Position numbers and translations under genes: made by a program
Source of the DNA: Elusimicrobiota bacterium
GTDB lineage: Bacteria; Elusimicrobiota; Elusimicrobia; 2-02-FULL-39-32
Length of the DNA: 63,125 nucleotides
Direction of reading: 5' to 3'
NCBI GenBank assembly: GCA_021730935.1
Contig: JAKFYJ010000035.1
Location: 1-63,125 of the forward strand
The notes under the pieces: generated by a model
The model's database searches: none
What the model was told of the DNA's origin: nothing
What the model saw: only the letters and a program-made list of their open reading frames with translations
Part shown: positions 1-63,125 of the stretch, in pieces
Layout of the letters: the number at the start of each line of letters is the position of its first letter
Position numbering within the stretch: the first letter of the stretch is position 1

Positions 1-1747
1 TCCAGTTCCGGTTGTTGACTGAAATGACTCCGCTGGGAACATACGGCATGTCCAGATTGGGCCAATAATAATCGTGAGAAATTGTTCCGCCAGCCAGCTC
101 CAAACCGTTGAGTAAGTTTCCGAAAAGTATATTCCCCGTGCTGGTAATAGACGTGAAGTCCGGGTTTGCAAAATAGATGGCTTGGTTCTTGTTGTTTGAG
201 ATGATATTGTCGGTGATGAAGACTGAGCCGATAGGATTGTCGCTGTAGATGCCGGCGTTGTTGTTGAAAGAAATATTGTTTTGATCGATGTTCGCGAGGG
301 CCGCGCCAGGAAAATAAAGCCCCATGTTCCCGCTCTTCGTCAATTGATTTCTTGAGAAACTGAGGACGGACTGGCCTGCAACGGTGACATTGTTGCTGGT
401 GCAAGTTGAAATAAAACAGTCCGTGACAGTGGCTGTTGAACCTGTGTTTAGAGAAATCGAACCGCCGGAACTGTTTGAGATCGTCGAGGAAGAAATGTCG
501 AGCACGCCTTTGTTTGCCGTCACGCCATTAACCGCATATTTGAGAACCATGTTGGCGGCCTTGATGAGCCCCAAAGACACACCGTTCCCGGCACCGATCC
601 CGCCCCAGTTCCCCGCCGCTGGCAATGTCGCGGAGCCATTGTTGTTGGTGTCTCCTCCGACTGAATCATCATTAAAACTGGTCATGATAATGGGTTCCTG
701 AACAGTCCCCAGAACCGTCATCGTTCCGTTCGAAACTGTGAAATTGACCCCTCCTCCATTCGCCCTCGCCTTCACGATCACTCCCGGATCAATGGTCCAG
801 GTTCCATTGCTGACTGAAGTGGCTCCGTTTGGGACATACGGAAGCCCGAGGTTCATCAGATGATAATCATGAGGAATGTTCCCTGCTCCCAGCTCCACCC
901 CATTGACCGCATTGCCGGCCGCCGTGTTGCCTGTCCCCGTCAAAGATCGGACGTCAGGATTGCTAAGGATAACCGCCTGATTTGTGTTGTTTATAAATGT
1001 GTTTGAACTCAAAAGGACAGTCCCTTCCGGCTGGTCGCTGTAGATTCCGTAGGCGTTGGATAAAATGTTGTTTTCCGAAATGTCAGCATAAGATGCGCCG
1101 GCGAGATAGATCCCGATGTTTCCGCTCTTCGTCAATCGATTTCTTGTGAAATTGAGGATGGACTGGCCAGTAACTGTAATGTTGTTTCCTGCGCAGGTGG
1201 AAATCACGCAATCAACAATTGTTCCTGTGGAGCCGCCGCCAAGTGAAATCGAACCGCCGGTACTGTTTGAAATCGTCGAGACAGAAATATCGAGCAGGCC
1301 TTTGGTTGCCGTCACGCCGTCTCCAGCATATTTAAGGATCAGATTGCTCGCTTTGATGAACCCCGAAGACACACCGTTCCCGGCACCGATCCCGCCCCAG
1401 TTCCCCGCCGCTGGCAATGTCGCGGAGCCATTGTTGTTGGTGTCTCCCAGGAAAGAATCGTCGTTGATGGATGTGAAAACAACAGGGTTGACAGGGTCTC
1501 CGTTGACCAGAAGAGTTCCAAGAGCGGTTAAAGAAACGCCCGAATTAAATTTGAGGACGACGCCGGGATCGAGTGTGAGGGTTTGGCCTGCGGGAACTGT
1601 GACATTGCCTGTGACGACATAAGCGGAAGTGGTGACGCTCAAGGTTCCGGAAACATTGCCGGAAAGGGCGAAGAGGCGCGCTCTGCCCAAATGCAGAACC
1701 GCGGAGAAGACGAGGAAAAAGAAAAAAAGCCGGCACAATCGTTTCAT
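1..1747 (-). CDS. Exported parallel beta-helix repeat protein, 3' end missing (window edge)
   Basis: An open frame runs from ATG at 1747 to base 1 without a stop (582 codons visible), so the gene continues outside the window. The N-terminus is a clear signal peptide: MKR, a hydrophobic run (LFFFFLVFSAVLHL), then an SGNVSG start of the mature chain. The rest is rich in Asn, Gly, Ser and Thr, with short alternating strands (for example TVPAGQTLTLDPGVVLKF), as in right-handed parallel beta-helix proteins with pectate-lyase-like folds or NosD/CASH repeats. Two long tandem units of 264 codons are visible and a third begins at the edge; each contains GNWGGIGAGNG and a HDY segment. Such proteins are usually surface-attached or secreted carbohydrate-active or adhesive proteins; that role is inference. 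A TATAAT box lies at 1827-1832. No catalytic residues can be assigned. Confidence 0.85.
   Translation of the reverse strand, partial: MKRLCRLFFFFLVFSAVLHLGRARLFALSGNVSGTLSVTTSAYVVTGNVTVPAGQTLTLDPGVVLKFNSGVSLTALGTLLVNGDPVNPVVFTSINDDSFLGDTNNNGSATLPAAGNWGGIGAGNGVSSGFIKASNLILKYAGDGVTATKGLLDISVSTISNSTGGSISLGGGSTGTIVDCVISTCAGNNITVTGQSILNFTRNRLTKSGNIGIYLAGASYADISENNILSNAYGIYSDQPEGTVLLSSNTFINNTNQAVILSNPDVRSLTGTGNTAAGNAVNGVELGAGNIPHDYHLMNLGLPYVPNGATSVSNGTWTIDPGVIVKARANGGGVNFTVSNGTMTVLGTVQEPIIMTSFNDDSVGGDTNNNGSATLPAAGNWGGIGAGNGVSLGLIKAANMVLKYAVNGVTANKGVLDISSSTISNSSGGSISLNTGSTATVTDCFISTCTSNNVTVAGQSVLSFSRNQLTKSGNMGLYFPGAALANIDQNNISFNNNAGIYSDNPIGSVFITDNIISNNKNQAIYFANPDFTSITSTGNILFGNLLNGLELAGGTISHDYYWPNLDMPYVPSGVISVNNRNW
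574..655 (-). repeat. Copy 2 of an 82-bp identical block in 264-codon tandem repeats
   Basis: Bases 574-655 are identical to 1366-1447, exactly 792 bp (264 codons) away. The surrounding repeat units are similar but diverged. The block encodes the GNWGGIGAGNG region of the beta-helix protein. Its perfect identity suggests recent duplication or gene conversion. Confidence 0.9.
1366..1447 (-). repeat. Copy 1 of the 82-bp identical block in 264-codon tandem repeats
   Basis: This is the partner of the block at 574-655 and lies in the first repeat unit of the beta-helix gene. A third, partial unit at the left edge (from about base 130 down to 1) aligns with bases 922 down to 793 at the same 792-bp spacing. 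Confidence 0.9.
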
Positions 1748-1826
1748 GAATTTACGATATCACATTCCCCGCGGACTCTGATTTAATAATTATGTCAACC
1801 TGTGTAGGAATTAGGCGACAGGGGAT

Positions 1827-1832
1827 ATTATA
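1827..1832 (-). promoter_or_regulatory. -10 box TATAAT upstream of the beta-helix gene
   Basis: There is a perfect TATAAT on the minus strand about 80 bp before the ATG at 1747. No good -35 box sits at 16-18 bp. Instead the conserved element at 1851-1872 begins 18 bp upstream, which suggests an activator-dependent or atypical promoter. Confidence 0.55.
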
Positions 1833-1850
1833 CGAATGAATGCGGCGATC

Positions 1851-1872
1851 TTTTGTAAACAAATTGTAACAA
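1851..1872 (-). promoter_or_regulatory. Variant of the TTGTTACAA/GTTTACAAAA element
   Basis: On the minus strand this reads TTGTTACAA, a three-base TTT spacer, then GTTTACAAAA. The same two half-motifs, with AAA as spacer, occur upstream of both giant genes (8334-8365 and 57658-57689). Position just upstream of a TATAAT box suggests a regulator-binding site. Confidence 0.5.
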
Positions 1873-1885
1873 CTTGAATGATGGG

Positions 1886-4800
1886 TCATTGCGACCTCGC
1901 GGCAAATTCTTCTGCGATGCGGCGCATCTCGAGGAGGCGGCTGAAGACCAGCGGGGGGCCGGACATGTCGCGGACAAAATCGATGGGGATGACATTGCTG
2001 AAAGTCTTCAAAAATTCAGGGGCGTCGTCGACGGAGACGAGGAAATCTGTTAAATCGTCGTTGGAGATCAGGAGGTTCCTTGCCGAGAAGTTCCGGTTCG
2101 CAGGGTCCGCGGCCATCTTCAGAAGCTCGGAGGAATTTTTCACGATTTTCACCTCCGCTCCCTTTTCCATGAATTTCGAGTTCAGCGTCTGAATCTTTTC
2201 CTCAGAGATGTCTTTCGGCGCCCGGATGACGAAAAGTTGACCGTCCAGGCTTTGGGTGAAACGGAGTTTGATGAAGATGGGGATCAGTTTCATCTGTGAA
2301 AGCATGGAGGCATAGGCCGAACGCTTTCTCTCTTCCCCCCCGACATTGAGACGAAGGTCATTGCCGAGCAATTTGTTCAGGGAATCGCCCAGGCTGTTTT
2401 GTCCGCGGGAGAGGAGGGCCTCTGCCTGGCGGATGGCGGCGTCGGGATCTTCCTGCGGCTGGAGGTTGCGGATTCTCAAAACGCCTGAAAGCCAGAACCC
2501 ATAAACAAAAGCGGGAATTGCGATGAAATGCAGAGTTGGAACCGCCAAAAGGGTCCCCGCCACAAAAAGCGCGAGTCCGATCCCGATGGTGGTCTGGGCG
2601 GAGGGTTTGCTGGGGTTCGAAAATCCCGATGAATTATTGCCGATATTTTGGACAGTCAGCCCTCTCCTGATAACAGCCAGGCGGTGATATTCTGGGGCGC
2701 CCTCAACCGGGCCTTGATCGGTAAACCGATTTTTCCCGAAATTCAGCAGCCCCCAAAACCCCAACGAGATATCGATCCAGAACTTAACCTGTTGGGCTGG
2801 AACAATGATAGTGATGGGATACTCGAAGTCCCAATTGAAATATCTGAACTGGATATTCGATGCGAAAAGGATGGATAGTATGTCATAGTCTCCTTTGAAA
2901 ACTCTCACCACATGCAGGATCTCATTATTTAAATTTAAATGGAGGATGTCCTGGGTCGTAACTGAAATGTCGTCAGGAAGATAATAATAGGGCACTATAT
3001 CCGGTTCGCAAATAAATATTTTTCTTCCGTTCTCCCAAACGCTGACATTATATCTGATACCCTTGCCATACTTGCGGTTATTCTCCTTTCTCCCTGTGTC
3101 CGAGGTTATAAAAGGATCGACCCCAAAAATTTGCTCCGCGGTCAGTCCCGCAATGTTTTGCGTCTCGAACAGAAGCGGGTCAGGTTTGGGACGCGCTTGT
3201 TGCAGAATGGGTTTTGGAGGGTTCACCCAAACGCCGATTCTCCAGATGATCAAGCCGAGGATGATGTTCATGAGCGGGAGGAGATAGATCGGGTTGATGT
3301 GGGATTTGATGGCTCCCCAGAGTCCCAGGACCGCGAAGGAGGCCATATACGTGAGGGTTTCGCCGTCCACGAGGGAGGGGTGACGGTTGATCGAGAGGAA
3401 CCGGAACCCGGGAGCGTCCGGGACAGGCCCCAGGTTTTTGGTGGCATAAATATTTTGATTGATCCGAATGTTCATTCCGTCTGTGATCTGGTCCGCAGGA
3501 ACGATCAGGTTCAAGGTTGCGGTCGTCGGCATGCTCCTTGCCAGAGAGTCCAGCCAGAGTTCGGTTTCGGTCAGGGAGGCCTGAATATTTCCAGCGTATA
3601 ATCTCACGGCATTCAGAATCTGCCCGTTGCCGTTGAGCATAAAAATGTCCTGGAAGGAGGCTGTTCCTTTGAGTTTTTGGGGATGGGACACAAACATCCA
3701 TCTTCCTTTGCCGTTCGGCCAGAGATCGTAGCGCGTGCCCATCCCAAGTTCGTCTCGTCTCCAGGCTTTTCCATTGTCCGGGTTTCCGAGCCAGCGGTCG
3801 TTAAAGACTTGAGCCGCCGTGAGGCGCGCGATGGTTTGCCCGTCGAACGGGAGATTTCCGGGAAGTTTGGTTGGGGCAGTTTTGGAATCAGCATCAGCGC
3901 CGGCGGCAGGGTTCAGGGAGAATGCCGGGTTTGCGGGATTGCCGCGGATCATCCCCTCGAGTATTTTCCATGCGGCGAGGAGAATTGTGGCGGCGATAAT
4001 GGAGAAGGCCAAACCCTCAAGACTTCCGATATCGAAATTCGGTGAGATCAGGCCGAGGGCAAAAAGGTTTCTGTTGAAAATGGGGTTGGAGATGCTGGAT
4101 TCAGGCTGGACCGGAGGAAATGAAAGCGAAGCGGCATCCTCGGGGGAAAGAAATCCCTTCCGGGACAGAAGCTCCATAAATTTGGGGAGAGGCGTCTTGG
4201 GAAACTGCGCAAGCTCGCGGGCAAGTTCTGAGCTGAAAAGGACCTCGTCTTCAAGCGTTTCTCGGGCATTTCGGCCTGAACGGGCTCCCGCGTCCCGCAA
4301 TTTGGCGGACGTTTTGGAGGCGATGTCCCGAATGACTTCCCGCTGGGTCATGCGGTTGGCGGACTGCGACATCGCATATTCCAGGAACGCTTCTGTCTCA
4401 AGGAAAGCCTGGGTTTCCGGGTCAAAATTGCCTTCTGCCAGCGCTGTTTCATAGGCAGAGCGCGGGCGGGTTCCCAGAGCAAAGGCAAAGAGCCGTTCTT
4501 TTCGTTCAGTTCCGTGATAGACAAAAATGTCATGGAAATTATCCACTGCGGATCGATAGGCCAGATCATCGGATTGGGCTGAAAGCTGGGCGCGGGCTTT
4601 TGCTGTTTCGCGGCATTGCGTCCAAAACTCGGCGCGGTTGTTTTTTAGGAGCAGTTCAGAGTTCAGCGCGGGCCTGTTCGCGGCGCGGCGCTCGTTAATC
4701 CAGCCGGAGACCGAAGGTTTTCCATTTTCGTCCAGGACGACCTGCTTTTGAATGACGAGGATTCCCCTGGCGTCCGCCCAGAGCAAAATGTCTTTCACGG

Positions 4801-7800
4801 CGCCTCTGAAGATGGGGTTGAGGCGGTGCAGGGGATTGTTCAGCGACTCCAGCATGGCCGATCTTCGCTCCCGATCCGTTTCTTTGCCATAAGCATTCAT
4901 GAATCCGCCGTATTGGGCGCCGATTTTTATGAACGCGTCATAGATTGCTTTGTCCGTGATCCCGGGCGTTCTGTAAATTTCATCTTCAAGGACCGGCGTG
5001 AGAACCCCCGACTCCTCGGCGTGGGCAAGCGCCATTTCTCTGAAACCCTGGGGCAAATTTTCCGCGATGAGCAGAGGGAGCATGTCGAGCACGACCGCGA
5101 ACCCTCCCTGTCCCCCCGTTTTTTGAAGATGCTTTTCGAGAGCGGTTTCCAGGCTTTTGATGATGGCTCCGGAATCTGCGCCGCTATAGCTCGGGATTTC
5201 GACGGGGTATTTTCTGGGCACATCGAAGAACAAAAATTTCACGCCTCCCCCGGTCAGCATCGCGGCGGAATAACTCATGAGAAGCCTGACGCCTGAAGTC
5301 AGGAACCTGCGCCGGCCGCTCGCTTTCCCTTTCGCGGAGCGCGCATAAGCATTGACGGCAAAAAATGAAACGGCGAAAACCGCGATGATCAGGGCCGGAA
5401 TCACGGTCACGGGGTCCAGGCCGGACGAATATGCGCGGAGATAATAGAGCGTCCGTTCGGTCCGGTGCAGGAGCCATGGCGCAATGTCCGAAAAATGATG
5501 GATGGAACTGAAATCAAAAATAGTGTGAAAGACGATGTTCCAATCTAAAAAAGAAGATTCCTGGAATGGATAAAGTCCCGCGAGGAGCGCGGAGTTTTCC
5601 CCTGAGGCCGCCCGTATTATCCGGCCCCAGAATGCGGTTCCGGAGAGAATTCCAAGCACAAGAACCGCGGTGCGGAGCGGAGGTTTCCTTCTTATTGCCT
5701 GGACGAGCTGATCATAGTCATGATAATAAAGCGTTCTTACGGACACTCCGAGGGCCTTGCTGAACCGCGCGGCGTGAAAGGGCTGGCGCCATTTTGACAG
5801 GGCATATTCGATGTCCCTTCGGTTCGCTTTGAGCATGATCGGCAGGCGAGACGGCTCTTCTGTTTTGCGCCGCGTCATTTCTTCGCGCACAAGTTTTTCG
5901 ATACCGTGGTTATAAATAATTCTTCTCGAGATTCGCAGATCGGCGGCCATCTTGCGGATGTTGATCTTCCCATGGGTCATCTGCAAATAATCCCGGATCG
6001 CGGTTTTTATGTCGCCGAACAAATAAATTTTGATTAACTTCTTGTCCGGATTTATAACCTGCAGGCGCAGGTTCACTTTTTTCAGGAGCTCTTTAAACTC
6101 AGGAGTTTTAATTGATTTCCTCGGGATCCCAGCCAGCGTTTCAAGCTCTATGAGGGTGCGGACTCCTCTGACGCCGCTCCATGCAGTCACAAAATGGTCA
6201 ACATCCAACGGGGACACTCTTTTGCGGAACGGCACTGCGGGGATCAGGATTGCCGCCCACGCCGCGTGGCCCAAACTCGATCCGGCCAGAGGGAAAAGCG
6301 TTTCCTGGCTTGTGTAAATAAATAAGGCGACCATCGAAATCAGGGCCGCTCCTGCAACAGAAGCCGCAAGCCGGGTTATCTCAGTCGTGATTCGCCTTTG
6401 GGGCGAGTGAACCTGGCGCGTGATGTTTCCTTCAGCATCTTTCAGAAGCGAATAGGGGACAGCGCCTTCAGCCGCGTTGGAAGGTTCAACCCGGACGCCG
6501 CCGTCGATGTCTTCCGCTGTCACAGAAAAACCGCCGGCAGAGGGACCTGCCAAAGCGGAAAAACGGGCGGCTTCAAGAGTGTCGGGAACATTCTCCGGGC
6601 CGTTTGCAAGTTCCGGGAACGCCGCTCCGGCGTCGGATGCGAGGAGCCTGACAAGTCCCGAGGTCCAGACCCTCTGCGGCAGAAACAGCTTGTCTCCGTC
6701 GAAAAGTTTGTCGAGCGGGGACTTTTCCCGCGTGAAGATGGAAAGATATTCCGTGCCGGAAGCGTTTTCAATTTTGGTGATCTTGGGAGATAGCGTGATG
6801 ACGGCGGCGCGGGGTTCAAGTTTTTCAAGCAGATTTTCCATGCCTGCGGAATGATATCCTCCCGTCACGAGGACGGCGGTTTTCGCTTTGCCCGCTGAGA
6901 CGGCTTTGAGCAGATTTTGAGTCAGGGCCGCGTCACGGAGTTCGGCATGTCTGAAAAAGGATTCAAAGGAGGCGAGGGGAAAATTTTCCGAAATGAGGGC
7001 GGATCCTTGATACTCTTTCCACTCTTGCGCGGTGAGTGAAAAATCGATCAGCTTGTCGGTGAGATATTGTTTTCTGGATTCAGCGATGAGATTTTTTTCT
7101 TGTTCGGTTTTGGCGAGGATGCCATAGATTTTATTTTCGAGCGCCTGGGTCTCGGTCATGAGCTTTTCTGCGTTAATTCTGTCAGAGACGAGAACATAAT
7201 CCAGATAGTCCGATAGGGCGGGATAATTTTCGACGGGAACGCCGGAACGGGCGCAAAGGGTTTTCAGATAACCATAAAAATCAGTGTGGCGGATTCGTCC
7301 CAGGCGATATGCGAGGCTTAAATTCACAAGGCGGCCCGTTTCATTCTTGTCGAGCTTCTTGACGAGGATATTGAGCATTGAGGCGCGTTCGTCCTCGACT
7401 TTCGCGAAATTGAGAGAGTGTTCCATCGAGAGGGCTTTCAGGAAGAGCGGGACCATTTCCCCCTGGAAGGATGGATCGGTTTCCGAGAGGGATTTGACAT
7501 GTTCCCCCAGAGGCGCCGTCCCCGAACGATAGGCCTGGACTTTTTTATCAAAGTCCGCAAGTTCCGGGCTGAATATTTTCTGCTTTTGAGCGTTGATCGC
7601 GGACTCTGTTTCAACGAGGCGTTCTTTCAGTTCGCGCACTTTCGGCGCGGAGTCTTGATAGGCCCGGACATGGGCGTTATAAAGCGGTTCATCGTCGACA
7701 CCCACGAACGGCGGGATTTCCTTGCGGCTCGTCAAGGCGGTGTGTATCGCTCCGGTGACCTTGCCTTCTTTCATCAGAAAATCCGCGGCTTTATGGACGG

Positions 7801-8296
7801 ACTCGGGATCCTCAAAGGTTCTGAAACGCGACACATCGACGGCCTCAAACGCGCCTTCGAGCGCAACCAGATCGGCCTGGCCTTTGCCGATCAATTCCTG
7901 AATCGATTTGCTGATGTTTTCCTGCGCTTCAAAATTTTGGTGAACGTCCTGGATATGGATGACGAGAGGGTCTCCGGGCTTCCAATTTTGCGGGATGCGC
8001 GCGCGCTTGAAATTGGCGAAGGCCAGGGGAAGCGCGAAGCCGGCGGGCAGGCGGTTTTTAATGAACTGCGGAAGGCTCAAATTGTCCGCGTCAGGAACGA
8101 TGTTTTGGCGGCTGATCAGCGGGCGGATTCGAGGCAGGTTTCCGGTCGGGAGCTGTGCCAGGAGAGCGGGCTCCGACTCCGCAGTTTTTTCGACGGAGGA
8201 ACGCCGCTCTTCCCAGAAGCTCGCCTCGGCATAAGGCGCGGCCAAAAAGGAATAGCAAAACACGCCCAAAAGGGCGGAGCAAAAAACTTTTTTCAT
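1886..8296 (-). CDS. Giant exported membrane protein 1 (TraB/ChaN-like N-terminus, HTH motifs, tandem C-terminal domains)
   Basis: This is a 2,136-residue protein. It starts with a signal peptide (MKKVFCSALLGVFCYSFLAA, cleavage near YAEA). Residues about 105-540 form a domain shared with the giant at 40409-57601. It has HIQDVHQN near 111, VALEGAFE near 143 and a closing VTGGYH near 478, a pattern reminiscent of the TraB/ChaN/EreA/TIKI superfamily. Further on there are hydrophobic segments near 635-687, 873-896, 960-982, 1425-1449, 1648-1689 and 1898-1939. Two TetR-like helix-turn-helix motifs lie at about 776-807 (LRISRRIIYNHG) and 840-866 (LGVSVRTLYYHD). Two related domains at about 1485-1642 and 1717-1885 each start with LTA(A/E)Q(V/I)F and contain an I(V/I)PA(D/Q)Q motif. 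Function is unknown. The ATG is supported by the signal peptide directly after it. It is divergent from the TRL-like gene at 8383. Confidence 0.85.
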   Translation of the reverse strand: MKKVFCSALLGVFCYSFLAAPYAEASFWEERRSSVEKTAESEPALLAQLPTGNLPRIRPLISRQNIVPDADNLSLPQFIKNRLPAGFALPLAFANFKRARIPQNWKPGDPLVIHIQDVHQNFEAQENISKSIQELIGKGQADLVALEGAFEAVDVSRFRTFEDPESVHKAADFLMKEGKVTGAIHTALTSRKEIPPFVGVDDEPLYNAHVRAYQDSAPKVRELKERLVETESAINAQKQKIFSPELADFDKKVQAYRSGTAPLGEHVKSLSETDPSFQGEMVPLFLKALSMEHSLNFAKVEDERASMLNILVKKLDKNETGRLVNLSLAYRLGRIRHTDFYGYLKTLCARSGVPVENYPALSDYLDYVLVSDRINAEKLMTETQALENKIYGILAKTEQEKNLIAESRKQYLTDKLIDFSLTAQEWKEYQGSALISENFPLASFESFFRHAELRDAALTQNLLKAVSAGKAKTAVLVTGGYHSAGMENLLEKLEPRAAVITLSPKITKIENASGTEYLSIFTREKSPLDKLFDGDKLFLPQRVWTSGLVRLLASDAGAAFPELANGPENVPDTLEAARFSALAGPSAGGFSVTAEDIDGGVRVEPSNAAEGAVPYSLLKDAEGNITRQVHSPQRRITTEITRLAASVAGAALISMVALFIYTSQETLFPLAGSSLGHAAWAAILIPAVPFRKRVSPLDVDHFVTAWSGVRGVRTLIELETLAGIPRKSIKTPEFKELLKKVNLRLQVINPDKKLIKIYLFGDIKTAIRDYLQMTHGKINIRKMAADLRISRRIIYNHGIEKLVREEMTRRKTEEPSRLPIMLKANRRDIEYALSKWRQPFHAARFSKALGVSVRTLYYHDYDQLVQAIRRKPPLRTAVLVLGILSGTAFWGRIIRAASGENSALLAGLYPFQESSFLDWNIVFHTIFDFSSIHHFSDIAPWLLHRTERTLYYLRAYSSGLDPVTVIPALIIAVFAVSFFAVNAYARSAKGKASGRRRFLTSGVRLLMSYSAAMLTGGGVKFLFFDVPRKYPVEIPSYSGADSGAIIKSLETALEKHLQKTGGQGGFAVVLDMLPLLIAENLPQGFREMALAHAEESGVLTPVLEDEIYRTPGITDKAIYDAFIKIGAQYGGFMNAYGKETDRERRSAMLESLNNPLHRLNPIFRGAVKDILLWADARGILVIQKQVVLDENGKPSVSGWINERRAANRPALNSELLLKNNRAEFWTQCRETAKARAQLSAQSDDLAYRSAVDNFHDIFVYHGTERKERLFAFALGTRPRSAYETALAEGNFDPETQAFLETEAFLEYAMSQSANRMTQREVIRDIASKTSAKLRDAGARSGRNARETLEDEVLFSSELARELAQFPKTPLPKFMELLSRKGFLSPEDAASLSFPPVQPESSISNPIFNRNLFALGLISPNFDIGSLEGLAFSIIAATILLAAWKILEGMIRGNPANPAFSLNPAAGADADSKTAPTKLPGNLPFDGQTIARLTAAQVFNDRWLGNPDNGKAWRRDELGMGTRYDLWPNGKGRWMFVSHPQKLKGTASFQDIFMLNGNGQILNAVRLYAGNIQASLTETELWLDSLARSMPTTATLNLIVPADQITDGMNIRINQNIYATKNLGPVPDAPGFRFLSINRHPSLVDGETLTYMASFAVLGLWGAIKSHINPIYLLPLMNIILGLIIWRIGVWVNPPKPILQQARPKPDPLLFETQNIAGLTAEQIFGVDPFITSDTGRKENNRKYGKGIRYNVSVWENGRKIFICEPDIVPYYYLPDDISVTTQDILHLNLNNEILHVVRVFKGDYDILSILFASNIQFRYFNWDFEYPITIIVPAQQVKFWIDISLGFWGLLNFGKNRFTDQGPVEGAPEYHRLAVIRRGLTVQNIGNNSSGFSNPSKPSAQTTIGIGLALFVAGTLLAVPTLHFIAIPAFVYGFWLSGVLRIRNLQPQEDPDAAIRQAEALLSRGQNSLGDSLNKLLGNDLRLNVGGEERKRSAYASMLSQMKLIPIFIKLRFTQSLDGQLFVIRAPKDISEEKIQTLNSKFMEKGAEVKIVKNSSELLKMAADPANRNFSARNLLISNDDLTDFLVSVDDAPEFLKTFSNVIPIDFVRDMSGPPLVFSRLLEMRRIAEEFAARSQ

Positions 8297-8333
8297 GGAT
8301 GTCGGAATATTCTACAAGAGAAGGCATCTTGGC

Positions 8334-8365
8334 GTCCTAAACTTTTTGTAAACTTTTTGTAACAA
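8334..8365. promoter_or_regulatory. 32-bp direct-repeat promoter element (copy A)
   Basis: Two adjacent 11-bp units AAACTTTTTGT lie at 8339-8349 and 8350-8360 and are followed by AACAA. The whole 32-bp block is identical to 57658-57689. Both copies sit in a divergent intergenic region with a giant gene on the minus side. The 11-bp phasing places the repeats on the same face of the helix, as expected for a protein-binding site. Confidence 0.65.
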
Positions 8366-8376
8366 ATTGGTATACT
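8346..8376 (+). promoter_or_regulatory. Promoter of the TRL-like pair, predicted leaderless
   Basis: TATACT at 8371-8376 is a good -10 box. TTGTAA at 8346-8351 is a possible -35 with a 19-bp spacer and lies inside the direct-repeat element. Only six bases separate the -10 from the ATG at 8383, so transcription would start at or next to the A of the start codon. Confidence 0.5.
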
Positions 8377-8382
8377 TAAGAC

Positions 8383-8733
8383 ATGATAAAAAAACTTCAT
8401 TTTGCGCTGTTGTCGTCGATATTTGGATTGGGCGGGTGCGGGATTATTTATACGAACGTGAAGGTCCCGAGGGCTTATCGGTCCTCCACTCCGAACGAGG
8501 TCCGGGCGGAGATTTCTGACAAGACGGTTTCAGGACAATCCTGCAACCGTTCCCTGCTGTTTTTGGTGGCGTGGGGCGACGCGAGTTATGCGGCGGCCGC
8601 GCAAAATGCCCTGGCAAGCAATGCCGACAGCGTGCTTTATGACGTCAAGTCCGACATGGAAGCGTTCAGCGTTTTGGGGCTCTATACGCGGACCTGCACG
8701 ATCCTGACAGGAAAAGTCGGGCGCATCAAATAA
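8383..8733 (+). CDS. TRL-like lipoprotein
   Basis: A 116-residue exported protein. The N-terminus MIKKLHFALLSSIFGLGGC is a signal peptide ending in a lipobox-like LGGC, so the mature protein would be a lipoprotein. The body fits the TRL-like family pattern: YTNVKVPRA near the start, a Cys followed by a hydrophobic stretch and WGDASYAAAAQNA, then VLYDVKSD and a closing SVLGLYTRTCTILTGK. Members of this family are small cell-envelope proteins of unknown role. It is followed after 8 bp by a second protein with the same C-terminal pattern, so the two form an operon. There is no Shine-Dalgarno sequence because the promoter abuts the ATG. Confidence 0.75.
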   Translation: MIKKLHFALLSSIFGLGGCGIIYTNVKVPRAYRSSTPNEVRAEISDKTVSGQSCNRSLLFLVAWGDASYAAAAQNALASNADSVLYDVKSDMEAFSVLGLYTRTCTILTGKVGRIK

Positions 8734-8751
8734 GGCGATTCATGAATCGCC
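8734..8751. repeat. Short palindromic repeat supplying a start codon
   Basis: GGCGATTCATGAATCGCC is a perfect 18-bp palindrome. The same core occurs at 57409-57430. Here the central ATG is the start codon of the gene at 8742, and the palindrome begins one base after the stop of the preceding gene. Confidence 0.8.
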
Positions 8752-9197
8752 CCTATATTTTTGTCCTCGCCCTCATTTCTGCCGTTCTATTTTCGGCGGT
8801 CAAAGCGCAGGCGGACTGGGACGAGTCTGACGCGAGGCCCGGGCTGTTGAGGCCGGGAGGCATTGTCATTTTCATGAATTCCCGCGCTCCCCTCTCCCTT
8901 GAAACTCTTTCTCCAAGCCAGATCCCGGCAGACGCGGTGGACGCAGGCCGCATTTTCTGCCAAAGCTGTCAGCATGGGCTCTCTCTGCCTGTCACGGCTC
9001 CAACCGGCACGTCCCGAGGGACGAACATTTCCGGCGCAGGCGGAAACGGAGGGTTCGACAAAGCTCTGATGAATTTAAAGAAAGAGAGGCCGGAACTTCG
9101 GGGAATCTATGACGTGAAAATCGATTATCACCGCATCAGCATTTTGGGACTCTACCGCCGTCAGTGCCTCGAAATCACCGCGCGCGCTTTTAAATAA
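8742..9197 (+). CDS. Exported TRL-like paralogue
   Basis: A 151-residue protein with a Sec signal peptide (YIFVLALISAVLFSAVKAQA, cleavage after AQA) and no lipobox. Its second half resembles the upstream TRL-like protein: FCQSCQHGLSLPV corresponds to the Cys-hydrophobic segment, and IYDVKIDYHRISILGLYRRQCLEI to the VLYDVK...LGLYTRTC tail. The middle contains a Gly-rich insertion (GTNISGAGGNGGFD). It probably arose by tandem duplication and diverged. The start codon sits in the centre of an 18-bp palindrome, so the first residues (MNRP) come from that repeat; a mature start elsewhere is not evident. No function is known. Confidence 0.7.
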   Translation: MNRPYIFVLALISAVLFSAVKAQADWDESDARPGLLRPGGIVIFMNSRAPLSLETLSPSQIPADAVDAGRIFCQSCQHGLSLPVTAPTGTSRGTNISGAGGNGGFDKALMNLKKERPELRGIYDVKIDYHRISILGLYRRQCLEITARAFK

Positions 9198-9221
9198 GAA
9201 GAAAATTTTAGTTCTTATTTA
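9191..9221. terminator. AT-rich hairpin between convergent genes
   Basis: TAAATAAGAA (9191-9200) and TTCTTATTTA (9212-9221) form a perfect 10-bp inverted repeat with an 11-base loop. Both arms contain the stop codons of the converging genes. It lacks a GC-rich stem, so it is a weak candidate for a shared terminator. Confidence 0.35.
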
Positions 9222-9493
9222 ATCTCGAAAAACGGAAACGCCTGAGCGCCGTGCGGGTGACCGGTTGAAGAATAAACTTTTCCCGCTCGGATTTCATACC
9301 ACGGAGTGTGAGCGGGCGCGCCCTGCGGGTGCCCGGGGGCCGGATAAAATTTGCCGTCTTTCAGATCATACCACGCTTCAGGATCTTGCCCGTCAGGATG
9401 GTTTTCCGTCGTATAAACTTTGTTGTCCTTGATTTCAAATGTGGCCGCCGAAGTGGGACCTTTGGGGTGGAACTGGGTGTTATAGAGTTTCAT
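9215..9493 (-). CDS. Small HPxG-repeat protein, unknown function
   Basis: A 92-residue protein with no signal peptide or membrane segment. It consists of four imperfect units of about 25 residues, each with an HP.G turn followed by a short aromatic-rich strand pair: FHPKG/FEIKDNKVY, NHPDG/YDLKDGKFY, GHPQG/YEIRAGKVY, GHPHG/FFEIK. A four-fold repetition of this kind suggests a small all-beta structure, possibly a single-blade-repeat toroid. I do not recognise the family. It lies 8 bp downstream of birA on the same strand, so it may be the last gene of the uvrB-nadC-birA operon, and it converges with the TRL-like pair. Confidence 0.65.
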   Translation of the reverse strand: MKLYNTQFHPKGPTSAATFEIKDNKVYTTENHPDGQDPEAWYDLKDGKFYPAPGHPQGAPAHTPWYEIRAGKVYSSTGHPHGAQAFPFFEIK

Positions 9494-9501
9494 TTTATCT
9501 C

Positions 9502-10470
9502 CTAATTTGAGAGCGTCACGTCTCCCGCGAAAAAGTTCTGAATTTTTCCCCCTTCGAGAGAAAGCACGAGAGACCCGTCGTTGTCGACATAAAGAAATTT
9601 TCCGTTGACCTTGCTTGAAGGGTTGCTCAGCAAAACGTTTTGTCCGCGTTTGAGGACAGAGCGTTTGCGGTATTCTTTTTTCACCTCGTCGAACCCTCTT
9701 TGAACCAGGACATCATACACGGTTTCCAGGCTTTTGAGGATTCTTTGAAGGAGAGCGGAGCGGTCCAGGGGCGCGCCGTGGAGGTCTTTCAGGGTCACAG
9801 CGATGTCTTCAAGAGACTTGGGGAGTTTATTGTTGACGTCGATGCCGATGCCGAGCACGACCCAGCGGATCTTGTCCGTTTCCGAAGACATTTCAACCAG
9901 TGATCCGCAGATTTTCCGAAACCCGTTCTCCGTTTCCACCAGGATATCGTTGGGCCATTTGAGCCGGCAGTTGATCTTGCTGGATTGTTCGATGGCTTTT
10001 GCGATGGCGACGGAACTTGCGAGCGCGAGCAGGGGCGCTTTCTGCGGCAAAAATGGCGGACGGAGAATGATGGAAAACCAAAGACCGCCTTTCGCAGATT
10101 CCCAAGTTCTTCCCAGCCTTCCGTGACCCGCGGTCTGCTCTTCAGCGAATACGACAGTGCCTTCTGAGAGACCTTTTTCAGCCAGAATTTTCGCTTCTTC
10201 CTGGGTTGAAGCGGCTTTTTCGTTGAGGACGATGTTTTTTCCGAACCGTTTGGTTTTCAGGCCCTGCATGAATTCCTGAAGGAGGATGCGGTCTGGTTTT
10301 GAACAAAGTTTATAACCCGCTTTTGTTTGTCCTTCGATGACATAACCCTTTTCGCGGAGATTTAAAATCTGTTTGTGGAGGGCCTGCCGTGAGATCCCGA
10401 GTTTCTTCGCGAGGGTTTCCCCCGACACGCGGCGGACATCGCTCAGGAGTGAAACGAGTTCCGGACTCAC
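9502..10470 (-). CDS. birA: Biotin--[acetyl-CoA-carboxylase] ligase / biotin repressor
   Basis: A 322-residue bifunctional BirA. Residues 1-60 form a winged HTH (LAKKLGISRQALHKQILNL). The central catalytic domain carries the biotinyl-AMP loop GHGRLGRTW, then GGLWFSIILRPP and KWPNDILV. The C-terminal beta-barrel has RGQNVLLSN. It activates biotin with ATP and transfers it to a lysine of the biotin carboxyl carrier protein; the HTH implies it also represses biotin genes. The start is GTG at 10470, overlapping the nadC stop as GTGA. A biotin-synthesis gene (bioA) is at 57728 and an acetyl-CoA carboxylase subunit (accA) at 16205, so the substrate pathway is present. No operator for BirA was identified. 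Confidence 0.93.
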   Translation of the reverse strand: MSPELVSLLSDVRRVSGETLAKKLGISRQALHKQILNLREKGYVIEGQTKAGYKLCSKPDRILLQEFMQGLKTKRFGKNIVLNEKAASTQEEAKILAEKGLSEGTVVFAEEQTAGHGRLGRTWESAKGGLWFSIILRPPFLPQKAPLLALASSVAIAKAIEQSSKINCRLKWPNDILVETENGFRKICGSLVEMSSETDKIRWVVLGIGIDVNNKLPKSLEDIAVTLKDLHGAPLDRSALLQRILKSLETVYDVLVQRGFDEVKKEYRKRSVLKRGQNVLLSNPSSKVNGKFLYVDNDGSLVLSLEGGKIQNFFAGDVTLSN

Positions 10471-11309
10471 GCTGGACCTCTCACTTCCATGCTGATGTCG
10501 AGCGCGGGAGCCGAATGAGTCAAGGCGCCGACAGAAATTCTCTCCACGCCCAATCGCGCGATTTTGCGGACGTCTTTCAGGGTGACGCCTCCGGAAACTT
10601 CAATTTGGGCTTTGGAATGACTGCGGACGAAAGCGGCGGCTTTTTTAAGCGCGGGATATTTCATGTTGTCGAGCATGATGATGTCGGCATGGGCGGCGAT
10701 GGCCATGGAAACCTCCTTCATCGTTTTGGCTTCGATCTCGAGCAAAGTGCCTTTGGGAAGTTTAGATTTTATTTTGAGCAGGTTCAAGGTGTTTTTCCCT
10801 GCGGCCGCGATGTGGTTGTCTTTGATCATGGCCATTTGGGCAAGATTCATTCTATGGTTATGCCCGCCCCCGCAGAGCACGGCATATTTTTGGAGATAAC
10901 GGATGCCGGGGACGGTTTTGCGCGTGTCGAGGATGACCGTTTTTGTACCCTTGGCGGCGGCGACAAATTTTGAGGTGAGGGTGGCAATTCCTGAAAGGTG
11001 CTGGAGGAAGTTGACGGCTTTCCTTTCAGCGGCGAGGAGCGCTCTTGAATGGCCTGTCACGGAGAAAAGGGTGTCGCCCGGACGGACTGAGGCTCCGTCT
11101 TTTTTATAAACCTGAATTTTGCACTGAGGGTCCAGTTTTTGGATTGCAATCACCGCAAAGGAAATTCCGCAGACGATCCCCCGCTCTTTGGCGACGATAT
11201 CCGCCTTGAGTTTGTCTTTGGCGCTGAAAAGGAGACGGCTGGTGATGTCCTGTTTGTCCTCTAAAAATGAGAGGCGCAAGATCTCTCGGACTTGGGTTTC
11301 AAGGTTCAT
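10467..11309 (-). CDS. nadC: Nicotinate-nucleotide pyrophosphorylase (carboxylating)
   Basis: A 280-residue quinolinate phosphoribosyltransferase that converts quinolinate and PRPP to nicotinate mononucleotide in de novo NAD synthesis. Family signatures are clear: [18 protein letters not shown], the HNHRMNL stretch, MIKDNHI and EVSGGV near the C-terminus. Length is normal for the family. It overlaps uvrB upstream and birA downstream by four bases each, so all three are translationally coupled. No nadA or nadB is in the window. Confidence 0.95.
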
Positions 11310-13321
11310 GATTTTGTATTTTTAGCTTTCGTCTTTTTCTGAGCCGACATATCCCTGATTTCAAAAAGCTGGTCCCGCATGGCGGCGGCCGTCTCAAAGT
11401 CCAGACGGTCGGCGGCCTCTTTCATCTTCGATTCAATTTCTTCCACGACTTCCGCGATGTTTTGCGGGTTCAAGCGCTTGAGCGCCCCGGAGTTCAGGAG
11501 TGTCAGGCCTTCTTTCTTTGCCATGACCTGGAACTCTTCCATCTCTTGAATGGCCTTCACGATGGTTTTGGGCGTGATATTGTGTATCTGGTTATATTCT
11601 AGCTGTTTTTTTCGCCGCCGCGACATCTCGTCCATGGCGCGTTTCATGGAGCCGGTGATCTGATCGGCATAGAGGATCACTTTCCCGTTCACATTGCGCG
11701 CCGCGCGGCCGCAGATCTGGATGAGAGTGGTTTCGGAACGCAAAAACCCTTCTTTGTCCGCGTCCAGAATGGCGACAAGACTCACTTCAGGGATGTCCAG
11801 TCCTTCTCTCAGCAGGTTGATACCAACGAGGACATCAAAAGCCCCTTTTCTGAAATTTTTTATGATTTCGATTCTTTGCAAGGCGTCGATGTCGGAATGC
11901 ATATATCGGACTTTGAATTTTTTCTCCGTGAAATATTCCGTAAGATCCTCGGCAAGGCGTTTGGTGAGGGTGTTCACGAGCACCCGCTCTTTTTTATCCA
12001 CGCGCGCCGCGATTTCCTGCATGAGGTGTTCCACCTGTCCGGCGATGGGATGAATAAACACTTCGGGATCCACGAGCCCCGTTGGACGGATCACTTGTTC
12101 GACGATTTCCCCTTTCGTCTTTTTGAGTTCATAGGGGCCGGGCGTGGCGGAGAGGAAAATGGTTTGTTTCACGAGAGATTCGAATTCCGTGAATTTTAGA
12201 GGGCGGTTATCGACGGCGGAAGGGAGGCGGAAACCATAATCCACAAGCGTCTGTTTGCGCGAACGGTCGCCTTCATACATCCCCCCGATCTGGGGCACCG
12301 TGACATGGCTTTCATCGATCACGACCAAAAAATCTTCCGGAAAATAATCCAGCAGGCAGACCGGGCGTTCCCCCGCTTTTCTGCCGGAGAGGTGGCGCGA
12401 ATAATTTTCGATCCCGTGGCATGCGCCGGTTTCGCGGAGCATCTCCATATCGAAATGAGTCCGCTGTTCCAGCCTCTGGGCTTCCAGGAGCTTGCCCTTC
12501 TCCCTCAAAACCTGGAGGCGTTCTTTGAGCTCGTCGCCGATGTCCTTGAGAGCGCGCTCGATGGCGGGCTCAGTTGTCACGAAATGCTTGGCCGGATAAA
12601 CATAAACCTGGTCTTTCTCCCTGATTTTATCTTTGGTCACGGGGTTTATTTCATAAATTTTTTCTATTTCGTCGCCGAAGAACTCCACTCGCAAAGCCGT
12701 TTCAAGATATGCCGGAAAAATTTCGACGGTGTCGCCCTTGGCCCGGAATTTTCCCCGAGTGAACTCCATTTCGTTTCTTTCATATTGGATCCGCACCAGT
12801 TCGTCCAAAATCTCTTCCCGGGACTTTTTTGCTCCCTTTTGAATATGGACACATAGCGCTTTATATTCTTTGGGAGAACCCAAGCCGTAAATGCAGGAGA
12901 CGGAGGCCACGATCACGACATCTTTTCTTTCAAGGAGTGAAGAAGTCGCTTTCAGCCGCAGGCGGTCGATGTGATCATTAATGTCGGCGTCTTTTTCTAT
13001 ATAAGTGTCGGACGAGGGAACATAGGCTTCCGGCTGATAATAATCATAATACGATATGAAAAACTCTACGGCGTTTTCCGGGAACAGGCTTTTGAGCTCG
13101 GCATAAAGCTGAGCGGCCAAAATTTTGTTGGGAGAGATCACCAGGGTGGGCCGGTTGGCTCCCTTGATGACATGGGCCATCGTGAAGGTTTTGCCGGAAC
13201 CCGTCACTCCAAGCAGGACTTGCTGGGGTTTTCCGTCGAGGACTCCGGAGACGAGTTCCTGGATGGCTTGGGGCTGGTCCCCCGACGGTTTAAATATGGG
13301 AGCGATCTTGAAGGTGTCCAT
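11306..13321 (-). CDS. uvrB: UvrABC excision nuclease subunit B
   Basis: A 671-residue UvrB, the damage-verifying helicase-like subunit of nucleotide excision repair. Visible are the Walker A motif GVTGSGKT, the beta-hairpin [36 protein letters not shown], the helicase motif [21 protein letters not shown] and a C-terminal UVR motif ([16 protein letters not shown]) that binds UvrC. I chose ATG at 13321 ([20 protein letters not shown]), where homology to the family begins. An in-frame ATG at 13483 would add 54 residues reading back through the divergent yceI gene. It is the first gene of uvrB-nadC-birA. Confidence 0.97.
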
Positions 13322-13336
13322 TCTTTCATATATAAT
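13308..13336 (+). promoter_or_regulatory. Sigma-70-type promoter of yceI
   Basis: TTGAAG (13308-13313), a 17-bp spacer and a perfect TATAAT (13331-13336). The predicted start is near 13343, giving a 34-nt leader with an AGGAGG ribosome-binding site at 13362-13367. The -35 box lies inside the first codons of uvrB. Confidence 0.75.
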
Positions 13337-13376
13337 ACCAAAACTTGCATCAAACACTCTTAGGAGGCACAAAAGC

Positions 13377-14003
13377 ATGAAAATGAAGTTCTTACAGATT
13401 CTCTCGGTGTTGGCTCTGGCGGTTTCTCCGGCGTTCGCGGCAAAGTTCACCATCGATCCCGCGCACTCGGACGTCACTTTCAAAGTCCGTCACATGGTGG
13501 TTTCCAAAACTTCCGGCAGGTTCGGAAAGTTTTCCGGCGAGTTCAGCTATGACGAAAAGAACCCTGCATCTTGGAACGCTCAAGCCACGATTGACGCGGC
13601 CAGCATCGACACCAACAACGCTCAGCGCGACGGGCACCTGAAAAGCCCTGACTTCTTTGATGTCGCCAAGTTCCCCGTCATTACTTTCAAATCCACGGGA
13701 ATCAAAAACGCGAGCGGCGGCAAAGCTCAGCTCGAAGGGCTTCTCATGATGAAAGGCGTGGAAAAGCCCGTCGTCCTGGACCTCGAAGTGGGCGGCGTGA
13801 TCAACGGCATGGGCAAAACCAAGGCCGGGTTTGAAGCCAGCACCAAGATCAACCGGAAAGATTTCGGAATCACCTGGAACAAGACACTGGACAACGGCGG
13901 TTTGGCTGTCGGTGAAGAAGTTGAAATCTCCATCCGCATTGAAGGCGACATGGCGGAAGACGCGAAGCCCGCTGAAACGAAAAAGGCTCCTGCGAAGAAA
14001 TAA
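13377..14003 (+). CDS. YceI family periplasmic protein
   Basis: A 208-residue exported protein. The N-terminus [21 protein letters not shown] is a Sec signal peptide. The mature part is a complete YceI lipocalin-like domain: [42 protein letters not shown] and [17 protein letters not shown] are characteristic. YceI proteins bind polyisoprenoid-type lipids such as ubiquinone precursors in the periplasm. The C-terminus ends in a short Lys/Ala/Pro-rich tail after residue 190. The start at 13377 has an AGGAGG site 9 bases upstream and its own promoter. It is a single-gene transcript ending in a strong hairpin at 14021. Confidence 0.9.
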
Positions 14004-14020
14004 CTTTCAAGACAAAAGAA

Positions 14021-14056
14021 ATCCCGTCTCGAGGAAACCCTCGGGACGGGATTTTT
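14021..14056. terminator. Rho-independent terminator between yceI and pfk (bidirectional)
   Basis: A GC-rich stem ATCCCGTC...GACGGGAT continues inward with CGAGG/CCTCG and is followed by TTTTT on the + strand. The mirror A-run on the other side (AAAAGAAA) makes it usable for the convergent pfk gene as well. Confidence 0.85.
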
Positions 14057-14073
14057 ATTTGTAGAAGACCGGC

Positions 14074-15105
14074 TTATTTAAAGAAGATCTTCGCGAATTT
14101 GAGCCATTCCGGTGTGACAGTCTTGAGTTTGGAAGTGGCTTCTTCAAGAGAAACACCCAACACCGCATCTCCCCTCAAGGCCACCATCTGGCCGAATTTG
14201 CCTTCCGACACCAAGTCCGCGGCTTTGACGCCCACGCGGGTTCCCAGGATGCGGTCAAAGAGGGTGGGTGAACCGCCTCTTTGGATGTGCCCGATCACGG
14301 CTGAACGCGTTTCAATCTTGGTTTCCTTCTCGATGATCTCCGCAATCTGTTCCCCCACGCCGCGCTTCTTGAGCAGCATGTGGCCGAACTCGTCGAGTTC
14401 TTCCTTGCCTGCGGCTTTGCCGGGGATATCGATGGCTTCGGAGCAGACGACAATGGCGACATTTTTTTCGGCGTGAGCGCGTTTCAAGTTGGCGCACATG
14501 GCTTTCACGTCCACCGGTTCTTCAGGGAGACAAACCCAGTCTGCGGCTGAAGCGATGGCGGTATAGAGCGCCACCCAGCCCGCATGGCGGCCCATGACTT
14601 CAAGAACCATGATCCGTCTGTGGCTCCGGCCCGTGTCTTTCAAGCGTTCAGCGGCGTCCACGGCGATGGTGGTCGCTGTGTCAAAGCCGAAAGTGTAATC
14701 CGTCGCGGAAAGGTCGTTGTCCATGGTTTTGGGAACGCCCACGACATTCACTTTATGCTCTTTATAGAGTCTCGCCGCAACACCAAGAGTATCTTCTCCC
14801 CCGCAAGCGATCAAAGCGTCCAGCTTGAGTTTCTTGAAGTTGTCGAGACATTTTTCAACGGCCCCTTCTTTTTTGAATGGGTTCGTGCGGCTTGTTCCAA
14901 GGACAGTTCCACCCTTGCTGACAATTTCCGCCACGCTTGCCGTGGTCAGGGGCATGGTTTTGCCCTCAACAAGACCTCTCCAGCCTTCCACCAAACCCAC
15001 GCATTCATATCCGTGGTCCTTGGCGCGCATCACGGCTCCGCGGATGGCCGGGTTCAAGCCCGGGCAATCTCCGCCGCCGGTTAAAATTCCAATTAATTTT
15101 CCCAT
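14074..15105 (-). CDS. 6-phosphofructokinase, probably pyrophosphate-dependent
   Basis: A 343-residue phosphofructokinase of the PfkA superfamily (group III type). The N-terminal GILTGGGDCPGLN phosphate loop, GGEDTLG, PKTMDND and EVMGRHAGW are present. In this family ATP enzymes have Gly at position 104 and usually Gly at 124, while PPi-dependent ones have Asp and Lys. Here the two motifs read GGED and PKT, so the PPi donor is predicted. It interconverts fructose 6-phosphate and fructose 1,6-bisphosphate. It is transcribed with the class I aldolase directly upstream (18 bp gap). With PPi the step is reversible and could serve both glycolysis and gluconeogenesis. Confidence 0.93.
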   Translation of the reverse strand: MGKLIGILTGGGDCPGLNPAIRGAVMRAKDHGYECVGLVEGWRGLVEGKTMPLTTASVAEIVSKGGTVLGTSRTNPFKKEGAVEKCLDNFKKLKLDALIACGGEDTLGVAARLYKEHKVNVVGVPKTMDNDLSATDYTFGFDTATTIAVDAAERLKDTGRSHRRIMVLEVMGRHAGWVALYTAIASAADWVCLPEEPVDVKAMCANLKRAHAEKNVAIVVCSEAIDIPGKAAGKEELDEFGHMLLKKRGVGEQIAEIIEKETKIETRSAVIGHIQRGGSPTLFDRILGTRVGVKAADLVSEGKFGQMVALRGDAVLGVSLEEATSKLKTVTPEWLKFAKIFFK

Positions 15106-15123
15106 GGATGTTTCTCCTGTTAA

Positions 15124-16176
15124 TTAAGCGATGGTGATGCTCTTGTCCAGATAAACATCCTGGATGGCGTTCAAGAGTTCCGCGCCTTCTTTCATGGGGC
15201 GCTGGAAAGCTTTTCTGCCGGAGATGAGGCCCATGCCGCCCGCGCGCTTGTTGATGACGGCGGTTTTCACGGCTTCAGCCAAATCTGCGGCTCCTGATGA
15301 CGCTCCGCCGCTGTTGATGAGTCCTGCGCGGCCGGAATAGCAGTTCAGGACCTGATAACGCGTGAGATCAATGGGATGGTCCGTGGTCAGCTCTGAATAA
15401 ACCTTGGGGTGTGTTTTGCCGAACTTGAGGGCGTTGTATCCCCCGTTGTTTTCAGGAAGTTTCTGTTTGATGATGTCGGCCTGAATGGTGACGCCCAGGT
15501 GGTTGGCCTGGCCTGTGAGGTCGGCGGAGACATGATAATCTTTTTCGGCCGTCTTGAACGCGGAGTTGCGGGTATAGCACCACAAGACCGTGGCCATGCC
15601 GAGGCGGTGGGCTTCGGCGAACGCTTGGCTCACTTCAACGATCTGACGGGGAGATTCAGGAGAACCGAAATAAATGGTGGCTCCCACCGCGACCGCGCCC
15701 ATGTCCCAGGCCTGGCGAATCTGGCCGAACATGATTTGGTCGAACTTGTTGGGATATTGAAGGAACTCGTTGTGGTTCACTTTGACCATGAAGGGAATTT
15801 TGTGGGCATATTTGCGCGCCACGGAACCCAGGACGCCGAAAGTTGAGGCGACGGCGTTGCATCCGCCTTCGATGGCGAGCTTCACGATGTTCTCAGAATC
15901 AAAATAGTCCGGGTTGGGAGCGAAAGAGGCTCCGGCGCTGTGCTCAATGCCCTGGTCGACGGGCAGGATGGACAGATATCCCGTTCCGGCAAGGCGTCCG
16001 TGGCTGAGCATCTGGTTGAGGCTTCTCAAAACCTGAGGGTTCCTGTCAGATGCGCCGTAGTTTTCGGACACATAATCAGGTGAAGGGAGGTGCAAACGGC
16101 TTGCGGGCACCTTGGCTTTGTAGGTCAATAATTTTTCTGCGTCGCTTCCTAACAATTCTTTTACTTTAGTAGACAT
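15124..16176 (-). CDS. fbaB: Fructose-bisphosphate aldolase class I (archaeal/DhnA type)
   Basis: A 350-residue aldolase of the FbaB/DhnA family, cleaving fructose 1,6-bisphosphate to glyceraldehyde 3-phosphate and dihydroxyacetone phosphate through a Schiff base. Recognisable stretches are [57 protein letters not shown] and [10 protein letters not shown] cannot say which lysine forms the Schiff base. The enzyme is unrelated to the metal-dependent class II aldolase common in bacteria. Together with the PPi-type phosphofructokinase downstream it forms a two-gene glycolytic/gluconeogenic unit. Confidence 0.93.
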
Positions 16177-16204
16177 ATGTTCTCCTGTTTGGTTTGATTA
16201 AAAA

Positions 16205-17221
16205 TCAGGCTTTCTTTTTGCGGGCTTTTTTAGGCGCTGACTCGATTTGGACGGATTGGATTTCAGCCCAATGTCCGATTTTGCGGTATTTTTCATAACG
16301 CATGTCCAAAAGTTTTTGCGTGGGAATTTCCATGAGCTCTTTGAGATGCTTTTTGAAAGCGTCTGAGAGGGAATTTGCCACCGCGGAAGCGTTTCTGTGC
16401 GCTCCCCCCGCGGGTTCCGGCACGGCTTCATCTATAATTTTGAGGTCCAGCAAATCAGACGCCGTCAGTTTCAAAACTTTGGCCGCGTCCTGAGCCCGGG
16501 CGGCGTCATGGAACAAGATGGCCGCGCAGCCTTCAGGCGAAATCACGGAATACCACGAGTTTTCGAGCATTAAAATTCTGTCGGTGACGCCGATCCCGAG
16601 CGCGCCTCCGCTTCCGCCTTCTCCGATCACCACGCTGATGATGGGCACTTTCAAGACCGACATTTCTCTTAAATTTAAGGCGATCGCTTCCGCTTGGCCC
16701 CGTTCTTCGGCTCCGATCCCTGGATACGCGCCGGGGGTGTCGATGAAGGTGATGACGGGCAGATTAAATTTTTCGGCCATCTTCATGAGTTTGAGAGCTT
16801 TGCGATATCCTTCGGGGTGCATCATTCCGAAATTGCGCATCATGGAATCTTCGATGGAACGGCCTTTCTGGTGGCCCATGACGATGACAGGCTGGTCTCC
16901 CAGCAGGGCGGTTCCTCCAAGGAGCGCGGCGTCGTCGCCGAAAAGGCGGTCTCCGTGAAGTTCTGTGAAATCCGTGAAAATCATGCTGATGTAATCGCCG
17001 GTGTGGGGCCGGCGCGGGTGCCGGGCGATCTGGACTTTCTGCCAGGGCGTGAGGGTTGCGAAAATTTCCTGGATGAGTTTGTCGCGCTTTTCTTCAAGCG
17101 CCTTGATTTCCTGGTCCAGGTTCACCGTCTCCGACTGGTTGAGGTTGCGGATCTCGGAGATTTTGGTCTCGAGTTCCACGACCGGCATTTCAAAGTCTAA
17201 TGCGGATGTCTCGTCAGCCAT
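16205..17221 (-). CDS. accA: Acetyl-CoA carboxylase carboxyltransferase subunit alpha
   Basis: A 338-residue AccA. It starts with the usual N-terminal helix (LDFEMPVVELETKI), then WQKVQIARHPRRP, GDRLFGDDAALLGG, GHQKGR, FGMMHPEGYRKALKLM, ITFIDTPGAYPG and GEGGSGGALGIG. With AccD it transfers the carboxyl group from biotin to acetyl-CoA to make malonyl-CoA, the first step of fatty acid synthesis. AccD, AccB and AccC are not in the window; BirA, which biotinylates AccB, is at 9502. The C-terminus has a Lys-rich tail (PKKARKKKA). Its ATG shares one base with the stop of the upstream gene. Confidence 0.97.
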   Translation of the reverse strand: MADETSALDFEMPVVELETKISEIRNLNQSETVNLDQEIKALEEKRDKLIQEIFATLTPWQKVQIARHPRRPHTGDYISMIFTDFTELHGDRLFGDDAALLGGTALLGDQPVIVMGHQKGRSIEDSMMRNFGMMHPEGYRKALKLMKMAEKFNLPVITFIDTPGAYPGIGAEERGQAEAIALNLREMSVLKVPIISVVIGEGGSGGALGIGVTDRILMLENSWYSVISPEGCAAILFHDAARAQDAAKVLKLTASDLLDLKIIDEAVPEPAGGAHRNASAVANSLSDAFKKHLKELMEIPTQKLLDMRYEKYRKIGHWAEIQSVQIESAPKKARKKKA

Positions 17222-18036
17222 TAAAAGGTCCCCACATAGTTTATTCTTACGATGCGTTCCTTGTCATAAATGGACCCGATCCTGCGGACCGCGAAATCGA
17301 TGCCCAAAGACGGGATCGGGAAAAAGCGGATGCCGGCGTTGAAACGGTTGTTGGGGCCCTTTCGGATGTTGTCGTATTCTGTGAAAAGGGCGACTTTCTC
17401 TTCAATGGTGTATGAAAGCCCCGTGAACCCATAAACTTCCCCGTCTTTGAATTTGGCGATGTTGGCGCCTGCCGTGATGTTGAAATTGGGAAAGAATATT
17501 TCGCGCGCGAAAGCCGCGTAAAGGCCGCGCTCGCGTTCGTCATATTCGTCCTTGTCTCGGTTGAAAAACCGGCCCTGTCCGTCGTATCCGACTGCGATCG
17601 CGGGCAGGATGTCCGCTCCGTCATAAACTTTAAATTTAACATTGAGCGTGGGAGCCACCGTCTTGGCTTCTTCGGAGCCCAGGAGCTGTTCCATGTCCCA
17701 GGTCGCGCCGATGTTCAGGCGCTGAAAAACCCCGAACGAGATGTGGCTCTGCACGCCGCCCTTTGAATAGAGCCGGAAATTCAGACGATACCCGCCGTAG
17801 TCCAGGACATTGGCCGTCGGGATGTCGACAAGGTCCAGCATGCCTTCGGGGTTTGCGTCCTCCGCGCTGTGGGTTCGTTCCGGGCGGGTTTTTTTGGGCT
17901 TTTCCTTGTCCCGTTTGTCCATGCCGAAATATTCCCGCCACTTGGACTTGGACGTTTTGCCGCTGTCCCCCTCGGCTCGGAGGTTGGCGTGCATGCAGAG
18001 GGCCGCGGACAACATAATAAAAAAATATTTTTTCAT
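17221..18036 (-). CDS. Exported YjbH-like outer-membrane barrel protein
   Basis: A 271-residue protein with a signal peptide (MKKYFFIMLSAALCMHANLRA). After a charged linker (residues 25-60, Lys/Arg/Glu-rich) come IPTANVLDYGGYRLNFRLYS and alternating amphipathic strands up to a terminal aromatic (INYVGTF), the usual signature of an outer-membrane beta-barrel. The IPTA...YGGY start and the repeated GI.F.. strands recall YjbH-type proteins, which accompany exopolysaccharide export, but the match is only by eye. It overlaps accA by one base and follows the HEAT-repeat gene by 5 bp, so they are probably cotranscribed; a functional link is not evident. Confidence 0.65.
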   Translation of the reverse strand: MKKYFFIMLSAALCMHANLRAEGDSGKTSKSKWREYFGMDKRDKEKPKKTRPERTHSAEDANPEGMLDLVDIPTANVLDYGGYRLNFRLYSKGGVQSHISFGVFQRLNIGATWDMEQLLGSEEAKTVAPTLNVKFKVYDGADILPAIAVGYDGQGRFFNRDKDEYDERERGLYAAFAREIFFPNFNITAGANIAKFKDGEVYGFTGLSYTIEEKVALFTEYDNIRKGPNNRFNAGIRFFPIPSLGIDFAVRRIGSIYDKERIVRINYVGTF

Positions 18037-18041
18037 AGGGT

Positions 18042-19010
18042 TTACTTTTTCTTTATGGGCGCGGCCGGTTTGAAGTTTCTGGATAATCTGTCAACGGAAT
18101 ATTTGAGCGCTTCCTGGACCTGCGGATCAGGGTCGCTGTTCATGGCTTTCAAGACATAAAGGTCTTCGCCGTTCCCCATGTCTCCGATCACCTTGACCGC
18201 GTCTCTGCGCGAACCGGCATTTTTGTCTTTCAGAAATTTGCGGGCAACGGCCAGACCGGACTTGTCGCCAAGAAGATAAAGCGAGTGGGCGGCGGCAATT
18301 TTGACGCTGTTGTCGGAATCTTCAAGATACTTTTTAATTTGAGGGATCACGCTCTTGTCGCCCATCTCGCCGAGAGATCTCAGGAGTGAAGAGGCCACCA
18401 TGGGGTCCACGAGGGTTTTGCCTTCCGCCGGCTGGGTGGACCTGGACATCTTGAGCGACTGGAGAAGCGCTGGAACAGACGATTTGTCCTGGATCTTGGC
18501 CAGGGCATATGAAGCGGAGTTCCTCATCCTTGCGTCTGGGCTGTTCAAAAGTTCGGTCAAAACGGTCACCGCGCTGTTGTCTCGGAGGATCGCGAGGGAA
18601 TTGACGCTGGCATATCGTGTGCCTTCGTGGGAATCTTTGAGGCCCTTGAGAAGGGAGGCGACGGCCGCCCGGTTACCGATGAATCCAAGAGCCACGGCTG
18701 CGGTTTGCCGCACATAAGCGTCCGCGTCCGTCTCAAGCATCTGGGCGATTTTGGGTTCTACTTCCTGCACGCGCATGACCCCAAGAGAGTCCACCGCGGC
18801 GGACCGAACTGCCGGGACGGGGTCAGTCAAAAGTTTGGTCAGAGGCGCGACGGCGGAAAGATTTTTGATTTCTCCCAGGGATTCCGCGGCCCGTCTGCGG
18901 ACGGTGGGGTTTTTGTCGGACAGTTGAGCGACGGCCTGCTGAAAGGGGTCCGCATGAGCCAGAGACATAGAAAAAAAGCCCGCGAGGGCCCATAAACAGA
19001 TCTTTTTCAT
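18042..19010 (-). CDS. Exported HEAT-repeat protein
   Basis: A 322-residue protein with a signal peptide (ICLWALAGFFSMSLAHA). The remainder is eight or so HEAT/PBS-lyase-type repeats of about 31 residues: DKNPTVRRRAAESLGEI, DPVPAVRSAAVDSLGVM, DADAYVRQTAAVALGFIG, DSHEGTRYASVNSLAIL and later units. The repeat superhelix is a protein-interaction scaffold, here expected in the periplasm. The C-terminus ends in a Lys-rich tail (PAAPIKKK). It lies between coaX and the YjbH-like barrel on the same strand. The substrate is unknown. Confidence 0.85.
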   Translation of the reverse strand: MKKICLWALAGFFSMSLAHADPFQQAVAQLSDKNPTVRRRAAESLGEIKNLSAVAPLTKLLTDPVPAVRSAAVDSLGVMRVQEVEPKIAQMLETDADAYVRQTAAVALGFIGNRAAVASLLKGLKDSHEGTRYASVNSLAILRDNSAVTVLTELLNSPDARMRNSASYALAKIQDKSSVPALLQSLKMSRSTQPAEGKTLVDPMVASSLLRSLGEMGDKSVIPQIKKYLEDSDNSVKIAAAHSLYLLGDKSGLAVARKFLKDKNAGSRRDAVKVIGDMGNGEDLYVLKAMNSDPDPQVQEALKYSVDRLSRNFKPAAPIKKK

Positions 19011-19045
19011 GGATAAATAATTTTACTACTTAATGAGGTTTTGAG

Positions 19046-19801
19046 TCAATGTTTATTGAGAGTCCACAGGTCCCGGATTCCCTCAAGAGTGAGGTCGGGA
19101 CAGACCGAGGATTTGTCGAGATGGCGGGAGGGCCCTGCGATGAGGCTCGCGAGGCCGCCGGTGGCGATGGTCTGGGTTTTGGGGCCGAGGCTCTCAATGA
19201 GCCGGTCCAGAATTCCGTCCACGAGCGAGACATATCCGTAAAAGAGGCCGGATTCTATGGATTCTCGGGTATTTTTCCCTATGAGGTGAGCTGGCCGGGC
19301 GATCCGGACCTTAGGCAGTTTGGCTGTTTTCACGTGCAGGCTCTCAGACGCCATGTCCGGCCCCGGGACAATCAGCCCGCCGGAGTATTCCCCCTTGGCC
19401 GTCACGCAGTCAAAAGTGGTCGCGGTCCCGAAATCGACGACGACGGCGGAAGTTTTGAATTTTTGCCACGCGGCCGAGGCGTTCACAATGCGGTCCGCGC
19501 CGACTTCTTTTGGATTTTTATAGAGGTTGCGGATCGGGAGGCGTGAATGTTGATCGATGAAGAAAGGTTTCAATCCAAGCTGGAATAAAGAAAAGTTTTT
19601 GAGGATCGGATCTGCCTTGGGCACGACGGACGCGATTGCCACGCCTTCAAGTTCTGTGAAATCCTTGCCGATCTCTTTGAGGATCCGCGAGGAGAAATTT
19701 TTATCCTTGACCGCTCCGGTTTCAATGCGGAAAGTCCGGAGTTCGGCAGAAAAGATGCCAAAGGTGACGTTGGTGTTGCCGACATCAATCGCTAATAACA
19801 T
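19046..19801 (-). CDS. coaX: Type III pantothenate kinase
   Basis: A 251-residue CoaX of the ASKHA fold that phosphorylates pantothenate at the first step of CoA synthesis. Signatures: LLAIDVGNTNVTFG (phosphate-1 motif), NPKEVGADRIVNA, VVVDFGTATTFDCV and TGGLASLIAG. I chose ATG at 19801 because DVGNTN normally lies 3-8 residues from the start; an alternative in-frame ATG lies 12 bases upstream at 19813. The start codon is inside the left arm of a 197-bp inverted-repeat element, so that element forms the 5' leader and may affect expression. Confidence 0.92.
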   Translation of the reverse strand: MLLAIDVGNTNVTFGIFSAELRTFRIETGAVKDKNFSSRILKEIGKDFTELEGVAIASVVPKADPILKNFSLFQLGLKPFFIDQHSRLPIRNLYKNPKEVGADRIVNASAAWQKFKTSAVVVDFGTATTFDCVTAKGEYSGGLIVPGPDMASESLHVKTAKLPKVRIARPAHLIGKNTRESIESGLFYGYVSLVDGILDRLIESLGPKTQTIATGGLASLIAGPSRHLDKSSVCPDLTLEGIRDLWTLNKH

Positions 19802-19995
19802 GCCGGACATCACTCAAAATAATTTTCTCAACCTCTCGCGCCACGCTCAACTCGTTTTCTTAGGGAGCTCGGACGCTGGAACGACAGCCTGCGGCTTCGT
19901 CGTTCCGCGCTCGCTCCAGTGGATTGATGACGAAAACGAGTTTCACTTACAACCGCGTTCGAGGGTCGAAAATTATTTTGAGTGATGTCCGGCAT
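19799..19995. repeat. 197-bp element with 29-bp perfect terminal inverted repeats
   Basis: The left arm (19799-19827) and right arm (19967-19995) are perfect reverse complements of 29 bp, beginning CATGCCGGACATCACTC. Inside lie a second nested pair (AACTCGTTTTC / GAAAACGAGTT) and a third (GGAACGAC / GTCGTTCC), so the whole region can fold into one long branched hairpin. It fills the coaX-aspA spacer. It could be a MITE-like element or a structured leader RNA for coaX; no transposase and no clear target-site duplication is seen. Confidence 0.8.
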
Positions 19996-20004
19996 GAAAA
20001 TAAG

Positions 20005-21398
20005 TTACGGTAACCCGGGCTCGGTAAGCGCAATGGGATCCAGGACTTTTTTGATCTGTTCTTCCGTGAGGAGTTTGTCTTCGCGAACGACTTGCGGAAT
20101 AGATTTTTTTTCCTTGAGGGCCTTTTTCACCACTTCCGCCGCCCGGGCATATCCGATGTGCGAGTTGAGAGCCGTCGCCAAGGAGGGGCTGATCTCGGCA
20201 TAGTGCCGGCACCGTTCCGCGTCGGCGGTGATGCCTTTCACGCAGCGGTTCGTGAACTCGCGGATGGAATTTTTCAAAATCTCGAGCGAGAAATTGATGT
20301 TGAAGGCCATGATCGGCATCATGACATTGAGTTCAAGCTGTCCGGCAGAAGAAGCGAGAGAAATGGTTTGTTCCGCGCCCATCACCTGAAAACAGACCTG
20401 GTTGAGCATCTCGGCCATGGACGGGTTCACTTTTCCGGGCATGATGGAACTTCCTGGCTGGACGGCGGGCAAAACGATTTCTGCAAACCCCGTGAGAGGC
20501 CCTGAACAGAGGAGGCGAAAGTCGTTGGAGATTCTCCCCAATTCCGACGCGAGGAGTTTGAGCGCGGCCGCCGCAGAAGCCACTGCAATGTTGGACTGCA
20601 TGGCTTCCCGCATGTCCTGAGCGGGCTTGAAATTTATCTTCGTCCAGGACTTGAGGCTGTCGCAGACTTTTTTGCGGTAATCCGGATGCGTGTTCATGCC
20701 TGTGCCGGCCGCGCTTCCCCCGATTCCGAGCTCTTCAAGCATGACGGCGGCGGCAGAAATTCTTTCACCGCATTTTTTTATGGACATCGCGTAAGCCGCA
20801 AATTCCTGGCCCAGACGGACAGGCACGGCGTCTTGAAGGTGCGTCCTTCCGGATTTTAAAATGGGGTCAAACTCTTTGCCTTTCGCCGCAAGAGCGTTTT
20901 CCAAATCCTTCAGGACGGGCAAAAATTCTTCGATCAAAAGGCGCGCGCTCACCCTCATCGAAGTTGGAAAAACGTCGTTGGTGGATTGAGCCATGTTCAC
21001 ATGGTCGTTGGGGTTGCACTTGGCGTATTCTCCCCTTTTTCCGCCCAAAATTTCAACGGCGAGGTTGGCAAGGACTTCGTTCACGTTCATGTTGAAAGAG
21101 GTTCCCGCCCCCGCCTGAAAAACGTCGACGACGAACTGGTCTCTGAGTTTGCCGCCCAAAACCTCGTCGCATGCCTTGACGATGGCCCCCCCGATGTCGC
21201 TCTTTAAAATGCCGACTTCCATGTTGGCAAGGGCGCAGGCTTTCTTGACCATCACGAAAGAATCAATGAACCTGGGATGAGCTTTGATCCCGGAGATGGG
21301 ATAATTTTCGACGGCGCGCTGGGTTTGGATGCCCCAATAAGCCGATTCCGCGACTTCCTTGTTGCCCAGAGAATCTTTTTCTGTTCGCGTTGCCGACA

Positions 21399-21399
<1 letters not shown>
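20005..21399 (-). CDS. aspA: Aspartate ammonia-lyase (aspartase)
   Basis: A 464-residue member of the fumarase/aspartase superfamily. YWGIQTQRAVENYPISG, NPNDHVNMAQSTNDVFPTS, GRTHLQDAVPVRLGQEF, the catalytic loop GSSIMPGKVNP and LASSAGQLELNV follow the aspartase pattern more closely than fumarase C (which has WGAQTQRS and KVNPTQ). It would convert aspartate to fumarate and ammonia. The gene begins on the last base of the mdh stop, so fumarate-related and malate-oxidising steps are linked; fumarase activity cannot be excluded from sequence alone. Start ATG at 21399 gives the expected length. Confidence 0.88.
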
Positions 21400-22370
<971 letters not shown>

Positions 22371-22613
22371 TTATTTTTTAAGTATGCCTGCGGCGATGAT
22401 TCCGTATCCCCCCAAAATGAGGAAGGGAGACAAATTTGAAGCCCAGTTTTGGCCGGCCGGGTCCGTGAAGGTGAGGATGAAAAAACCTGCGGCGGCGGTT
22501 CCTGCTCCGGCGGCGATCACTTTCCATCCGGCGGGAGATATTCCTGCCCAGGGCTGAACGGATTTTTGGATCGGCTGGGCGGCCGTTTGAGCGCGCCTCT
22601 TGTTTTTGGCCAT
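22371..22613 (-). CDS. Small two-TM membrane protein, unknown
   Basis: An 80-residue protein. A Lys/Arg/Gln-rich cytoplasmic N-terminus (MAKNKRRAQ) is followed by two hydrophobic segments at about 29-49 (VIAAGAGTAAAGFFILTF) and 60-78 (LSPFLILGGYGIIAAGIL) joined by a short polar loop. I do not recognise the family; short two-TM proteins like this are common and poorly described. It starts 12 bp after the stop of the large peptidase/barrel gene and ends 21 bp before mdh, consistent with one transcript. Confidence 0.75.
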   Translation of the reverse strand: MAKNKRRAQTAAQPIQKSVQPWAGISPAGWKVIAAGAGTAAAGFFILTFTDPAGQNWASNLSPFLILGGYGIIAAGILKK

Positions 22614-22625
22614 GGATTTATTTTA

Positions 22626-25469
22626 TTAAAAATGCGGTCCGAACCCAAGATAAAAAATCTGCTCACCGTCCAGGGTGCGCCGGGCGTAATCAAGCTGGAT
22701 GGAAACAGGGAAAGATTGCAGGACGAAGGCCTGGAACCGGAGCCCGAGACCGATGGAATGCTTCGCGTCATTGAATTGCCTCGAACGGAATTCTCCGGCA
22801 GTGTTCCAGAGGAGTCCTGTATCCGTGAAAATGTGGCCATAGACGCTTTTGAACAAAAAGTCCGGGAAGAAAAACCACACATGGACATTGGCATTCAGCA
22901 CGATCGGGAAGCGATATTCAAGGTTGGCCATGGCGAATCGGCTCGCGGAATTTTCAATGTCGAACTGGCCGTATCCCCTGAGGAGATCGGACCCGCCGAC
23001 ACGGAAATATTGCCTGTCGCTCCCGAAACTGGCGCCGCCATAGGCCCGGAAGGCGACGGACCCTTCCGTCGGGGCCGGGACGAACTGTTCATAGTTCAGC
23101 AGGACATTGCGATAGTCCAGCGTGCTCCCGAACGAATCGTTGGTTTCCATGTATTGGACCATCGTCCGATATCCGCTGGTCGTCTCCAGATACCGGCCCT
23201 GGGAAACGTCTCTCAAAAATTGCAGGCTGGCCACGTTTTCCCGCCCGGTGGCGCGATAAGTCACTTGAGGATCGTCGGTGAACTGGACCCTGCGCTGGGT
23301 CGTGAGCAGCCGGGCGGTCAAACTGTCAAAACGGCTCAGCGGATAAGTCACGCCCACGAACTGCGCTTCTTCGCGCCGCTGGTCCCGGGTGGTGACGAAC
23401 ACATTTTCCTGCGTGTCTCCGAGGAGGCCCAGGAAAAATTGCGGGCGGAACTTCAAATAAGAATAAAGGATCTGATAATTCAAAAAGTTGAGGGCGGAAG
23501 CATAGGTGACCGCGGCCTGGATCTGATGGTTGCCGAGCATTTCGGAGGCCTGCCAATAGGCCGAGAGGAAAAGTCCGTCGGTGGATGAATAAAAAAAGAC
23601 GGGAAAGAAGAAATCCGTGGAGGCGCGGAACTTATATTTTCGCCCCATCTCGCTGATGAGCGGCGCGGTGCTTGCGGGCGCCTCAAATTCGGCCGCGTTG
23701 ATTTTGGGTTTGACCTGGTTGGGATAAGGATGGTCCAGAGTTTCCTTGGAGGCGAGCGGCTCTCCGGAGGGAGACTGATAGATCTGCTGTTGGCCTTCCC
23801 GGAACGCGACGAAGAGGAAACGGTTTTCGCCGGGAATGAAGAGAGGGTTGAAACAGCCTCCGAGGGACCTCGTGATCTGGATGGGGGCCTCTCCCAGCTT
23901 CATTTTGTATATTTCAAAGCGGTTGGTCTCGTCGCCCACGAAGACAATGTTTTTGCCTGTGGAATCGATCGAGGGGTGCGTCTCATTTCCCGGCATGGAG
24001 GTGATCCGCTTTTCTTTTTTTGTGTCGAGAGAGAGGGTCCAGAGGTCGCGTTGGAATTCTCCGGCGTCTTTGTCGGACGGATTTTCTCTCGAGAAGATCA
24101 GGGATTTTCCGTCCGGGAAAAAGCGGATGTCGTTTTCGTCCGCGAAGGTGTCGGTGAACTGTTTCAGATCGCGCCCGTTCAGGTCGCAGGTATAGATGTC
24201 GTTCAATCCGCCTTTCATGCCGATGAATGCGATCCGCTTTCCGTCGGGCGAAAATTGAGGCGACTTGACGCCGTCGAGATTGAACCGGAGCGGGTTCAGC
24301 CGGTCGCGTTTGGCGTCATAAAGATAAAGGAAATCTTTTTCTTTGGATTCCCCCCCGAAAAGGACCCAGCGTCCGTCGGGAGAAACAGAAAGGGCGGAAC
24401 CGTCTCTGTGGATCACCTCAACTTTATGCGGGAACCGGCGCTGAAGGTCCAGGGAAACGGCGCTTTTGGTTTCGTAATCATAACGATAAATTTCGTCGTA
24501 ACCGCCGCGGTCGGAGATGAACGCGAAACTTTTTCCGTCGGGAAAGAACGCGGGGTTGGAATTGAACACGGGATAAACATGATCCAGCTGGGTGAGGGCT
24601 TCTCCATAAAATGACGGTTCGTGAAGGCTTTTGGCCTCTTCTTCATATTTTTCGTCGAGGTCTTCCTTGAACTTTTCGTCCAGTTCCGCGAGCGACAATC
24701 CGCAGGTTTCGTGGAGCACGCTGTTGATGTCGAACTTTTCGGAGATGATGTTCAGCATCACCCCGATTTTATCCTGTCCATATTCCCGGGCGATATAGCT
24801 GAGCGCGGCGTTTCCGGTTTTATAGGCGAGCGTCACCTGGTGCGGCTTGACGTGATTGAACCCGTGGAGCATGCGGAGCGGGATGAAGGTGTTGGAGGTG
24901 ACGGCGTCCCGGATCACCATTTCTTCCTGCGGCTCGTCGCGATAGGCCGAATAATATTCCGCCATGCCTTCCATGAACCAGAGCGGATAAAGCACCGACT
25001 TGATGAGCCGGACCGAGCGCCAGAACCCGTCATAAAGCACCTTGAACTGGCACACATGCGTGAACTCGTGGAGGATGACGTGCTCAAGCCAATTCTGGCT
25101 CCCGTCGTTGAACACGAGGAACCGGTCCTTGAAGGCTTCCGTGACGCCGCCGGTCCCTTCCCCCACTTCCACCACATTGTTCTGCTCAAACTGGTTATGG
25201 TTCATGAACAGAAAGAACGAGGAGCGTTTGGGGATTTTTATGCCGAGGGCCTGGGTCTGCCTGGGGTGCGCTTTCTCAAGGATTTTAGCCGCGCTCTCCA
25301 CGATCTTTTCCGTTCCGGGGAGATAATAAATGTCGAAATGTTCCGTCTGAGAAACTTTCCAGCGGAAATGGCTTGCGATATATTTGTTCTGGACTGCGGC
25401 GTTGACGGGAGGTTTGGAATTCAGGAGGCAAAGCCCAACGGCGATGGCGACGCCCCAATGGCGCTTCAT
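22626..25469 (-). CDS. Fusion: peptidase MA-like metallopeptidase, TolB-like beta-propeller, Omp85-like barrel
   Basis: A 947-residue exported protein. Signal peptide at 1-24 (cleavage near VNAA). Residues about 35-280 form a gluzincin-type peptidase: HVILHEFTHVCQF gives HExxH, and WFMEGMAEYYS supplies the downstream zinc ligand Glu. Residues about 300-610 hold TolB/WD40-like blades with repeated FFPDGKSFAFISDRGG-type motifs (NPAFFPDGK, SVSPDGRW, QFSPDGKRIAFI, RFFPDGKSLIFS). Residues about 650-947 are a surface-antigen/Omp85-type barrel: FRVGGSDLLRGY corresponds to the RGY motif, and the chain ends in an aromatic (YLGFGPHF). A single chain thus joins a periplasmic protease, a binding propeller and an outer-membrane anchor. 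It overlaps the TPR gene upstream by four bases. Confidence 0.88.
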   Translation of the reverse strand: MKRHWGVAIAVGLCLLNSKPPVNAAVQNKYIASHFRWKVSQTEHFDIYYLPGTEKIVESAAKILEKAHPRQTQALGIKIPKRSSFFLFMNHNQFEQNNVVEVGEGTGGVTEAFKDRFLVFNDGSQNWLEHVILHEFTHVCQFKVLYDGFWRSVRLIKSVLYPLWFMEGMAEYYSAYRDEPQEEMVIRDAVTSNTFIPLRMLHGFNHVKPHQVTLAYKTGNAALSYIAREYGQDKIGVMLNIISEKFDINSVLHETCGLSLAELDEKFKEDLDEKYEEEAKSLHEPSFYGEALTQLDHVYPVFNSNPAFFPDGKSFAFISDRGGYDEIYRYDYETKSAVSLDLQRRFPHKVEVIHRDGSALSVSPDGRWVLFGGESKEKDFLYLYDAKRDRLNPLRFNLDGVKSPQFSPDGKRIAFIGMKGGLNDIYTCDLNGRDLKQFTDTFADENDIRFFPDGKSLIFSRENPSDKDAGEFQRDLWTLSLDTKKEKRITSMPGNETHPSIDSTGKNIVFVGDETNRFEIYKMKLGEAPIQITRSLGGCFNPLFIPGENRFLFVAFREGQQQIYQSPSGEPLASKETLDHPYPNQVKPKINAAEFEAPASTAPLISEMGRKYKFRASTDFFFPVFFYSSTDGLFLSAYWQASEMLGNHQIQAAVTYASALNFLNYQILYSYLKFRPQFFLGLLGDTQENVFVTTRDQRREEAQFVGVTYPLSRFDSLTARLLTTQRRVQFTDDPQVTYRATGRENVASLQFLRDVSQGRYLETTSGYRTMVQYMETNDSFGSTLDYRNVLLNYEQFVPAPTEGSVAFRAYGGASFGSDRQYFRVGGSDLLRGYGQFDIENSASRFAMANLEYRFPIVLNANVHVWFFFPDFLFKSVYGHIFTDTGLLWNTAGEFRSRQFNDAKHSIGLGLRFQAFVLQSFPVSIQLDYARRTLDGEQIFYLGFGPHF

Positions 25470-26380
25470 TTTATTTTGAGCTGCTTTTTGAGAGCATTGA
25501 TCCTGCGCGGCAAATTGGGATTTTTGGGGTCAGATCGGGCCCAGGCTTCAAGAGTTTCCAGGAGTCCCTGCTTGTTATTTAGTTTTTCATAACCGGAGGT
25601 CAAAACTTGATAGGCATCTTTGTTGTCTCCGGGATATTTCGTCAGTTCCATTTTTGCCGACTCGATGGACTGATCCGTGAGCCCCTGGGCGGAATACATT
25701 TGGGCGAGGGCGAGATAAATCCCCTTGGAAAGGTTTGGGTCAAAGGTTTTCGCGGCCTCAAGGTTGTGAACGCCGAGCTCAAGGATCTTTTTCAGATCCG
25801 CGTCGCTTTTTTTATTTTTCCCGCTCAGCGCGGCTTCCGCCTTGTATCGGAGCTGATAGGCCAGGCCGAGATTCACCAGGGACGTGACGTCTTTGGGATT
25901 CTTGTCGAGCAGTTTTTGATATTGCTGAATGGACTCTTCCCATTTCCCCATCCTGAAATCAAGGCGCGCCAGGCGGAGGAGGATTTCACGGTCGTCCGGC
26001 TCATGGTTCAAAAATCGCGTATACTGCTTCTCGGCCTCGTCGAAGACGGAAAGGTTTTCATATAAAACGCCCAGATAATAAAAAATGCGTTTGTCGAACG
26101 TTCCTTCGCGCCACGCCTCCGTCAGGGCATTGAGGGAATCCGCGTAATGGTCCGGGCCCATCTGGAAATAGGCCACGCCGCGGTTGACGAGCGCGAGGGA
26201 ATCTTTCGGGTTTTTTTGAAGGGCGGAATCAGAAGCTTGAAGAATTTTTTCGAGTTTATCCTGGGGAACGGGCGGTGTTCCCAGCCTCGGGAAAAACGAT
26301 TCTTGTTTGGAGCGTGAAATATAATTGGCGGCGAGGACGGCGAATACGGCGATAGCGGCGATGAGCGGAAGCTTACGAAT
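25466..26380 (-). CDS. Membrane-anchored TPR protein, probable ATT start
   Basis: A protein of 304 residues if it starts at ATT (26380). An N-terminal membrane anchor (KLPLIAAIAVFAVLAANYI) is followed by about six tetratricopeptide repeats: DSLALVNRGVAYFQMGP, KRIFYYLGVLYENLSVFDEAEKQY, DREILLRLARLDFRMGKWEES, VTSLVNLGLAYQLRYKAEAA and further units. The frame is open up to an ATG at 26503, but that would overlap rpsA by 131 bp and add 41 residues of out-of-frame S1 sequence. GGGAGAA lies 9 bases before the ATT that overlaps the rpsA stop region, so a non-AUG start is preferred. TPRs are protein-binding scaffolds; its partner may be the peptidase/barrel protein with which it overlaps by four bases. 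Confidence 0.75.
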   Translation of the reverse strand: MRKLPLIAAIAVFAVLAANYISRSKQESFFPRLGTPPVPQDKLEKILQASDSALQKNPKDSLALVNRGVAYFQMGPDHYADSLNALTEAWREGTFDKRIFYYLGVLYENLSVFDEAEKQYTRFLNHEPDDREILLRLARLDFRMGKWEESIQQYQKLLDKNPKDVTSLVNLGLAYQLRYKAEAALSGKNKKSDADLKKILELGVHNLEAAKTFDPNLSKGIYLALAQMYSAQGLTDQSIESAKMELTKYPGDNKDAYQVLTSGYEKLNNKQGLLETLEAWARSDPKNPNLPRRINALKKQLKIK

Positions 26381-28040
26381 CGAAGAGTTCTCCCAGTTTC
26401 GGGCGGGGAATTTTTGCGGAATATTTTTTGACGGCCTGGCGCTGAAGTTCCTGGTCGAGCTGGCGGATTGAAACCTGGAGTTTCCGTTCTTTGGGATCCA
26501 CATTCATAACCTTGGCTTCGACGAGGTCGCCCTCTTTGAGCACTTTCTTGGCGGAATCCACTTTCTCCATGGAAGTTTCCGAGAGGGGAATGTATCCTTC
26601 GAGATCTTTTTCAATCTCCATCAAAGCGCCCTGATCCGTCACCTGGGTGATTTTTCCGGAAACATGAGCGCCTTTTTTATAGGTCTCATAAGGATTCTGT
26701 TTCATCTGTTTGAGGCCGAAAGCGATTTTTTCCTTGTCGGGGTTGATCTCCAGGACCTTGACTTCGATTTCGTCCCCGGATTTGAGGACATCCTGAGGCT
26801 GAGCGATTCTCTTGACCCAGGAAAAATCAGAAATGTGGATGAGCCCTTCAATCCCGTTGGGGAGCCTCGCGAAGGCTCCAAAGGGCACGAGGTTTGTCAC
26901 GGTCACTTTGATGACCGAACCCGTGGGATAGGTTTTTCTGAGGGTGTCCCAGGGATTTTCCTGCGTGCGTTTGAGGGAGAGGGAAATTTTTTCTTTGTCG
27001 CGGCTGACGCTGATGATTTTGACCTGGATCGTCTGCCCGTTTTTGAGGATGCTCTTGGGTTTGGGGTTGGCTTCTTTCCAGGAAATTTCTGAAGCGTGGA
27101 GGAGTCCTTCGACATTGGGCGCAATTTCCACGAAACATCCGAAATCGGTCAGGCTCGTGATCTTGCCCGAAACCGCCGTGCCGACCGGGAAACGCTCTTC
27201 GATCTTGTCCCACGGATGAGGCAAGAGTTCGCGGCGCGAGAGGGAAATTTTTTCCGCTTCCTTGTCTATTTTGAGAATTTTAACTTCAATTTCCTGGCCT
27301 GCCTTGAGGACGTCTGAAACTTTTTTGGTGTGGGCCCACTCGAGTTCGCCGATGTGGAGGAGCCCCTCAATGCCGCCCAAATCCACGAAAGCTCCGAAAG
27401 AGGTGATTCCTGTGACAACGCCTTTGCGGATGTCCCCTTCTTTAAGGAGGGCCATGGTCTCGGTCTTTTTCTTCTGATTTTCTTCTGAGAGCCAAAGCTT
27501 GTGAGAAAGGACCAGTTTGCCCTTGCCGCGCTCCGCTTCAACGATATAGGTTTGGAAAACTTTGCCTTTGAGGCTTTTCAGGTCTTTGACGGGCCGCACA
27601 TCCACATGGGACGCAGGCATGAACGCATTCAGGATGCCTTCGCATTCAACGATCAGTCCGCCCTTGGTTTCGCCCTGCACGGTTGCGGAAATTGGGAGGT
27701 TTCTCAGCTTGGTCTGCTCAATGTGTTCCCAGGCCATCTGCTCAACGGCTTTTCTCCAGGAGATCCGGGCATTTCCCCCGTTTCGGCTCATATACACCGG
27801 GATTGATTCCCCGGCCGTGAAAGCGATGGCTTTGCCGAATTCCTGTCTGGGGAGCAGAGTTTCTTTCTTTTCCCCAATGTCCACCATCACGCCTTCATCG
27901 GAAATGGAGATCACCTTGGCCATGACGATGGAGGCGTTTTCCGGGATCGCGGCTTTGGACGCGGCCTCGTGTTCCGCCAGGGCGGTGGCCATGTCTATTT
28001 CCTGCGATTCGATATCTTCGATGTCTGCGGTCATTGTCAT
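26373..28040 (-). CDS. rpsA: 30S ribosomal protein S1
   Basis: A 555-residue S1 with six S1 (OB-fold) RNA-binding domains, the full proteobacterial-type number, at roughly 35-100, 115-190, 205-275, 290-365, 380-450 and 465-540. Typical cores are SFGAFVDLGGIEGLLHI, DFGCFVEIAPNVEGLLHASEI and FGAFARLPNGIEGLIHISD. S1 binds mRNA 5' regions and helps translation initiation, particularly for messages with structured leaders; it is relevant here because many predicted transcripts are leaderless. It follows plsC (10 bp) and cmk, a conserved cmk-rpsA arrangement. Confidence 0.96.
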   Translation of the reverse strand: MTMTADIEDIESQEIDMATALAEHEAASKAAIPENASIVMAKVISISDEGVMVDIGEKKETLLPRQEFGKAIAFTAGESIPVYMSRNGGNARISWRKAVEQMAWEHIEQTKLRNLPISATVQGETKGGLIVECEGILNAFMPASHVDVRPVKDLKSLKGKVFQTYIVEAERGKGKLVLSHKLWLSEENQKKKTETMALLKEGDIRKGVVTGITSFGAFVDLGGIEGLLHIGELEWAHTKKVSDVLKAGQEIEVKILKIDKEAEKISLSRRELLPHPWDKIEERFPVGTAVSGKITSLTDFGCFVEIAPNVEGLLHASEISWKEANPKPKSILKNGQTIQVKIISVSRDKEKISLSLKRTQENPWDTLRKTYPTGSVIKVTVTNLVPFGAFARLPNGIEGLIHISDFSWVKRIAQPQDVLKSGDEIEVKVLEINPDKEKIAFGLKQMKQNPYETYKKGAHVSGKITQVTDQGALMEIEKDLEGYIPLSETSMEKVDSAKKVLKEGDLVEAKVMNVDPKERKLQVSIRQLDQELQRQAVKKYSAKIPRPKLGELFDS

Positions 28041-28050
28041 TTAATTTTTT

Positions 28051-28689
28051 CTAAGAGGAGTGGACATTATACATTTTTGATTTTAATTCCGCAATAGATC
28101 TCATGACCTCGTCGGAAAAATCCTGATAATCCTGCTTGCTTCCTTCCGGTTTGGGAGGATAGAGCGGTTTGCCGAAAGTCACATAAAGCTTCTTGAAACT
28201 GGAAAATTTTTCGCTGTTCTGCACGCAGATCGGGATCACCGGAGTCCGCGTTTTATAGGCCAGCATGCCGATGCCCGCTTTCGCTTGCCCGATTTCCCCC
28301 GTCTTGCTCCTTTGCCCTTCGGGGAACAAGAGGAGCCTGCCTCCGGTCAGAAGGATCTGCTGAGCTTTTTTAAAGGCTCCGATATCGTGATCAAACCTGC
28401 GCACTGGAAAAGAATTCAGGTGCGTGATATACCATCCTATAAATGGAATCCTGAAAAGTTCTTCTTTGGCAAAATAATGGATGGGTTTTTTGAGGGTGGA
28501 GCCCACGAGAGGCGGATCCACATTGGAGATGTGGTTGGCGGCGAAGAGCACAGACCCTTCAGCCGGAATATTTTCTTCGCCCGAAATTTTAAGCCGCCAG
28601 ATTGAGGAGAATATGAAATAGGTCGCGTATCGCGTGAACCAATAGATAAACCGCGAATAGAGCTTTTTCTTTTCCAGCCTCTCGCTCAT
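28051..28689 (-). CDS. plsC: 1-acyl-sn-glycerol-3-phosphate acyltransferase
   Basis: A 212-residue PlsC-type acyltransferase. The catalytic NHxxxxD motif is NHISNVD (near residue 51), followed by FPVRR and the substrate-binding LFPEGQRS. A hydrophobic segment near residues 13-32 (FIYWFTRYATYFIFSSIWRL) associates it with the membrane. It would acylate lysophosphatidic acid to phosphatidic acid in phospholipid synthesis. It lies 2 bp after cmk and 10 bp before rpsA; a cmk-plsC-rpsA order is found in several bacterial groups. Confidence 0.92.
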   Translation of the reverse strand: MSERLEKKKLYSRFIYWFTRYATYFIFSSIWRLKISGEENIPAEGSVLFAANHISNVDPPLVGSTLKKPIHYFAKEELFRIPFIGWYITHLNSFPVRRFDHDIGAFKKAQQILLTGGRLLLFPEGQRSKTGEIGQAKAGIGMLAYKTRTPVIPICVQNSEKFSSFKKLYVTFGKPLYPPKPEGSKQDYQDFSDEVMRSIAELKSKMYNVHSS

Positions 28690-28691
28690 GC

Positions 28692-29366
28692 TTATTTCCC
28701 CCGACGGACGGCGTCCAAAATGCTCTGAGCCACCTGCGCGAGGCTCAAATGCGTGGAGTCAATCACGATGGCGTCCGAGGCCTGTCTCAGAGGCGAAATT
28801 CCCCGCGTTTTGTCTTTATAGTCTCTCTGGGCAAGCGCGTGGGCGATTTTCTCGAGGTTAACCCTTTTGCCTTTCGCTTTGAGCTCAAGATATCTCCTCT
28901 GCGCCCGCTGGATGGGAGACGCGTCAAGATAAAATTTATATTCGGCTTTCGGAAAAATCCGCGTCCCGATGTCCCGGCCTTCCATCACCACCCCGCCTTT
29001 TTTCCCCATGTCTTTCTGCATCTGATTCAAAACTTTTCTCACGCCCTTCACTTTGGCGATTTCGTTGGTGTGCAGGCTGACCCGCTCTGAACGGATGCGG
29101 TTGGAAACGTCTTTGCCGTCCACGAATATGCGCACGCTGCCGTCGCGCTTGGACTTGAAAACCATCTGGGTCCTCTGGGCCAGTTCCGCGAGCTGTTCAG
29201 CGTCGTGCAGGTTGAGGTGTTCTTCCAAAGCTTTCCAGGTGAGGCCGCGATACATCGCGCCGGTGTCGATATAAACGAAATGCAGTTCTTTGGCCACCAT
29301 TTTGGCGATGGTGGATTTTCCGGCTCCAGCAGGCCCGTCGATAGCGATGATGGGTTTTTTCTTCAT
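28692..29366 (-). CDS. cmk: Cytidylate kinase
   Basis: A 224-residue (d)CMP kinase. Walker A is IDGPAGAGKST, followed by DTGAMYRG, VVMEGRDIGTRIFP and a lid helix (SPIQRAQRR). It phosphorylates CMP and dCMP for nucleotide recycling. The start at 29366 places MKKKPIIAIDGPAG at the usual distance and makes an ATGA overlap with the aroA stop. An in-frame ATG at 29426 would overlap aroA by 64 bases and is less likely. Confidence 0.95.
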   Translation of the reverse strand: MKKKPIIAIDGPAGAGKSTIAKMVAKELHFVYIDTGAMYRGLTWKALEEHLNLHDAEQLAELAQRTQMVFKSKRDGSVRIFVDGKDVSNRIRSERVSLHTNEIAKVKGVRKVLNQMQKDMGKKGGVVMEGRDIGTRIFPKAEYKFYLDASPIQRAQRRYLELKAKGKRVNLEKIAHALAQRDYKDKTRGISPLRQASDAIVIDSTHLSLAQVAQSILDAVRRGK

Positions 29367-30646
29367 GAATTCTTGACCAATTTTTTGAGGTCTCCCAGGA
29401 AATTCGGATAAGACACTTTCGTGCACGAAAAATTCTTTATCGTGATTTTTCCCTGAGATATGAGATTGGCAACCGCGAGAGACATTGCGATCCTATGGTC
29501 ATGATAAGATTCGCAAACGGCTCCGCACAGAGCCGTGGGACCCTGAATGACCAGTCCATCCGGTTTTTCTTTGATGTCCGCGCCCAGTTTGCCGAGCTCC
29601 ACCGCGAGAGCTTTCAAACGGTCGGACTCTTTCACCCTCAATTCTTCCGCTCCGCTCACTTCGGTTTTTCCCCGGGCCTGAGTGGCGAGGACGGCCAGGA
29701 TCGGCACTTCGTCGATCATGAGAGGGATTTCGTCTTTACGGATATCCGTTCCCTTGAGGGTGGAGTATTTCACTCGTATATCCCCCACAGGTTCAAAGCC
29801 GCTCAAACTCTTTTTTATTATTTTGATGTCCGCGCCCATTCTTTTGAGGATTGGGAAAAGCCCCGTGCGGGTGGGGTTCAGATTCACATTTTTTATGACG
29901 ATGTCCGAACCCGGGACAATCAAGGCCGCCGCGATAAAAAACGCCGCGCTGGAAAAATCTCCCGGGACCGTCATGGAGAAACTTTTGAGCCGGCCGCCCT
30001 TTTTGATGCTGACTTTGTTGGGTGATGACAGAGGACTGTTGGGATTAAATTGAATTTTAGCCCCCAACTGCTTGAGCATTCTCTCTGTATGGTCCCGCGA
30101 TTTTGTCGGCTCAGTCACCGTCGTGGTCCCGTCTGCGGACAGGCCCGCGAGGAGGATCGACGATTTCACTTGAGCGCTCGCAACAGGCAGCTGATAATTG
30201 ATCGCGCGGAGGTTGGGGTTTCCCTGAATTTTCAGAGGCGCGAAATTGCCGTCTTTGGCATGGATCACTGCGCCCATTTGTTTCAGGGGCACCATCACGC
30301 GTTTCATGGGCCTCTTCGAAAGCGAGGCGTCGCCCGTGAGCGTCGAATCAAAATTTTGAGACGACAAAAGTCCTGCCAGAAGCCGCATGGAAGTCCCGGA
30401 ATTTTGGCAGTTGATGGCCGTGCCGGGGCGTTTCAGAAGGCCTCCCCTCACCTTCCAGATTTTCTTTTGAACGCTCACTTGGATTCCCAGTTTTTTGAAA
30501 GCGGAGAGGGTGGAGAGGCAGTCTCCCGTTGCGAGAGGGTTTTTGATGACGGACAAGCCGTGCGCGAGGGCCGAAAAAAACAGGGCGCGGTGCGTGATGG
30601 ATTTGTCGGGCGGAGGAGAATAAGTTCCCCGAAGAACGCGCTTCAC
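29363..30646 (-). CDS. aroA: 3-phosphoshikimate 1-carboxyvinyltransferase (EPSP synthase)
   Basis: A 427-residue EPSP synthase, which joins shikimate 3-phosphate and phosphoenolpyruvate in the shikimate pathway. PPDKSITHRAL, NSGTSMRLLAG, KSRDHTERML, KESDRLKAL and YHDHRIAMS are the hallmark motifs. I chose the GTG at 30646 (VKRVLRGTYSPPPDKS) because it overlaps the tyrA stop as GTGA and gives the normal length; an ATG at 30694 would add 16 residues with no family similarity. The SGTS and GTY segments should be checked before predicting glyphosate sensitivity. Confidence 0.95.
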   Translation of the reverse strand: MKRVLRGTYSPPPDKSITHRALFFSALAHGLSVIKNPLATGDCLSTLSAFKKLGIQVSVQKKIWKVRGGLLKRPGTAINCQNSGTSMRLLAGLLSSQNFDSTLTGDASLSKRPMKRVMVPLKQMGAVIHAKDGNFAPLKIQGNPNLRAINYQLPVASAQVKSSILLAGLSADGTTTVTEPTKSRDHTERMLKQLGAKIQFNPNSPLSSPNKVSIKKGGRLKSFSMTVPGDFSSAAFFIAAALIVPGSDIVIKNVNLNPTRTGLFPILKRMGADIKIIKKSLSGFEPVGDIRVKYSTLKGTDIRKDEIPLMIDEVPILAVLATQARGKTEVSGAEELRVKESDRLKALAVELGKLGADIKEKPDGLVIQGPTALCGAVCESYHDHRIAMSLAVANLISQGKITIKNFSCTKVSYPNFLGDLKKLVKNS

Positions 30647-31488
30647 AGAAGTTTTTTGCGGCCCGCCCTGGCCTGGGCAAAGAAAGATTCCCACTCAGCC
30701 TCGGGAGATTTGGAAGCCTCAATTTTGTTCACGAGGCGCAAAAGCATGTCGCGATAAGATTTTATCGCTCCGATCAAAAATTTCTGGTTCGCCGTCGAGA
30801 TTTCGGCCCACTGTTTGGAATCCGAATCCACGATGCGGGTGGTGTCTCTGAAAGATCCTGCCAGCAATTTTGCCGTGCGTTTATCTTTGTGGTTTAAATT
30901 TGTGATGAGCTGGGCGAATGCGCTGGAAATGACGTGAGGCAGGTGGCTCGTTTGCGCGACTAAAATGTCATGGATGTCGGGTTTCAGGATCAGGGGCAAG
31001 GCGCCGATGGATTTCCAGAATTGGGTGAGGAGCTTCAAAGAGTTTTTCGAGGAACCTTCTGACGGACAAAGGGCCACGGTCGCGTTGTGATAAAGGTCCG
31101 CCCTGGAATTTTCCGCGCCTGTTTTTTCGGATCCCGCCAAAGGGTGTCCGCCTATAAACCTGGCATCCGAAATGCCGTCGGCCATGCCGGATTTCACGCT
31201 CCCGATGTCTGAGACGACGGCATCGGCTTTCAGGTGAGGCGCGATTTTCTGGAAGGTCGGGACAATTTGTGAGACCGCGGTGCAGAGGATGACGAGGTCC
31301 GCTTCCCTCACTGCGGCAAGGTCGACGGAGATTTCATCGCACGCGCCGATTTTCTTCGCGTTTTTGAGGCGCGATAAATTTCTTCCCAGGCCGAGGACCC
31401 GCCAGGGGAGTTTACGCTTTTTTACGGCGAGGCCGACGGATCCCCCCATCATGCCCACGCCAATGACCGCTAAGGTTTTTTTAGGCAT
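30643..31488 (-). CDS. tyrA: Prephenate dehydrogenase
   Basis: A 281-residue NAD(P)-dependent dehydrogenase converting prephenate to 4-hydroxyphenylpyruvate for tyrosine synthesis. The Rossmann loop is VIGVGMMGGSVGLAV, then ILCTAVSQI, SDIGSVKSG, FIGGHPLAGSEKTG and SHLPHVISSAFA. There is no fused chorismate mutase; that activity is on PheA at 33656. It is coupled to aroA by a GTGA overlap and lies 11 bp downstream of the DAHP synthase gene. Confidence 0.95.
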   Translation of the reverse strand: MPKKTLAVIGVGMMGGSVGLAVKKRKLPWRVLGLGRNLSRLKNAKKIGACDEISVDLAAVREADLVILCTAVSQIVPTFQKIAPHLKADAVVSDIGSVKSGMADGISDARFIGGHPLAGSEKTGAENSRADLYHNATVALCPSEGSSKNSLKLLTQFWKSIGALPLILKPDIHDILVAQTSHLPHVISSAFAQLITNLNHKDKRTAKLLAGSFRDTTRIVDSDSKQWAEISTANQKFLIGAIKSYRDMLLRLVNKIEASKSPEAEWESFFAQARAGRKKLL

Positions 31489-31499
31489 TCAGCCCGGTG

Positions 31500-32513
31500 T
31501 TATATCGTCCGGCCGACGGCGAGGGCCACTTTGCGCATTTCATTCATGAGAGAATCAAACATGACGGGCAAGAGCGCCTGGGGGCCGTCCGAAAGAGCTT
31601 CCGTGGGTTTGGGGTGGACTTCCACCATCACTCCGTCCGCGCCTGCCGCAATGCCCGCAAGAGCGATGGATCCGATGTAATCCCGAACCCCCACGCCGTG
31701 AGACGGGTCAATGATGACGGGCAAGTGGCTCAGGTGCTTGATGGTTGGAATCGCGTTGATGTCCATGGTGAAGCGGGTCGCGGTCTCAAATGTGCGGATT
31801 CCGCGTTCGCAGAAAAACACATTGCGGTTTCCCTTGGCGACGATATATTCCGCGCTCATGAGCCATTCTTCGATGGTGTTGGCCATTCCGCGTTTCAGCA
31901 TCACGGGCTTTTTGCTCTGCCCCACTTCGCGCAAAAGATCAAAATTCTGTCCGTTCCTGGCCCCGATCTGGAGGATGTCTGCGTATTTGCAGACGATCTC
32001 CACTTGCCGCGTGTCCATGACTTCGGTCACGACCGGAAGTCCGGTGAGCTTTCTTGCCTCAGCCAAATATTTGAGTGCCGTTTCACCGTGGCCCTGAAAT
32101 GCATAAGGCGAAGTCCGGGGTTTAAAGGCCCCGCCGCGCAAAATGTGCGCGCCGCTTTTCTTGACCTCTCTCGCGCAGGTCATCAAATTTTCTCGCGTGT
32201 CCACCGAGCAGGGGCCCGCGAACACGACGACTTGCTGGCCGCCCAATTTCACGCCTTTGATATCGATGACCGTGTTGTCTTTCTTGAATTCGCGGCTCAC
32301 CATCTTATAGGGCTTTAAAATGGGGGTGACGGTTTCCACGCCTTCGAGAGATTCGAGCTGTTGTTTATGCTTGTGCTCGTTCGCCCCGATCACGCCGATG
32401 ATGGTCTTGACCGCGCCGTGAGAGACGTGCGGAGTGAGACCGAATTTTTTGATGGACTTGGTGATGTTGTCCACCTGTTTTTTATTGATGCCGGATTTCA
32501 ATGTAATGATCAT
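31500..32513 (-). CDS. aroF: 3-deoxy-7-phosphoheptulonate (DAHP) synthase
   Basis: A 337-residue DAHP synthase that condenses phosphoenolpyruvate and erythrose 4-phosphate, the first shikimate-pathway step. Residues 1-65 form a ferredoxin-like/ACT-type regulatory domain as in the Thermotoga-type enzymes. The barrel carries FAGPCSVD, RGGAFKPRTSPYAFQG, QIGARNGQNFDLL, LKRGMA and IIDPSHGVG. The regulatory domain suggests feedback inhibition by tyrosine or phenylalanine (inference). It overlaps hisC by four bases. Confidence 0.95.
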   Translation of the reverse strand: MIITLKSGINKKQVDNITKSIKKFGLTPHVSHGAVKTIIGVIGANEHKHKQQLESLEGVETVTPILKPYKMVSREFKKDNTVIDIKGVKLGGQQVVVFAGPCSVDTRENLMTCAREVKKSGAHILRGGAFKPRTSPYAFQGHGETALKYLAEARKLTGLPVVTEVMDTRQVEIVCKYADILQIGARNGQNFDLLREVGQSKKPVMLKRGMANTIEEWLMSAEYIVAKGNRNVFFCERGIRTFETATRFTMDINAIPTIKHLSHLPVIIDPSHGVGVRDYIGSIALAGIAAGADGVMVEVHPKPTEALSDGPQALLPVMFDSLMNEMRKVALAVGRTI

Positions 32514-33634
32514 TTGTACAGCTCCTTAAGCTTTTGGATAAAAAATTTATTCTCTTCCATTTTTCCGATGGAAACTCTCACTCGCTCCGTGAATCCATAT
32601 TCGTCCATGGCGCGCACGATCACGCCCTTCTTGAGGAGAGCCTTAAAAACATCTTTTCCCTTCCTGGGCGCAACATCGATCAAAATAAAATTGCCCGCGG
32701 AACATAAATAAGGAATCCCGATTTTTTCCAGTTCGCGGACGACATAATCCATCCCTTCCGACGCCGCTTTCACGCTCCGTTGGATATGCGCTTGGTCATC
32801 CAGAGCCGCGATCGCTCCGGCCTGTGCCGTCGTCGCGACATTGAAAGGCGGCCTCACTCGGTCCATCGCGGAAACCGCTTCGCTCTTGCCGATGCCATAA
32901 CCGATCCGCAAACCCGCCAGGCCATAAGCTTTTGAAAAGGTCCGCAAAACCATAAAATTGGAATTCTCTTTAAAATATTTGATCGTGTCCGGATAATCCC
33001 CGGCCATTTTTTTCGCGAATTCATAATACGCCTCGTCGAAAACGGCGAAAGGCGGAGTCTTGGAACGCCCGGTGCGCGCGCGATAAATTTCAATAAACTC
33101 TCTCAAATCGGAATCGCTGGAATAGGTTCCCGTGGGATTGTTGGGGTTTGCGATGAAGATCGCTTTCGTCTTTGAATTGATTTTGAGCGCCATGGCCTTC
33201 AGGTCATGCTTAAAATCTTTCATGGGCACTGTGACGGTTTTGGCTCCCATCAGGTCTCCCGCCATTTTATAGCGGATGAACGCGTGGGCGGAAACAATGA
33301 TCTCGTCGCCCGGCTTAAAAAAGGTTTTCCCCAAAATTTCTATGATTTCGTCGGAACCCGCGCCCAAAATCACTTCTTCAAAGTTCACGCCCAGTTTTTT
33401 TGCGATGGCGCGTTTGAGGAGGGTTCCCGGGCCTTCCGGATAACGGAACGAGAATTTTGCCGAATCCGCAATGGCGCGCGCCGCCTTGGGAGAAGTTCCC
33501 AGCGCGTTCTCGTTCGAGGCGAGTTTGATGATTTTCTTGAGGCCCAGCTCGCGCCGGACTTCTTCAATAGGTTTGCCCGGCAGATACGGCTCAAAATGCC
33601 GCACCTCCGGCCTGATCATGGCCGAGATATCCAT
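32510..33634 (-). CDS. hisC: Histidinol-phosphate / aromatic aminotransferase
   Basis: A 374-residue fold-type I PLP aminotransferase of the HisC family. LASNENALGTSPKA, ANPNNPTGTY, the PLP lysine region FSKAYGLAGLRIGYG and RVSIGKMEENKFFI are visible. The enzyme class accepts histidinol phosphate and, in many organisms, phenylpyruvate and hydroxyphenylpyruvate. Its position between pheA and aroF in an aromatic cluster, with no other his genes here, favours a role in the last transamination step of Phe and Tyr synthesis; histidine use is not excluded. Confidence 0.92.
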   Translation of the reverse strand: MDISAMIRPEVRHFEPYLPGKPIEEVRRELGLKKIIKLASNENALGTSPKAARAIADSAKFSFRYPEGPGTLLKRAIAKKLGVNFEEVILGAGSDEIIEILGKTFFKPGDEIIVSAHAFIRYKMAGDLMGAKTVTVPMKDFKHDLKAMALKINSKTKAIFIANPNNPTGTYSSDSDLREFIEIYRARTGRSKTPPFAVFDEAYYEFAKKMAGDYPDTIKYFKENSNFMVLRTFSKAYGLAGLRIGYGIGKSEAVSAMDRVRPPFNVATTAQAGAIAALDDQAHIQRSVKAASEGMDYVVRELEKIGIPYLCSAGNFILIDVAPRKGKDVFKALLKKGVIVRAMDEYGFTERVRVSIGKMEENKFFIQKLKELYK

Positions 33635-33655
33635 AAGCGTTATAGTTTACAAAAT

Positions 33656-34726
33656 TTAGTCGTTTTTCGGGTAAGAGCCCAAAATCTTGACCGTCAGGCA
33701 CGAGCGTTTGAGGTCGGTCAACGCTTTCTGGATGTGCGGGTCGGACTGGTGGCCGGTGAAATCGACGAAGAAGAGATATTCCCACGCTTTGCGCTTTGTG
33801 GGGCGCGACTCGATCTTGGTGAGGTTCAGGCCGTATTTCTTGAAGACGGAAAGGATGTCGTTCAGGGCGCCGACGCGGTCTTTGATCGAGAGTAAAATGG
33901 AGGTTTTGTCTTTGCCGGAAGGGGCGGGAGAGTGCTTGCCGATCACGAGGAAGCGCGTATAATTTTCTTTATAGTCCTCGATGCCGGCGGCGACGACCTT
34001 GAGATTATAAATTTTGGCGGCGAGCGAGGAGGCCACGGCGGCGGCAGAGGCGTCCAAAGAGGCCTGGAGCGCGGCGTCAGCGGTGGAAGCGGACTCGGAG
34101 ATCTCCGCTTTGGGCAGGCGGCTTTGCAGCCAATTGCGGCACTGGGCGAGCGCTTGCGGGAAAGAATAAACGCGCTTGATCTTGGACATTTCGCCGGAGG
34201 GCGAGAGAAGATAATGAGAAATCGGCTCTTCGCGCTCTGCGCAGATCATGAGGTCTGAATTCATGAACATGTCCAGCGTGTGGTTGACCACGCCTTCGGT
34301 TGAATTTTCGATCGGGACCACGCCGAAATCGGCCCGGCCTTTCTCCACCTCAACGAAAACATCGGAAATGGATTTTTGCGGGATCATTTGACTGCCTTTG
34401 CCGAAATGTTTGAGCGCGGCCTGGTGGGTGAAGGTCGCTTCCGGGCCGAAATAGGAGATGCGGAGTTTTTTCTGCACATTTCTGGACGCGTTGATGATTT
34501 CCTGGAAGATGGCTTCAACGTCGTCGTCGGAAAGAGGGGCGAGTTTTTTGGAAAGGAGGCGGTTCATGATTTCCCGTTCCCGCGTGCTGGAATAGACCCC
34601 TTCGCCGAGCTCGGATTTGACGGCCCAGATTTTCTTGGCCAGCTCTCCGCGCTTGATTAAAAGAGAGAGGATGGAATCATCAATTTTGTCGATCTGGCGC
34701 CGGATCAGATTCAGGTTCTTTTTCAT
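33656..34726 (-). CDS. pheA: Bifunctional chorismate mutase / prephenate dehydratase
   Basis: A 356-residue fusion. Residues 1-85 are an AroQ chorismate mutase (IRRQIDKIDDSILSLLIKRG). Residues about 90-270 are prephenate dehydratase (FGPEATFTHQAALKHFG, VPIENSTEGVVNHTLD, NYTRFLVIG). Residues about 275-350 are an ACT domain (DRVGALNDIL, then TKIESRPTK) for allosteric feedback by phenylalanine. Start ATG at 34726 (MKKNLNLIRRQ) is at the usual distance; an upstream ATG at 34810 would run into pgeF. It is the first of pheA-hisC-aroF-tyrA-aroA and overlaps pgeF by four bases. Confidence 0.95.
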   Translation of the reverse strand: MKKNLNLIRRQIDKIDDSILSLLIKRGELAKKIWAVKSELGEGVYSSTREREIMNRLLSKKLAPLSDDDVEAIFQEIINASRNVQKKLRISYFGPEATFTHQAALKHFGKGSQMIPQKSISDVFVEVEKGRADFGVVPIENSTEGVVNHTLDMFMNSDLMICAEREEPISHYLLSPSGEMSKIKRVYSFPQALAQCRNWLQSRLPKAEISESASTADAALQASLDASAAAVASSLAAKIYNLKVVAAGIEDYKENYTRFLVIGKHSPAPSGKDKTSILLSIKDRVGALNDILSVFKKYGLNLTKIESRPTKRKAWEYLFFVDFTGHQSDPHIQKALTDLKRSCLTVKILGSYPKND

Positions 34727-35373
34727 TGGGTTTTCAGAATATATGATAACATTCTTTCCTCGGTTTTTGTCTTGCGGAATGAAAAAAATCCGGGATCGCA
34801 GAAGGTGCATCGGGCATCCGCCTCGATGGATTTCGAAGGCATGCCCAGTTCCCCCGCCTCTTTGAGGATTGCTTTTTTGAGGCTCAAGAGGGACTTGTCT
34901 CCCTTCAGTTCGGAAGCGGTTTTGGAAAACCGTCTGGCGGTGTCGTGGCCCACTTCATAACAGCATTGCTGGATGTGAGGGCCGAGCTGCATTTTGACGT
35001 CTCTGGGGGAGAGCCTCCAGCGGGACTGCATTTTGGAAAGGGCTTCGGTCAGGATTTTTCTGGAAACTCCGCGCCAGCCGGCATGGAGCGCGCCCACGAC
35101 TTGTTCGTCGCTGGACCAAAGCAGGATGGGCATGCAGTCCGCCGAATAAACCCCGACGGCAATTCCCGTCATGTCGGTCAAAAGCCCGTCAGCGGCATGA
35201 TGGACCCTGGGCGTGAAAGAATCCGCGATCACCACTTTGGTTTCATGCACTTGCTTGCCGGTCACGAGCTGGTCCGGAGTGACGCCCTGTTTTTTGAGGA
35301 GGCGTTCCAGAGCTGGAGCGTCTTTGGCGTTGCCGTCTTCGGCCGTGGAAAAATATCGGATGAGGCGGGTCAA
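34723..35373 (-). CDS. pgeF: Peptidoglycan editing factor / laccase-domain protein (YfiH family)
   Basis: A 216-residue protein of the YfiH/DUF152 (PgeF) family. Metal-site motifs are present: TGKQVHETKV, YSADCMPIL, HAGWRGV and GPHIQQCCYEVG. Members are copper- or zinc-binding enzymes reported with polyphenol oxidase, purine nucleoside and peptidoglycan-editing activities. The location directly after ftsZ in a division cluster fits a cell-wall role. It overlaps ftsZ by four bases and pheA by four bases, so the division and aromatic clusters appear continuous. Confidence 0.9.
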   Translation of the reverse strand: MTRLIRYFSTAEDGNAKDAPALERLLKKQGVTPDQLVTGKQVHETKVVIADSFTPRVHHAADGLLTDMTGIAVGVYSADCMPILLWSSDEQVVGALHAGWRGVSRKILTEALSKMQSRWRLSPRDVKMQLGPHIQQCCYEVGHDTARRFSKTASELKGDKSLLSLKKAILKEAGELGMPSKSIEADARCTFCDPGFFSFRKTKTEERMLSYILKTQ

Positions 35374-36506
35374 TTAAATTTTGGGGCGGGCTTCCGTCTC
35401 AAAAATGCCGGCTTGCGCAGGTCGAACGTGTCCAGGGTTGAAGGCTCTTCGTTCCGGATGATTTCCTGAACCGACTTTTTCCGGTCCGTCATGCGCCGTT
35501 CCCGGGTTGGCTGAGGGAGCGTGGCCTGGGTCCGGGTGACGGGAAAACCGGTTGCGATCACCGTGATGCGGATGGCGTCTTCAAGGGTTTCCTCGGTTCC
35601 AAGGCCGCCGAAAACTTTGGCGTCCGGGGAGACGACGGAATAAATGTGGTTCATGGCGTCTCGGACTTCGTGCATGGTAACGCCGCGCTTTTTGCCGCAG
35701 ATGTTGACGAGCAGTCCCTGCGCGCCTTCAATGGACACATTTTCCAGCAAGGGAGATTCCATCGCTTTCTGGGCGGCGATGATGGCTCGGTCGGGGCCGG
35801 TGGCTTCCCCCACGCCCATGAGCGCGTCTCCGGAATTCGTCATGAGGGTTTTCACATTGGCGAAATCCATGTTGATTTCCTGCGGGCGGGTGATGACGTC
35901 GGAGATGGCCTGAACCGCTTTTCGCAAAACATCGTCCACGATGTGGAAACAATCTTCCCAGGGCGTGTCATTTTCAATGACGGCAAACAGCCGGTCGTTG
36001 GGAATGACCACGAGCGTGTCTGTGTATTGTCTTAAATTTTTGATGCCGATTTCCGCCTGGTTCTGCCTGTGGCGCCCTTCAAACTCAAAGGGCCGGGTCA
36101 CGACGCCCACGGTGAGGATTCCAAGTTCCCTCGCGATCTTTGCCGCGATGGGGGCCGCTCCCGTTCCGGTTCCCCCGCCCATTCCGGCCGTGATGAAAAC
36201 GAGGTCGCATCCCATGAGAGCGTCCCGAAGTTCGGCTTCGGTTTCTTCGGCGGCCAGGCGGCCCTTTTCAGGATCCCCTCCGGCTCCAAGTCCCTTGGTG
36301 AGGTTGCTTCCAAGCTGAAGGCGCATGGGGGCCAACGACGAATGTTTCAGCCACTGCGCGTCGGTGTTGGCCGCGATGAATTCGACATTTTTTATGTTGG
36401 ACTGGATCATGCGGTTCACGGCATTTCCGCCGCCGCCGCCCACGCCCACCACGCGGAGAACCGCCGGCTGGTCCGTGAAATCTTCAGAAAATTTTATTTT
36501 AACCAT
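35370..36506 (-). CDS. ftsZ: Cell division protein FtsZ
   Basis: A 378-residue tubulin homologue that forms the Z ring. GGGGNAVNRMI at the N-terminus, the tubulin signature GMGGGTGTGAAP, NTDAQWL and DVITRPQEIN are all present. The C-terminal peptide FDLRKPAFLRR is the FtsA/ZipA-binding tail. It lies directly after ftsA (no gap) and is translationally coupled to pgeF. Several chlamydia-planctomycete relatives lack FtsZ, so a normal one is informative for placing the organism. Confidence 0.98.
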   Translation of the reverse strand: MVKIKFSEDFTDQPAVLRVVGVGGGGGNAVNRMIQSNIKNVEFIAANTDAQWLKHSSLAPMRLQLGSNLTKGLGAGGDPEKGRLAAEETEAELRDALMGCDLVFITAGMGGGTGTGAAPIAAKIARELGILTVGVVTRPFEFEGRHRQNQAEIGIKNLRQYTDTLVVIPNDRLFAVIENDTPWEDCFHIVDDVLRKAVQAISDVITRPQEINMDFANVKTLMTNSGDALMGVGEATGPDRAIIAAQKAMESPLLENVSIEGAQGLLVNICGKKRGVTMHEVRDAMNHIYSVVSPDAKVFGGLGTEETLEDAIRITVIATGFPVTRTQATLPQPTRERRMTDRKKSVQEIIRNEEPSTLDTFDLRKPAFLRRKPAPKFN

Positions 36507-37736
36507 TTAAAAAACCTCGTCCATCCAGAGCTTGACTTTTTTGACGATCGACGGAGAACGGAGCGGTTTGTGGCTCCTGGACCATTCTCCCACATGATGA
36601 TATTTGAGGAGCCCGATCGCGGTGGCATAGGTGGGGTCGGTCACGATGTCCGGCGGGCCCTGCACTTCGATGGGGCTTCCGAGATGCACATTCATCCCGA
36701 ACGCCTCTTCCGCGGCCTTGTCGATGCCCGGGAGCTTGGAACAGCCGCCCGTGAGAATGAGGCCTCCGGGGATGACCTCCGCATAATTCGATTTCTGAAG
36801 TTCCGTGCTGATCAGTTCAAAAAGTTCTTCCACGCGGCTCTGGATAATTTCGACGAGCATCTTGCGGTTCACCTCGCGCTTGGTGCGCCCGTCCACCGCC
36901 AGAAATTCCAGAATTTCGTCCGTCTCAAGCTGGTTCACGTTTGCGCATCCATATTGCTCTTTGAGGGATTGAGCGACGGAAAAGGACGTTTTGAGTCCAT
37001 AAGAAATGTCTTTGGTTATGAGTTCGCCGCCGATGGGCAGTTCTTTGGTGTATCGGATGCTCCCGTCCACGAAAACGGCGAGGTTTGAAGTCTGTCCGCC
37101 CAGATCGATGAGGGCCGAGCCCAGTTCCTTTTCTTCGTCGCTGACCACGCAGTTGCCGACCGCGTAGGTTCCATAAATAATATCGTCGCAGGAGAATCCG
37201 GCCTGGTTGATGGATTTGACGATGTTGCTCAGGTGGCTGGAAGAAGCCACGGCAATGTGGACGTCCACGGACAAGTGAGAGCCTTCCATGCCGACGGGAT
37301 CTTCAACGCCCGCCTGTTTGTCGACGGAAAAATCCTGGGGCACGGTGTGGATGATTTCGCGGTCGCTGGAAAGCTGGATGGCTTTTGAATTCGTGATCAC
37401 ATGGTCCACATCTTCCGCCGTGATTTCCTTGTCGGTCCTGGAAATGGTGATCGCGCCCCGGTGGTTATAGGTCTCCACATGCGAGCCGCGGATGCCGACC
37501 AACAAATTCTGGACCGTCTCTTTCGCCATCTCCTCGGCTTCTTCCGCCGCTTTGGTGACGGCAAGTTTGGATTCGGGGATGTTGACCACGACGCCGCCCT
37601 TGAGGCCACGGCAGGGCGAGCGGCCCGCGCCCAAAATGGTGAGAGCGCCTGTGACGGGATTTTTGCGTCCGATGACGACGACGGTCTGGGCGCTTCCGAT
37701 GTCTAAGCCGGCGACGGCTTGTCCGTTTTTCGACAT
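36507..37736 (-). CDS. ftsA: Cell division protein FtsA
   Basis: A 409-residue actin-fold ATPase that tethers FtsZ to the membrane. AGLDIGSAQTVVVIG, GSALIDLGGQTSNLAVF and GGLILTGGCSKLPGI mark the ATPase core; the C-terminal 15 residues (KKVKLWMDEVF) form the expected amphipathic membrane helix. I chose ATG at 37736 (MSKNGQAVAGLDIG); an ATG at 37802 would add 22 residues and overlap ftsQ. ftsQ lies 4 bp upstream and ftsZ directly downstream. Confidence 0.96.
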   Translation of the reverse strand: MSKNGQAVAGLDIGSAQTVVVIGRKNPVTGALTILGAGRSPCRGLKGGVVVNIPESKLAVTKAAEEAEEMAKETVQNLLVGIRGSHVETYNHRGAITISRTDKEITAEDVDHVITNSKAIQLSSDREIIHTVPQDFSVDKQAGVEDPVGMEGSHLSVDVHIAVASSSHLSNIVKSINQAGFSCDDIIYGTYAVGNCVVSDEEKELGSALIDLGGQTSNLAVFVDGSIRYTKELPIGGELITKDISYGLKTSFSVAQSLKEQYGCANVNQLETDEILEFLAVDGRTKREVNRKMLVEIIQSRVEELFELISTELQKSNYAEVIPGGLILTGGCSKLPGIDKAAEEAFGMNVHLGSPIEVQGPPDIVTDPTYATAIGLLKYHHVGEWSRSHKPLRSPSIVKKVKLWMDEVF

Positions 37737-37740
37737 GTGT

Positions 37741-38595
37741 TTATCCTTTCTTTTCCTGGATGAGCTCAACGACAACGCGGCCCACGACTTCGCGGTTCTC
37801 AAGCACGGAGACGCCCTTGGCGGGGACTCCGGCGAGGTTCACGGCGCGGAACGGCGCATTTTTTTTATGAAGGTCTTCAAGCACCTGCCTGAACCTCTCG
37901 AATTTGACGCTAAAATTGGACGGGTTCAGCTCTCCCCAGGCAACCGTGAGGGCGCCGGATTCTCCGGGAACATTTTTGAGTTCCGCCTGCAGGTCATTTT
38001 CGTCATTGACGGAAATCCTGGCGAGGCGCGCATCTCCAAGGCCCAAAGCCCCGGCGGATTTTGCCCAGTTCTCAATGAAGCGGAGCGAGTTTTCGGGGTC
38101 CTGTGATTTGGAAACGGCAAGTTCAGGCAATGTGTCCTGGGCCGTTCCGGGGGCCAGAGGGAAAATTTTTCCGCTGTTGTCGATCCCCAGCATCGCGGAT
38201 TCGGATCGAACCAATGCGACCGGAACTCTCAGCGTATAGGACACGAGCAGGCGGTCCGGCAGGAGGCGGTGAACCGAAATTTCTCCGAGTTCCGGATATT
38301 TTTGTTTCAATCCCGATTCAATTTTGGAGCAGGAGAAGCTGAGCGTGGACCTGCCGGAGAGCGCTTTCATCTCGGCAAGAATCTTCGGCGTCAAATATTC
38401 CTGCGTTTTGATCTCCGTTTTCTTGATCAAAAAAGTGTCTTTCCTGAACATGAAATCGTGGACCGTAAACCCCGTGAAAAGGACGATGCCGGCGGCGGCG
38501 CTGATTTTGAGAGTTTTCATGAAGAACGAAAAATGATTTTTAACGAGTTTCCGGCGGACCTTGCTCCGGAGGACGACGCGCTGGCTTTTTCTCAT
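37741..38595 (-). CDS. ftsQ: Cell division protein FtsQ (POTRA domain)
   Basis: A 284-residue bitopic membrane protein. A basic cytoplasmic tail (RSKVRRKLVKNH) precedes a TM helix near residues 31-50 (ISAAAGIVLFTGFTV). A POTRA domain follows (STLSFSCSKIESGLKQKYPE, VHRLLPDRLLVSYTLRVPVA), then the FtsQ beta-domain. FtsQ links FtsB/FtsL and FtsW/FtsI in the divisome, none of which are in this window. Identification rests on the TM plus POTRA arrangement and on the ddl-ftsQ-ftsA order. Confidence 0.9.
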   Translation of the reverse strand: MRKSQRVVLRSKVRRKLVKNHFSFFMKTLKISAAAGIVLFTGFTVHDFMFRKDTFLIKKTEIKTQEYLTPKILAEMKALSGRSTLSFSCSKIESGLKQKYPELGEISVHRLLPDRLLVSYTLRVPVALVRSESAMLGIDNSGKIFPLAPGTAQDTLPELAVSKSQDPENSLRFIENWAKSAGALGLGDARLARISVNDENDLQAELKNVPGESGALTVAWGELNPSNFSVKFERFRQVLEDLHKKNAPFRAVNLAGVPAKGVSVLENREVVGRVVVELIQEKKG

Positions 38596-39476
38596 GATTG
38601 GGAGAGCTCGATCATTTTTAAAATGAGTTTCGGAAAAGAATATCCCGCGGCTTTCGCGGATTCCGGGAACAGGGATGTTTCGGTCATGCCCGGGACGGAA
38701 TTGAGTTCAAGGAAATAGGGTTTGCCGTTTTTTGCAACAATGAAATCCGATCTGGAAAACGCTCTGCACCCGAGAGCCTGATGCGCCTTGAGGGCGAAAT
38801 TTTTTATTTGCGACTCCGATTTTTTGGGGATGCGGGCCGGCAGGACGTGCCGTGAACCGCCCGCGGCGTATTTGGCTTGATAATCATAAAACGAACGGGT
38901 GGACACGATCTCCACGATGGGCAAAGTCCGGTCCCCCAGAACCGGCGCGGTCACTTCGATGCCGGGGACGAACTTTTCGATGAGGGCGGATTCAGAATGT
39001 TTCAGAGCGAGGCGGAGAGCCGGCGGAAGCTGGGAACTTTCTTTCACGATGGTGACGCCGATGGCTGAGCCCCCATCGACAGGTTTGACGACGACAGGGA
39101 AAGACAGGCGCGTCTGATGTTTCGGCGAAACCGCGACCTCAAAATCTGCCGTCGGGACGCCGCAGGATTTCAGGATGGTTTTCGCCGCCGCTTTGTTCAT
39201 GGAGAGGGCGCTGGCCAGAACTCCGGAGCCGGAATAAGGAATCTGCATCATTTCGCACAGCCCCTGAACGGTCCCGTCTTCGCCGTATTTCCCGTGGAGG
39301 GCGATGAAACAAAAATCGATGGAATGTTTGCGGAGGGTTTGGGGCAGGTTTTTGGAGACTTCGATCCCCACCGCGTTTTGATGCGCGCTTTTGAGAGCAT
39401 TCAGGACCGCTTTTCCGGTCCGCCGAGAAATTTCAGCTTCATCGCTCCATCCCCCATATAAAACTCCGATCTTCAA
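38592..39476 (-). CDS. ddl: D-alanine--D-alanine ligase
   Basis: A 294-residue ATP-grasp ligase making D-Ala-D-Ala for peptidoglycan. VLYGGWSDEAEISRRTGKAV, FIALHGKYGEDGTVQ, PYSGSGVLASALSMNK, VVKPVDGGSAIGV and LELNSVPGMTETSLFP are family motifs. It overlaps ftsQ by four bases and murB by four bases. The tip sequence (Tyr rather than Phe in the omega-loop determines D-Lac versus D-Ser variants in resistance ligases) was not assessed. Confidence 0.96.
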   Translation of the reverse strand: MKIGVLYGGWSDEAEISRRTGKAVLNALKSAHQNAVGIEVSKNLPQTLRKHSIDFCFIALHGKYGEDGTVQGLCEMMQIPYSGSGVLASALSMNKAAAKTILKSCGVPTADFEVAVSPKHQTRLSFPVVVKPVDGGSAIGVTIVKESSQLPPALRLALKHSESALIEKFVPGIEVTAPVLGDRTLPIVEIVSTRSFYDYQAKYAAGGSRHVLPARIPKKSESQIKNFALKAHQALGCRAFSRSDFIVAKNGKPYFLELNSVPGMTETSLFPESAKAAGYSFPKLILKMIELSQS

Positions 39477-40354
39477 AGGCCCACCATTTTGACTTCCGTC
39501 TCCAGTTTAACGCCGAACTTTTCCGCGACGACTTTCTGCACTGCCGTGATCAGATCCCTGATGTCCTGCGCCTTCGCCCCGCCCAGGTTCACGATGAAAT
39601 TCGCGTGCTTGGTGGAGACCTGCGCGTTCCCGATGCGATATCCCTTGAGCCCTGCCCGCTCCACGAGCTGGGCCGCAAAATTTCCGGGCGGATTTTTGAA
39701 TATGGATCCCACATTCATCATCCCCACCGGCTGAGTTTCCAGACGGTGGCCGAGGAACTTTTGTATCGAGCGGATTATATCATCTTTGGGTTGGGGTTGC
39801 AATTGAAGGGTGGCGAAGCAGACGGTTTTTCCGGCGAGGGAAGAAGCTCGATATTGAAAATCAATTTGGTTATGGTTGAGCAGTTCAACGTTCCCGTCCT
39901 GGTTGAGGACTTCAACAGTGGTGATGATATTCCCGATTTCCAGGTCGCGCGTGCCCGCGTTCATGACGAGAGCTCCCCCCACGCTTCCCGGCACGCCCAC
40001 CAGAGGTTCCGCGCCGCCGAGGCCCTGGTCCGCGCATTGTTTCACCAATGTCGGCAAAAAAACTCCGGCGCCCGCCCTCACGCGGGTTCCGTCAAAAGCG
40101 ACCGACTGAAAATCGCCTTTGAGCCGGAGCGTGATGCCCGGGATTCCGTCGTCCGAGATGAGGAGGTTTGAGCCCCAGCCCATAAAAAAAACAGGCATGG
40201 ATTTTTCTCTGGAATATTTGAGGAGGGCTCGGAGCTGGTCCAGGGTGGACGCTTCAACGAACCATTCTGCGGGTCCCCCCACGCCCATCGTGGTGTGGAT
40301 CGCCATCGGCTCGTCTTTGAGAACTTTGCATCCCGTCTTAAAAATATCGTCCAT
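39473..40354 (-). CDS. murB: UDP-N-acetylenolpyruvoylglucosamine reductase
   Basis: A 293-residue FAD-dependent reductase producing UDP-MurNAc. MGVGGPAEWFVEA, GWGSNLLISDDGI, PGSVGGALVMNAG, FQYRASSL and the catalytic GSIFKNPPGNFAAQLVERAG are present; the last contains the proton-donating Ser. It is the first gene of murB-ddl-ftsQ-ftsA-ftsZ. murC, murG and ftsW, which often precede it, are absent, and the giant gene ends 55 bp upstream. The start codon is preceded by a -10 box at 40363-40368, so a leaderless mRNA is likely. Confidence 0.96.
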   Translation of the reverse strand: MDDIFKTGCKVLKDEPMAIHTTMGVGGPAEWFVEASTLDQLRALLKYSREKSMPVFFMGWGSNLLISDDGIPGITLRLKGDFQSVAFDGTRVRAGAGVFLPTLVKQCADQGLGGAEPLVGVPGSVGGALVMNAGTRDLEIGNIITTVEVLNQDGNVELLNHNQIDFQYRASSLAGKTVCFATLQLQPQPKDDIIRSIQKFLGHRLETQPVGMMNVGSIFKNPPGNFAAQLVERAGLKGYRIGNAQVSTKHANFIVNLGGAKAQDIRDLITAVQKVVAEKFGVKLETEVKMVGL

Positions 40355-40362
40355 CCGGGAAA

Positions 40363-40391
40363 AATATACTATAAATGTCCCGGGGATGCAA
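40363..40391 (-). promoter_or_regulatory. Promoter of the murB-ddl-fts operon, predicted leaderless
   Basis: On the minus strand TTGCAT (40391-40386), a 17-bp spacer and TATATT (40368-40363). The -10 ends eight bases before the murB ATG. An overlapping TATAGT at 40373-40368 is an alternative -10. Confidence 0.5.
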
Positions 40392-40408
40392 AAACGCCGG
40401 AAAGGAGT

Positions 40409-43400
40409 TTACGCCTGAATCATCAGGACTGCGGTTTCGCGGATGTGTTCCAGGATTTGGAAGGTCATGGGGCGGGCCGCTTCGAAGTTGTCGTTGATGA
40501 GGACGAACGATATTTTTCTCAATATGGAATTTGGGTCCCGTCCATTTAATCCGGAAACATTCATGAGCCGTTGAGGCATGAAAAGGGCCGTGACGCTTGT
40601 CCCCCCGCCGCTTTTTAAAAGATCTTCGAGCACATCAAAATCAACCGATTCCGGCGCGCCCGGCGAAACGCTTTCGAAGAGGTTCTGTTTTATTTCAATC
40701 GATATGTCCGCCGACAGGTTTCGTATGCTCTGAACTTGTTTTTCGGATAATTTGCCTGCCAGGAACCTGACTTTCTTCCCCCTGAGGTTTGAGACGAACC
40801 TTTGCGCGTATGCCGCCGGATCTTTCGCGGAAGGATCAATCACAACGTCGATTTCGGATTTTTCGTCCAGATTCATTTCCGGAACCGCGGTTTCAAGAGG
40901 TTTCATTTTCAGGCTTCTCATGAGCGCCTGCTCCGTCATCCACAGGATCTGCTCTTCAGAATATTTTTTATCCAAAACAACGTCGCGGGCGGAGAGGAAC
41001 CCTTTCAGATCGTCCGTCGTCAGGTTTTTGCCGTTTGTCCCCAAATTCTCCAAATTTAATTTCAGATCAGCCTTCTCGAATATTTGACGGATATCTTCCT
41101 CAAAAGTTTGGTTGGGGTTTCCTTCTGAAACGGACGGGTTGTTGACATGAAAATGCCTCAGCGCCGCAAGAGCGGCAATGCCCAGCGTCCAGGCGCTGGC
41201 GATGCCGAAATGATAGACAAAGAAGGTCGCGATCCCCGTTTCAAGTGTCAGCTCCCACAATCTCCAGGATGTGAACGCGGTGTGCCATTTGCCTTTTCCG
41301 GTGATGAGCGCATGCAGAGTCCAGATTGCGGCGTGCAGGCCCCAGAAGATGCCGACGGCGGCGATGACGGCGCGGGCGGCGTCGGAATAATGCGCGGGCA
41401 GGCCCAGACCCGCAAGGGCAGTGATCAGGAGTTCCGCTCCCAGAGGGGCGAGCCAACGAGTGTAAAATGCGGCCCACGGATGACTGAAGGGCGCCAGCCA
41501 GGAGCCATTGAACGATGGAATATCCATTATGTCATTCGAATGATATTTTTTTAGAATATAAATGATGTCCTGATTGCGGCGTTCAATAGAGTCTGCGGTC
41601 TTGCGGGCAATGTCGCCGGTACGGATATATCCATTGAGATACGTCTTTGAAACAAAAATGAAAATGGATGATCGGGTTCCTTCAAGCGCCACGGACAGTT
41701 GAACGGCGTGCCGGAGGTTAACCGTCTCATCGAGTTTCGCAAGGCCTCCGCGCACTTCCATGAAAGTTGCATCGGTTATTCCACGGGACTTGAATTCGGA
41801 AAAAACCTTCTTGCCTGCGCTTTCGTCTTTGGCGGACAGTCCCAGAGTCCCAAAACCTCTGGACAGTGAGGTCAAGGTCTTATTCAAAATACGGCTTTTT
41901 TCATTTCCTATCGGCACATATTCCCGCAGCATGGACAGGGTGATCGCAAGAACGATGATGGCGATGTTCTGGGATCGCACTGTTTTTTCACGGATGAGGA
42001 GGATATAATCAACGATCGGATTTGTGTAGGTGTTTTCCAGGTGACCTGGAAAATTCAGTTGATCTGCAACCGGATTTTTGCCGTCATAAAGGATATGCAC
42101 GTTTTGAGGATCGAGATTCATGGCTTCATTCAATTCAGGGAAATTGGACTGTGCGTCAGGATCGTGATCGATCCGGATATTGACTTCTCCGTCGAGCCCT
42201 GTCTTGACTCCGTAGATGATGATTGTCTTGCCGAGGTGTCGCACTTCGTAGCAATCGATATTGTTGGCTTGCCGGACGACCCTCCATTCCCCGTCTTCCA
42301 GAATGCCTTTTCTTGCGAGCGTTTTGCGGGCAGAGGCGGCGATCAGTTTGTTTTCGGGATCAAAATATTTCATGACAATTGTTGTGTCCCAGCCCATTTC
42401 TTCAAAAATGGATTTTACGTTTTGAACGATCAGCGCGTGCCAGGGTTTATCCGTTTGATCACTATGGACCCCGGTGTCGGCGTGCGTGAACATTGTCTCG
42501 GAGGTCATGAGAGCGCTTAATTGGTCAAAATAATCATGAATGCTTGCGTCAAGAATTTTAGGGTCCGCCGTCGGGTTTATTTTATCCAGTTCGTGAATCA
42601 GGTCCCCGTAATATTTGCGGACCGGAGAATCGGCGAGATATCCTTCATGGGCTTGCGCTAAAACACTTCGCAGATCTTTCAGCAAGCGTGACACTTTTTC
42701 AGAGTCAGGGAGGTTCGTTTTCTGATTGCTGATATTGACGGTGGGGGGTGGATTGCCGTCAGTTTGCCTTATAAATTCGTTTATGGGCACAATCCCGGAC
42801 TTTACTAATTTGCTGCCCAGCCGCTTGTTGGCTGTCTCGAGTATGGATCGGTACATCATGGCATATGCCGCAGTTTTTCCCAACCAGGAATGAAGCGGTT
42901 CCGTCTCATCAAGTCCCGCCATTGATGATTTCATGTAGTAGAGTGCCTTGTCGACATCATACATGAGCGTCCTCATCCGCTGCATATAACTGATGCAAAC
43001 TTTCGATGTGGCCTTGTCTTTGACTTCAGCAAGTTCAGCCTGGAAATCTCGGACCTGTTTGAACGTCCTGGAAAGACTGGAGAATTCCATAGATTGGGGC
43101 CGGCCTTCGGTTCTCAGTTGAAGCGAAAAATCTTGAGAGATCCAATGCTCGGCTATCCATTTTGTTTCTCTTTGCATGCTATCGATGAAATCGGCGATGT
43201 TCGCTTCCACCACTCTTTTCGCGCGCGGCGATGATGTCTCCGCCATGGTCTTAAAGGAGCTCCTCAGCGGTTCCGCCTTCTTCGCGTCGCGTTCCTCTTT
43301 CGTTTCCAGCCACGCTTTCCACGCTCCGGAATCGGACCCGAGCAGTCTTTTCAGGCGTTCGATCGGGGAATGGTTCACTTTTCTGATGAGCATGTCTCTG

Positions 43401-46400
43401 GACGGGCTGTCGGGGAGATGAAAAACGATGGGCAGGAGGATGTCGGGGTTGACGCGGACGGCTCTTTTGGCGATCAGCGAGAGGAAACTCGCCATCTGCA
43501 CGGTTTTGTCCCTCTGAGACAATTTTTCTTTTTCAGAAGCTTCTGGGCTTAAAACGATAAAGGAAAGGGAGTTAAATTTTTGGCTGTCGAATTCAAGCTC
43601 CTTCTTAAAAGTGATCGTAACGAAGTTTCCGCTATATTCAAACGAGGCAACCTGTCTTACCTGCCGTCTGCACGCAACGAAGGCATTCTCAGAGAACCGT
43701 TCCAGGAGCTGGTCCCGGGAGGTGTCAGAAACAAAGCCCAGGGCGGCAAGCCTGTCGTCGTCTTTGCGGGTCAGGGACACTGGGGTCACATACACTCTGC
43801 TTCCTGAGGCGCGGCGCTTAAACATTTCACGCAGAACCGCGGCGGGGTCTTTGCCGTTAACGACAAACTTTCCGACGGGTTCCGCCTCTTTCGCCGCAGG
43901 AAAGGTTCCGGCATTCGCCAACATCTGTTCTTCCCAGGTTTTTCCCTCGTCGGCGATGAAAAGTTCAATGTCGTCCCGCAGATCAGAGAGGCAGGGGAAC
44001 TTCCTCATCACGGCGGAAACAAGTTCCTTCATGGCCGCGTCCCGGATTTCCTGAGAGTCAGAGTCCAGGGCTGTGTGAAGGACGGCGCCTTGCTCGAACG
44101 CGACATGCCGGACCATTTCGGGCATGAGGTCTTTCTTCGCCTGGTCCAGAGAGGATGCCATGTCTCCGAGCCGCACCGAAGCCTCCACGAGGGCCAGGTC
44201 CAGAGAATCGCTGCGCCCAAACTCCGCGTCACAGCGCGCCATCAGTCCGTTCATGAGCGCGCCCAGGGGGACAGCCGCCGCGCTGAATTCGTCCGCGTTA
44301 TTGCGCGCATGCGCTTCCATGGCCAAGTCCATTCCGCGGGAAATTTCCGCCATCGACGCCGTGATCTCCAGGACAACCGGGTCCGGGCCAAGATCTTCTT
44401 CCTCTTCAAAGAATTCGCTTTCGCGCTCTTCGGCTGGATTAAAATAGGCCTGAATATATTCCTGTGTAAAATCCTCGTGTTTCGAGACGGCGTCATCTTT
44501 GATTTTATCGTACAGCGCCTTCAGATCATTCAGCGTCTGAACGCCCGCGCCGCTTTTCCTCGACTGGATCAGGACACAATAAAGTTTGAACAGGTTATAA
44601 GCGCGCTTTGCGGCGAGAAGGGCTTCCATCGCGCCGTTGTCGACGGACGTCTCTGGAGACAATGTCCTGAGGATTTCATTTGCCGTCAAGACAGCGCGAG
44701 AGTCTCCTGAAAGATCGTTCCTCTCGGCGTGATCAGGAGTTTGCCCATGAACCTTAACTTTCACGGCGATTGCCGCGTCAATCTCCAGCGTGCGCTCAAC
44801 GAATTCCTCTGCCTTTTGGAGGCCCTCTTCTCCCCCGCCGTTTAAATCATAGACCGCGGCCACCAGGGCTTCGTAAATGCTTCCGAGGTCGTGTTGATGA
44901 AGCATCGGTTGATGGGAATTCGAGTATCCATAATGATGGATATCCGCGTTCTCGAGAAGTTTCAGGAGTTTCGCCGCAAGAAACGCATTGCTCCTGAAAG
45001 AGCCGTTCAGGCTTAAATTCGCGATCATTGACAAATTTTTCCTCGTTTTTTTCCAAAGGATTCGATAGAGGACCATGTTCAGGATGGCGTCTCCCATGAC
45101 GGAATATCGCGCGTCGGGACGGATGATGCTCCTCCCCCGATCCCCGGCTTTGACAGCCGGGAAAATTTCTTCAAAAGTTTTCGCTGTCTCCTGTCCCCCC
45201 ATGTCAGCCCCAGCAAGGAGCGCCATGTTCTGCAGTTCGGAGGCGTAATCTGCCGCTCCGGCATTTCTGTCGACATAATTCTTCCGGGCCTGATCCATGT
45301 TGAGATGGTTTAATATTTCTATAAAGCTGGGTTCAAGGAACGATTGGATTTCGGAATATTTTCCTTCCGCCAAAAGGAGCCCGATCAGGACCGTGACTTT
45401 CGCCTGCGCGTCAAGCGGTATCCGGCGGAGGTCATGTTCGGGATATCGGGTGAGAGCCAGAGCCAGCCTTTCTTTCCAAATTTGCTCCATGAAAGATTTG
45501 TCCAATTCCTTCCCGTCCCTGAACAACTCGGGCGGAATGTTCGGCTCAATTTTGGTGGGCTTGCATATTTCGGAAAAATGATGGATCGAGGCGGGGCTTA
45601 AACGGCTGTCGCGGCTGAAGATGAAATCCCTGCTCGCCCAGCGGAAAGCGTTCTGTCCCATCTCGAGGAAAGCCCCGATGTCGGTGCGCGCCTCATAAAT
45701 GTCCGGGGGCCCGGTCCTGTCCAAAATGGAAGCCACTGTCCAGCCTTTCCAGAGCGCGAGGGCGTTCCAGGAGGCGTGGGAGACATAGTTAAGGACCAAC
45801 CCCGAGAGGCCTGAGAGGATGGGGTGGTGGTTGAAAGCTGAAGAAAATGCGAGGGCGGGAGCAACAAATGCGGCTGACAGACCGATGCCGATACCGATCA
45901 AGACCCAAAACCTGGATGTTTGGATCGCTCGAATGGGGTTTTTGAAATGTCTTATGCCGTCTTTGCCTTTGTGGACGCCGCTGAAGACGAAGGAGCTGGC
46001 CACGGCGACTGCAACAACCCAAAGCGCCGGAATGCCCAAAGCAAGAGTAACAAAAACCGGAGCCTGGAAAATCCACTCCCAGGCGCCGGCGCCGAAGATG
46101 GTGTAGCGTTTGTGGAACTGTTCCCCCTTGCTCTTGGACCAGTCGAAAGCGATGGAGGCGAATTCAGAGGTCGGCGTATTCCCCAAATACCTCCGCAGAA
46201 GATTTTCGGCTCTGGCCCTGCGCTTTTTTGCATATTCCGCTGTATATTCTGCGATGTTCCCCGTTTTAACATACGCCGCAATGCACTCCTTGGACACAAT
46301 GATGAGCAAGTTGGGATAATTTTTGCTGAGCGCGGCCTTGACGACCTTGGCGTGGACTCCATTGACCCTCTGATCCCAAAGATCGAGAGCATTCAGAGCG

Positions 46401-49400
46401 CTTTCAATTTCTTCGTCCGTGAGTTTCCTGGTCTGAATTTCCCTGAGAATTCTGACCGCGGCTTCCAGCTCTAAAGGATTAAGTCCCATATGACTCAACA
46501 CGAAAGAGGAAGCTCTGCTTGCCTGTTCAAGGCGATCGCGCTTGAGAGTCAGCAGATCATCAATTTCCAAGCTAGCTGACAGACCCGTCATTAATGTGAT
46601 GAGGGCAAGGTCCTTTAAACTCAATTCCTTGTCTTTGTAATTCTTGGCAAGGATCTCATAGGCTTCTGGAAAGATTTCAATGCCGGATCCCCGACTCATA
46701 TCACTTTCCGGCTCGGGATGTTTCCCAACAAGAAAGATCTGCCAGGACGCAGGGTTTTTCCGCCGATCATGATCCACTGTCCTACTGAATTCTGTAGTTT
46801 CTGAATTAGGCGTCATCAAACGCCGAACTTCCCCGGCGATGCCAGAATCAGTGGCCACAAAAACAGCCCGTTTGCCGTGAGCTGTGACTTCATAATAATC
46901 AATGTCGTTGCCTTGATACTTTATCTTCCAGTCTCCCTCCTCAAACAGCCCTTCATTTTCCAAATGCCGCCGTTCTTCCAAACTTTTTAGGATATGATCA
47001 GGGTCAAAATATTCTTCAACATCAATATTTTTCAGGCCCACCGCCTCAAAAACCTGCCTGGAGGCGGCGATCAGCGGGCGATGCCATGGTTTTTCCTGCT
47101 GAGGAAAACGCGATCCCGCATCAATTTTAAACATGTTCAGCTCGTCAGTGGTCATCTCACTCAATTTGGCGAAGAATATTTTTAGATGCGTTTCGAGGTC
47201 ATTTCCCCTCATCTCTGCAATACCCTCCGCCTCGCGGATCAGTTCTTCGTAATAAATTGCGATGGGAGAATCCGGAAGATAACCCGCTCCGGCTTTTTCC
47301 ATTTCCACTAAAAGACGCTTCATGGATTCAACAACACTGTCGGGGTTATAATCGTCCGGATCCTCATTGATTTGCGCCTTGGTTCCCAGCTGCATGCGGT
47401 CCCCGATTTCACTGTAACTCATCAGACCTGTCATAATCGCCGCTTCGGCCATCTGTTTGTGTGCAGACCGATAAAGAACCCTTTGCAGAAAAATCTTTGA
47501 AGCGATCCATCTCATATCCGAGGGAATCCTCGTCCTCGTGACATTTTCGTCTGAGAGGAGTTCCAGAAGAGCCAGAGACTTTGTGGTTTGGGTCATGATC
47601 TGATAAAGATCATCAAGGAGTGAAAGATAATCATTGACGGGGCGCTCGGGTTTATTTCTCAATTTGTTTATCTTGGCTTTCAATCGGGAAATATCATTGG
47701 CCATGGTCTTCATTGAGGGAAATTTAATATTTGCAGGGCGCAGAATATCCCCAAATATAGTGTTAAGGCGATCTGCTTGTTCCAGACCATCACTGCTCCA
47801 ATGGCTTTCAATTTTTTCAAGCTCCGTCAGAAATGTGTCGAGAAACTGCAGTTTTTGATTCTGTTCCGGCGCAATTGCGCGCTCCCGCTCTTCCGGAGAA
47901 CGGCGGCCCTGCTGAATCCGCCGCGTTTCCTCGAAGTGTTCTTCCTCAGTCATCAGCCATTCCTGCCAGGCAGGGATGTCGACGGCATAAAGCTTTTTCG
48001 TCATGGGATTATTGGACGAAGTCACCTTGTCGATGAGCCGCATTTTGGCGGATGCATTTTGCAGTTTCATTGTCACAGGCAAGTCCGAATTTTCTGCAAC
48101 TCCAATATGTCCCGCGTGAAGCGCCGTCTGGAGAGTCCCGATCAGAGCTGGTTTATTTTTGATATTCATTTGCGCAAAAGCGCTGAGAGAATCGATTAAT
48201 TTGCCTAATTTATCAGAATTATCCCTGGTAAATCTCAAATCGAAATTCAGCACGCTGAAAACATGATTCTCAAATTGAATCGGGCTGGTGAGCGTGACCC
48301 GAATTTGATTATTGTCCGATTGAACTGCCCGAATCATGCTGGGATTTTTTTTGGCGTCAATCAGGTAATCGCTGGCGACATTATTAAACGTCCCAAGGCG
48401 TTCGGCGCGGGAAGTTTCAGGTGAAAAACCGAGATCGGACAACTGTTTTTCCTGATCGAATGTAACGGCTGTCGGCCTCAAAAGCTTTCGACTGCCGAGG
48501 GAGCGGCGGTTAAACAAGCCGCGCAGAGCCCAAACGGGGTCGCGTCCATTCAAGTCTGTTTTTCGATCATTGGTCGACGCCACTGTCCAGCCTTTCCAGA
48601 GCGCGAGGGCGTTCCACAAAGCATGCAGACTGATGTTCAGGAGCGCACCGCTGAGGATGGCGTTTGCCCAGCCCGGAACATGGCCCGCATAAGGCAAGGA
48701 ATGGATGAAGGACAGGTGAGGGATTCCGGCAAGATATAAAACGAACGGCGTCCAGAGCGCGAGAGTCAAAATGAATCCGATCCGGCGGAGGACGGCATGT
48801 TGATATTCATGATCCACAAAATGCGCGCGGCTGAATTTATGGGAACTTCGGAGAGCCCAATAGGCGATGAGAGGAACGGCTCCAATCAAAAAGCTGACGG
48901 GATATGGAACACGCGCGCCGGCGACCCAAAATATGAGGGCGATGTTGGTCGCGAGGACGGGATAAAAAATCAAGATCCATTTGGTTCGGTCGCTCCACCG
49001 ATAGTCCGGCGAGTTTTTGGGATGATAAACGGAGAAAATGATTTCCCTGGCCGGAACCCAAAGCACGGTATAGAGCCTATAGGCAAACCATTCCCGCAGA
49101 GTTTGATGCTCTTTGTCGTCTTCGTTCCATCTGTCCCGGGCCTGGAGGTCGCGCACGGAGGCAAGAGGCCGCTGATATCCGCTCTGCATTTTAACGAAAT
49201 CAAGCACTTCATCGTCGGGAACACCGCCCCTGATCTTTGCGGCGGCCTGGGCTGCAAGAGCGTTGACCGCTTCGCGTTTCAACGGGCTTCCGGAAAGGGT
49301 TTCTTTGATATCCATCGCCAGGGGAAGGCCGCGGCCTGCGTTTGAAATTGCAGGAGCGAGGATAAAAGCGATGCCGGAATGTTGCTGCCTGGGCGAATGA

Positions 49401-52400
49401 AGCAGGGCTGTGACGATTTTCAGCCTCGACTGGTTCAGGAATTCGCTCAGAGGGAAAATGTCCGTTAATCGGGAGAAATCTCTGACATATTTCCCGTCGG
49501 CGCCGGGCCTGTCAGAATTTGGATGTGCCAGGCTGTTCAATTTTTCAGCCAGTTCAAGACCGAGTTGATCGTCCCCCAGATCCATGCGGTATCGATCCTT
49601 CATGAAACCTTTGACTTCATTCGCGCCTTTGAAAAAGTCCCGCGTCATGGCCGCAAAGTTGACCGCCCAGTGAAACGGATTGTCAGCCGCCGTCCTTTCA
49701 TCGGCTGTTCCGGGGTCTGCGGGCTTGTCGGAATCGTCCAGCGTTTTCTGATCAATGGGGTCCCTGGCCCACTCTTTGCGGAACAGGCTTTTGGCTTTGC
49801 CGAGGTTTTCTTTGTCCTCTGGCTTTCCTGATTTTGCGGCTTTGAGGGCGGCGAGATAAAATTGTTTGCGCGAGTCCGGATCGATTTCCGATGCCAGGGT
49901 CAGAGCCCGTTCCGCGAGGTCAAAGTCCCGGGTTTCGGCGGCCAGTTCCCCGGCTGTCAGAAGCAGTTCGCCCAGAACACGGGGATTTTCCCTGATCTCC
50001 GCGCGGCCGCGGTTCTGTCCGATATGTTCAATCGCCCATTTGAGGCTCGCCCGGAGTTCCGTGGCATTTTGAGGGGTTTCCGGGATGCCCTCTGTGATCT
50101 TCGCCCAGTATAAAAAGAGCCAGAGTCTTTCGGCCGCGATCTTCAAACCGTCCGTCGTTTTTGCTGTTTCCCTTGCGCCGATCAGGGCGCGTAAAGTTTG
50201 CATGGACATCACATCGGCCGATCCTCCGGGTTCGAGAGGATTGTTGATCTGAGCCAAGATGCGGGAGGCGATCGGGAAATTCGAGCTGTAATACGCGCTC
50301 CATCCCAAATGGATGACCATCTCCACATTCTGTTTCGGCGTGATCTGCAGACGCACCAGGTCACGCATCCATTTGTTTGCTTGCGCGAACTCATGGAGGT
50401 CCCAGATCAGGATGTGAATAAGTTTCAAAATGTTCCGTGCCTCCATCTCGTCCAGGGCCTCATCGATTTCTTTCTTCAATTCGGGATCATCTTCATCGAC
50501 ATTGGCTCGATCTCTGCGCACCATATCAATAACTTCCTGGCATACCTGGCAGGCGTTTTGGAGCCTGAGGGGGTCGCTGAGCCGGCGGAGTTTCGTATCG
50601 AACAGGAGTTCAAAAAAATGATCTTTATTGCTGTATATGAGGGTGCTGTATTTGACGTACTTTCGGGCCTGTTCCAGATGTTTGTCAGCCGCGTCGACAT
50701 CTCCGGTTTCGTCAATGAGAGCATGGGCCAGCTGGACGGAGGCGCGCACATAATAGTTGATCACTTTTTCGTCGATGACAGTGAGCTCCTGTCCCAGACG
50801 GTTGTTGACTTTCTTCAAATGATCATAGGCTTTTTGCCTCGAAGCCATAAAGGCGCGGAGGGTTTGTTCGAGAATTTTCCCTCTTTCTTCCACGCGGGCG
50901 GCATCCGTGTTTTTCAGGAGCCCTTCATAAGATTCCGCCTGGAGGAAATATAACATCGGCAGCAAAGCCGGGGCGCCGGCCTGATTTCTGATCCCGTCAT
51001 CCTCAGGCGCGGGACGGGCTGAATTTAACTTTTCGATGAATGACTGGATGAGCTCGACGGATTCTCTGTATCTCCCCACTTTCCGATAGATGTCCGCGAG
51101 ACTGTATGCCGCCAGGATCCTGTCGTGCCACGAGAACGGCGGTTCGATCAGTTTTTGATAGATCGGAATTGATGCTATATAATTTTCTTTGTCTCTATAG
51201 TCATCCGCTGTTTGCAGCAGAATAGCAGGGTCACTCGATGTTGAAATATCGATGGACGCTGCCGTCCCCCCTCTCCAGAGGGCGAGGGCGTTATGTATGG
51301 AATGCGCCAGGAAGGTATATTGGAACCCCGCCGACCAGGCCTCGATGGGGTTTCGGGCAAGGCCAAAATGGAAACCGCTTCCGGGCCAGGCATAGGCCAG
51401 AGGCATGTGGATGCCGAGGGAAAATAAAAGAGCAGGAGCCAGCAACGCTCCCGCCAATCCCAAGCCGACAAAATACAAATGCTTTGCCTCTTGGGGAGTT
51501 TTTCCCTTGTGAGCGCCGCTGAAACGATAGGCGCTCTTGTGAGCCATCCAGACGGAGACGGGGATCATCGCAGCGGCATAAACCGGGAAAAACGACTGTG
51601 CGAGAGCGAAAGCGAGGACGGGAGCCTGATAAACGGCTTCCCAGTTGACGCCGACGGTGGTATAAAAGCGATACATAAATTTCTGCCATTGGGTCTGATT
51701 GGGATCGCCTTCTTTGTAACGAGCGCGGGCAGAGGTGTTCTTGGTGGAGGCGGTGGGAGCGGACAAGGTCCTGGGTTGGGAGCGGGACTCGAGCAGTGTT
51801 TTGAGCCGAGCGCTGAGGATGTCTTTGCTCGCCTGGGAACTTGCCTCCTGAATCTGATGAAACAAGTTTTCCGCATATACCATGTCTGTTTCTGTAAAAT
51901 ATATCGGCAGATTCTTGTTCGAGGCTTGTTTTCTCAACTCCTGGATTGAAGCGTTTCTTATCTGACGGATCCTGGCTTCGGTCACATTCAGAGGACCGGA
52001 AATTTGTCTCATCGTCTCCTCATCTTTTACTCCATGTCTCCCAAAGTTTAGGCGGAGGATCAGGGCGGAGCGCAAAGGGAGGTGGGTCAGCATTTTGGCG
52101 ACCGTCGATTCGTTCACCGTCTGAGCGTATGCATCCTGCACGCCGTCCGGGTCGTGCGCTATTGTTTCTGCAAGCAGGCTCCCTTCTTCGTGCGCTTTTG
52201 AGCCGGGCAAAGGCTTTTCCAACGAAACCACAGAAGCGGCTCCGTTTGCGAGGATGTCTTGAACCTCTGCGGCATCCATAGCGGTCCACTTCGCAATTTC
52301 GCTTAGAGTGGGCACTCGTCCGAGCTCCTCTTCCAGAAAGGCTATTACCCTCTTGATATTGCCATGAAGAGCTCCGAAATGTTTTGGGACGTGGATGACG

Positions 52401-55400
52401 CCTTGAAAAACATTTTGGATGTGGTTTTCATGTTGGATTGCGTGCATCACATAGGTGGACCATTTGCTTTTTGAAGGATCAAAGCGTTTGATCCTGCTTC
52501 CGACCGTAATACTCAGTTCCTGGAGGATTTCCTCCAAATCTGAGGATGGGTGTCTGCTCTTGTGCTTCAGGGCTTGCTTATGAACAAGGTTCTGGACTGC
52601 CGCGAGGCCGATTTCCCATATCAATGTCGGGTCTGCTCCCTCGTCCCGAGCCTGAGCCCAAAAGATTTCATCTGCCTTCTTAAACCCTTTTCCCGGATGT
52701 TGATAGAGATATTCCAAAATCATGCGGAGTTTACGGTCCGTTTCTTCCTGGCGGGCCTTCAAGACTTTTGGAGGATCAAAGGTCAAAAGCGCCGCGAAGG
52801 AGAGAGTTCCAAGGCCCCAGGCCTGAAGATCGGGGGCGAAACAATGGAGGGTCAACAATATCAAAGCGGGCAGGAAAGCCGGGGCAATGCGGCGTACATA
52901 TTTCATCACTTCCGGCATCGAATCTTCGTTCATGCCGAGATCGTACATTACAGTCCCGATTATATGCGAAATTGTTCCTGATTCCTCATACCCGAGCATG
53001 GCATGTCTGACCGCCGACGCCGCAACTTCCGGCAGGCTGACAAGAGCGGTGTCATCGGTCAATCCGAAATGCGTCAGAGCAAAGGACATGTCGTCCCGGC
53101 GTTCCTTCCGCGTAATAGGTTTTCTCCGCTTTTCAAAGGCGCCCAGGTCCGCGACGGATTCAACTTTGCCTGAGGGATAGAGGATCCAATTTTCAAGGTG
53201 TCCGTCGTTTCCCCGTTCGGTCACGGCCCGGTATCCCATGCGGTGAACGCGGACGAGGAACCCGATCACGGCGGCGGCGGCCTCTCGAAAACGATTCAAT
53301 CCTTCCGGAGTGGCGGCGTCTCTCGCGAGGCGTTCAACATCATGAGCCAGCCGTCTGCCGTCCCGATATTCAAACGCGACAATCCTGAGCGGGTTTTTCG
53401 CGCTGAAAGACAGGGTCCCGCGGCCTGCCCCATAAAAATGAAAATCGCCGCTCCATCCCATCATGAAAAGAGGTTTGACGATTCCGGGATTTTCGGGAGA
53501 TTGTTTCCACAATTTTCGGCTGAGCGTGAAGTGGACGGGCCGGATCTCGTCGCGGTCTTTTTCTTCCCCCGGCATTTTTATTTGGATCGCGAACCTTGAC
53601 CCGTCGGCGTTGTCGGCATAAAGGATGTGCCGCCGGAACGATTGGCTCACGGGGACGAGGTTCAGCTCTCTCAGGCGATAAACCGCCTCTTCGCGCTGGG
53701 ACCACTCAATGGGCCCGAATTTGGAGCGGTTGGAAAGGTGATAAGGGTGAGCGATCCTCAGGGCGCTCAAAACCGTGAGGAACCTGGCTGACCGGGCGGG
53801 GTCGGACAACACGCTTGAGAGCGTCGGCATTTTTTTCCGCAAAAGAGATTCAGCCCCTTCCATCCATCGTCTGCTTCTGGGCAGGGGAACCGGCGGGTTT
53901 TCCTCAAACGCCTTGGATTCGAAAACAAATTGTTCGATCATGCGCTCCGCTCCCGGAATATGCGCGGCCTGGAGTTTTTGGGCGGTGAATAAGAGCGCCC
54001 GAAGAACTGTTCTGGACGACGATCCGCATTCTCCGCTCATCAATCGTTCGTGCAATTCTCCGCTTACACCCAGAAGGACGAGTTTGGCCGCATTGACCGT
54101 GTCGGGATCGGAACATTGGGCCATGCGCAAAATAAGGCTGAGGCTTGCTTCCTGAACCTGCGGGCGTGAACTGTCCAGCGCAAACCCTAAAAGGGATCGA
54201 AGATATCCGCGAAAATAAGCGGCCATATGACCTGTTTCGTTGATTTTTTTCAAATCGTTCCCGGTTTTCCCAGAATCCTGAAGGGCGGTGTCATATCCCT
54301 CAAGGTCATGCTCGACCAACATCAGGGCCTTCGGCAGAAAAGGGTCGTCCGGGTTCTGGATCAGGGAATTCAACTCCGGGAGAATATGAATTGCGGATCC
54401 GCTCCTGAGGTTCAAATCGCTGATGAGGATGTCCACAGCGCGGCTTTTTAGATTTGCATCCGCCCACGGCGCTCGAATTATTTCCAGACACGAATCAAGG
54501 ATTCTGAACATACACTCTGATCTAATGCGTTTCACAGATTTGAGGTTAACTTGGGAAGATAAGTGTTTAAAGCCGGTGAACGCTTCATCCAGGGATTTAA
54601 AGTTCATATTTAATCTCTTGGAAAGCAGGATGCGGATTCTGTCTTCAAAAAGTTCCCCAAGGTCCGAATATTCGCCGGCAAGAGCTCCGAGGAGTGTGTG
54701 GTCATCGTCCAAAAAGAGAGTGAGCGGGATGTTCGGGGCCTTCAGTTCATTAAGGACATAGGCGTCTTGTTCCTGCTTCAGGGCCGCGCGGAAGAGGCGA
54801 TGCGCTTCCGCCTTGGCGGCAGGATCGTTTGCGTTCAGCCAGATATGGGAAGCCAACATGAAGGCCTCGATCCGCGTGATGGGGTTGCTCGATGAAAAAT
54901 ATTTTCCAAGCATCGGAATCACATCGACCGTATCGACCACCGATTGAAGTTCACTTTTTCCGTTTCCGGAGAACCGCTCAGGGAAAAGCATTTCCTGCAG
55001 GGCTTCGGTGTCGTTCAGGTTTTCTGTTCTGGACGCTTCCTTGAACTGGCTCAGGATGATCGGCATACAGGCCTTGAGCAGGACTTCCGAAAGATATTTA
55101 TGATACGGGTGACGCGGGTCTAAAAAATCATCTGCGATGGAAACTGAACGGACGTTGTCATAGATCAGGTATCCATAAGGATACAATCCAGGCCTGATTT
55201 TCTTTTCCTTGATCATCGCTTCAATCGCATTGAGGATGTTTGTCAGAAATACGAAATCGATCCTGTCTTTCGGCCAGTCCAAGTTTGTCTCAGCCCTGTC
55301 TCTCAAGTCCTGCACTGCCTGGAGCAAAAGCGGCGTTTGAGGATCAGAATTTGTCCCAGACCCGGCGTCCGTCACGCTCTCTGAAAAAAACAGGTTTGAG

Positions 55401-57601
55401 AAACGGGTTTTCAGGGTTTCCATCGGATGCGCCGCGGGACGGGTTCCGGCAAGCGCCGGGAGAGGGGAAGAGGGATGGAAATGGATGAAAGTTGAGATGA
55501 GAAGGACAAGCGATGCCAGAGCGAGCCCGGCAGGGACGGAGACGGCATAACTTGCGGCGGCGCCCAGGACGAGAGCGGTTCCGGCTGTTTTGAACAGCAC
55601 GGCGGCATCGGAGGAATCTTGTCCAAGGGAGATGTCTGAGACGGATGCGATCGCGGGATATCTTTCGTCTCGATTCTTTTCTCCAAAACGGACCGCGCAT
55701 TTCACCAGATATTCGGGGCCGCTGACGACGAGGTTCACGGCGGACGCCTTTATTTCTTCGAAGGTTAATTTATAATTCGCTCCAGGAGGTCCGGCCAAAA
55801 ATTGAAAAGCGGCCTGCGCGCCCTGCGGGTCTCCCAAAGCCAGCAGAGAACTCACCAAGCTCGCGAACATCAGGTGGAGGCGGTTGGACCAGGTGATTTG
55901 GGAGACGAACAATTTGTCGCCGTCGAACAATTTTTCCAGAGGCGATTTTTCCTGCGTGAAGACCGACAAATATTCCGTGCCGGACTTGCCGTTGATCTTC
56001 GTGATTTTGGGGGCAAGGGTGATGACGGCGGTTTTGTTTTTGGCGAGGATTTTTGTGATGCCTTCCGTGTGATATCCTCCGGTCACGAGGACGGAAATTC
56101 GGGATTTGTGTTCTTTGACTTGTGTGAGGATGTTTGCGCTTATGGCTTGGTCGCGGAGGGCGGCATGTTCGAAGAAGGATTCGAAGGAAGATAGGCTGTT
56201 CACCTCACCCCCCTCATTTGAGCCCTCTCCACTTCGTGGAGAGGGTGCGGGTGAGGCTTGATATTCCCGCCATTCATCCGGCGTTAGAGCGAAATCAACA
56301 AGTTTTTGCGTGAGGTGCAGGCGGCTGGACTGGGCAATGAGATCTTTTTCGGCGGGGGTCTTGAGCAGTTTTTCATAGGTTCTGTCTTCGAGAGATTTCA
56401 TTTCTTCCAGGAGTTTCTCGGCTTTGATTTGGTCGGAGAGAAGGACATATTGGATATAGGACTGCATGGCGGGATAATTTTGGAAATGGATCCCTTCCTT
56501 TTCGCAAAGTGTTTTCAGATAAACATAAAAATCGGTGTGGCGGACGCGGCCAAGTCGATAGGACAAGCTGGTGTTCAGGAGGCCGGACATTTGGGGTTGG
56601 GTGAGTTCTCGGGAGAGTTTGAGGATCAGGGCTCCGCGTTCTTTTTCGACTTGCGCGAAATCGAGGGATTTTTCCATGGCGAGGGCGCGGAGGAAGACTG
56701 AAATCATTTCCTCTCCTCGCAGGCTCGGGGCGATGGCCTTCACATATTCCCCCACGGGCAGGGTCCCTTTGCGATAGGCCTGAACTTGATGGTCAAAGGA
56801 GAGGAGATTCGGATTAAAGGTTTTGTCTTTGTCCTGCTCGAGGCGGGATTCCTGGGCGGCGAGGTCTTTCTTGAGCGTCTCAACTTTGCCGGCGGACTCT
56901 TTGTAGGCCCCGACATGTCCGTCATAAAGTTTGCGGTCGTCCACTCCAACGAATGAGGGGATCGGTTTTGCGCTTGAGAAAGCGGCATGGATGGCGCCGG
57001 AGATTTTGTTTTCGCGGAGCATATAATCAGCGGCTTGATGCACTGCGTCCGGGTCCTTGAAAGAACGGAACCGCGAAAGATCGATCGGCTCAAACGCGCC
57101 TTCGAGCGCGACCATGTCGGCATTTCCCTGATCGATCAACTGCTGGATGGATTTGCCTATGTTTTCCTGGGCTTCCTGGTTCATGTGGACATCCTGAATA
57201 TAGACCACGAGGCCGTCGGAAGGTTTCCATTTTGTCGGGAAAAGGGAGGATTTTATGTTGGCATAGGCCAGAGGCAGTTTCAGGTTCTGGACGGGCAGTT
57301 TGGGCGAGAGAGAAATGAGCGAATTTTCGAGAGGGGCCGATGCCGGAATCGTTTCCGGCCGTATGCGCGGCAACATGTTTTGGTCAACGGCCGGCAATTG
57401 GGCCATTAAGGGCGATTCATGAATCGCCCTGATGTCCCCCGCAGAGGATTCCAAACGCTGTGCGGCTTTTTTTCGTTCGGTCCAGAAGTCTTTGAGAGGT
57501 TCTGCGGCGGCTGAAACAATGTTGACGTGCAGGAACGCGGCGAGAGTGGCAAGCGCCGTGATTCGGGTCCAGGTCCAGGGATGTTTTCTTGCGGGTTCTA
57601 T
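40409..57601 (-). CDS. Giant exported multidomain protein 2 (about 5,730 residues)
   Basis: An open frame of 5,730 codons if translation starts at ATA 57601. A TTG start at 57454 gives 5,681 residues but cuts off a full signal peptide (WTRITALATLAAFLHVNIVS). Domains, numbered from ATA: TraB/ChaN-like, shared with giant 1, 131-567 (YIQDVHMN, VALEGAFE, VTGGYH); TM 671-711; helical repeats 758-1294; kinase-like 1401-1508 (HLENWIL, VADLGAF); TM 1568-1604; sigma-70-like 1628-1894; CPBP-like TM modules near 1975-2114, 2841-3008 and 3838-3953, and a degenerate one near 5376-5484; TPR-like 2121-2624; RNase III-like 4121-4274; two copies of a long repeat at 3013-3834 and 4578-5368, each opening with NG.DP. 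It ends soon after a third NGRDP. An AGGGGGG site lies 9 bases before the ATA. The cellular role is unknown. Confidence 0.85.
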   Translation of the reverse strand: MEPARKHPWTWTRITALATLAAFLHVNIVSAAAEPLKDFWTERKKAAQRLESSAGDIRAIHESPLMAQLPAVDQNMLPRIRPETIPASAPLENSLISLSPKLPVQNLKLPLAYANIKSSLFPTKWKPSDGLVVYIQDVHMNQEAQENIGKSIQQLIDQGNADMVALEGAFEPIDLSRFRSFKDPDAVHQAADYMLRENKISGAIHAAFSSAKPIPSFVGVDDRKLYDGHVGAYKESAGKVETLKKDLAAQESRLEQDKDKTFNPNLLSFDHQVQAYRKGTLPVGEYVKAIAPSLRGEEMISVFLRALAMEKSLDFAQVEKERGALILKLSRELTQPQMSGLLNTSLSYRLGRVRHTDFYVYLKTLCEKEGIHFQNYPAMQSYIQYVLLSDQIKAEKLLEEMKSLEDRTYEKLLKTPAEKDLIAQSSRLHLTQKLVDFALTPDEWREYQASPAPSPRSGEGSNEGGEVNSLSSFESFFEHAALRDQAISANILTQVKEHKSRISVLVTGGYHTEGITKILAKNKTAVITLAPKITKINGKSGTEYLSVFTQEKSPLEKLFDGDKLFVSQITWSNRLHLMFASLVSSLLALGDPQGAQAAFQFLAGPPGANYKLTFEEIKASAVNLVVSGPEYLVKCAVRFGEKNRDERYPAIASVSDISLGQDSSDAAVLFKTAGTALVLGAAASYAVSVPAGLALASLVLLISTFIHFHPSSPLPALAGTRPAAHPMETLKTRFSNLFFSESVTDAGSGTNSDPQTPLLLQAVQDLRDRAETNLDWPKDRIDFVFLTNILNAIEAMIKEKKIRPGLYPYGYLIYDNVRSVSIADDFLDPRHPYHKYLSEVLLKACMPIILSQFKEASRTENLNDTEALQEMLFPERFSGNGKSELQSVVDTVDVIPMLGKYFSSSNPITRIEAFMLASHIWLNANDPAAKAEAHRLFRAALKQEQDAYVLNELKAPNIPLTLFLDDDHTLLGALAGEYSDLGELFEDRIRILLSKRLNMNFKSLDEAFTGFKHLSSQVNLKSVKRIRSECMFRILDSCLEIIRAPWADANLKSRAVDILISDLNLRSGSAIHILPELNSLIQNPDDPFLPKALMLVEHDLEGYDTALQDSGKTGNDLKKINETGHMAAYFRGYLRSLLGFALDSSRPQVQEASLSLILRMAQCSDPDTVNAAKLVLLGVSGELHERLMSGECGSSSRTVLRALLFTAQKLQAAHIPGAERMIEQFVFESKAFEENPPVPLPRSRRWMEGAESLLRKKMPTLSSVLSDPARSARFLTVLSALRIAHPYHLSNRSKFGPIEWSQREEAVYRLRELNLVPVSQSFRRHILYADNADGSRFAIQIKMPGEEKDRDEIRPVHFTLSRKLWKQSPENPGIVKPLFMMGWSGDFHFYGAGRGTLSFSAKNPLRIVAFEYRDGRRLAHDVERLARDAATPEGLNRFREAAAAVIGFLVRVHRMGYRAVTERGNDGHLENWILYPSGKVESVADLGAFEKRRKPITRKERRDDMSFALTHFGLTDDTALVSLPEVAASAVRHAMLGYEESGTISHIIGTVMYDLGMNEDSMPEVMKYVRRIAPAFLPALILLTLHCFAPDLQAWGLGTLSFAALLTFDPPKVLKARQEETDRKLRMILEYLYQHPGKGFKKADEIFWAQARDEGADPTLIWEIGLAAVQNLVHKQALKHKSRHPSSDLEEILQELSITVGSRIKRFDPSKSKWSTYVMHAIQHENHIQNVFQGVIHVPKHFGALHGNIKRVIAFLEEELGRVPTLSEIAKWTAMDAAEVQDILANGAASVVSLEKPLPGSKAHEEGSLLAETIAHDPDGVQDAYAQTVNESTVAKMLTHLPLRSALILRLNFGRHGVKDEETMRQISGPLNVTEARIRQIRNASIQELRKQASNKNLPIYFTETDMVYAENLFHQIQEASSQASKDILSARLKTLLESRSQPRTLSAPTASTKNTSARARYKEGDPNQTQWQKFMYRFYTTVGVNWEAVYQAPVLAFALAQSFFPVYAAAMIPVSVWMAHKSAYRFSGAHKGKTPQEAKHLYFVGLGLAGALLAPALLFSLGIHMPLAYAWPGSGFHFGLARNPIEAWSAGFQYTFLAHSIHNALALWRGGTAASIDISTSSDPAILLQTADDYRDKENYIASIPIYQKLIEPPFSWHDRILAAYSLADIYRKVGRYRESVELIQSFIEKLNSARPAPEDDGIRNQAGAPALLPMLYFLQAESYEGLLKNTDAARVEERGKILEQTLRAFMASRQKAYDHLKKVNNRLGQELTVIDEKVINYYVRASVQLAHALIDETGDVDAADKHLEQARKYVKYSTLIYSNKDHFFELLFDTKLRRLSDPLRLQNACQVCQEVIDMVRRDRANVDEDDPELKKEIDEALDEMEARNILKLIHILIWDLHEFAQANKWMRDLVRLQITPKQNVEMVIHLGWSAYYSSNFPIASRILAQINNPLEPGGSADVMSMQTLRALIGARETAKTTDGLKIAAERLWLFLYWAKITEGIPETPQNATELRASLKWAIEHIGQNRGRAEIRENPRVLGELLLTAGELAAETRDFDLAERALTLASEIDPDSRKQFYLAALKAAKSGKPEDKENLGKAKSLFRKEWARDPIDQKTLDDSDKPADPGTADERTAADNPFHWAVNFAAMTRDFFKGANEVKGFMKDRYRMDLGDDQLGLELAEKLNSLAHPNSDRPGADGKYVRDFSRLTDIFPLSEFLNQSRLKIVTALLHSPRQQHSGIAFILAPAISNAGRGLPLAMDIKETLSGSPLKREAVNALAAQAAAKIRGGVPDDEVLDFVKMQSGYQRPLASVRDLQARDRWNEDDKEHQTLREWFAYRLYTVLWVPAREIIFSVYHPKNSPDYRWSDRTKWILIFYPVLATNIALIFWVAGARVPYPVSFLIGAVPLIAYWALRSSHKFSRAHFVDHEYQHAVLRRIGFILTLALWTPFVLYLAGIPHLSFIHSLPYAGHVPGWANAILSGALLNISLHALWNALALWKGWTVASTNDRKTDLNGRDPVWALRGLFNRRSLGSRKLLRPTAVTFDQEKQLSDLGFSPETSRAERLGTFNNVASDYLIDAKKNPSMIRAVQSDNNQIRVTLTSPIQFENHVFSVLNFDLRFTRDNSDKLGKLIDSLSAFAQMNIKNKPALIGTLQTALHAGHIGVAENSDLPVTMKLQNASAKMRLIDKVTSSNNPMTKKLYAVDIPAWQEWLMTEEEHFEETRRIQQGRRSPEERERAIAPEQNQKLQFLDTFLTELEKIESHWSSDGLEQADRLNTIFGDILRPANIKFPSMKTMANDISRLKAKINKLRNKPERPVNDYLSLLDDLYQIMTQTTKSLALLELLSDENVTRTRIPSDMRWIASKIFLQRVLYRSAHKQMAEAAIMTGLMSYSEIGDRMQLGTKAQINEDPDDYNPDSVVESMKRLLVEMEKAGAGYLPDSPIAIYYEELIREAEGIAEMRGNDLETHLKIFFAKLSEMTTDELNMFKIDAGSRFPQQEKPWHRPLIAASRQVFEAVGLKNIDVEEYFDPDHILKSLEERRHLENEGLFEEGDWKIKYQGNDIDYYEVTAHGKRAVFVATDSGIAGEVRRLMTPNSETTEFSRTVDHDRRKNPASWQIFLVGKHPEPESDMSRGSGIEIFPEAYEILAKNYKDKELSLKDLALITLMTGLSASLEIDDLLTLKRDRLEQASRASSFVLSHMGLNPLELEAAVRILREIQTRKLTDEEIESALNALDLWDQRVNGVHAKVVKAALSKNYPNLLIIVSKECIAAYVKTGNIAEYTAEYAKKRRARAENLLRRYLGNTPTSEFASIAFDWSKSKGEQFHKRYTIFGAGAWEWIFQAPVFVTLALGIPALWVVAVAVASSFVFSGVHKGKDGIRHFKNPIRAIQTSRFWVLIGIGIGLSAAFVAPALAFSSAFNHHPILSGLSGLVLNYVSHASWNALALWKGWTVASILDRTGPPDIYEARTDIGAFLEMGQNAFRWASRDFIFSRDSRLSPASIHHFSEICKPTKIEPNIPPELFRDGKELDKSFMEQIWKERLALALTRYPEHDLRRIPLDAQAKVTVLIGLLLAEGKYSEIQSFLEPSFIEILNHLNMDQARKNYVDRNAGAADYASELQNMALLAGADMGGQETAKTFEEIFPAVKAGDRGRSIIRPDARYSVMGDAILNMVLYRILWKKTRKNLSMIANLSLNGSFRSNAFLAAKLLKLLENADIHHYGYSNSHQPMLHQHDLGSIYEALVAAVYDLNGGGEEGLQKAEEFVERTLEIDAAIAVKVKVHGQTPDHAERNDLSGDSRAVLTANEILRTLSPETSVDNGAMEALLAAKRAYNLFKLYCVLIQSRKSGAGVQTLNDLKALYDKIKDDAVSKHEDFTQEYIQAYFNPAEERESEFFEEEEDLGPDPVVLEITASMAEISRGMDLAMEAHARNNADEFSAAAVPLGALMNGLMARCDAEFGRSDSLDLALVEASVRLGDMASSLDQAKKDLMPEMVRHVAFEQGAVLHTALDSDSQEIRDAAMKELVSAVMRKFPCLSDLRDDIELFIADEGKTWEEQMLANAGTFPAAKEAEPVGKFVVNGKDPAAVLREMFKRRASGSRVYVTPVSLTRKDDDRLAALGFVSDTSRDQLLERFSENAFVACRRQVRQVASFEYSGNFVTITFKKELEFDSQKFNSLSFIVLSPEASEKEKLSQRDKTVQMASFLSLIAKRAVRVNPDILLPIVFHLPDSPSRDMLIRKVNHSPIERLKRLLGSDSGAWKAWLETKEERDAKKAEPLRSSFKTMAETSSPRAKRVVEANIADFIDSMQRETKWIAEHWISQDFSLQLRTEGRPQSMEFSSLSRTFKQVRDFQAELAEVKDKATSKVCISYMQRMRTLMYDVDKALYYMKSSMAGLDETEPLHSWLGKTAAYAMMYRSILETANKRLGSKLVKSGIVPINEFIRQTDGNPPPTVNISNQKTNLPDSEKVSRLLKDLRSVLAQAHEGYLADSPVRKYYGDLIHELDKINPTADPKILDASIHDYFDQLSALMTSETMFTHADTGVHSDQTDKPWHALIVQNVKSIFEEMGWDTTIVMKYFDPENKLIAASARKTLARKGILEDGEWRVVRQANNIDCYEVRHLGKTIIIYGVKTGLDGEVNIRIDHDPDAQSNFPELNEAMNLDPQNVHILYDGKNPVADQLNFPGHLENTYTNPIVDYILLIREKTVRSQNIAIIVLAITLSMLREYVPIGNEKSRILNKTLTSLSRGFGTLGLSAKDESAGKKVFSEFKSRGITDATFMEVRGGLAKLDETVNLRHAVQLSVALEGTRSSIFIFVSKTYLNGYIRTGDIARKTADSIERRNQDIIYILKKYHSNDIMDIPSFNGSWLAPFSHPWAAFYTRWLAPLGAELLITALAGLGLPAHYSDAARAVIAAVGIFWGLHAAIWTLHALITGKGKWHTAFTSWRLWELTLETGIATFFVYHFGIASAWTLGIAALAALRHFHVNNPSVSEGNPNQTFEEDIRQIFEKADLKLNLENLGTNGKNLTTDDLKGFLSARDVVLDKKYSEEQILWMTEQALMRSLKMKPLETAVPEMNLDEKSEIDVVIDPSAKDPAAYAQRFVSNLRGKKVRFLAGKLSEKQVQSIRNLSADISIEIKQNLFESVSPGAPESVDFDVLEDLLKSGGGTSVTALFMPQRLMNVSGLNGRDPNSILRKISFVLINDNFEAARPMTFQILEHIRETAVLMIQA
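44780..45240 (-). other. RNase III-like domain inside giant protein 2
   Basis: The pattern R..VMGDAILNMVLYRIL (family LEFLGDAVL) and SIYEALVAAVYDLNGG (family DxxEALIGA.YLDGG), followed by AEEFVERTL, marks an RNase III fold. The Asp of GDA and the Glu of YEAL are kept; the preceding Glu (family LEFLGD) and the Asp three before YEAL are not obvious (Ser here), so catalysis is doubtful. No dsRNA-binding domain follows. Confidence 0.65.
45745..46100 (-). other. CPBP-like intramembrane protease module 3 in giant protein 2
   Basis: WEWIFQ, FSGVHKGK and HASWNALALWKGWTVAS. Modules 1 and 3 share FSG.HKGK, modules 2 and 3 share HA.WNALALWKGWTVAS, indicating internal duplication. Confidence 0.5.
48580..49080 (-). 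other. CPBP-like intramembrane protease module 2 in giant protein 2
   Basis: REIIFS, FSRAHF and HALWNALALWKGW, again in the Rce1/CPBP order with four to six hydrophobic helices. The module ends with TVAS, as in module 3 and (TAAS) module 1. Confidence 0.5.
51260..51690 (-). other. CPBP-like intramembrane protease module 1 in giant protein 2
   Basis: WEAVYQ, then FSGAH about 40 residues later, then HSIHNAL about 70 residues further. This matches the Rce1/CPBP order E..xxR, FxxxH, HxxxN, with hydrophobic helices in between. The Arg of the first motif is Gln here. Confidence 0.5.
51920..52720 (-). other. Sigma-70-like domain inside giant protein 2
   Basis: The encoded segment follows sigma-70 regions 2 to 4: FDPSKSKWSTYVMHAIQHEN (region 2, FDP..G..FSTY..W.I), GVIHVPKHF, then EEELGRVPTLSEIAKW (region 3) with SLEKPLPG, and LPLRSALILRLNFGRHG...MRQISGPLNVTEARIRQIRNAS (region 4, HTH for the -35 box). 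The order and spacing match sigma factors. Region 1.1 is absent. Confidence 0.75.
56203..56256. repeat. Palindromic (REP-like) insertion within the coding sequence
   Basis: The outer arms CCTCACCC...GGGTGAGG and a perfect inner hairpin CCCTCTCCAC...GTGGAGAGGG (56223-56245) form a typical intergenic repeat, yet the element lies in frame inside giant 2. It encodes SPRSGEGSNEGGEV, which is absent from the equivalent position in giant 1. Confidence 0.7.
57409..57430. repeat. 22-bp palindrome inside giant 2
   Basis: A perfect palindrome whose 18-bp core GGCGATTCATGAATCGCC equals that at 8734-8751. It is read in frame as AIHESP within DIRAIHESPLMAQ, an insertion not present in giant 1. Confidence 0.75.
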
Positions 57602-57657
57602 GACGGCGTTCCCCCCTAAAATATGATGATTAAATTGTATCAGGACGGCCTCAATTT

Positions 57658-57689
57658 GTCCTAAACTTTTTGTAAACTTTTTGTAACAA
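57658..57689. promoter_or_regulatory. 32-bp direct-repeat promoter element (copy B)
   Basis: Identical over 32 bp to 8334-8365: two adjacent AAACTTTTTGT units (57663-57673, 57674-57684) followed by AACAA. It lies between giant 2 (minus) and bioA (plus), and TTGTAA just after it forms the bioA -35 box. Confidence 0.65.
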
Positions 57690-57690
57690 T

Positions 57691-57719
57691 TTGTAATGAG
57701 GCAGGCATTTTGATATTCT
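57691..57719 (+). promoter_or_regulatory. Promoter of bioA, predicted leaderless
   Basis: TTGTAA (57691-57696), exactly 17 bp, then TATTCT (57714-57719). The ATG at 57728 is eight bases after the -10 box, so the mRNA would start at or just before it. No Shine-Dalgarno sequence is visible. Confidence 0.6.
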
Positions 57720-57727
57720 CAATCCGC

Positions 57728-59140
57728 ATGGGTTCTCTGTCGAAAATCGACAAAAAAGTCTTGTGGCATCCGTTCACCCAGCAGAGGGAATGGGTTCTCA
57801 ACATTCACGAGTCTCCCCTTGTGATTTCAAAAGGTCAGGGGAATTATCTTTTTGATTCGGCCGGCAAGAGATATTTCGACGGCGTTTCCTCCCTCTGGGC
57901 CAACCTGCATGGGCACCGCGTTCCCGCCCTGGACCGAGCGATAAAGCTTCAGCTCGGGAAAATCGCGCACAGCACTTTTCTGGGCCTCACTCACGAGCCG
58001 GGCATTCGTCTGGCGGAAGAGCTTCTAAAAATGGTCCCCCAAAACCTTTCCCGCGTGTTTTATTCCGACAATGGGTCCACAGCGGTGGAGGCGGCGCTCA
58101 AGATGGCGTTTCAATATCACGCGCAGAAGAGCGGCGGGCGCGCCCGGCCAGTGTATCTTTCGCTCAAGGAATCGTATCACGGCGACACGATCGGCTCCGT
58201 TTCCCTGGGCGGCATTGATCTCTTCCATAAAAAATTTAAACCCCTCCTTTTCCGACGCGAAGCGGCCCTGTCTCCCCACTGTTTCCGCTGTCCGCACAAT
58301 CAGACGAAAATGAATTCTTCTTTTTATGAATATCGCGGCGAAAAACCCAGGCCCGGTGATTTCAGGAAAGAAACGGGTTGCCGATGGGAATGTCTGGCGG
58401 ACGCGGAAAAAATCCTGAAAAAAAATAAAGGCAAGGTCGCCGCGGCGATCGTTGAGCCCGTGGTTCAGGGAGCGGCGGGAATTTATGTCGCTCCGCCGGG
58501 GTATCTTTGGGGAATGTCTTGGCTCTGCAAAAAGTATGACGCTTTGCTGATCGCGGACGAAGTGGCGACGGGTTTTGGGCGGACGGGCAAAGTTTTCGCC
58601 TGCGGTCAGGAAAAAGTTCAGCCGGACATCCTTTGTTTAGCCAAGGGTATCAGCGGCGGATATCTGCCTCTGGCGGCGACTTTATCGACGGAAAAAATAT
58701 ACAGGGCATTTCTCGGAAAATATGAAGATTTTAAAACTTTTTTTCATGGACACACCTATACGGCGAATCCTCTGGCGTGCGCGGCGGGGCTTGCGAGTCT
58801 CAAACTTCTGAAGGAAAGACTTTCGGGCGCGTCTTTCATGAAATCGATCCGCGCTTTGCGCTCCGGCCTTGAACGGCTTTCACGGATGTCCCAGGTCGGC
58901 CATGTCCGGCAGGCGGGACTCATGGCGGGGATCGAACTGGTGCAGGATAAGCATAAAAATTTATCGTATGCTCCCGCGGCGCGGGCCGGAAAAAAAATAT
59001 GCATGAAACTGCGGACGGAAGGCATTTTGCTTCGGCCTCTCGGGGATGTCCTGGTCCTGATGCCGCCGCTATCGTCCACGGAAACGGAAATCAATCACCT
59101 TATGGGAAAACTTGAACATGTCCTCGCAAAGCGGATTTAG
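57728..59140 (+). CDS. bioA: Adenosylmethionine-8-amino-7-oxononanoate aminotransferase
   Basis: A 470-residue class III PLP aminotransferase that makes 7,8-diaminopelargonate in biotin synthesis with S-adenosylmethionine as amino donor. VLWHPFTQ near the N-terminus, WANLHGH, SDNGSTAVEAALKMA, ESYHGDTIG, LIADEVATGFGRTG, LAKGISGGYLPLAA (PLP lysine) and HGHTYTANPLACA are BioA-specific. ATG at 57728 is preferred to an upstream TTG at 57710, which lies within the promoter. Other bio genes are not in the window; BirA is at 9502. Its end overlaps the next gene by 23 bases. Confidence 0.95.
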   Translation: MGSLSKIDKKVLWHPFTQQREWVLNIHESPLVISKGQGNYLFDSAGKRYFDGVSSLWANLHGHRVPALDRAIKLQLGKIAHSTFLGLTHEPGIRLAEELLKMVPQNLSRVFYSDNGSTAVEAALKMAFQYHAQKSGGRARPVYLSLKESYHGDTIGSVSLGGIDLFHKKFKPLLFRREAALSPHCFRCPHNQTKMNSSFYEYRGEKPRPGDFRKETGCRWECLADAEKILKKNKGKVAAAIVEPVVQGAAGIYVAPPGYLWGMSWLCKKYDALLIADEVATGFGRTGKVFACGQEKVQPDILCLAKGISGGYLPLAATLSTEKIYRAFLGKYEDFKTFFHGHTYTANPLACAAGLASLKLLKERLSGASFMKSIRALRSGLERLSRMSQVGHVRQAGLMAGIELVQDKHKNLSYAPAARAGKKICMKLRTEGILLRPLGDVLVLMPPLSSTETEINHLMGKLEHVLAKRI

Positions 59141-60473
59141 CAAAACGCTCCGGAAAAGCCTGGTCCTCATCCCCTGGGCGGCGCTCGCGGCGTTTTCTCT
59201 GGCTTATTTCAGTGAAGCGGAATATCCCGGCCTCCTGTTCCCCATTTTCCTGCCTCTCCTGCTCGGGGTATATGCGGCCCACGAAATCTTTCTGGAATCC
59301 CCCAGTCTTCCGTGGGTGTGGGGCGGCTATGCGGTGCTCCTCCCCTTCATTTTCCTTCACCCGGCGCGGCCGGACCTCAGACACGGCGCGGTCCTCGTCT
59401 CGGAATGGCTGATGATCGGCGGAACGCTTTTTGCGGCGTCGCTCCTTTTCAGCAAACTTCATAACGAAACTCTGGCCATCAAAGACGGCATCGCGGAAGT
59501 GGCTCACGGGCTCAAGTCCAAACTCAAGGAGAATGATTTTTATACGGCGAAAATCAAAACGCTCAAGGCCCAGATCGGAGAGAGAAAACGGCTCGCAGGA
59601 TACGCCAGGGAAATGGGGACGCTCCTGGACCCGGCCCTGATCCGCCAGACCCTGATCGAAAAAACCAAAAAACTTTTTCCGGACGATCAGGTTTCCCTCC
59701 GCGTTCTCACCACGGAAGATTCGATCGACGCGTGGGTGGGAGAACATAAAAATTCGATCCTGGTCAAGGATTGCGGTCACGACAAGCGCGTCATCAATGC
59801 GTCCTCCAAGTCCGTCATCGCCGCGCCTCTGACGGTGAGCAAGAAACTCATGGGGCTTCTGCGCGTGGATTCGGCCAAGCCGAACAGGTTCATGGAAGCC
59901 GATCTTCAACAGCTTGAAGTTTATTCTTCCCTCGCCATCCTGGCCCTGGAAAACGCCCAGCTTTTTTCTGAGGTGAACGCTCTCGCCACCAAAGACGGGC
60001 TCACCGGCCTGGCGACACACCGGATTTTTCAGGAGCGGCTCACCGAGGAACTTTTGCGCGCAGGACGATATCACACGGCGGTGTCTTTGATCATGGTCGA
60101 CATCGATCACTTCAAGTCCGTGAACGACTCTTACGGCCACCTCGCGGGAGATCAGGTGCTCAAAGAGATGGGAAGGATTTTGGGCGGGCGCCTTCGGCCC
60201 GTGGATTTCGCGGCGAGATATGGCGGCGAAGAATTTTGCCTGATCCTTCCGGGCCTGTCCATCACGGAAGCTCGGGAGCTTGCGGATTCAATTCGGCGGG
60301 AGATTGAAGGACTGAGCATTTTTTCCGCAGGAAGAAATTTTTCGATCACGGCCAGTTTCGGCTGTTCCGTTTTTCCTCAGGACGCGCAGATCGCGAGCCA
60401 GCTCCTGAGGAAAGCGGACGAGCGGCTTTATAAAGCCAAGTCCGGAGGACGCAACAGGGTGGTCACCGAATGA
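59118..60473 (+). CDS. Membrane-bound GAF-GGDEF diguanylate cyclase
   Basis: A 451-residue protein. Residues 1-130 contain about four TM helices (LVLIPWAALAAFSLAYF, LLFPIFLPLLLGVYAAHEIF, VWGGYAVLLPFIF, LMIGGTLFAASLLF). A short coiled coil precedes a GAF-type sensory domain (about 150-285). The C-terminal GGDEF domain has the active GGEEF signature, LTGLATHRIF and DIDHFKSVNDSYGH; RPVD five residues before GGEEF is a product-inhibition I-site. It should make cyclic di-GMP from GTP in response to a signal sensed through GAF or the membrane. Start ATG at 59118 lies within bioA; TTG at 59112 is an alternative. Confidence 0.9.
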   Translation: MSSQSGFSKTLRKSLVLIPWAALAAFSLAYFSEAEYPGLLFPIFLPLLLGVYAAHEIFLESPSLPWVWGGYAVLLPFIFLHPARPDLRHGAVLVSEWLMIGGTLFAASLLFSKLHNETLAIKDGIAEVAHGLKSKLKENDFYTAKIKTLKAQIGERKRLAGYAREMGTLLDPALIRQTLIEKTKKLFPDDQVSLRVLTTEDSIDAWVGEHKNSILVKDCGHDKRVINASSKSVIAAPLTVSKKLMGLLRVDSAKPNRFMEADLQQLEVYSSLAILALENAQLFSEVNALATKDGLTGLATHRIFQERLTEELLRAGRYHTAVSLIMVDIDHFKSVNDSYGHLAGDQVLKEMGRILGGRLRPVDFAARYGGEEFCLILPGLSITEARELADSIRREIEGLSIFSAGRNFSITASFGCSVFPQDAQIASQLLRKADERLYKAKSGGRNRVVTE

Positions 60474-61756
60474 GCCGCCACGCGCTCCTGACTGCGGCGA
60501 GTTTCCTGTTCCCCCTTGCCGCGGCATTTCTGATCCTCGGCGCCTTCTCCCTCATCAAGGGCAAAAAAGCGCTCGCGGGTTCCATTTCGGTTGGTGTTGC
60601 GGTTTTCGCCGCCGCTTTGTTCATGCCTCTTGAAGAGGCGTTGAGATTTCATTTCTTTTCGAGCGTGATGACCGTGGTCCTGGGCGCCATTGGGTTTCTG
60701 ATCGCGTTCATTTTCGTGAAGAACAGCAAGCTGGGTCCCTGGAACCAGAAAAACATAACCATAAAGAAAAACATTGAAAAAGCCGAACAGGACAGGCTCA
60801 TGCTGAAAAAGGAATCAGACGAGCTTGAGAAGGAAACGGTGCGGACGGTGCGGACCTATGGCGTGGTCAAGGGCCTCGGCGAGGCGCTCAGCTGGGAAGA
60901 AATGGCGCCTCACATGGATTTCGCCGTGCAGAACTGCATGGGGTTCCGGGACTATGCGCTTTATCTTGCCGAAGACGGGTCTGAGCTGATCAAAAAACTT
61001 TCGCGCGGCTCAAAGCTGGCGGAAGCTCCTGCAGGCTCTGTCTCTCCCAAACCCGCCTGGCACGCGGTGAGCAACGAAAATTATCTGGAGATCCCCATCC
61101 GGAAAGGCGAACAGGTCATTGCCATGCTGTGGCTGAGGTCCGCGCCGGGCGCGGCGGTCGACAAGGCGCAGGTCATGAACGAGGCGGCGGAGGTTGCCGA
61201 CGAGCTGGTGATGGGCCTTGAGAAGGCGCGGCTGTTCTCGTCTTTGGAACGGCTTTCAAGATATGACGGGCTCACGGGGGTTTATCGCAGGCAGGTTTTC
61301 AATGACCGCATCCACGAAGAGATCCGGCGTTCAAAATCGTTCCGCACCAATTTTTCTGTCCTGATCTGCGATCTGGACCATTTCAAGAACATCAACGACA
61401 CCTATGGTCACCAGGCCGGCGACGAAGTGCTCAAGCGCGTGGGCAAAATTTTGAAGGAAAGCATTTATGAGACGGATTTCGTGGCGAGATACGGCGGAGA
61501 AGAATTTGTGATCCTTTTTCCCCAGGCGGACCCTCAGGGCGTGCTCCGGAAAGCGGAAGCGATCCGCCAACGCATCGAGATGGAAAAATTTGTTTTCGGC
61601 TGGAACCAGATCACGGTGACCACCAGCATCGGCATTTCGCATTATCCCGCCAACGGGACAGACCCTGAGACCTTGCTTTCCATTTCAGACAAGGCGCTTT
61701 ATGTCGCCAAGGAGTCCGGCAGGAACCGGGTCGTGGATTCGTCTCAGATTTGGTAA
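60470..61756 (+). CDS. Membrane-bound GGDEF diguanylate cyclase, no I-site
   Basis: A 428-residue protein with three N-terminal TM helices (AASFLFPLAAAFLILGAF, ISVGVAVFAAALFM, MTVVLGAIGFLIAFIF), a coiled coil near residues 100-125, and a GAF-like sensory segment at about 130-250. The GGDEF domain has LTGVYRRQVF, DLDHFKNINDTYGH and an active GGEEF. The I-site position reads YETD rather than RxxD, so feedback inhibition by cyclic di-GMP is probably lost. Its ATG overlaps the stop of the first cyclase, so the two are translated together and may form heteromers (inference). Confidence 0.9.
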   Translation: MSRHALLTAASFLFPLAAAFLILGAFSLIKGKKALAGSISVGVAVFAAALFMPLEEALRFHFFSSVMTVVLGAIGFLIAFIFVKNSKLGPWNQKNITIKKNIEKAEQDRLMLKKESDELEKETVRTVRTYGVVKGLGEALSWEEMAPHMDFAVQNCMGFRDYALYLAEDGSELIKKLSRGSKLAEAPAGSVSPKPAWHAVSNENYLEIPIRKGEQVIAMLWLRSAPGAAVDKAQVMNEAAEVADELVMGLEKARLFSSLERLSRYDGLTGVYRRQVFNDRIHEEIRRSKSFRTNFSVLICDLDHFKNINDTYGHQAGDEVLKRVGKILKESIYETDFVARYGGEEFVILFPQADPQGVLRKAEAIRQRIEMEKFVFGWNQITVTTSIGISHYPANGTDPETLLSISDKALYVAKESGRNRVVDSSQIW

Positions 61757-61771
61757 AATACCCAGATTCGA

Positions 61772-61861
61772 GGAGGGGTGCATGAGCGGCTTAAATGGCT
61801 AGTCTCGAAAACTAGTGTGGGTTAACCCCCACCGAGAGTTCGAATCTCTCCCCCTCCGCCA
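61772..61861 (+). tRNA. tRNA-Ser (anticodon CGA)
   Basis: A 90-nt type II tRNA with encoded CCA. Acceptor GGAGGGG (61772-61778) pairs with CCCCTCC (61851-61857). The anticodon stem CTAGT/ACTAG carries loop CTCGAAA, giving anticodon CGA for codon UCG. A long variable arm (TGTGGG...CCCCAC) and the T loop TTCGAAT are normal. It lies 15 bp after the second cyclase and may be cotranscribed. Confidence 0.95.
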
Positions 61862-63125
61862 GTTTTCAGAAGTCAGGGGTTCCAGCAGATAGGAAAACGG
61901 GAGATCGACGGAAAAAACGGCTTTTCTGGCCGAAATTTGCCGGTTCGAGCAGGCCTTTTTGATAACAAAGGATTGCGCGCGAAAATCTTCAGAAATTTCC
62001 TCTTTATTTAGTCCTTTTGCCCAATTGACGAAATCTATCATAGGTTCGAGCCGAACAGCCGTACTCTCTTGGAGTTTCCGGGCTTTCTCCATAAGGTCCA
62101 TTTTCAACCCTACCAAATCGCTGCGCTTCCTCTGATACTCTTCTCTTAAGATATCCCCCGCAAGATACACTGACAAGAGTTTGTCCAGCGTAGAATCAAG
62201 CGCGGCGATTTGGCTCTTAAGATCTTCACGGAAACTCTGCGAAGATTGGGCCTTTGCTTCCTTTTCCGTTTCAATCTCTCTTAAGAATTCGTCCGCCCAA
62301 TCTTCGCGCAAGGCCAGCTTTTTGACTTGAGCTTGGACCTGCTCTTTAAGAGCTTCCTCGCGAACATAGGGCTGAAAGCAGGTCCCCATCCGGCGGGTGC
62401 AGCGATAATAATTATGACCCTTCTGAGTCTCCGCGGTGATCATGGCTCTGCATTCTGCACAATTAAAAAGACCGCGAAAAACAAAATCTTTAAGAGGGCG
62501 CTTTTTCTTGGTGGATTTCCTCTCCTGAACCACACGCTGCACTTTGTCAAAAAGCTCTTTGGTGATGACCGGCTCGTGAATTCCGATAGAATCTTCACCA
62601 TTCCAACGGATGAGGCCATAATAAATGGGATTCTTAAGCATGTGATGATAATTGTAAGGGGTGAGTTTCCCCTCCTCGGTTCGGGTGGTGAGTCCCAGAC
62701 CGTTTACGGTATCGGCAAGCTCCTGCAACGAATAGCGGCCAGTTGAGTAAAGTTCAAAGGATTTTCTCACAAGCGGGGCCTTGGCTTGGTCAATGAAAAG
62801 GGTCCGCTTCTCTCGATCGTTGAGATACCCGAGCGGAGCCATCTGAGGCCACATTCCTTTGCGAGCTTTGGCGCGGAAGCCCCGCTTGATGTTCTCGCTC
62901 ATGTTATCCACGTAATATTTAGACTGGCCGAAAGCTATGGAAAGCATGAACTTTCCCTGGGGAGTGGTCTCAAACCAAAAAGTGGGAAAGCGGAGATAAA
63001 GGAGCTTGCCGATATCGCTTAAGTATATGATCCGGCCGCCGTCAATGGAGTTGCGAGCCAACCGATCAGGGTGCCAAGCCAGAATTCCTTGAGCGTCCCC
63101 CTTTTCAATGCGAGCGATCATCGAA
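61799..63125 (-). CDS. Large serine recombinase, N-terminus outside the window
   Basis: An open frame enters at the right edge and ends with TAG at 61799 inside the tRNA-Ser gene; about 442 codons are visible. The first visible part is the end of the resolvase catalytic domain (GILAWHPDRLARN), followed by a recombinase domain (YYVDNMSENIKRGFRAK, PLGYLND, LKNPIYYGLIRWNG) and a zinc ribbon (CAECRAM...CTRRMGTC), then a coiled coil near residues 270-340. The catalytic Ser lies beyond the edge. The last 22 residues (WRRGRDSNSRWG...) are antisense tRNA sequence, so the gene was joined to the tRNA by integration. It is the integrase of a mobile element lying to the right. Confidence 0.92.
   Translation of the reverse strand, partial: SMIARIEKGDAQGILAWHPDRLARNSIDGGRIIYLSDIGKLLYLRFPTFWFETTPQGKFMLSIAFGQSKYYVDNMSENIKRGFRAKARKGMWPQMAPLGYLNDREKRTLFIDQAKAPLVRKSFELYSTGRYSLQELADTVNGLGLTTRTEEGKLTPYNYHHMLKNPIYYGLIRWNGEDSIGIHEPVITKELFDKVQRVVQERKSTKKKRPLKDFVFRGLFNCAECRAMITAETQKGHNYYRCTRRMGTCFQPYVREEALKEQVQAQVKKLALREDWADEFLREIETEKEAKAQSSQSFREDLKSQIAALDSTLDKLLSVYLAGDILREEYQRKRSDLVGLKMDLMEKARKLQESTAVRLEPMIDFVNWAKGLNKEEISEDFRAQSFVIKKACSNRQISARKAVFSVDLPFSYLLEPLTSENWRRGRDSNSRWGLTHTSFRD

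Follow-up and report, generated by a model that had tools for sequence, protein, structure and literature searches.

A giant Elusimicrobiota gene with a TIKI-like head and a mosaic tail: a candidate membrane-tethered scaffold

What kind of protein is encoded by a single frame of some 17 kb that opens with a signal peptide and then strings together sigma factor-, RNase III-, kinase- and protease-like modules? The original prediction, made on the window analysed here (a whole stretch of DNA of 63,125 nucleotides), proposed either a self-processing polyprotein or a surface protein for predation or attachment. The reading that we favour, with a probability of about one half on the basis of sequence comparisons and structure models, is that this gene, G1, encodes a polytopic inner-membrane mosaic, a member of a family of Elusimicrobiota giants, and that this protein acts as a regulatory and enzymatic scaffold tethered to the membrane.

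40409..57601, minus strand: giant ORF G1, 5,730 amino acids plus stop, with a probable ATA start at 57601

From 57601 to 40412 on the minus strand, the frame runs through 5,730 codons without a stop and is closed by a single one; from stop to stop it measures 5,769. The GC content at codon positions 1, 2 and 3 is about 0.57, 0.40 and 0.60 in 19 of 19 bins and matches that of the neighbouring genes. This uniformity indicates that G1 is coding along its whole length, and the single open frame of about 17.2 kb noted originally is thus confirmed. The source is a draft genome of 2.71 Mb (95% complete, 96 contigs, the window being contig 10), probably a metagenome bin, and such an origin could be taken to favour an assembly artefact or a wrong frame. 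Against this stand the 17 kb without a stop, the uniform codon-position bias and the recurrence of a head-plus-long-tail architecture in many independent genomes, which together make an artefact a negligible prospect.

57634..57662, minus strand: promoter-like AGGACA-17-TACAAT, with TG before the -10 and 9 of 12 consensus matches

The earliest in-frame ATG, GTG or TTG of G1 lies at 57454, downstream of 57601, where an ATA is preceded by a run of G (GGGGGG) and by a TACAAT that resembles a -10 box. From this context we infer that the ATA is the probable start codon. Of note, the paralogues C58 and C40 have ATC at the equivalent position, after a G-rich stretch (L009 near 5496; L014 near 3040), and several other paralogues have ATG there. 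Judging from these sequences, it is possible that one branch of the family (G1, C58 and C40) uses rare start codons. As for the promoter-like sequence, the main argument is its position, because about 10 sites of this quality are expected by the scan in every 18 kb.

At its other end, G1 stops 54 bp before murB. The genes murB, ddl, an unassigned ORF, ftsA and ftsZ follow on the same strand (35370-40354), so that the giant heads a division cluster. On the upstream side (59112-61756 and 61799-63121) are two adjacent GGDEF diguanylate cyclases and, at the contig end, an XisF/Ccr-like serine recombinase.

57503..57601, minus strand: signal-peptide-like segment, residues 1-33, with an n-region, a hydrophobic core and VSA|AAE, common to paralogues
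55892..57502, minus strand: TIKI/EreA-ChaN-like head, residues 34-570, with D137, H139, E167 and H511 kept in every resolved family row
1889..8311, minus strand: second head-bearing giant G2, 2,141 amino acids from stop to stop

The N-terminal 570 or so residues of G1, namely the signal-peptide-like start that had been predicted and the domain that follows it, define a phylum-wide family. In this head, Q136, D137, H139, E167 and the GGxH motif (508-511) are invariant in every resolved alignment row, and D137, H139, E167 and H511 are identical across 13 of 13 such rows. They reproduce the 2His/2Glu active site of TIKI proteins as D137-x-H139, E167 and a distal H511, with Asp in place of the first Glu. 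H139 and E167 are 28 residues apart, exactly as are the catalytic His and Glu of RRSP (3902/3930) and Bcr135 (85/113) (PMC6254334). In Pfam, the heads gave weak ChaN and TraB/PrgY/GumN matches, and Foldseek with the head model ranked Bcr135 first and third, EreC second and fifth, HopBA1 fourth and ChaN tenth, all weakly (E 0.09-1.1); a search of the PDB with the head profile found nothing relevant. Each of these lines of evidence (active-site spacing, Pfam, Foldseek) is weak alone, and together they point to membership of the TIKI/EreA-ChaN-like superfamily. Between G1 and C58, the dN/dS ratio of the head is 0.19, with dS near saturation.

There are about 15 head-bearing paralogues in the source genome, several of them in ORFs cut by contig ends, and they amount to 52,085 amino acids, about 156 kb or 5.8% of the genome. 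Their heads are conserved and their tails mostly unrelated, a pattern of constant N-terminus with swapped C-termini; the sole overlap of the G1 tail with these paralogues is one membrane module, in C58. In the phylum as a whole, the head was matched in 62 of 295 genomes, in ORFs of up to 11,814 amino acids and often with dozens of first-look candidates per genome. Among the genomes listed, no head was recovered from f10 and f14, two well-sampled families within the class. The original prediction had looked to Omnitrophota, and this link does not hold, the organism being an Elusimicrobiota. Of the 518 head-related stretches in GTDB contigs, all 79 listed as best named loci are titled Elusimicrobia or Candidatus Obscuribacterium, and five genomes of the same class are identical in every base to named Elusimicrobia contigs. 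An Omnitrophota origin was rejected on these grounds.

57660..57686, minus strand: operator-like element of 11-bp repeats, TTACAAAAAGTTTACAAAAAGTTTAGG, upstream of G1
8336..8362, minus strand: identical operator-like element in front of G2

The two giants of the window are preceded by the same element. Within the window, the motif TTACAAAAANTTTACAAAAAGTTTAGG matches at two positions only, immediately in front of G2 and of G1, with 0 expected in shuffles; across the genome it has 25 sites and its reversed control has 0. It was also found in five other genomes of the same family, where several sites precede heads. Furthermore, the element lies upstream of NHL-repeat-like, PorV-like and M23-like exported proteins and of three response regulators (L240-L250, named by eye). 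As it also precedes such apparently exported proteins and regulators, it seems to mark a wider envelope-type regulon. In C8, C12 and C14 (L237, L238 and L239), an ORF of 251-305 amino acids with the motif '[FG]LNNGFT' is located between element and head, and genome G001 has similar small ORFs; from its placement, the small ORF is a putative companion gene.

53861..55459, minus strand: region of unknown function, residues 715-1247, without family match, helix-rich by eye only
52907..53860, minus strand: protein-kinase-like module, residues 1248-1565, with the K, D, N and DxG positions kept
51902..52600, minus strand: sigma-70 regions 2-4, residues 1668-1900, with the promoter-melting WW replaced by HA
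49802..51244, minus strand: TPR-like region, residues 2120-2600 (TPR_8, E=2e-4, below the gathering cut-off)
46088..48553, minus strand: internal repeat unit A, residues 3017-3838, whose end is TIKI-like but degenerate
44849..45109, minus strand: RNase III-like fold that has S in place of both E41 and D114 and is probably inactive
41468..43861, minus strand: internal repeat unit B, residues 4581-5378 (3253-3592 versus 4805-5140, E=2e-33)

Behind the head, the unusual mix of modules that had been described is real. The AF2 model of the kinase-like module (pLDDT 83) matches protein kinases in Foldseek with E=5e-5 and a probability of 1.00, and the Lys, catalytic Asp, Asn and DxG Asp are all present, which substantiates the predicted kinase and suggests that it is probably active. 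Six further genomes of the class carry relatives of the module. The idea that all modules of G1 are dead enzymes was rejected for the kinase, given its intact catalytic residues, and likewise for many tails of relatives.

The predicted sigma factor was also recovered. Regions 2, 3 and 4 are present in order, with E=2e-19 to TIGR02997 and E=7e-15 to SigA structures, and the sequence makes the sigma-70 identity of the module certain. However, the tandem Trp of region 2 is missing, the ATWWIR of canonical factors being aligned with VMHAIQ in G1. A close kinship with the genome's own sigma factors was considered and discarded, as identity to them is 24-25% and the best relatives reach about 26-32%.

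The RNase III module fared less well. A faint fold is there: the stretch has a Pfam match at E=0.03, ranks second after the true rnc in a genome search (E=0.0015) and aligns by hhalign with E=2e-4 and a probability of 45%, and phmmer against the PDB gave no match. RNase III binds its metals through E41, D45, D114 and E117 (E. coli numbering), of which only the equivalents of D45 and E117 are present in G1; genuine relatives have D or N at position 114. With two of the four ligands gone, the module is probably inactive, as far as its residues tell. Finally, a unit of about 800 residues is duplicated within G1 (about 3017-3877 and 4581-5423), as detected by self-BLAST in chunks of 400 amino acids; the whole-chain run gave no off-diagonal matches. 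The end of unit A aligns with the second TIKI-like domain of a head-bearing protein of genome G021, where GKGH corresponds to SKEC in G1.

The tails of the relatives differ from one another. Those of the source genome contain a phosphoribosyltransferase with TPR, a response-regulator receiver with CPBP, PP2C, CPBP, two GT2 glycosyltransferases and PMT_2, and an outer-membrane efflux protein; the key residues of the enzymes printed, read by eye, are intact. In genome G022, an ORF of 10,270 amino acids joins the head to AAA_12, M20, RecJ (DHH, DHHA1 and OB), PEP-utilizers, LMW phosphatase, PPDK_N and a cation-efflux domain, and the motifs inspected by eye are again intact. A possible further member, an ORF of 13,472 amino acids in genome G008, carries three ABC1 kinase stretches, M48 and LysM. 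PPDK_N recurs in the giants of several genomes, beside a stand-alone PPDK.

As for RecJ, RecJ_OB was found once in G022, in the 10,270-residue ORF, and once in genome G028, in an ORF of 5,397 amino acids at whose start no head was recognised. The only RecJ found in these genomes (100% and 96% complete, respectively) is thus embedded in a giant, with all RecJ motifs intact. In same-family genomes, RecJ_OB is mostly found in ORFs of 738-793 amino acids. A search of several further genomes of the class found no RecJ_OB, which implies that not every member of the class needs RecJ. The two giants, which come from different families, have CPBP, RecJ, a further module and a C-terminal domain in identical order; this conserved C-terminal domain, common to both (L192/L193, L206), has about 350 residues.

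It could be argued that such chains accrete by drift, growing by fusion of neighbouring genes, with the head alone under selection and the tails decaying. The loss of key residues from the RNase III, sigma and second TIKI-like modules of G1 would agree with this. So would the search of 98 related genomes, in which the full tail has no orthologue: the module order that had been expected to recur elsewhere was found in none of them, and the modules themselves recur in different combinations. Yet catalytic motifs are intact in many tails and in the G1 kinase, the order of tail modules is conserved between two families, and frames stay open over 10,000 codons, and we consider drift distinctly unlikely as an overall explanation.

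55484..55606, minus strand: hydrophobic segment(s), residues 666-706, one or two TM helices
52784..52888, minus strand: probable TM hairpin, residues 1572-1606, flanked on both outer sides by K/R-rich sequence
51251..51679, minus strand: CPBP-like membrane module 1, residues 1975-2117
48563..49069, minus strand: CPBP-like membrane module 2, residues 2845-3013
45716..46090, minus strand: CPBP-like membrane module 3, residues 3838-3962
41153..41455, minus strand: fourth membrane region, residues 5383-5483

Where, then, would the modules reside? The charges next to the TM segments give an indication only, since the flanks were chosen by hand. Nine soluble modules of six proteins were used, with 15-residue windows on 16 such flanks defined by hydropathy, and there are 38 K+R on the module side versus 10 on the opposite side (sign-flip P=0.003); two flanks, after sigma and after RecJ, show the reverse direction. 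C3, with one TM segment after its head and then a GT2 domain with positive flanks, has a clean pattern. Taken together with the dependence of several modules on ATP or nucleotide sugars, the flank charges make the cytoplasm the better place for the tails. From sequence, it looks as if the head alone is exported and the soluble modules are cytoplasmic. The notion of an exported chain would accordingly hold for the head and is doubtful for the rest.

This bears on the proposal that the chain is exported to the cell surface and serves attachment or predation. The signal peptide and the co-regulation with exported proteins would be in line with it, and giant ORFs of Omnitrophota have been linked to adhesion and predation (PMC10066038). 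Nevertheless, the domain search found no adhesion domains in G1, its membrane modules are many, the kinase needs ATP, and the GT2, PP2C, receiver, RecJ and PPDK domains of its relatives use cytoplasmic substrates, as the flank charges would also have it. We therefore did not retain this role, which seems very unlikely.

The predicted membrane proteases are partly there. Three CPBP-like modules retain FxxxH and HxxxN, but EExxxR has lost its first Glu and its Arg, the motif being WExxxQ in modules 1 and 3 and a variant in module 2, and PF02517 has no match in G1 at E<=1. The WExxxQxP signature is also present in C58 and in the giants of other genomes, and the modules thus form a conserved subfamily. 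A giant frame of the same genus (G002:C51, L194) has a helicase-like module followed by a WExxxQ CPBP-like module, and a 2,394-residue ORF cut by the contig end (G000:C21, L187) has two CPBP domains with intact EExxFR. Many WExxxQ modules end in G-x-[PT]-[VLA]-A-[SN] after the last helix, a sequence that would fit a signal-peptidase-like cut site.

It is tempting to speculate that the chains are translated whole and then cut into working enzymes by membrane or cytoplasmic proteases. The embedding of the only RecJ of G022 and G028 suggests as much, as does the lack of an in-frame ATG, GTG or TTG at the expected RecJ start within the G022 giant. Protease families recur in the tails (CPBP with intact EExxFR in C39, C44 and C21; M48; M20), and CPBP-like modules often terminate in [VLA]AS-like motifs. 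However, a tethered RecJ could function uncut, and the altered EExxxR weakens the case for self-processing by the membrane modules of G1 itself. The polyprotein that was originally envisaged thus draws on the RecJ-bearing relatives more than on G1, and we hold it to be a tentative, rather unlikely reading. That certain housekeeping enzymes of Elusimicrobiota, for instance the only RecJ, are confined to giant membrane polyproteins, from which membrane-embedded proteases release them in working form, as a co-regulated gene family, is a somewhat more doubtful proposition still. If true, such an arrangement would be a bacterial counterpart of viral polyproteins.

In the tethered scaffold that we prefer, the Sec machinery would export the head, which would work as, or derive from, a periplasm-facing hydrolase. 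The membrane modules would thread the chain through the membrane and the soluble modules would hang in the cytoplasm. The chain would act uncleaved, as a scaffold with regulatory and enzymatic functions that is produced alongside envelope proteins, and the sigma and RNase III-like modules of G1 might serve in binding rather than catalysis. Giant bacterial genes have hitherto usually been counted rather than explained. The head domain, the DNA element and the recurring membrane module provide a common handle to recognise, group and test the giants of the phylum. Enzyme modules with intact motifs, among them the only RecJ found in two genomes, occur in chains of 5,000-10,000 residues. They call into question the view that bacteria make their housekeeping enzymes as separate proteins, and they raise the testable question of whether such enzymes are tethered or cut free.

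A literature search with preprints outside its scope found no published account of the head that the giants have in common, of the repeat element or of housekeeping enzymes embedded in such chains. The giant architecture would be categorically new as a kind, its function being proposed from sequence. Fused multi-enzyme proteins such as PKS/NRPS and AROM also carry many catalytic domains in one chain, but in the giants the domains belong to no single pathway and have membrane modules between them. In Elusimicrobiota, proteins of over 5,000 amino acids are known to be abundant (Amaral and Devos 2024, PMC11573180); in the accessible parts of that study, these 'huge proteins' are counted, with no COG assignable, and their head, regulation and architecture are not described. 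Like the G1 family, the giant ORFs of Omnitrophota, such as the 39,678-residue one of V. archaeovorus, come from uncultured bacteria, are very long and have TM helices but few recognised domains. Roles as coat, adhesins or in polysaccharide degradation are proposed for them, and the accessible text does not report a TIKI head, a common element or housekeeping enzymes (PMC10066038). With the TIKI/EreA-ChaN-like proteins RRSP, Bcr135, HopBA1 and ChaN (PMC6254334), the giants have in common the His-Glu spacing of 28, the GGxH second His and a weak fold match. They differ from them in the Asp that replaces the first Glu, in a helical insertion of about 270 residues between the parts of the motif and in being fused to tails that are thousands of residues long. 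Polymorphic toxin systems, as far as the accessible text describes them (PMC3482391), similarly combine a conserved N-terminus with variable C-terminal parts. Such systems have a short C-terminal toxin domain with an immunity gene next to it. The tails of the giants extend over thousands of residues and contain membrane modules and metabolic or repair enzymes.
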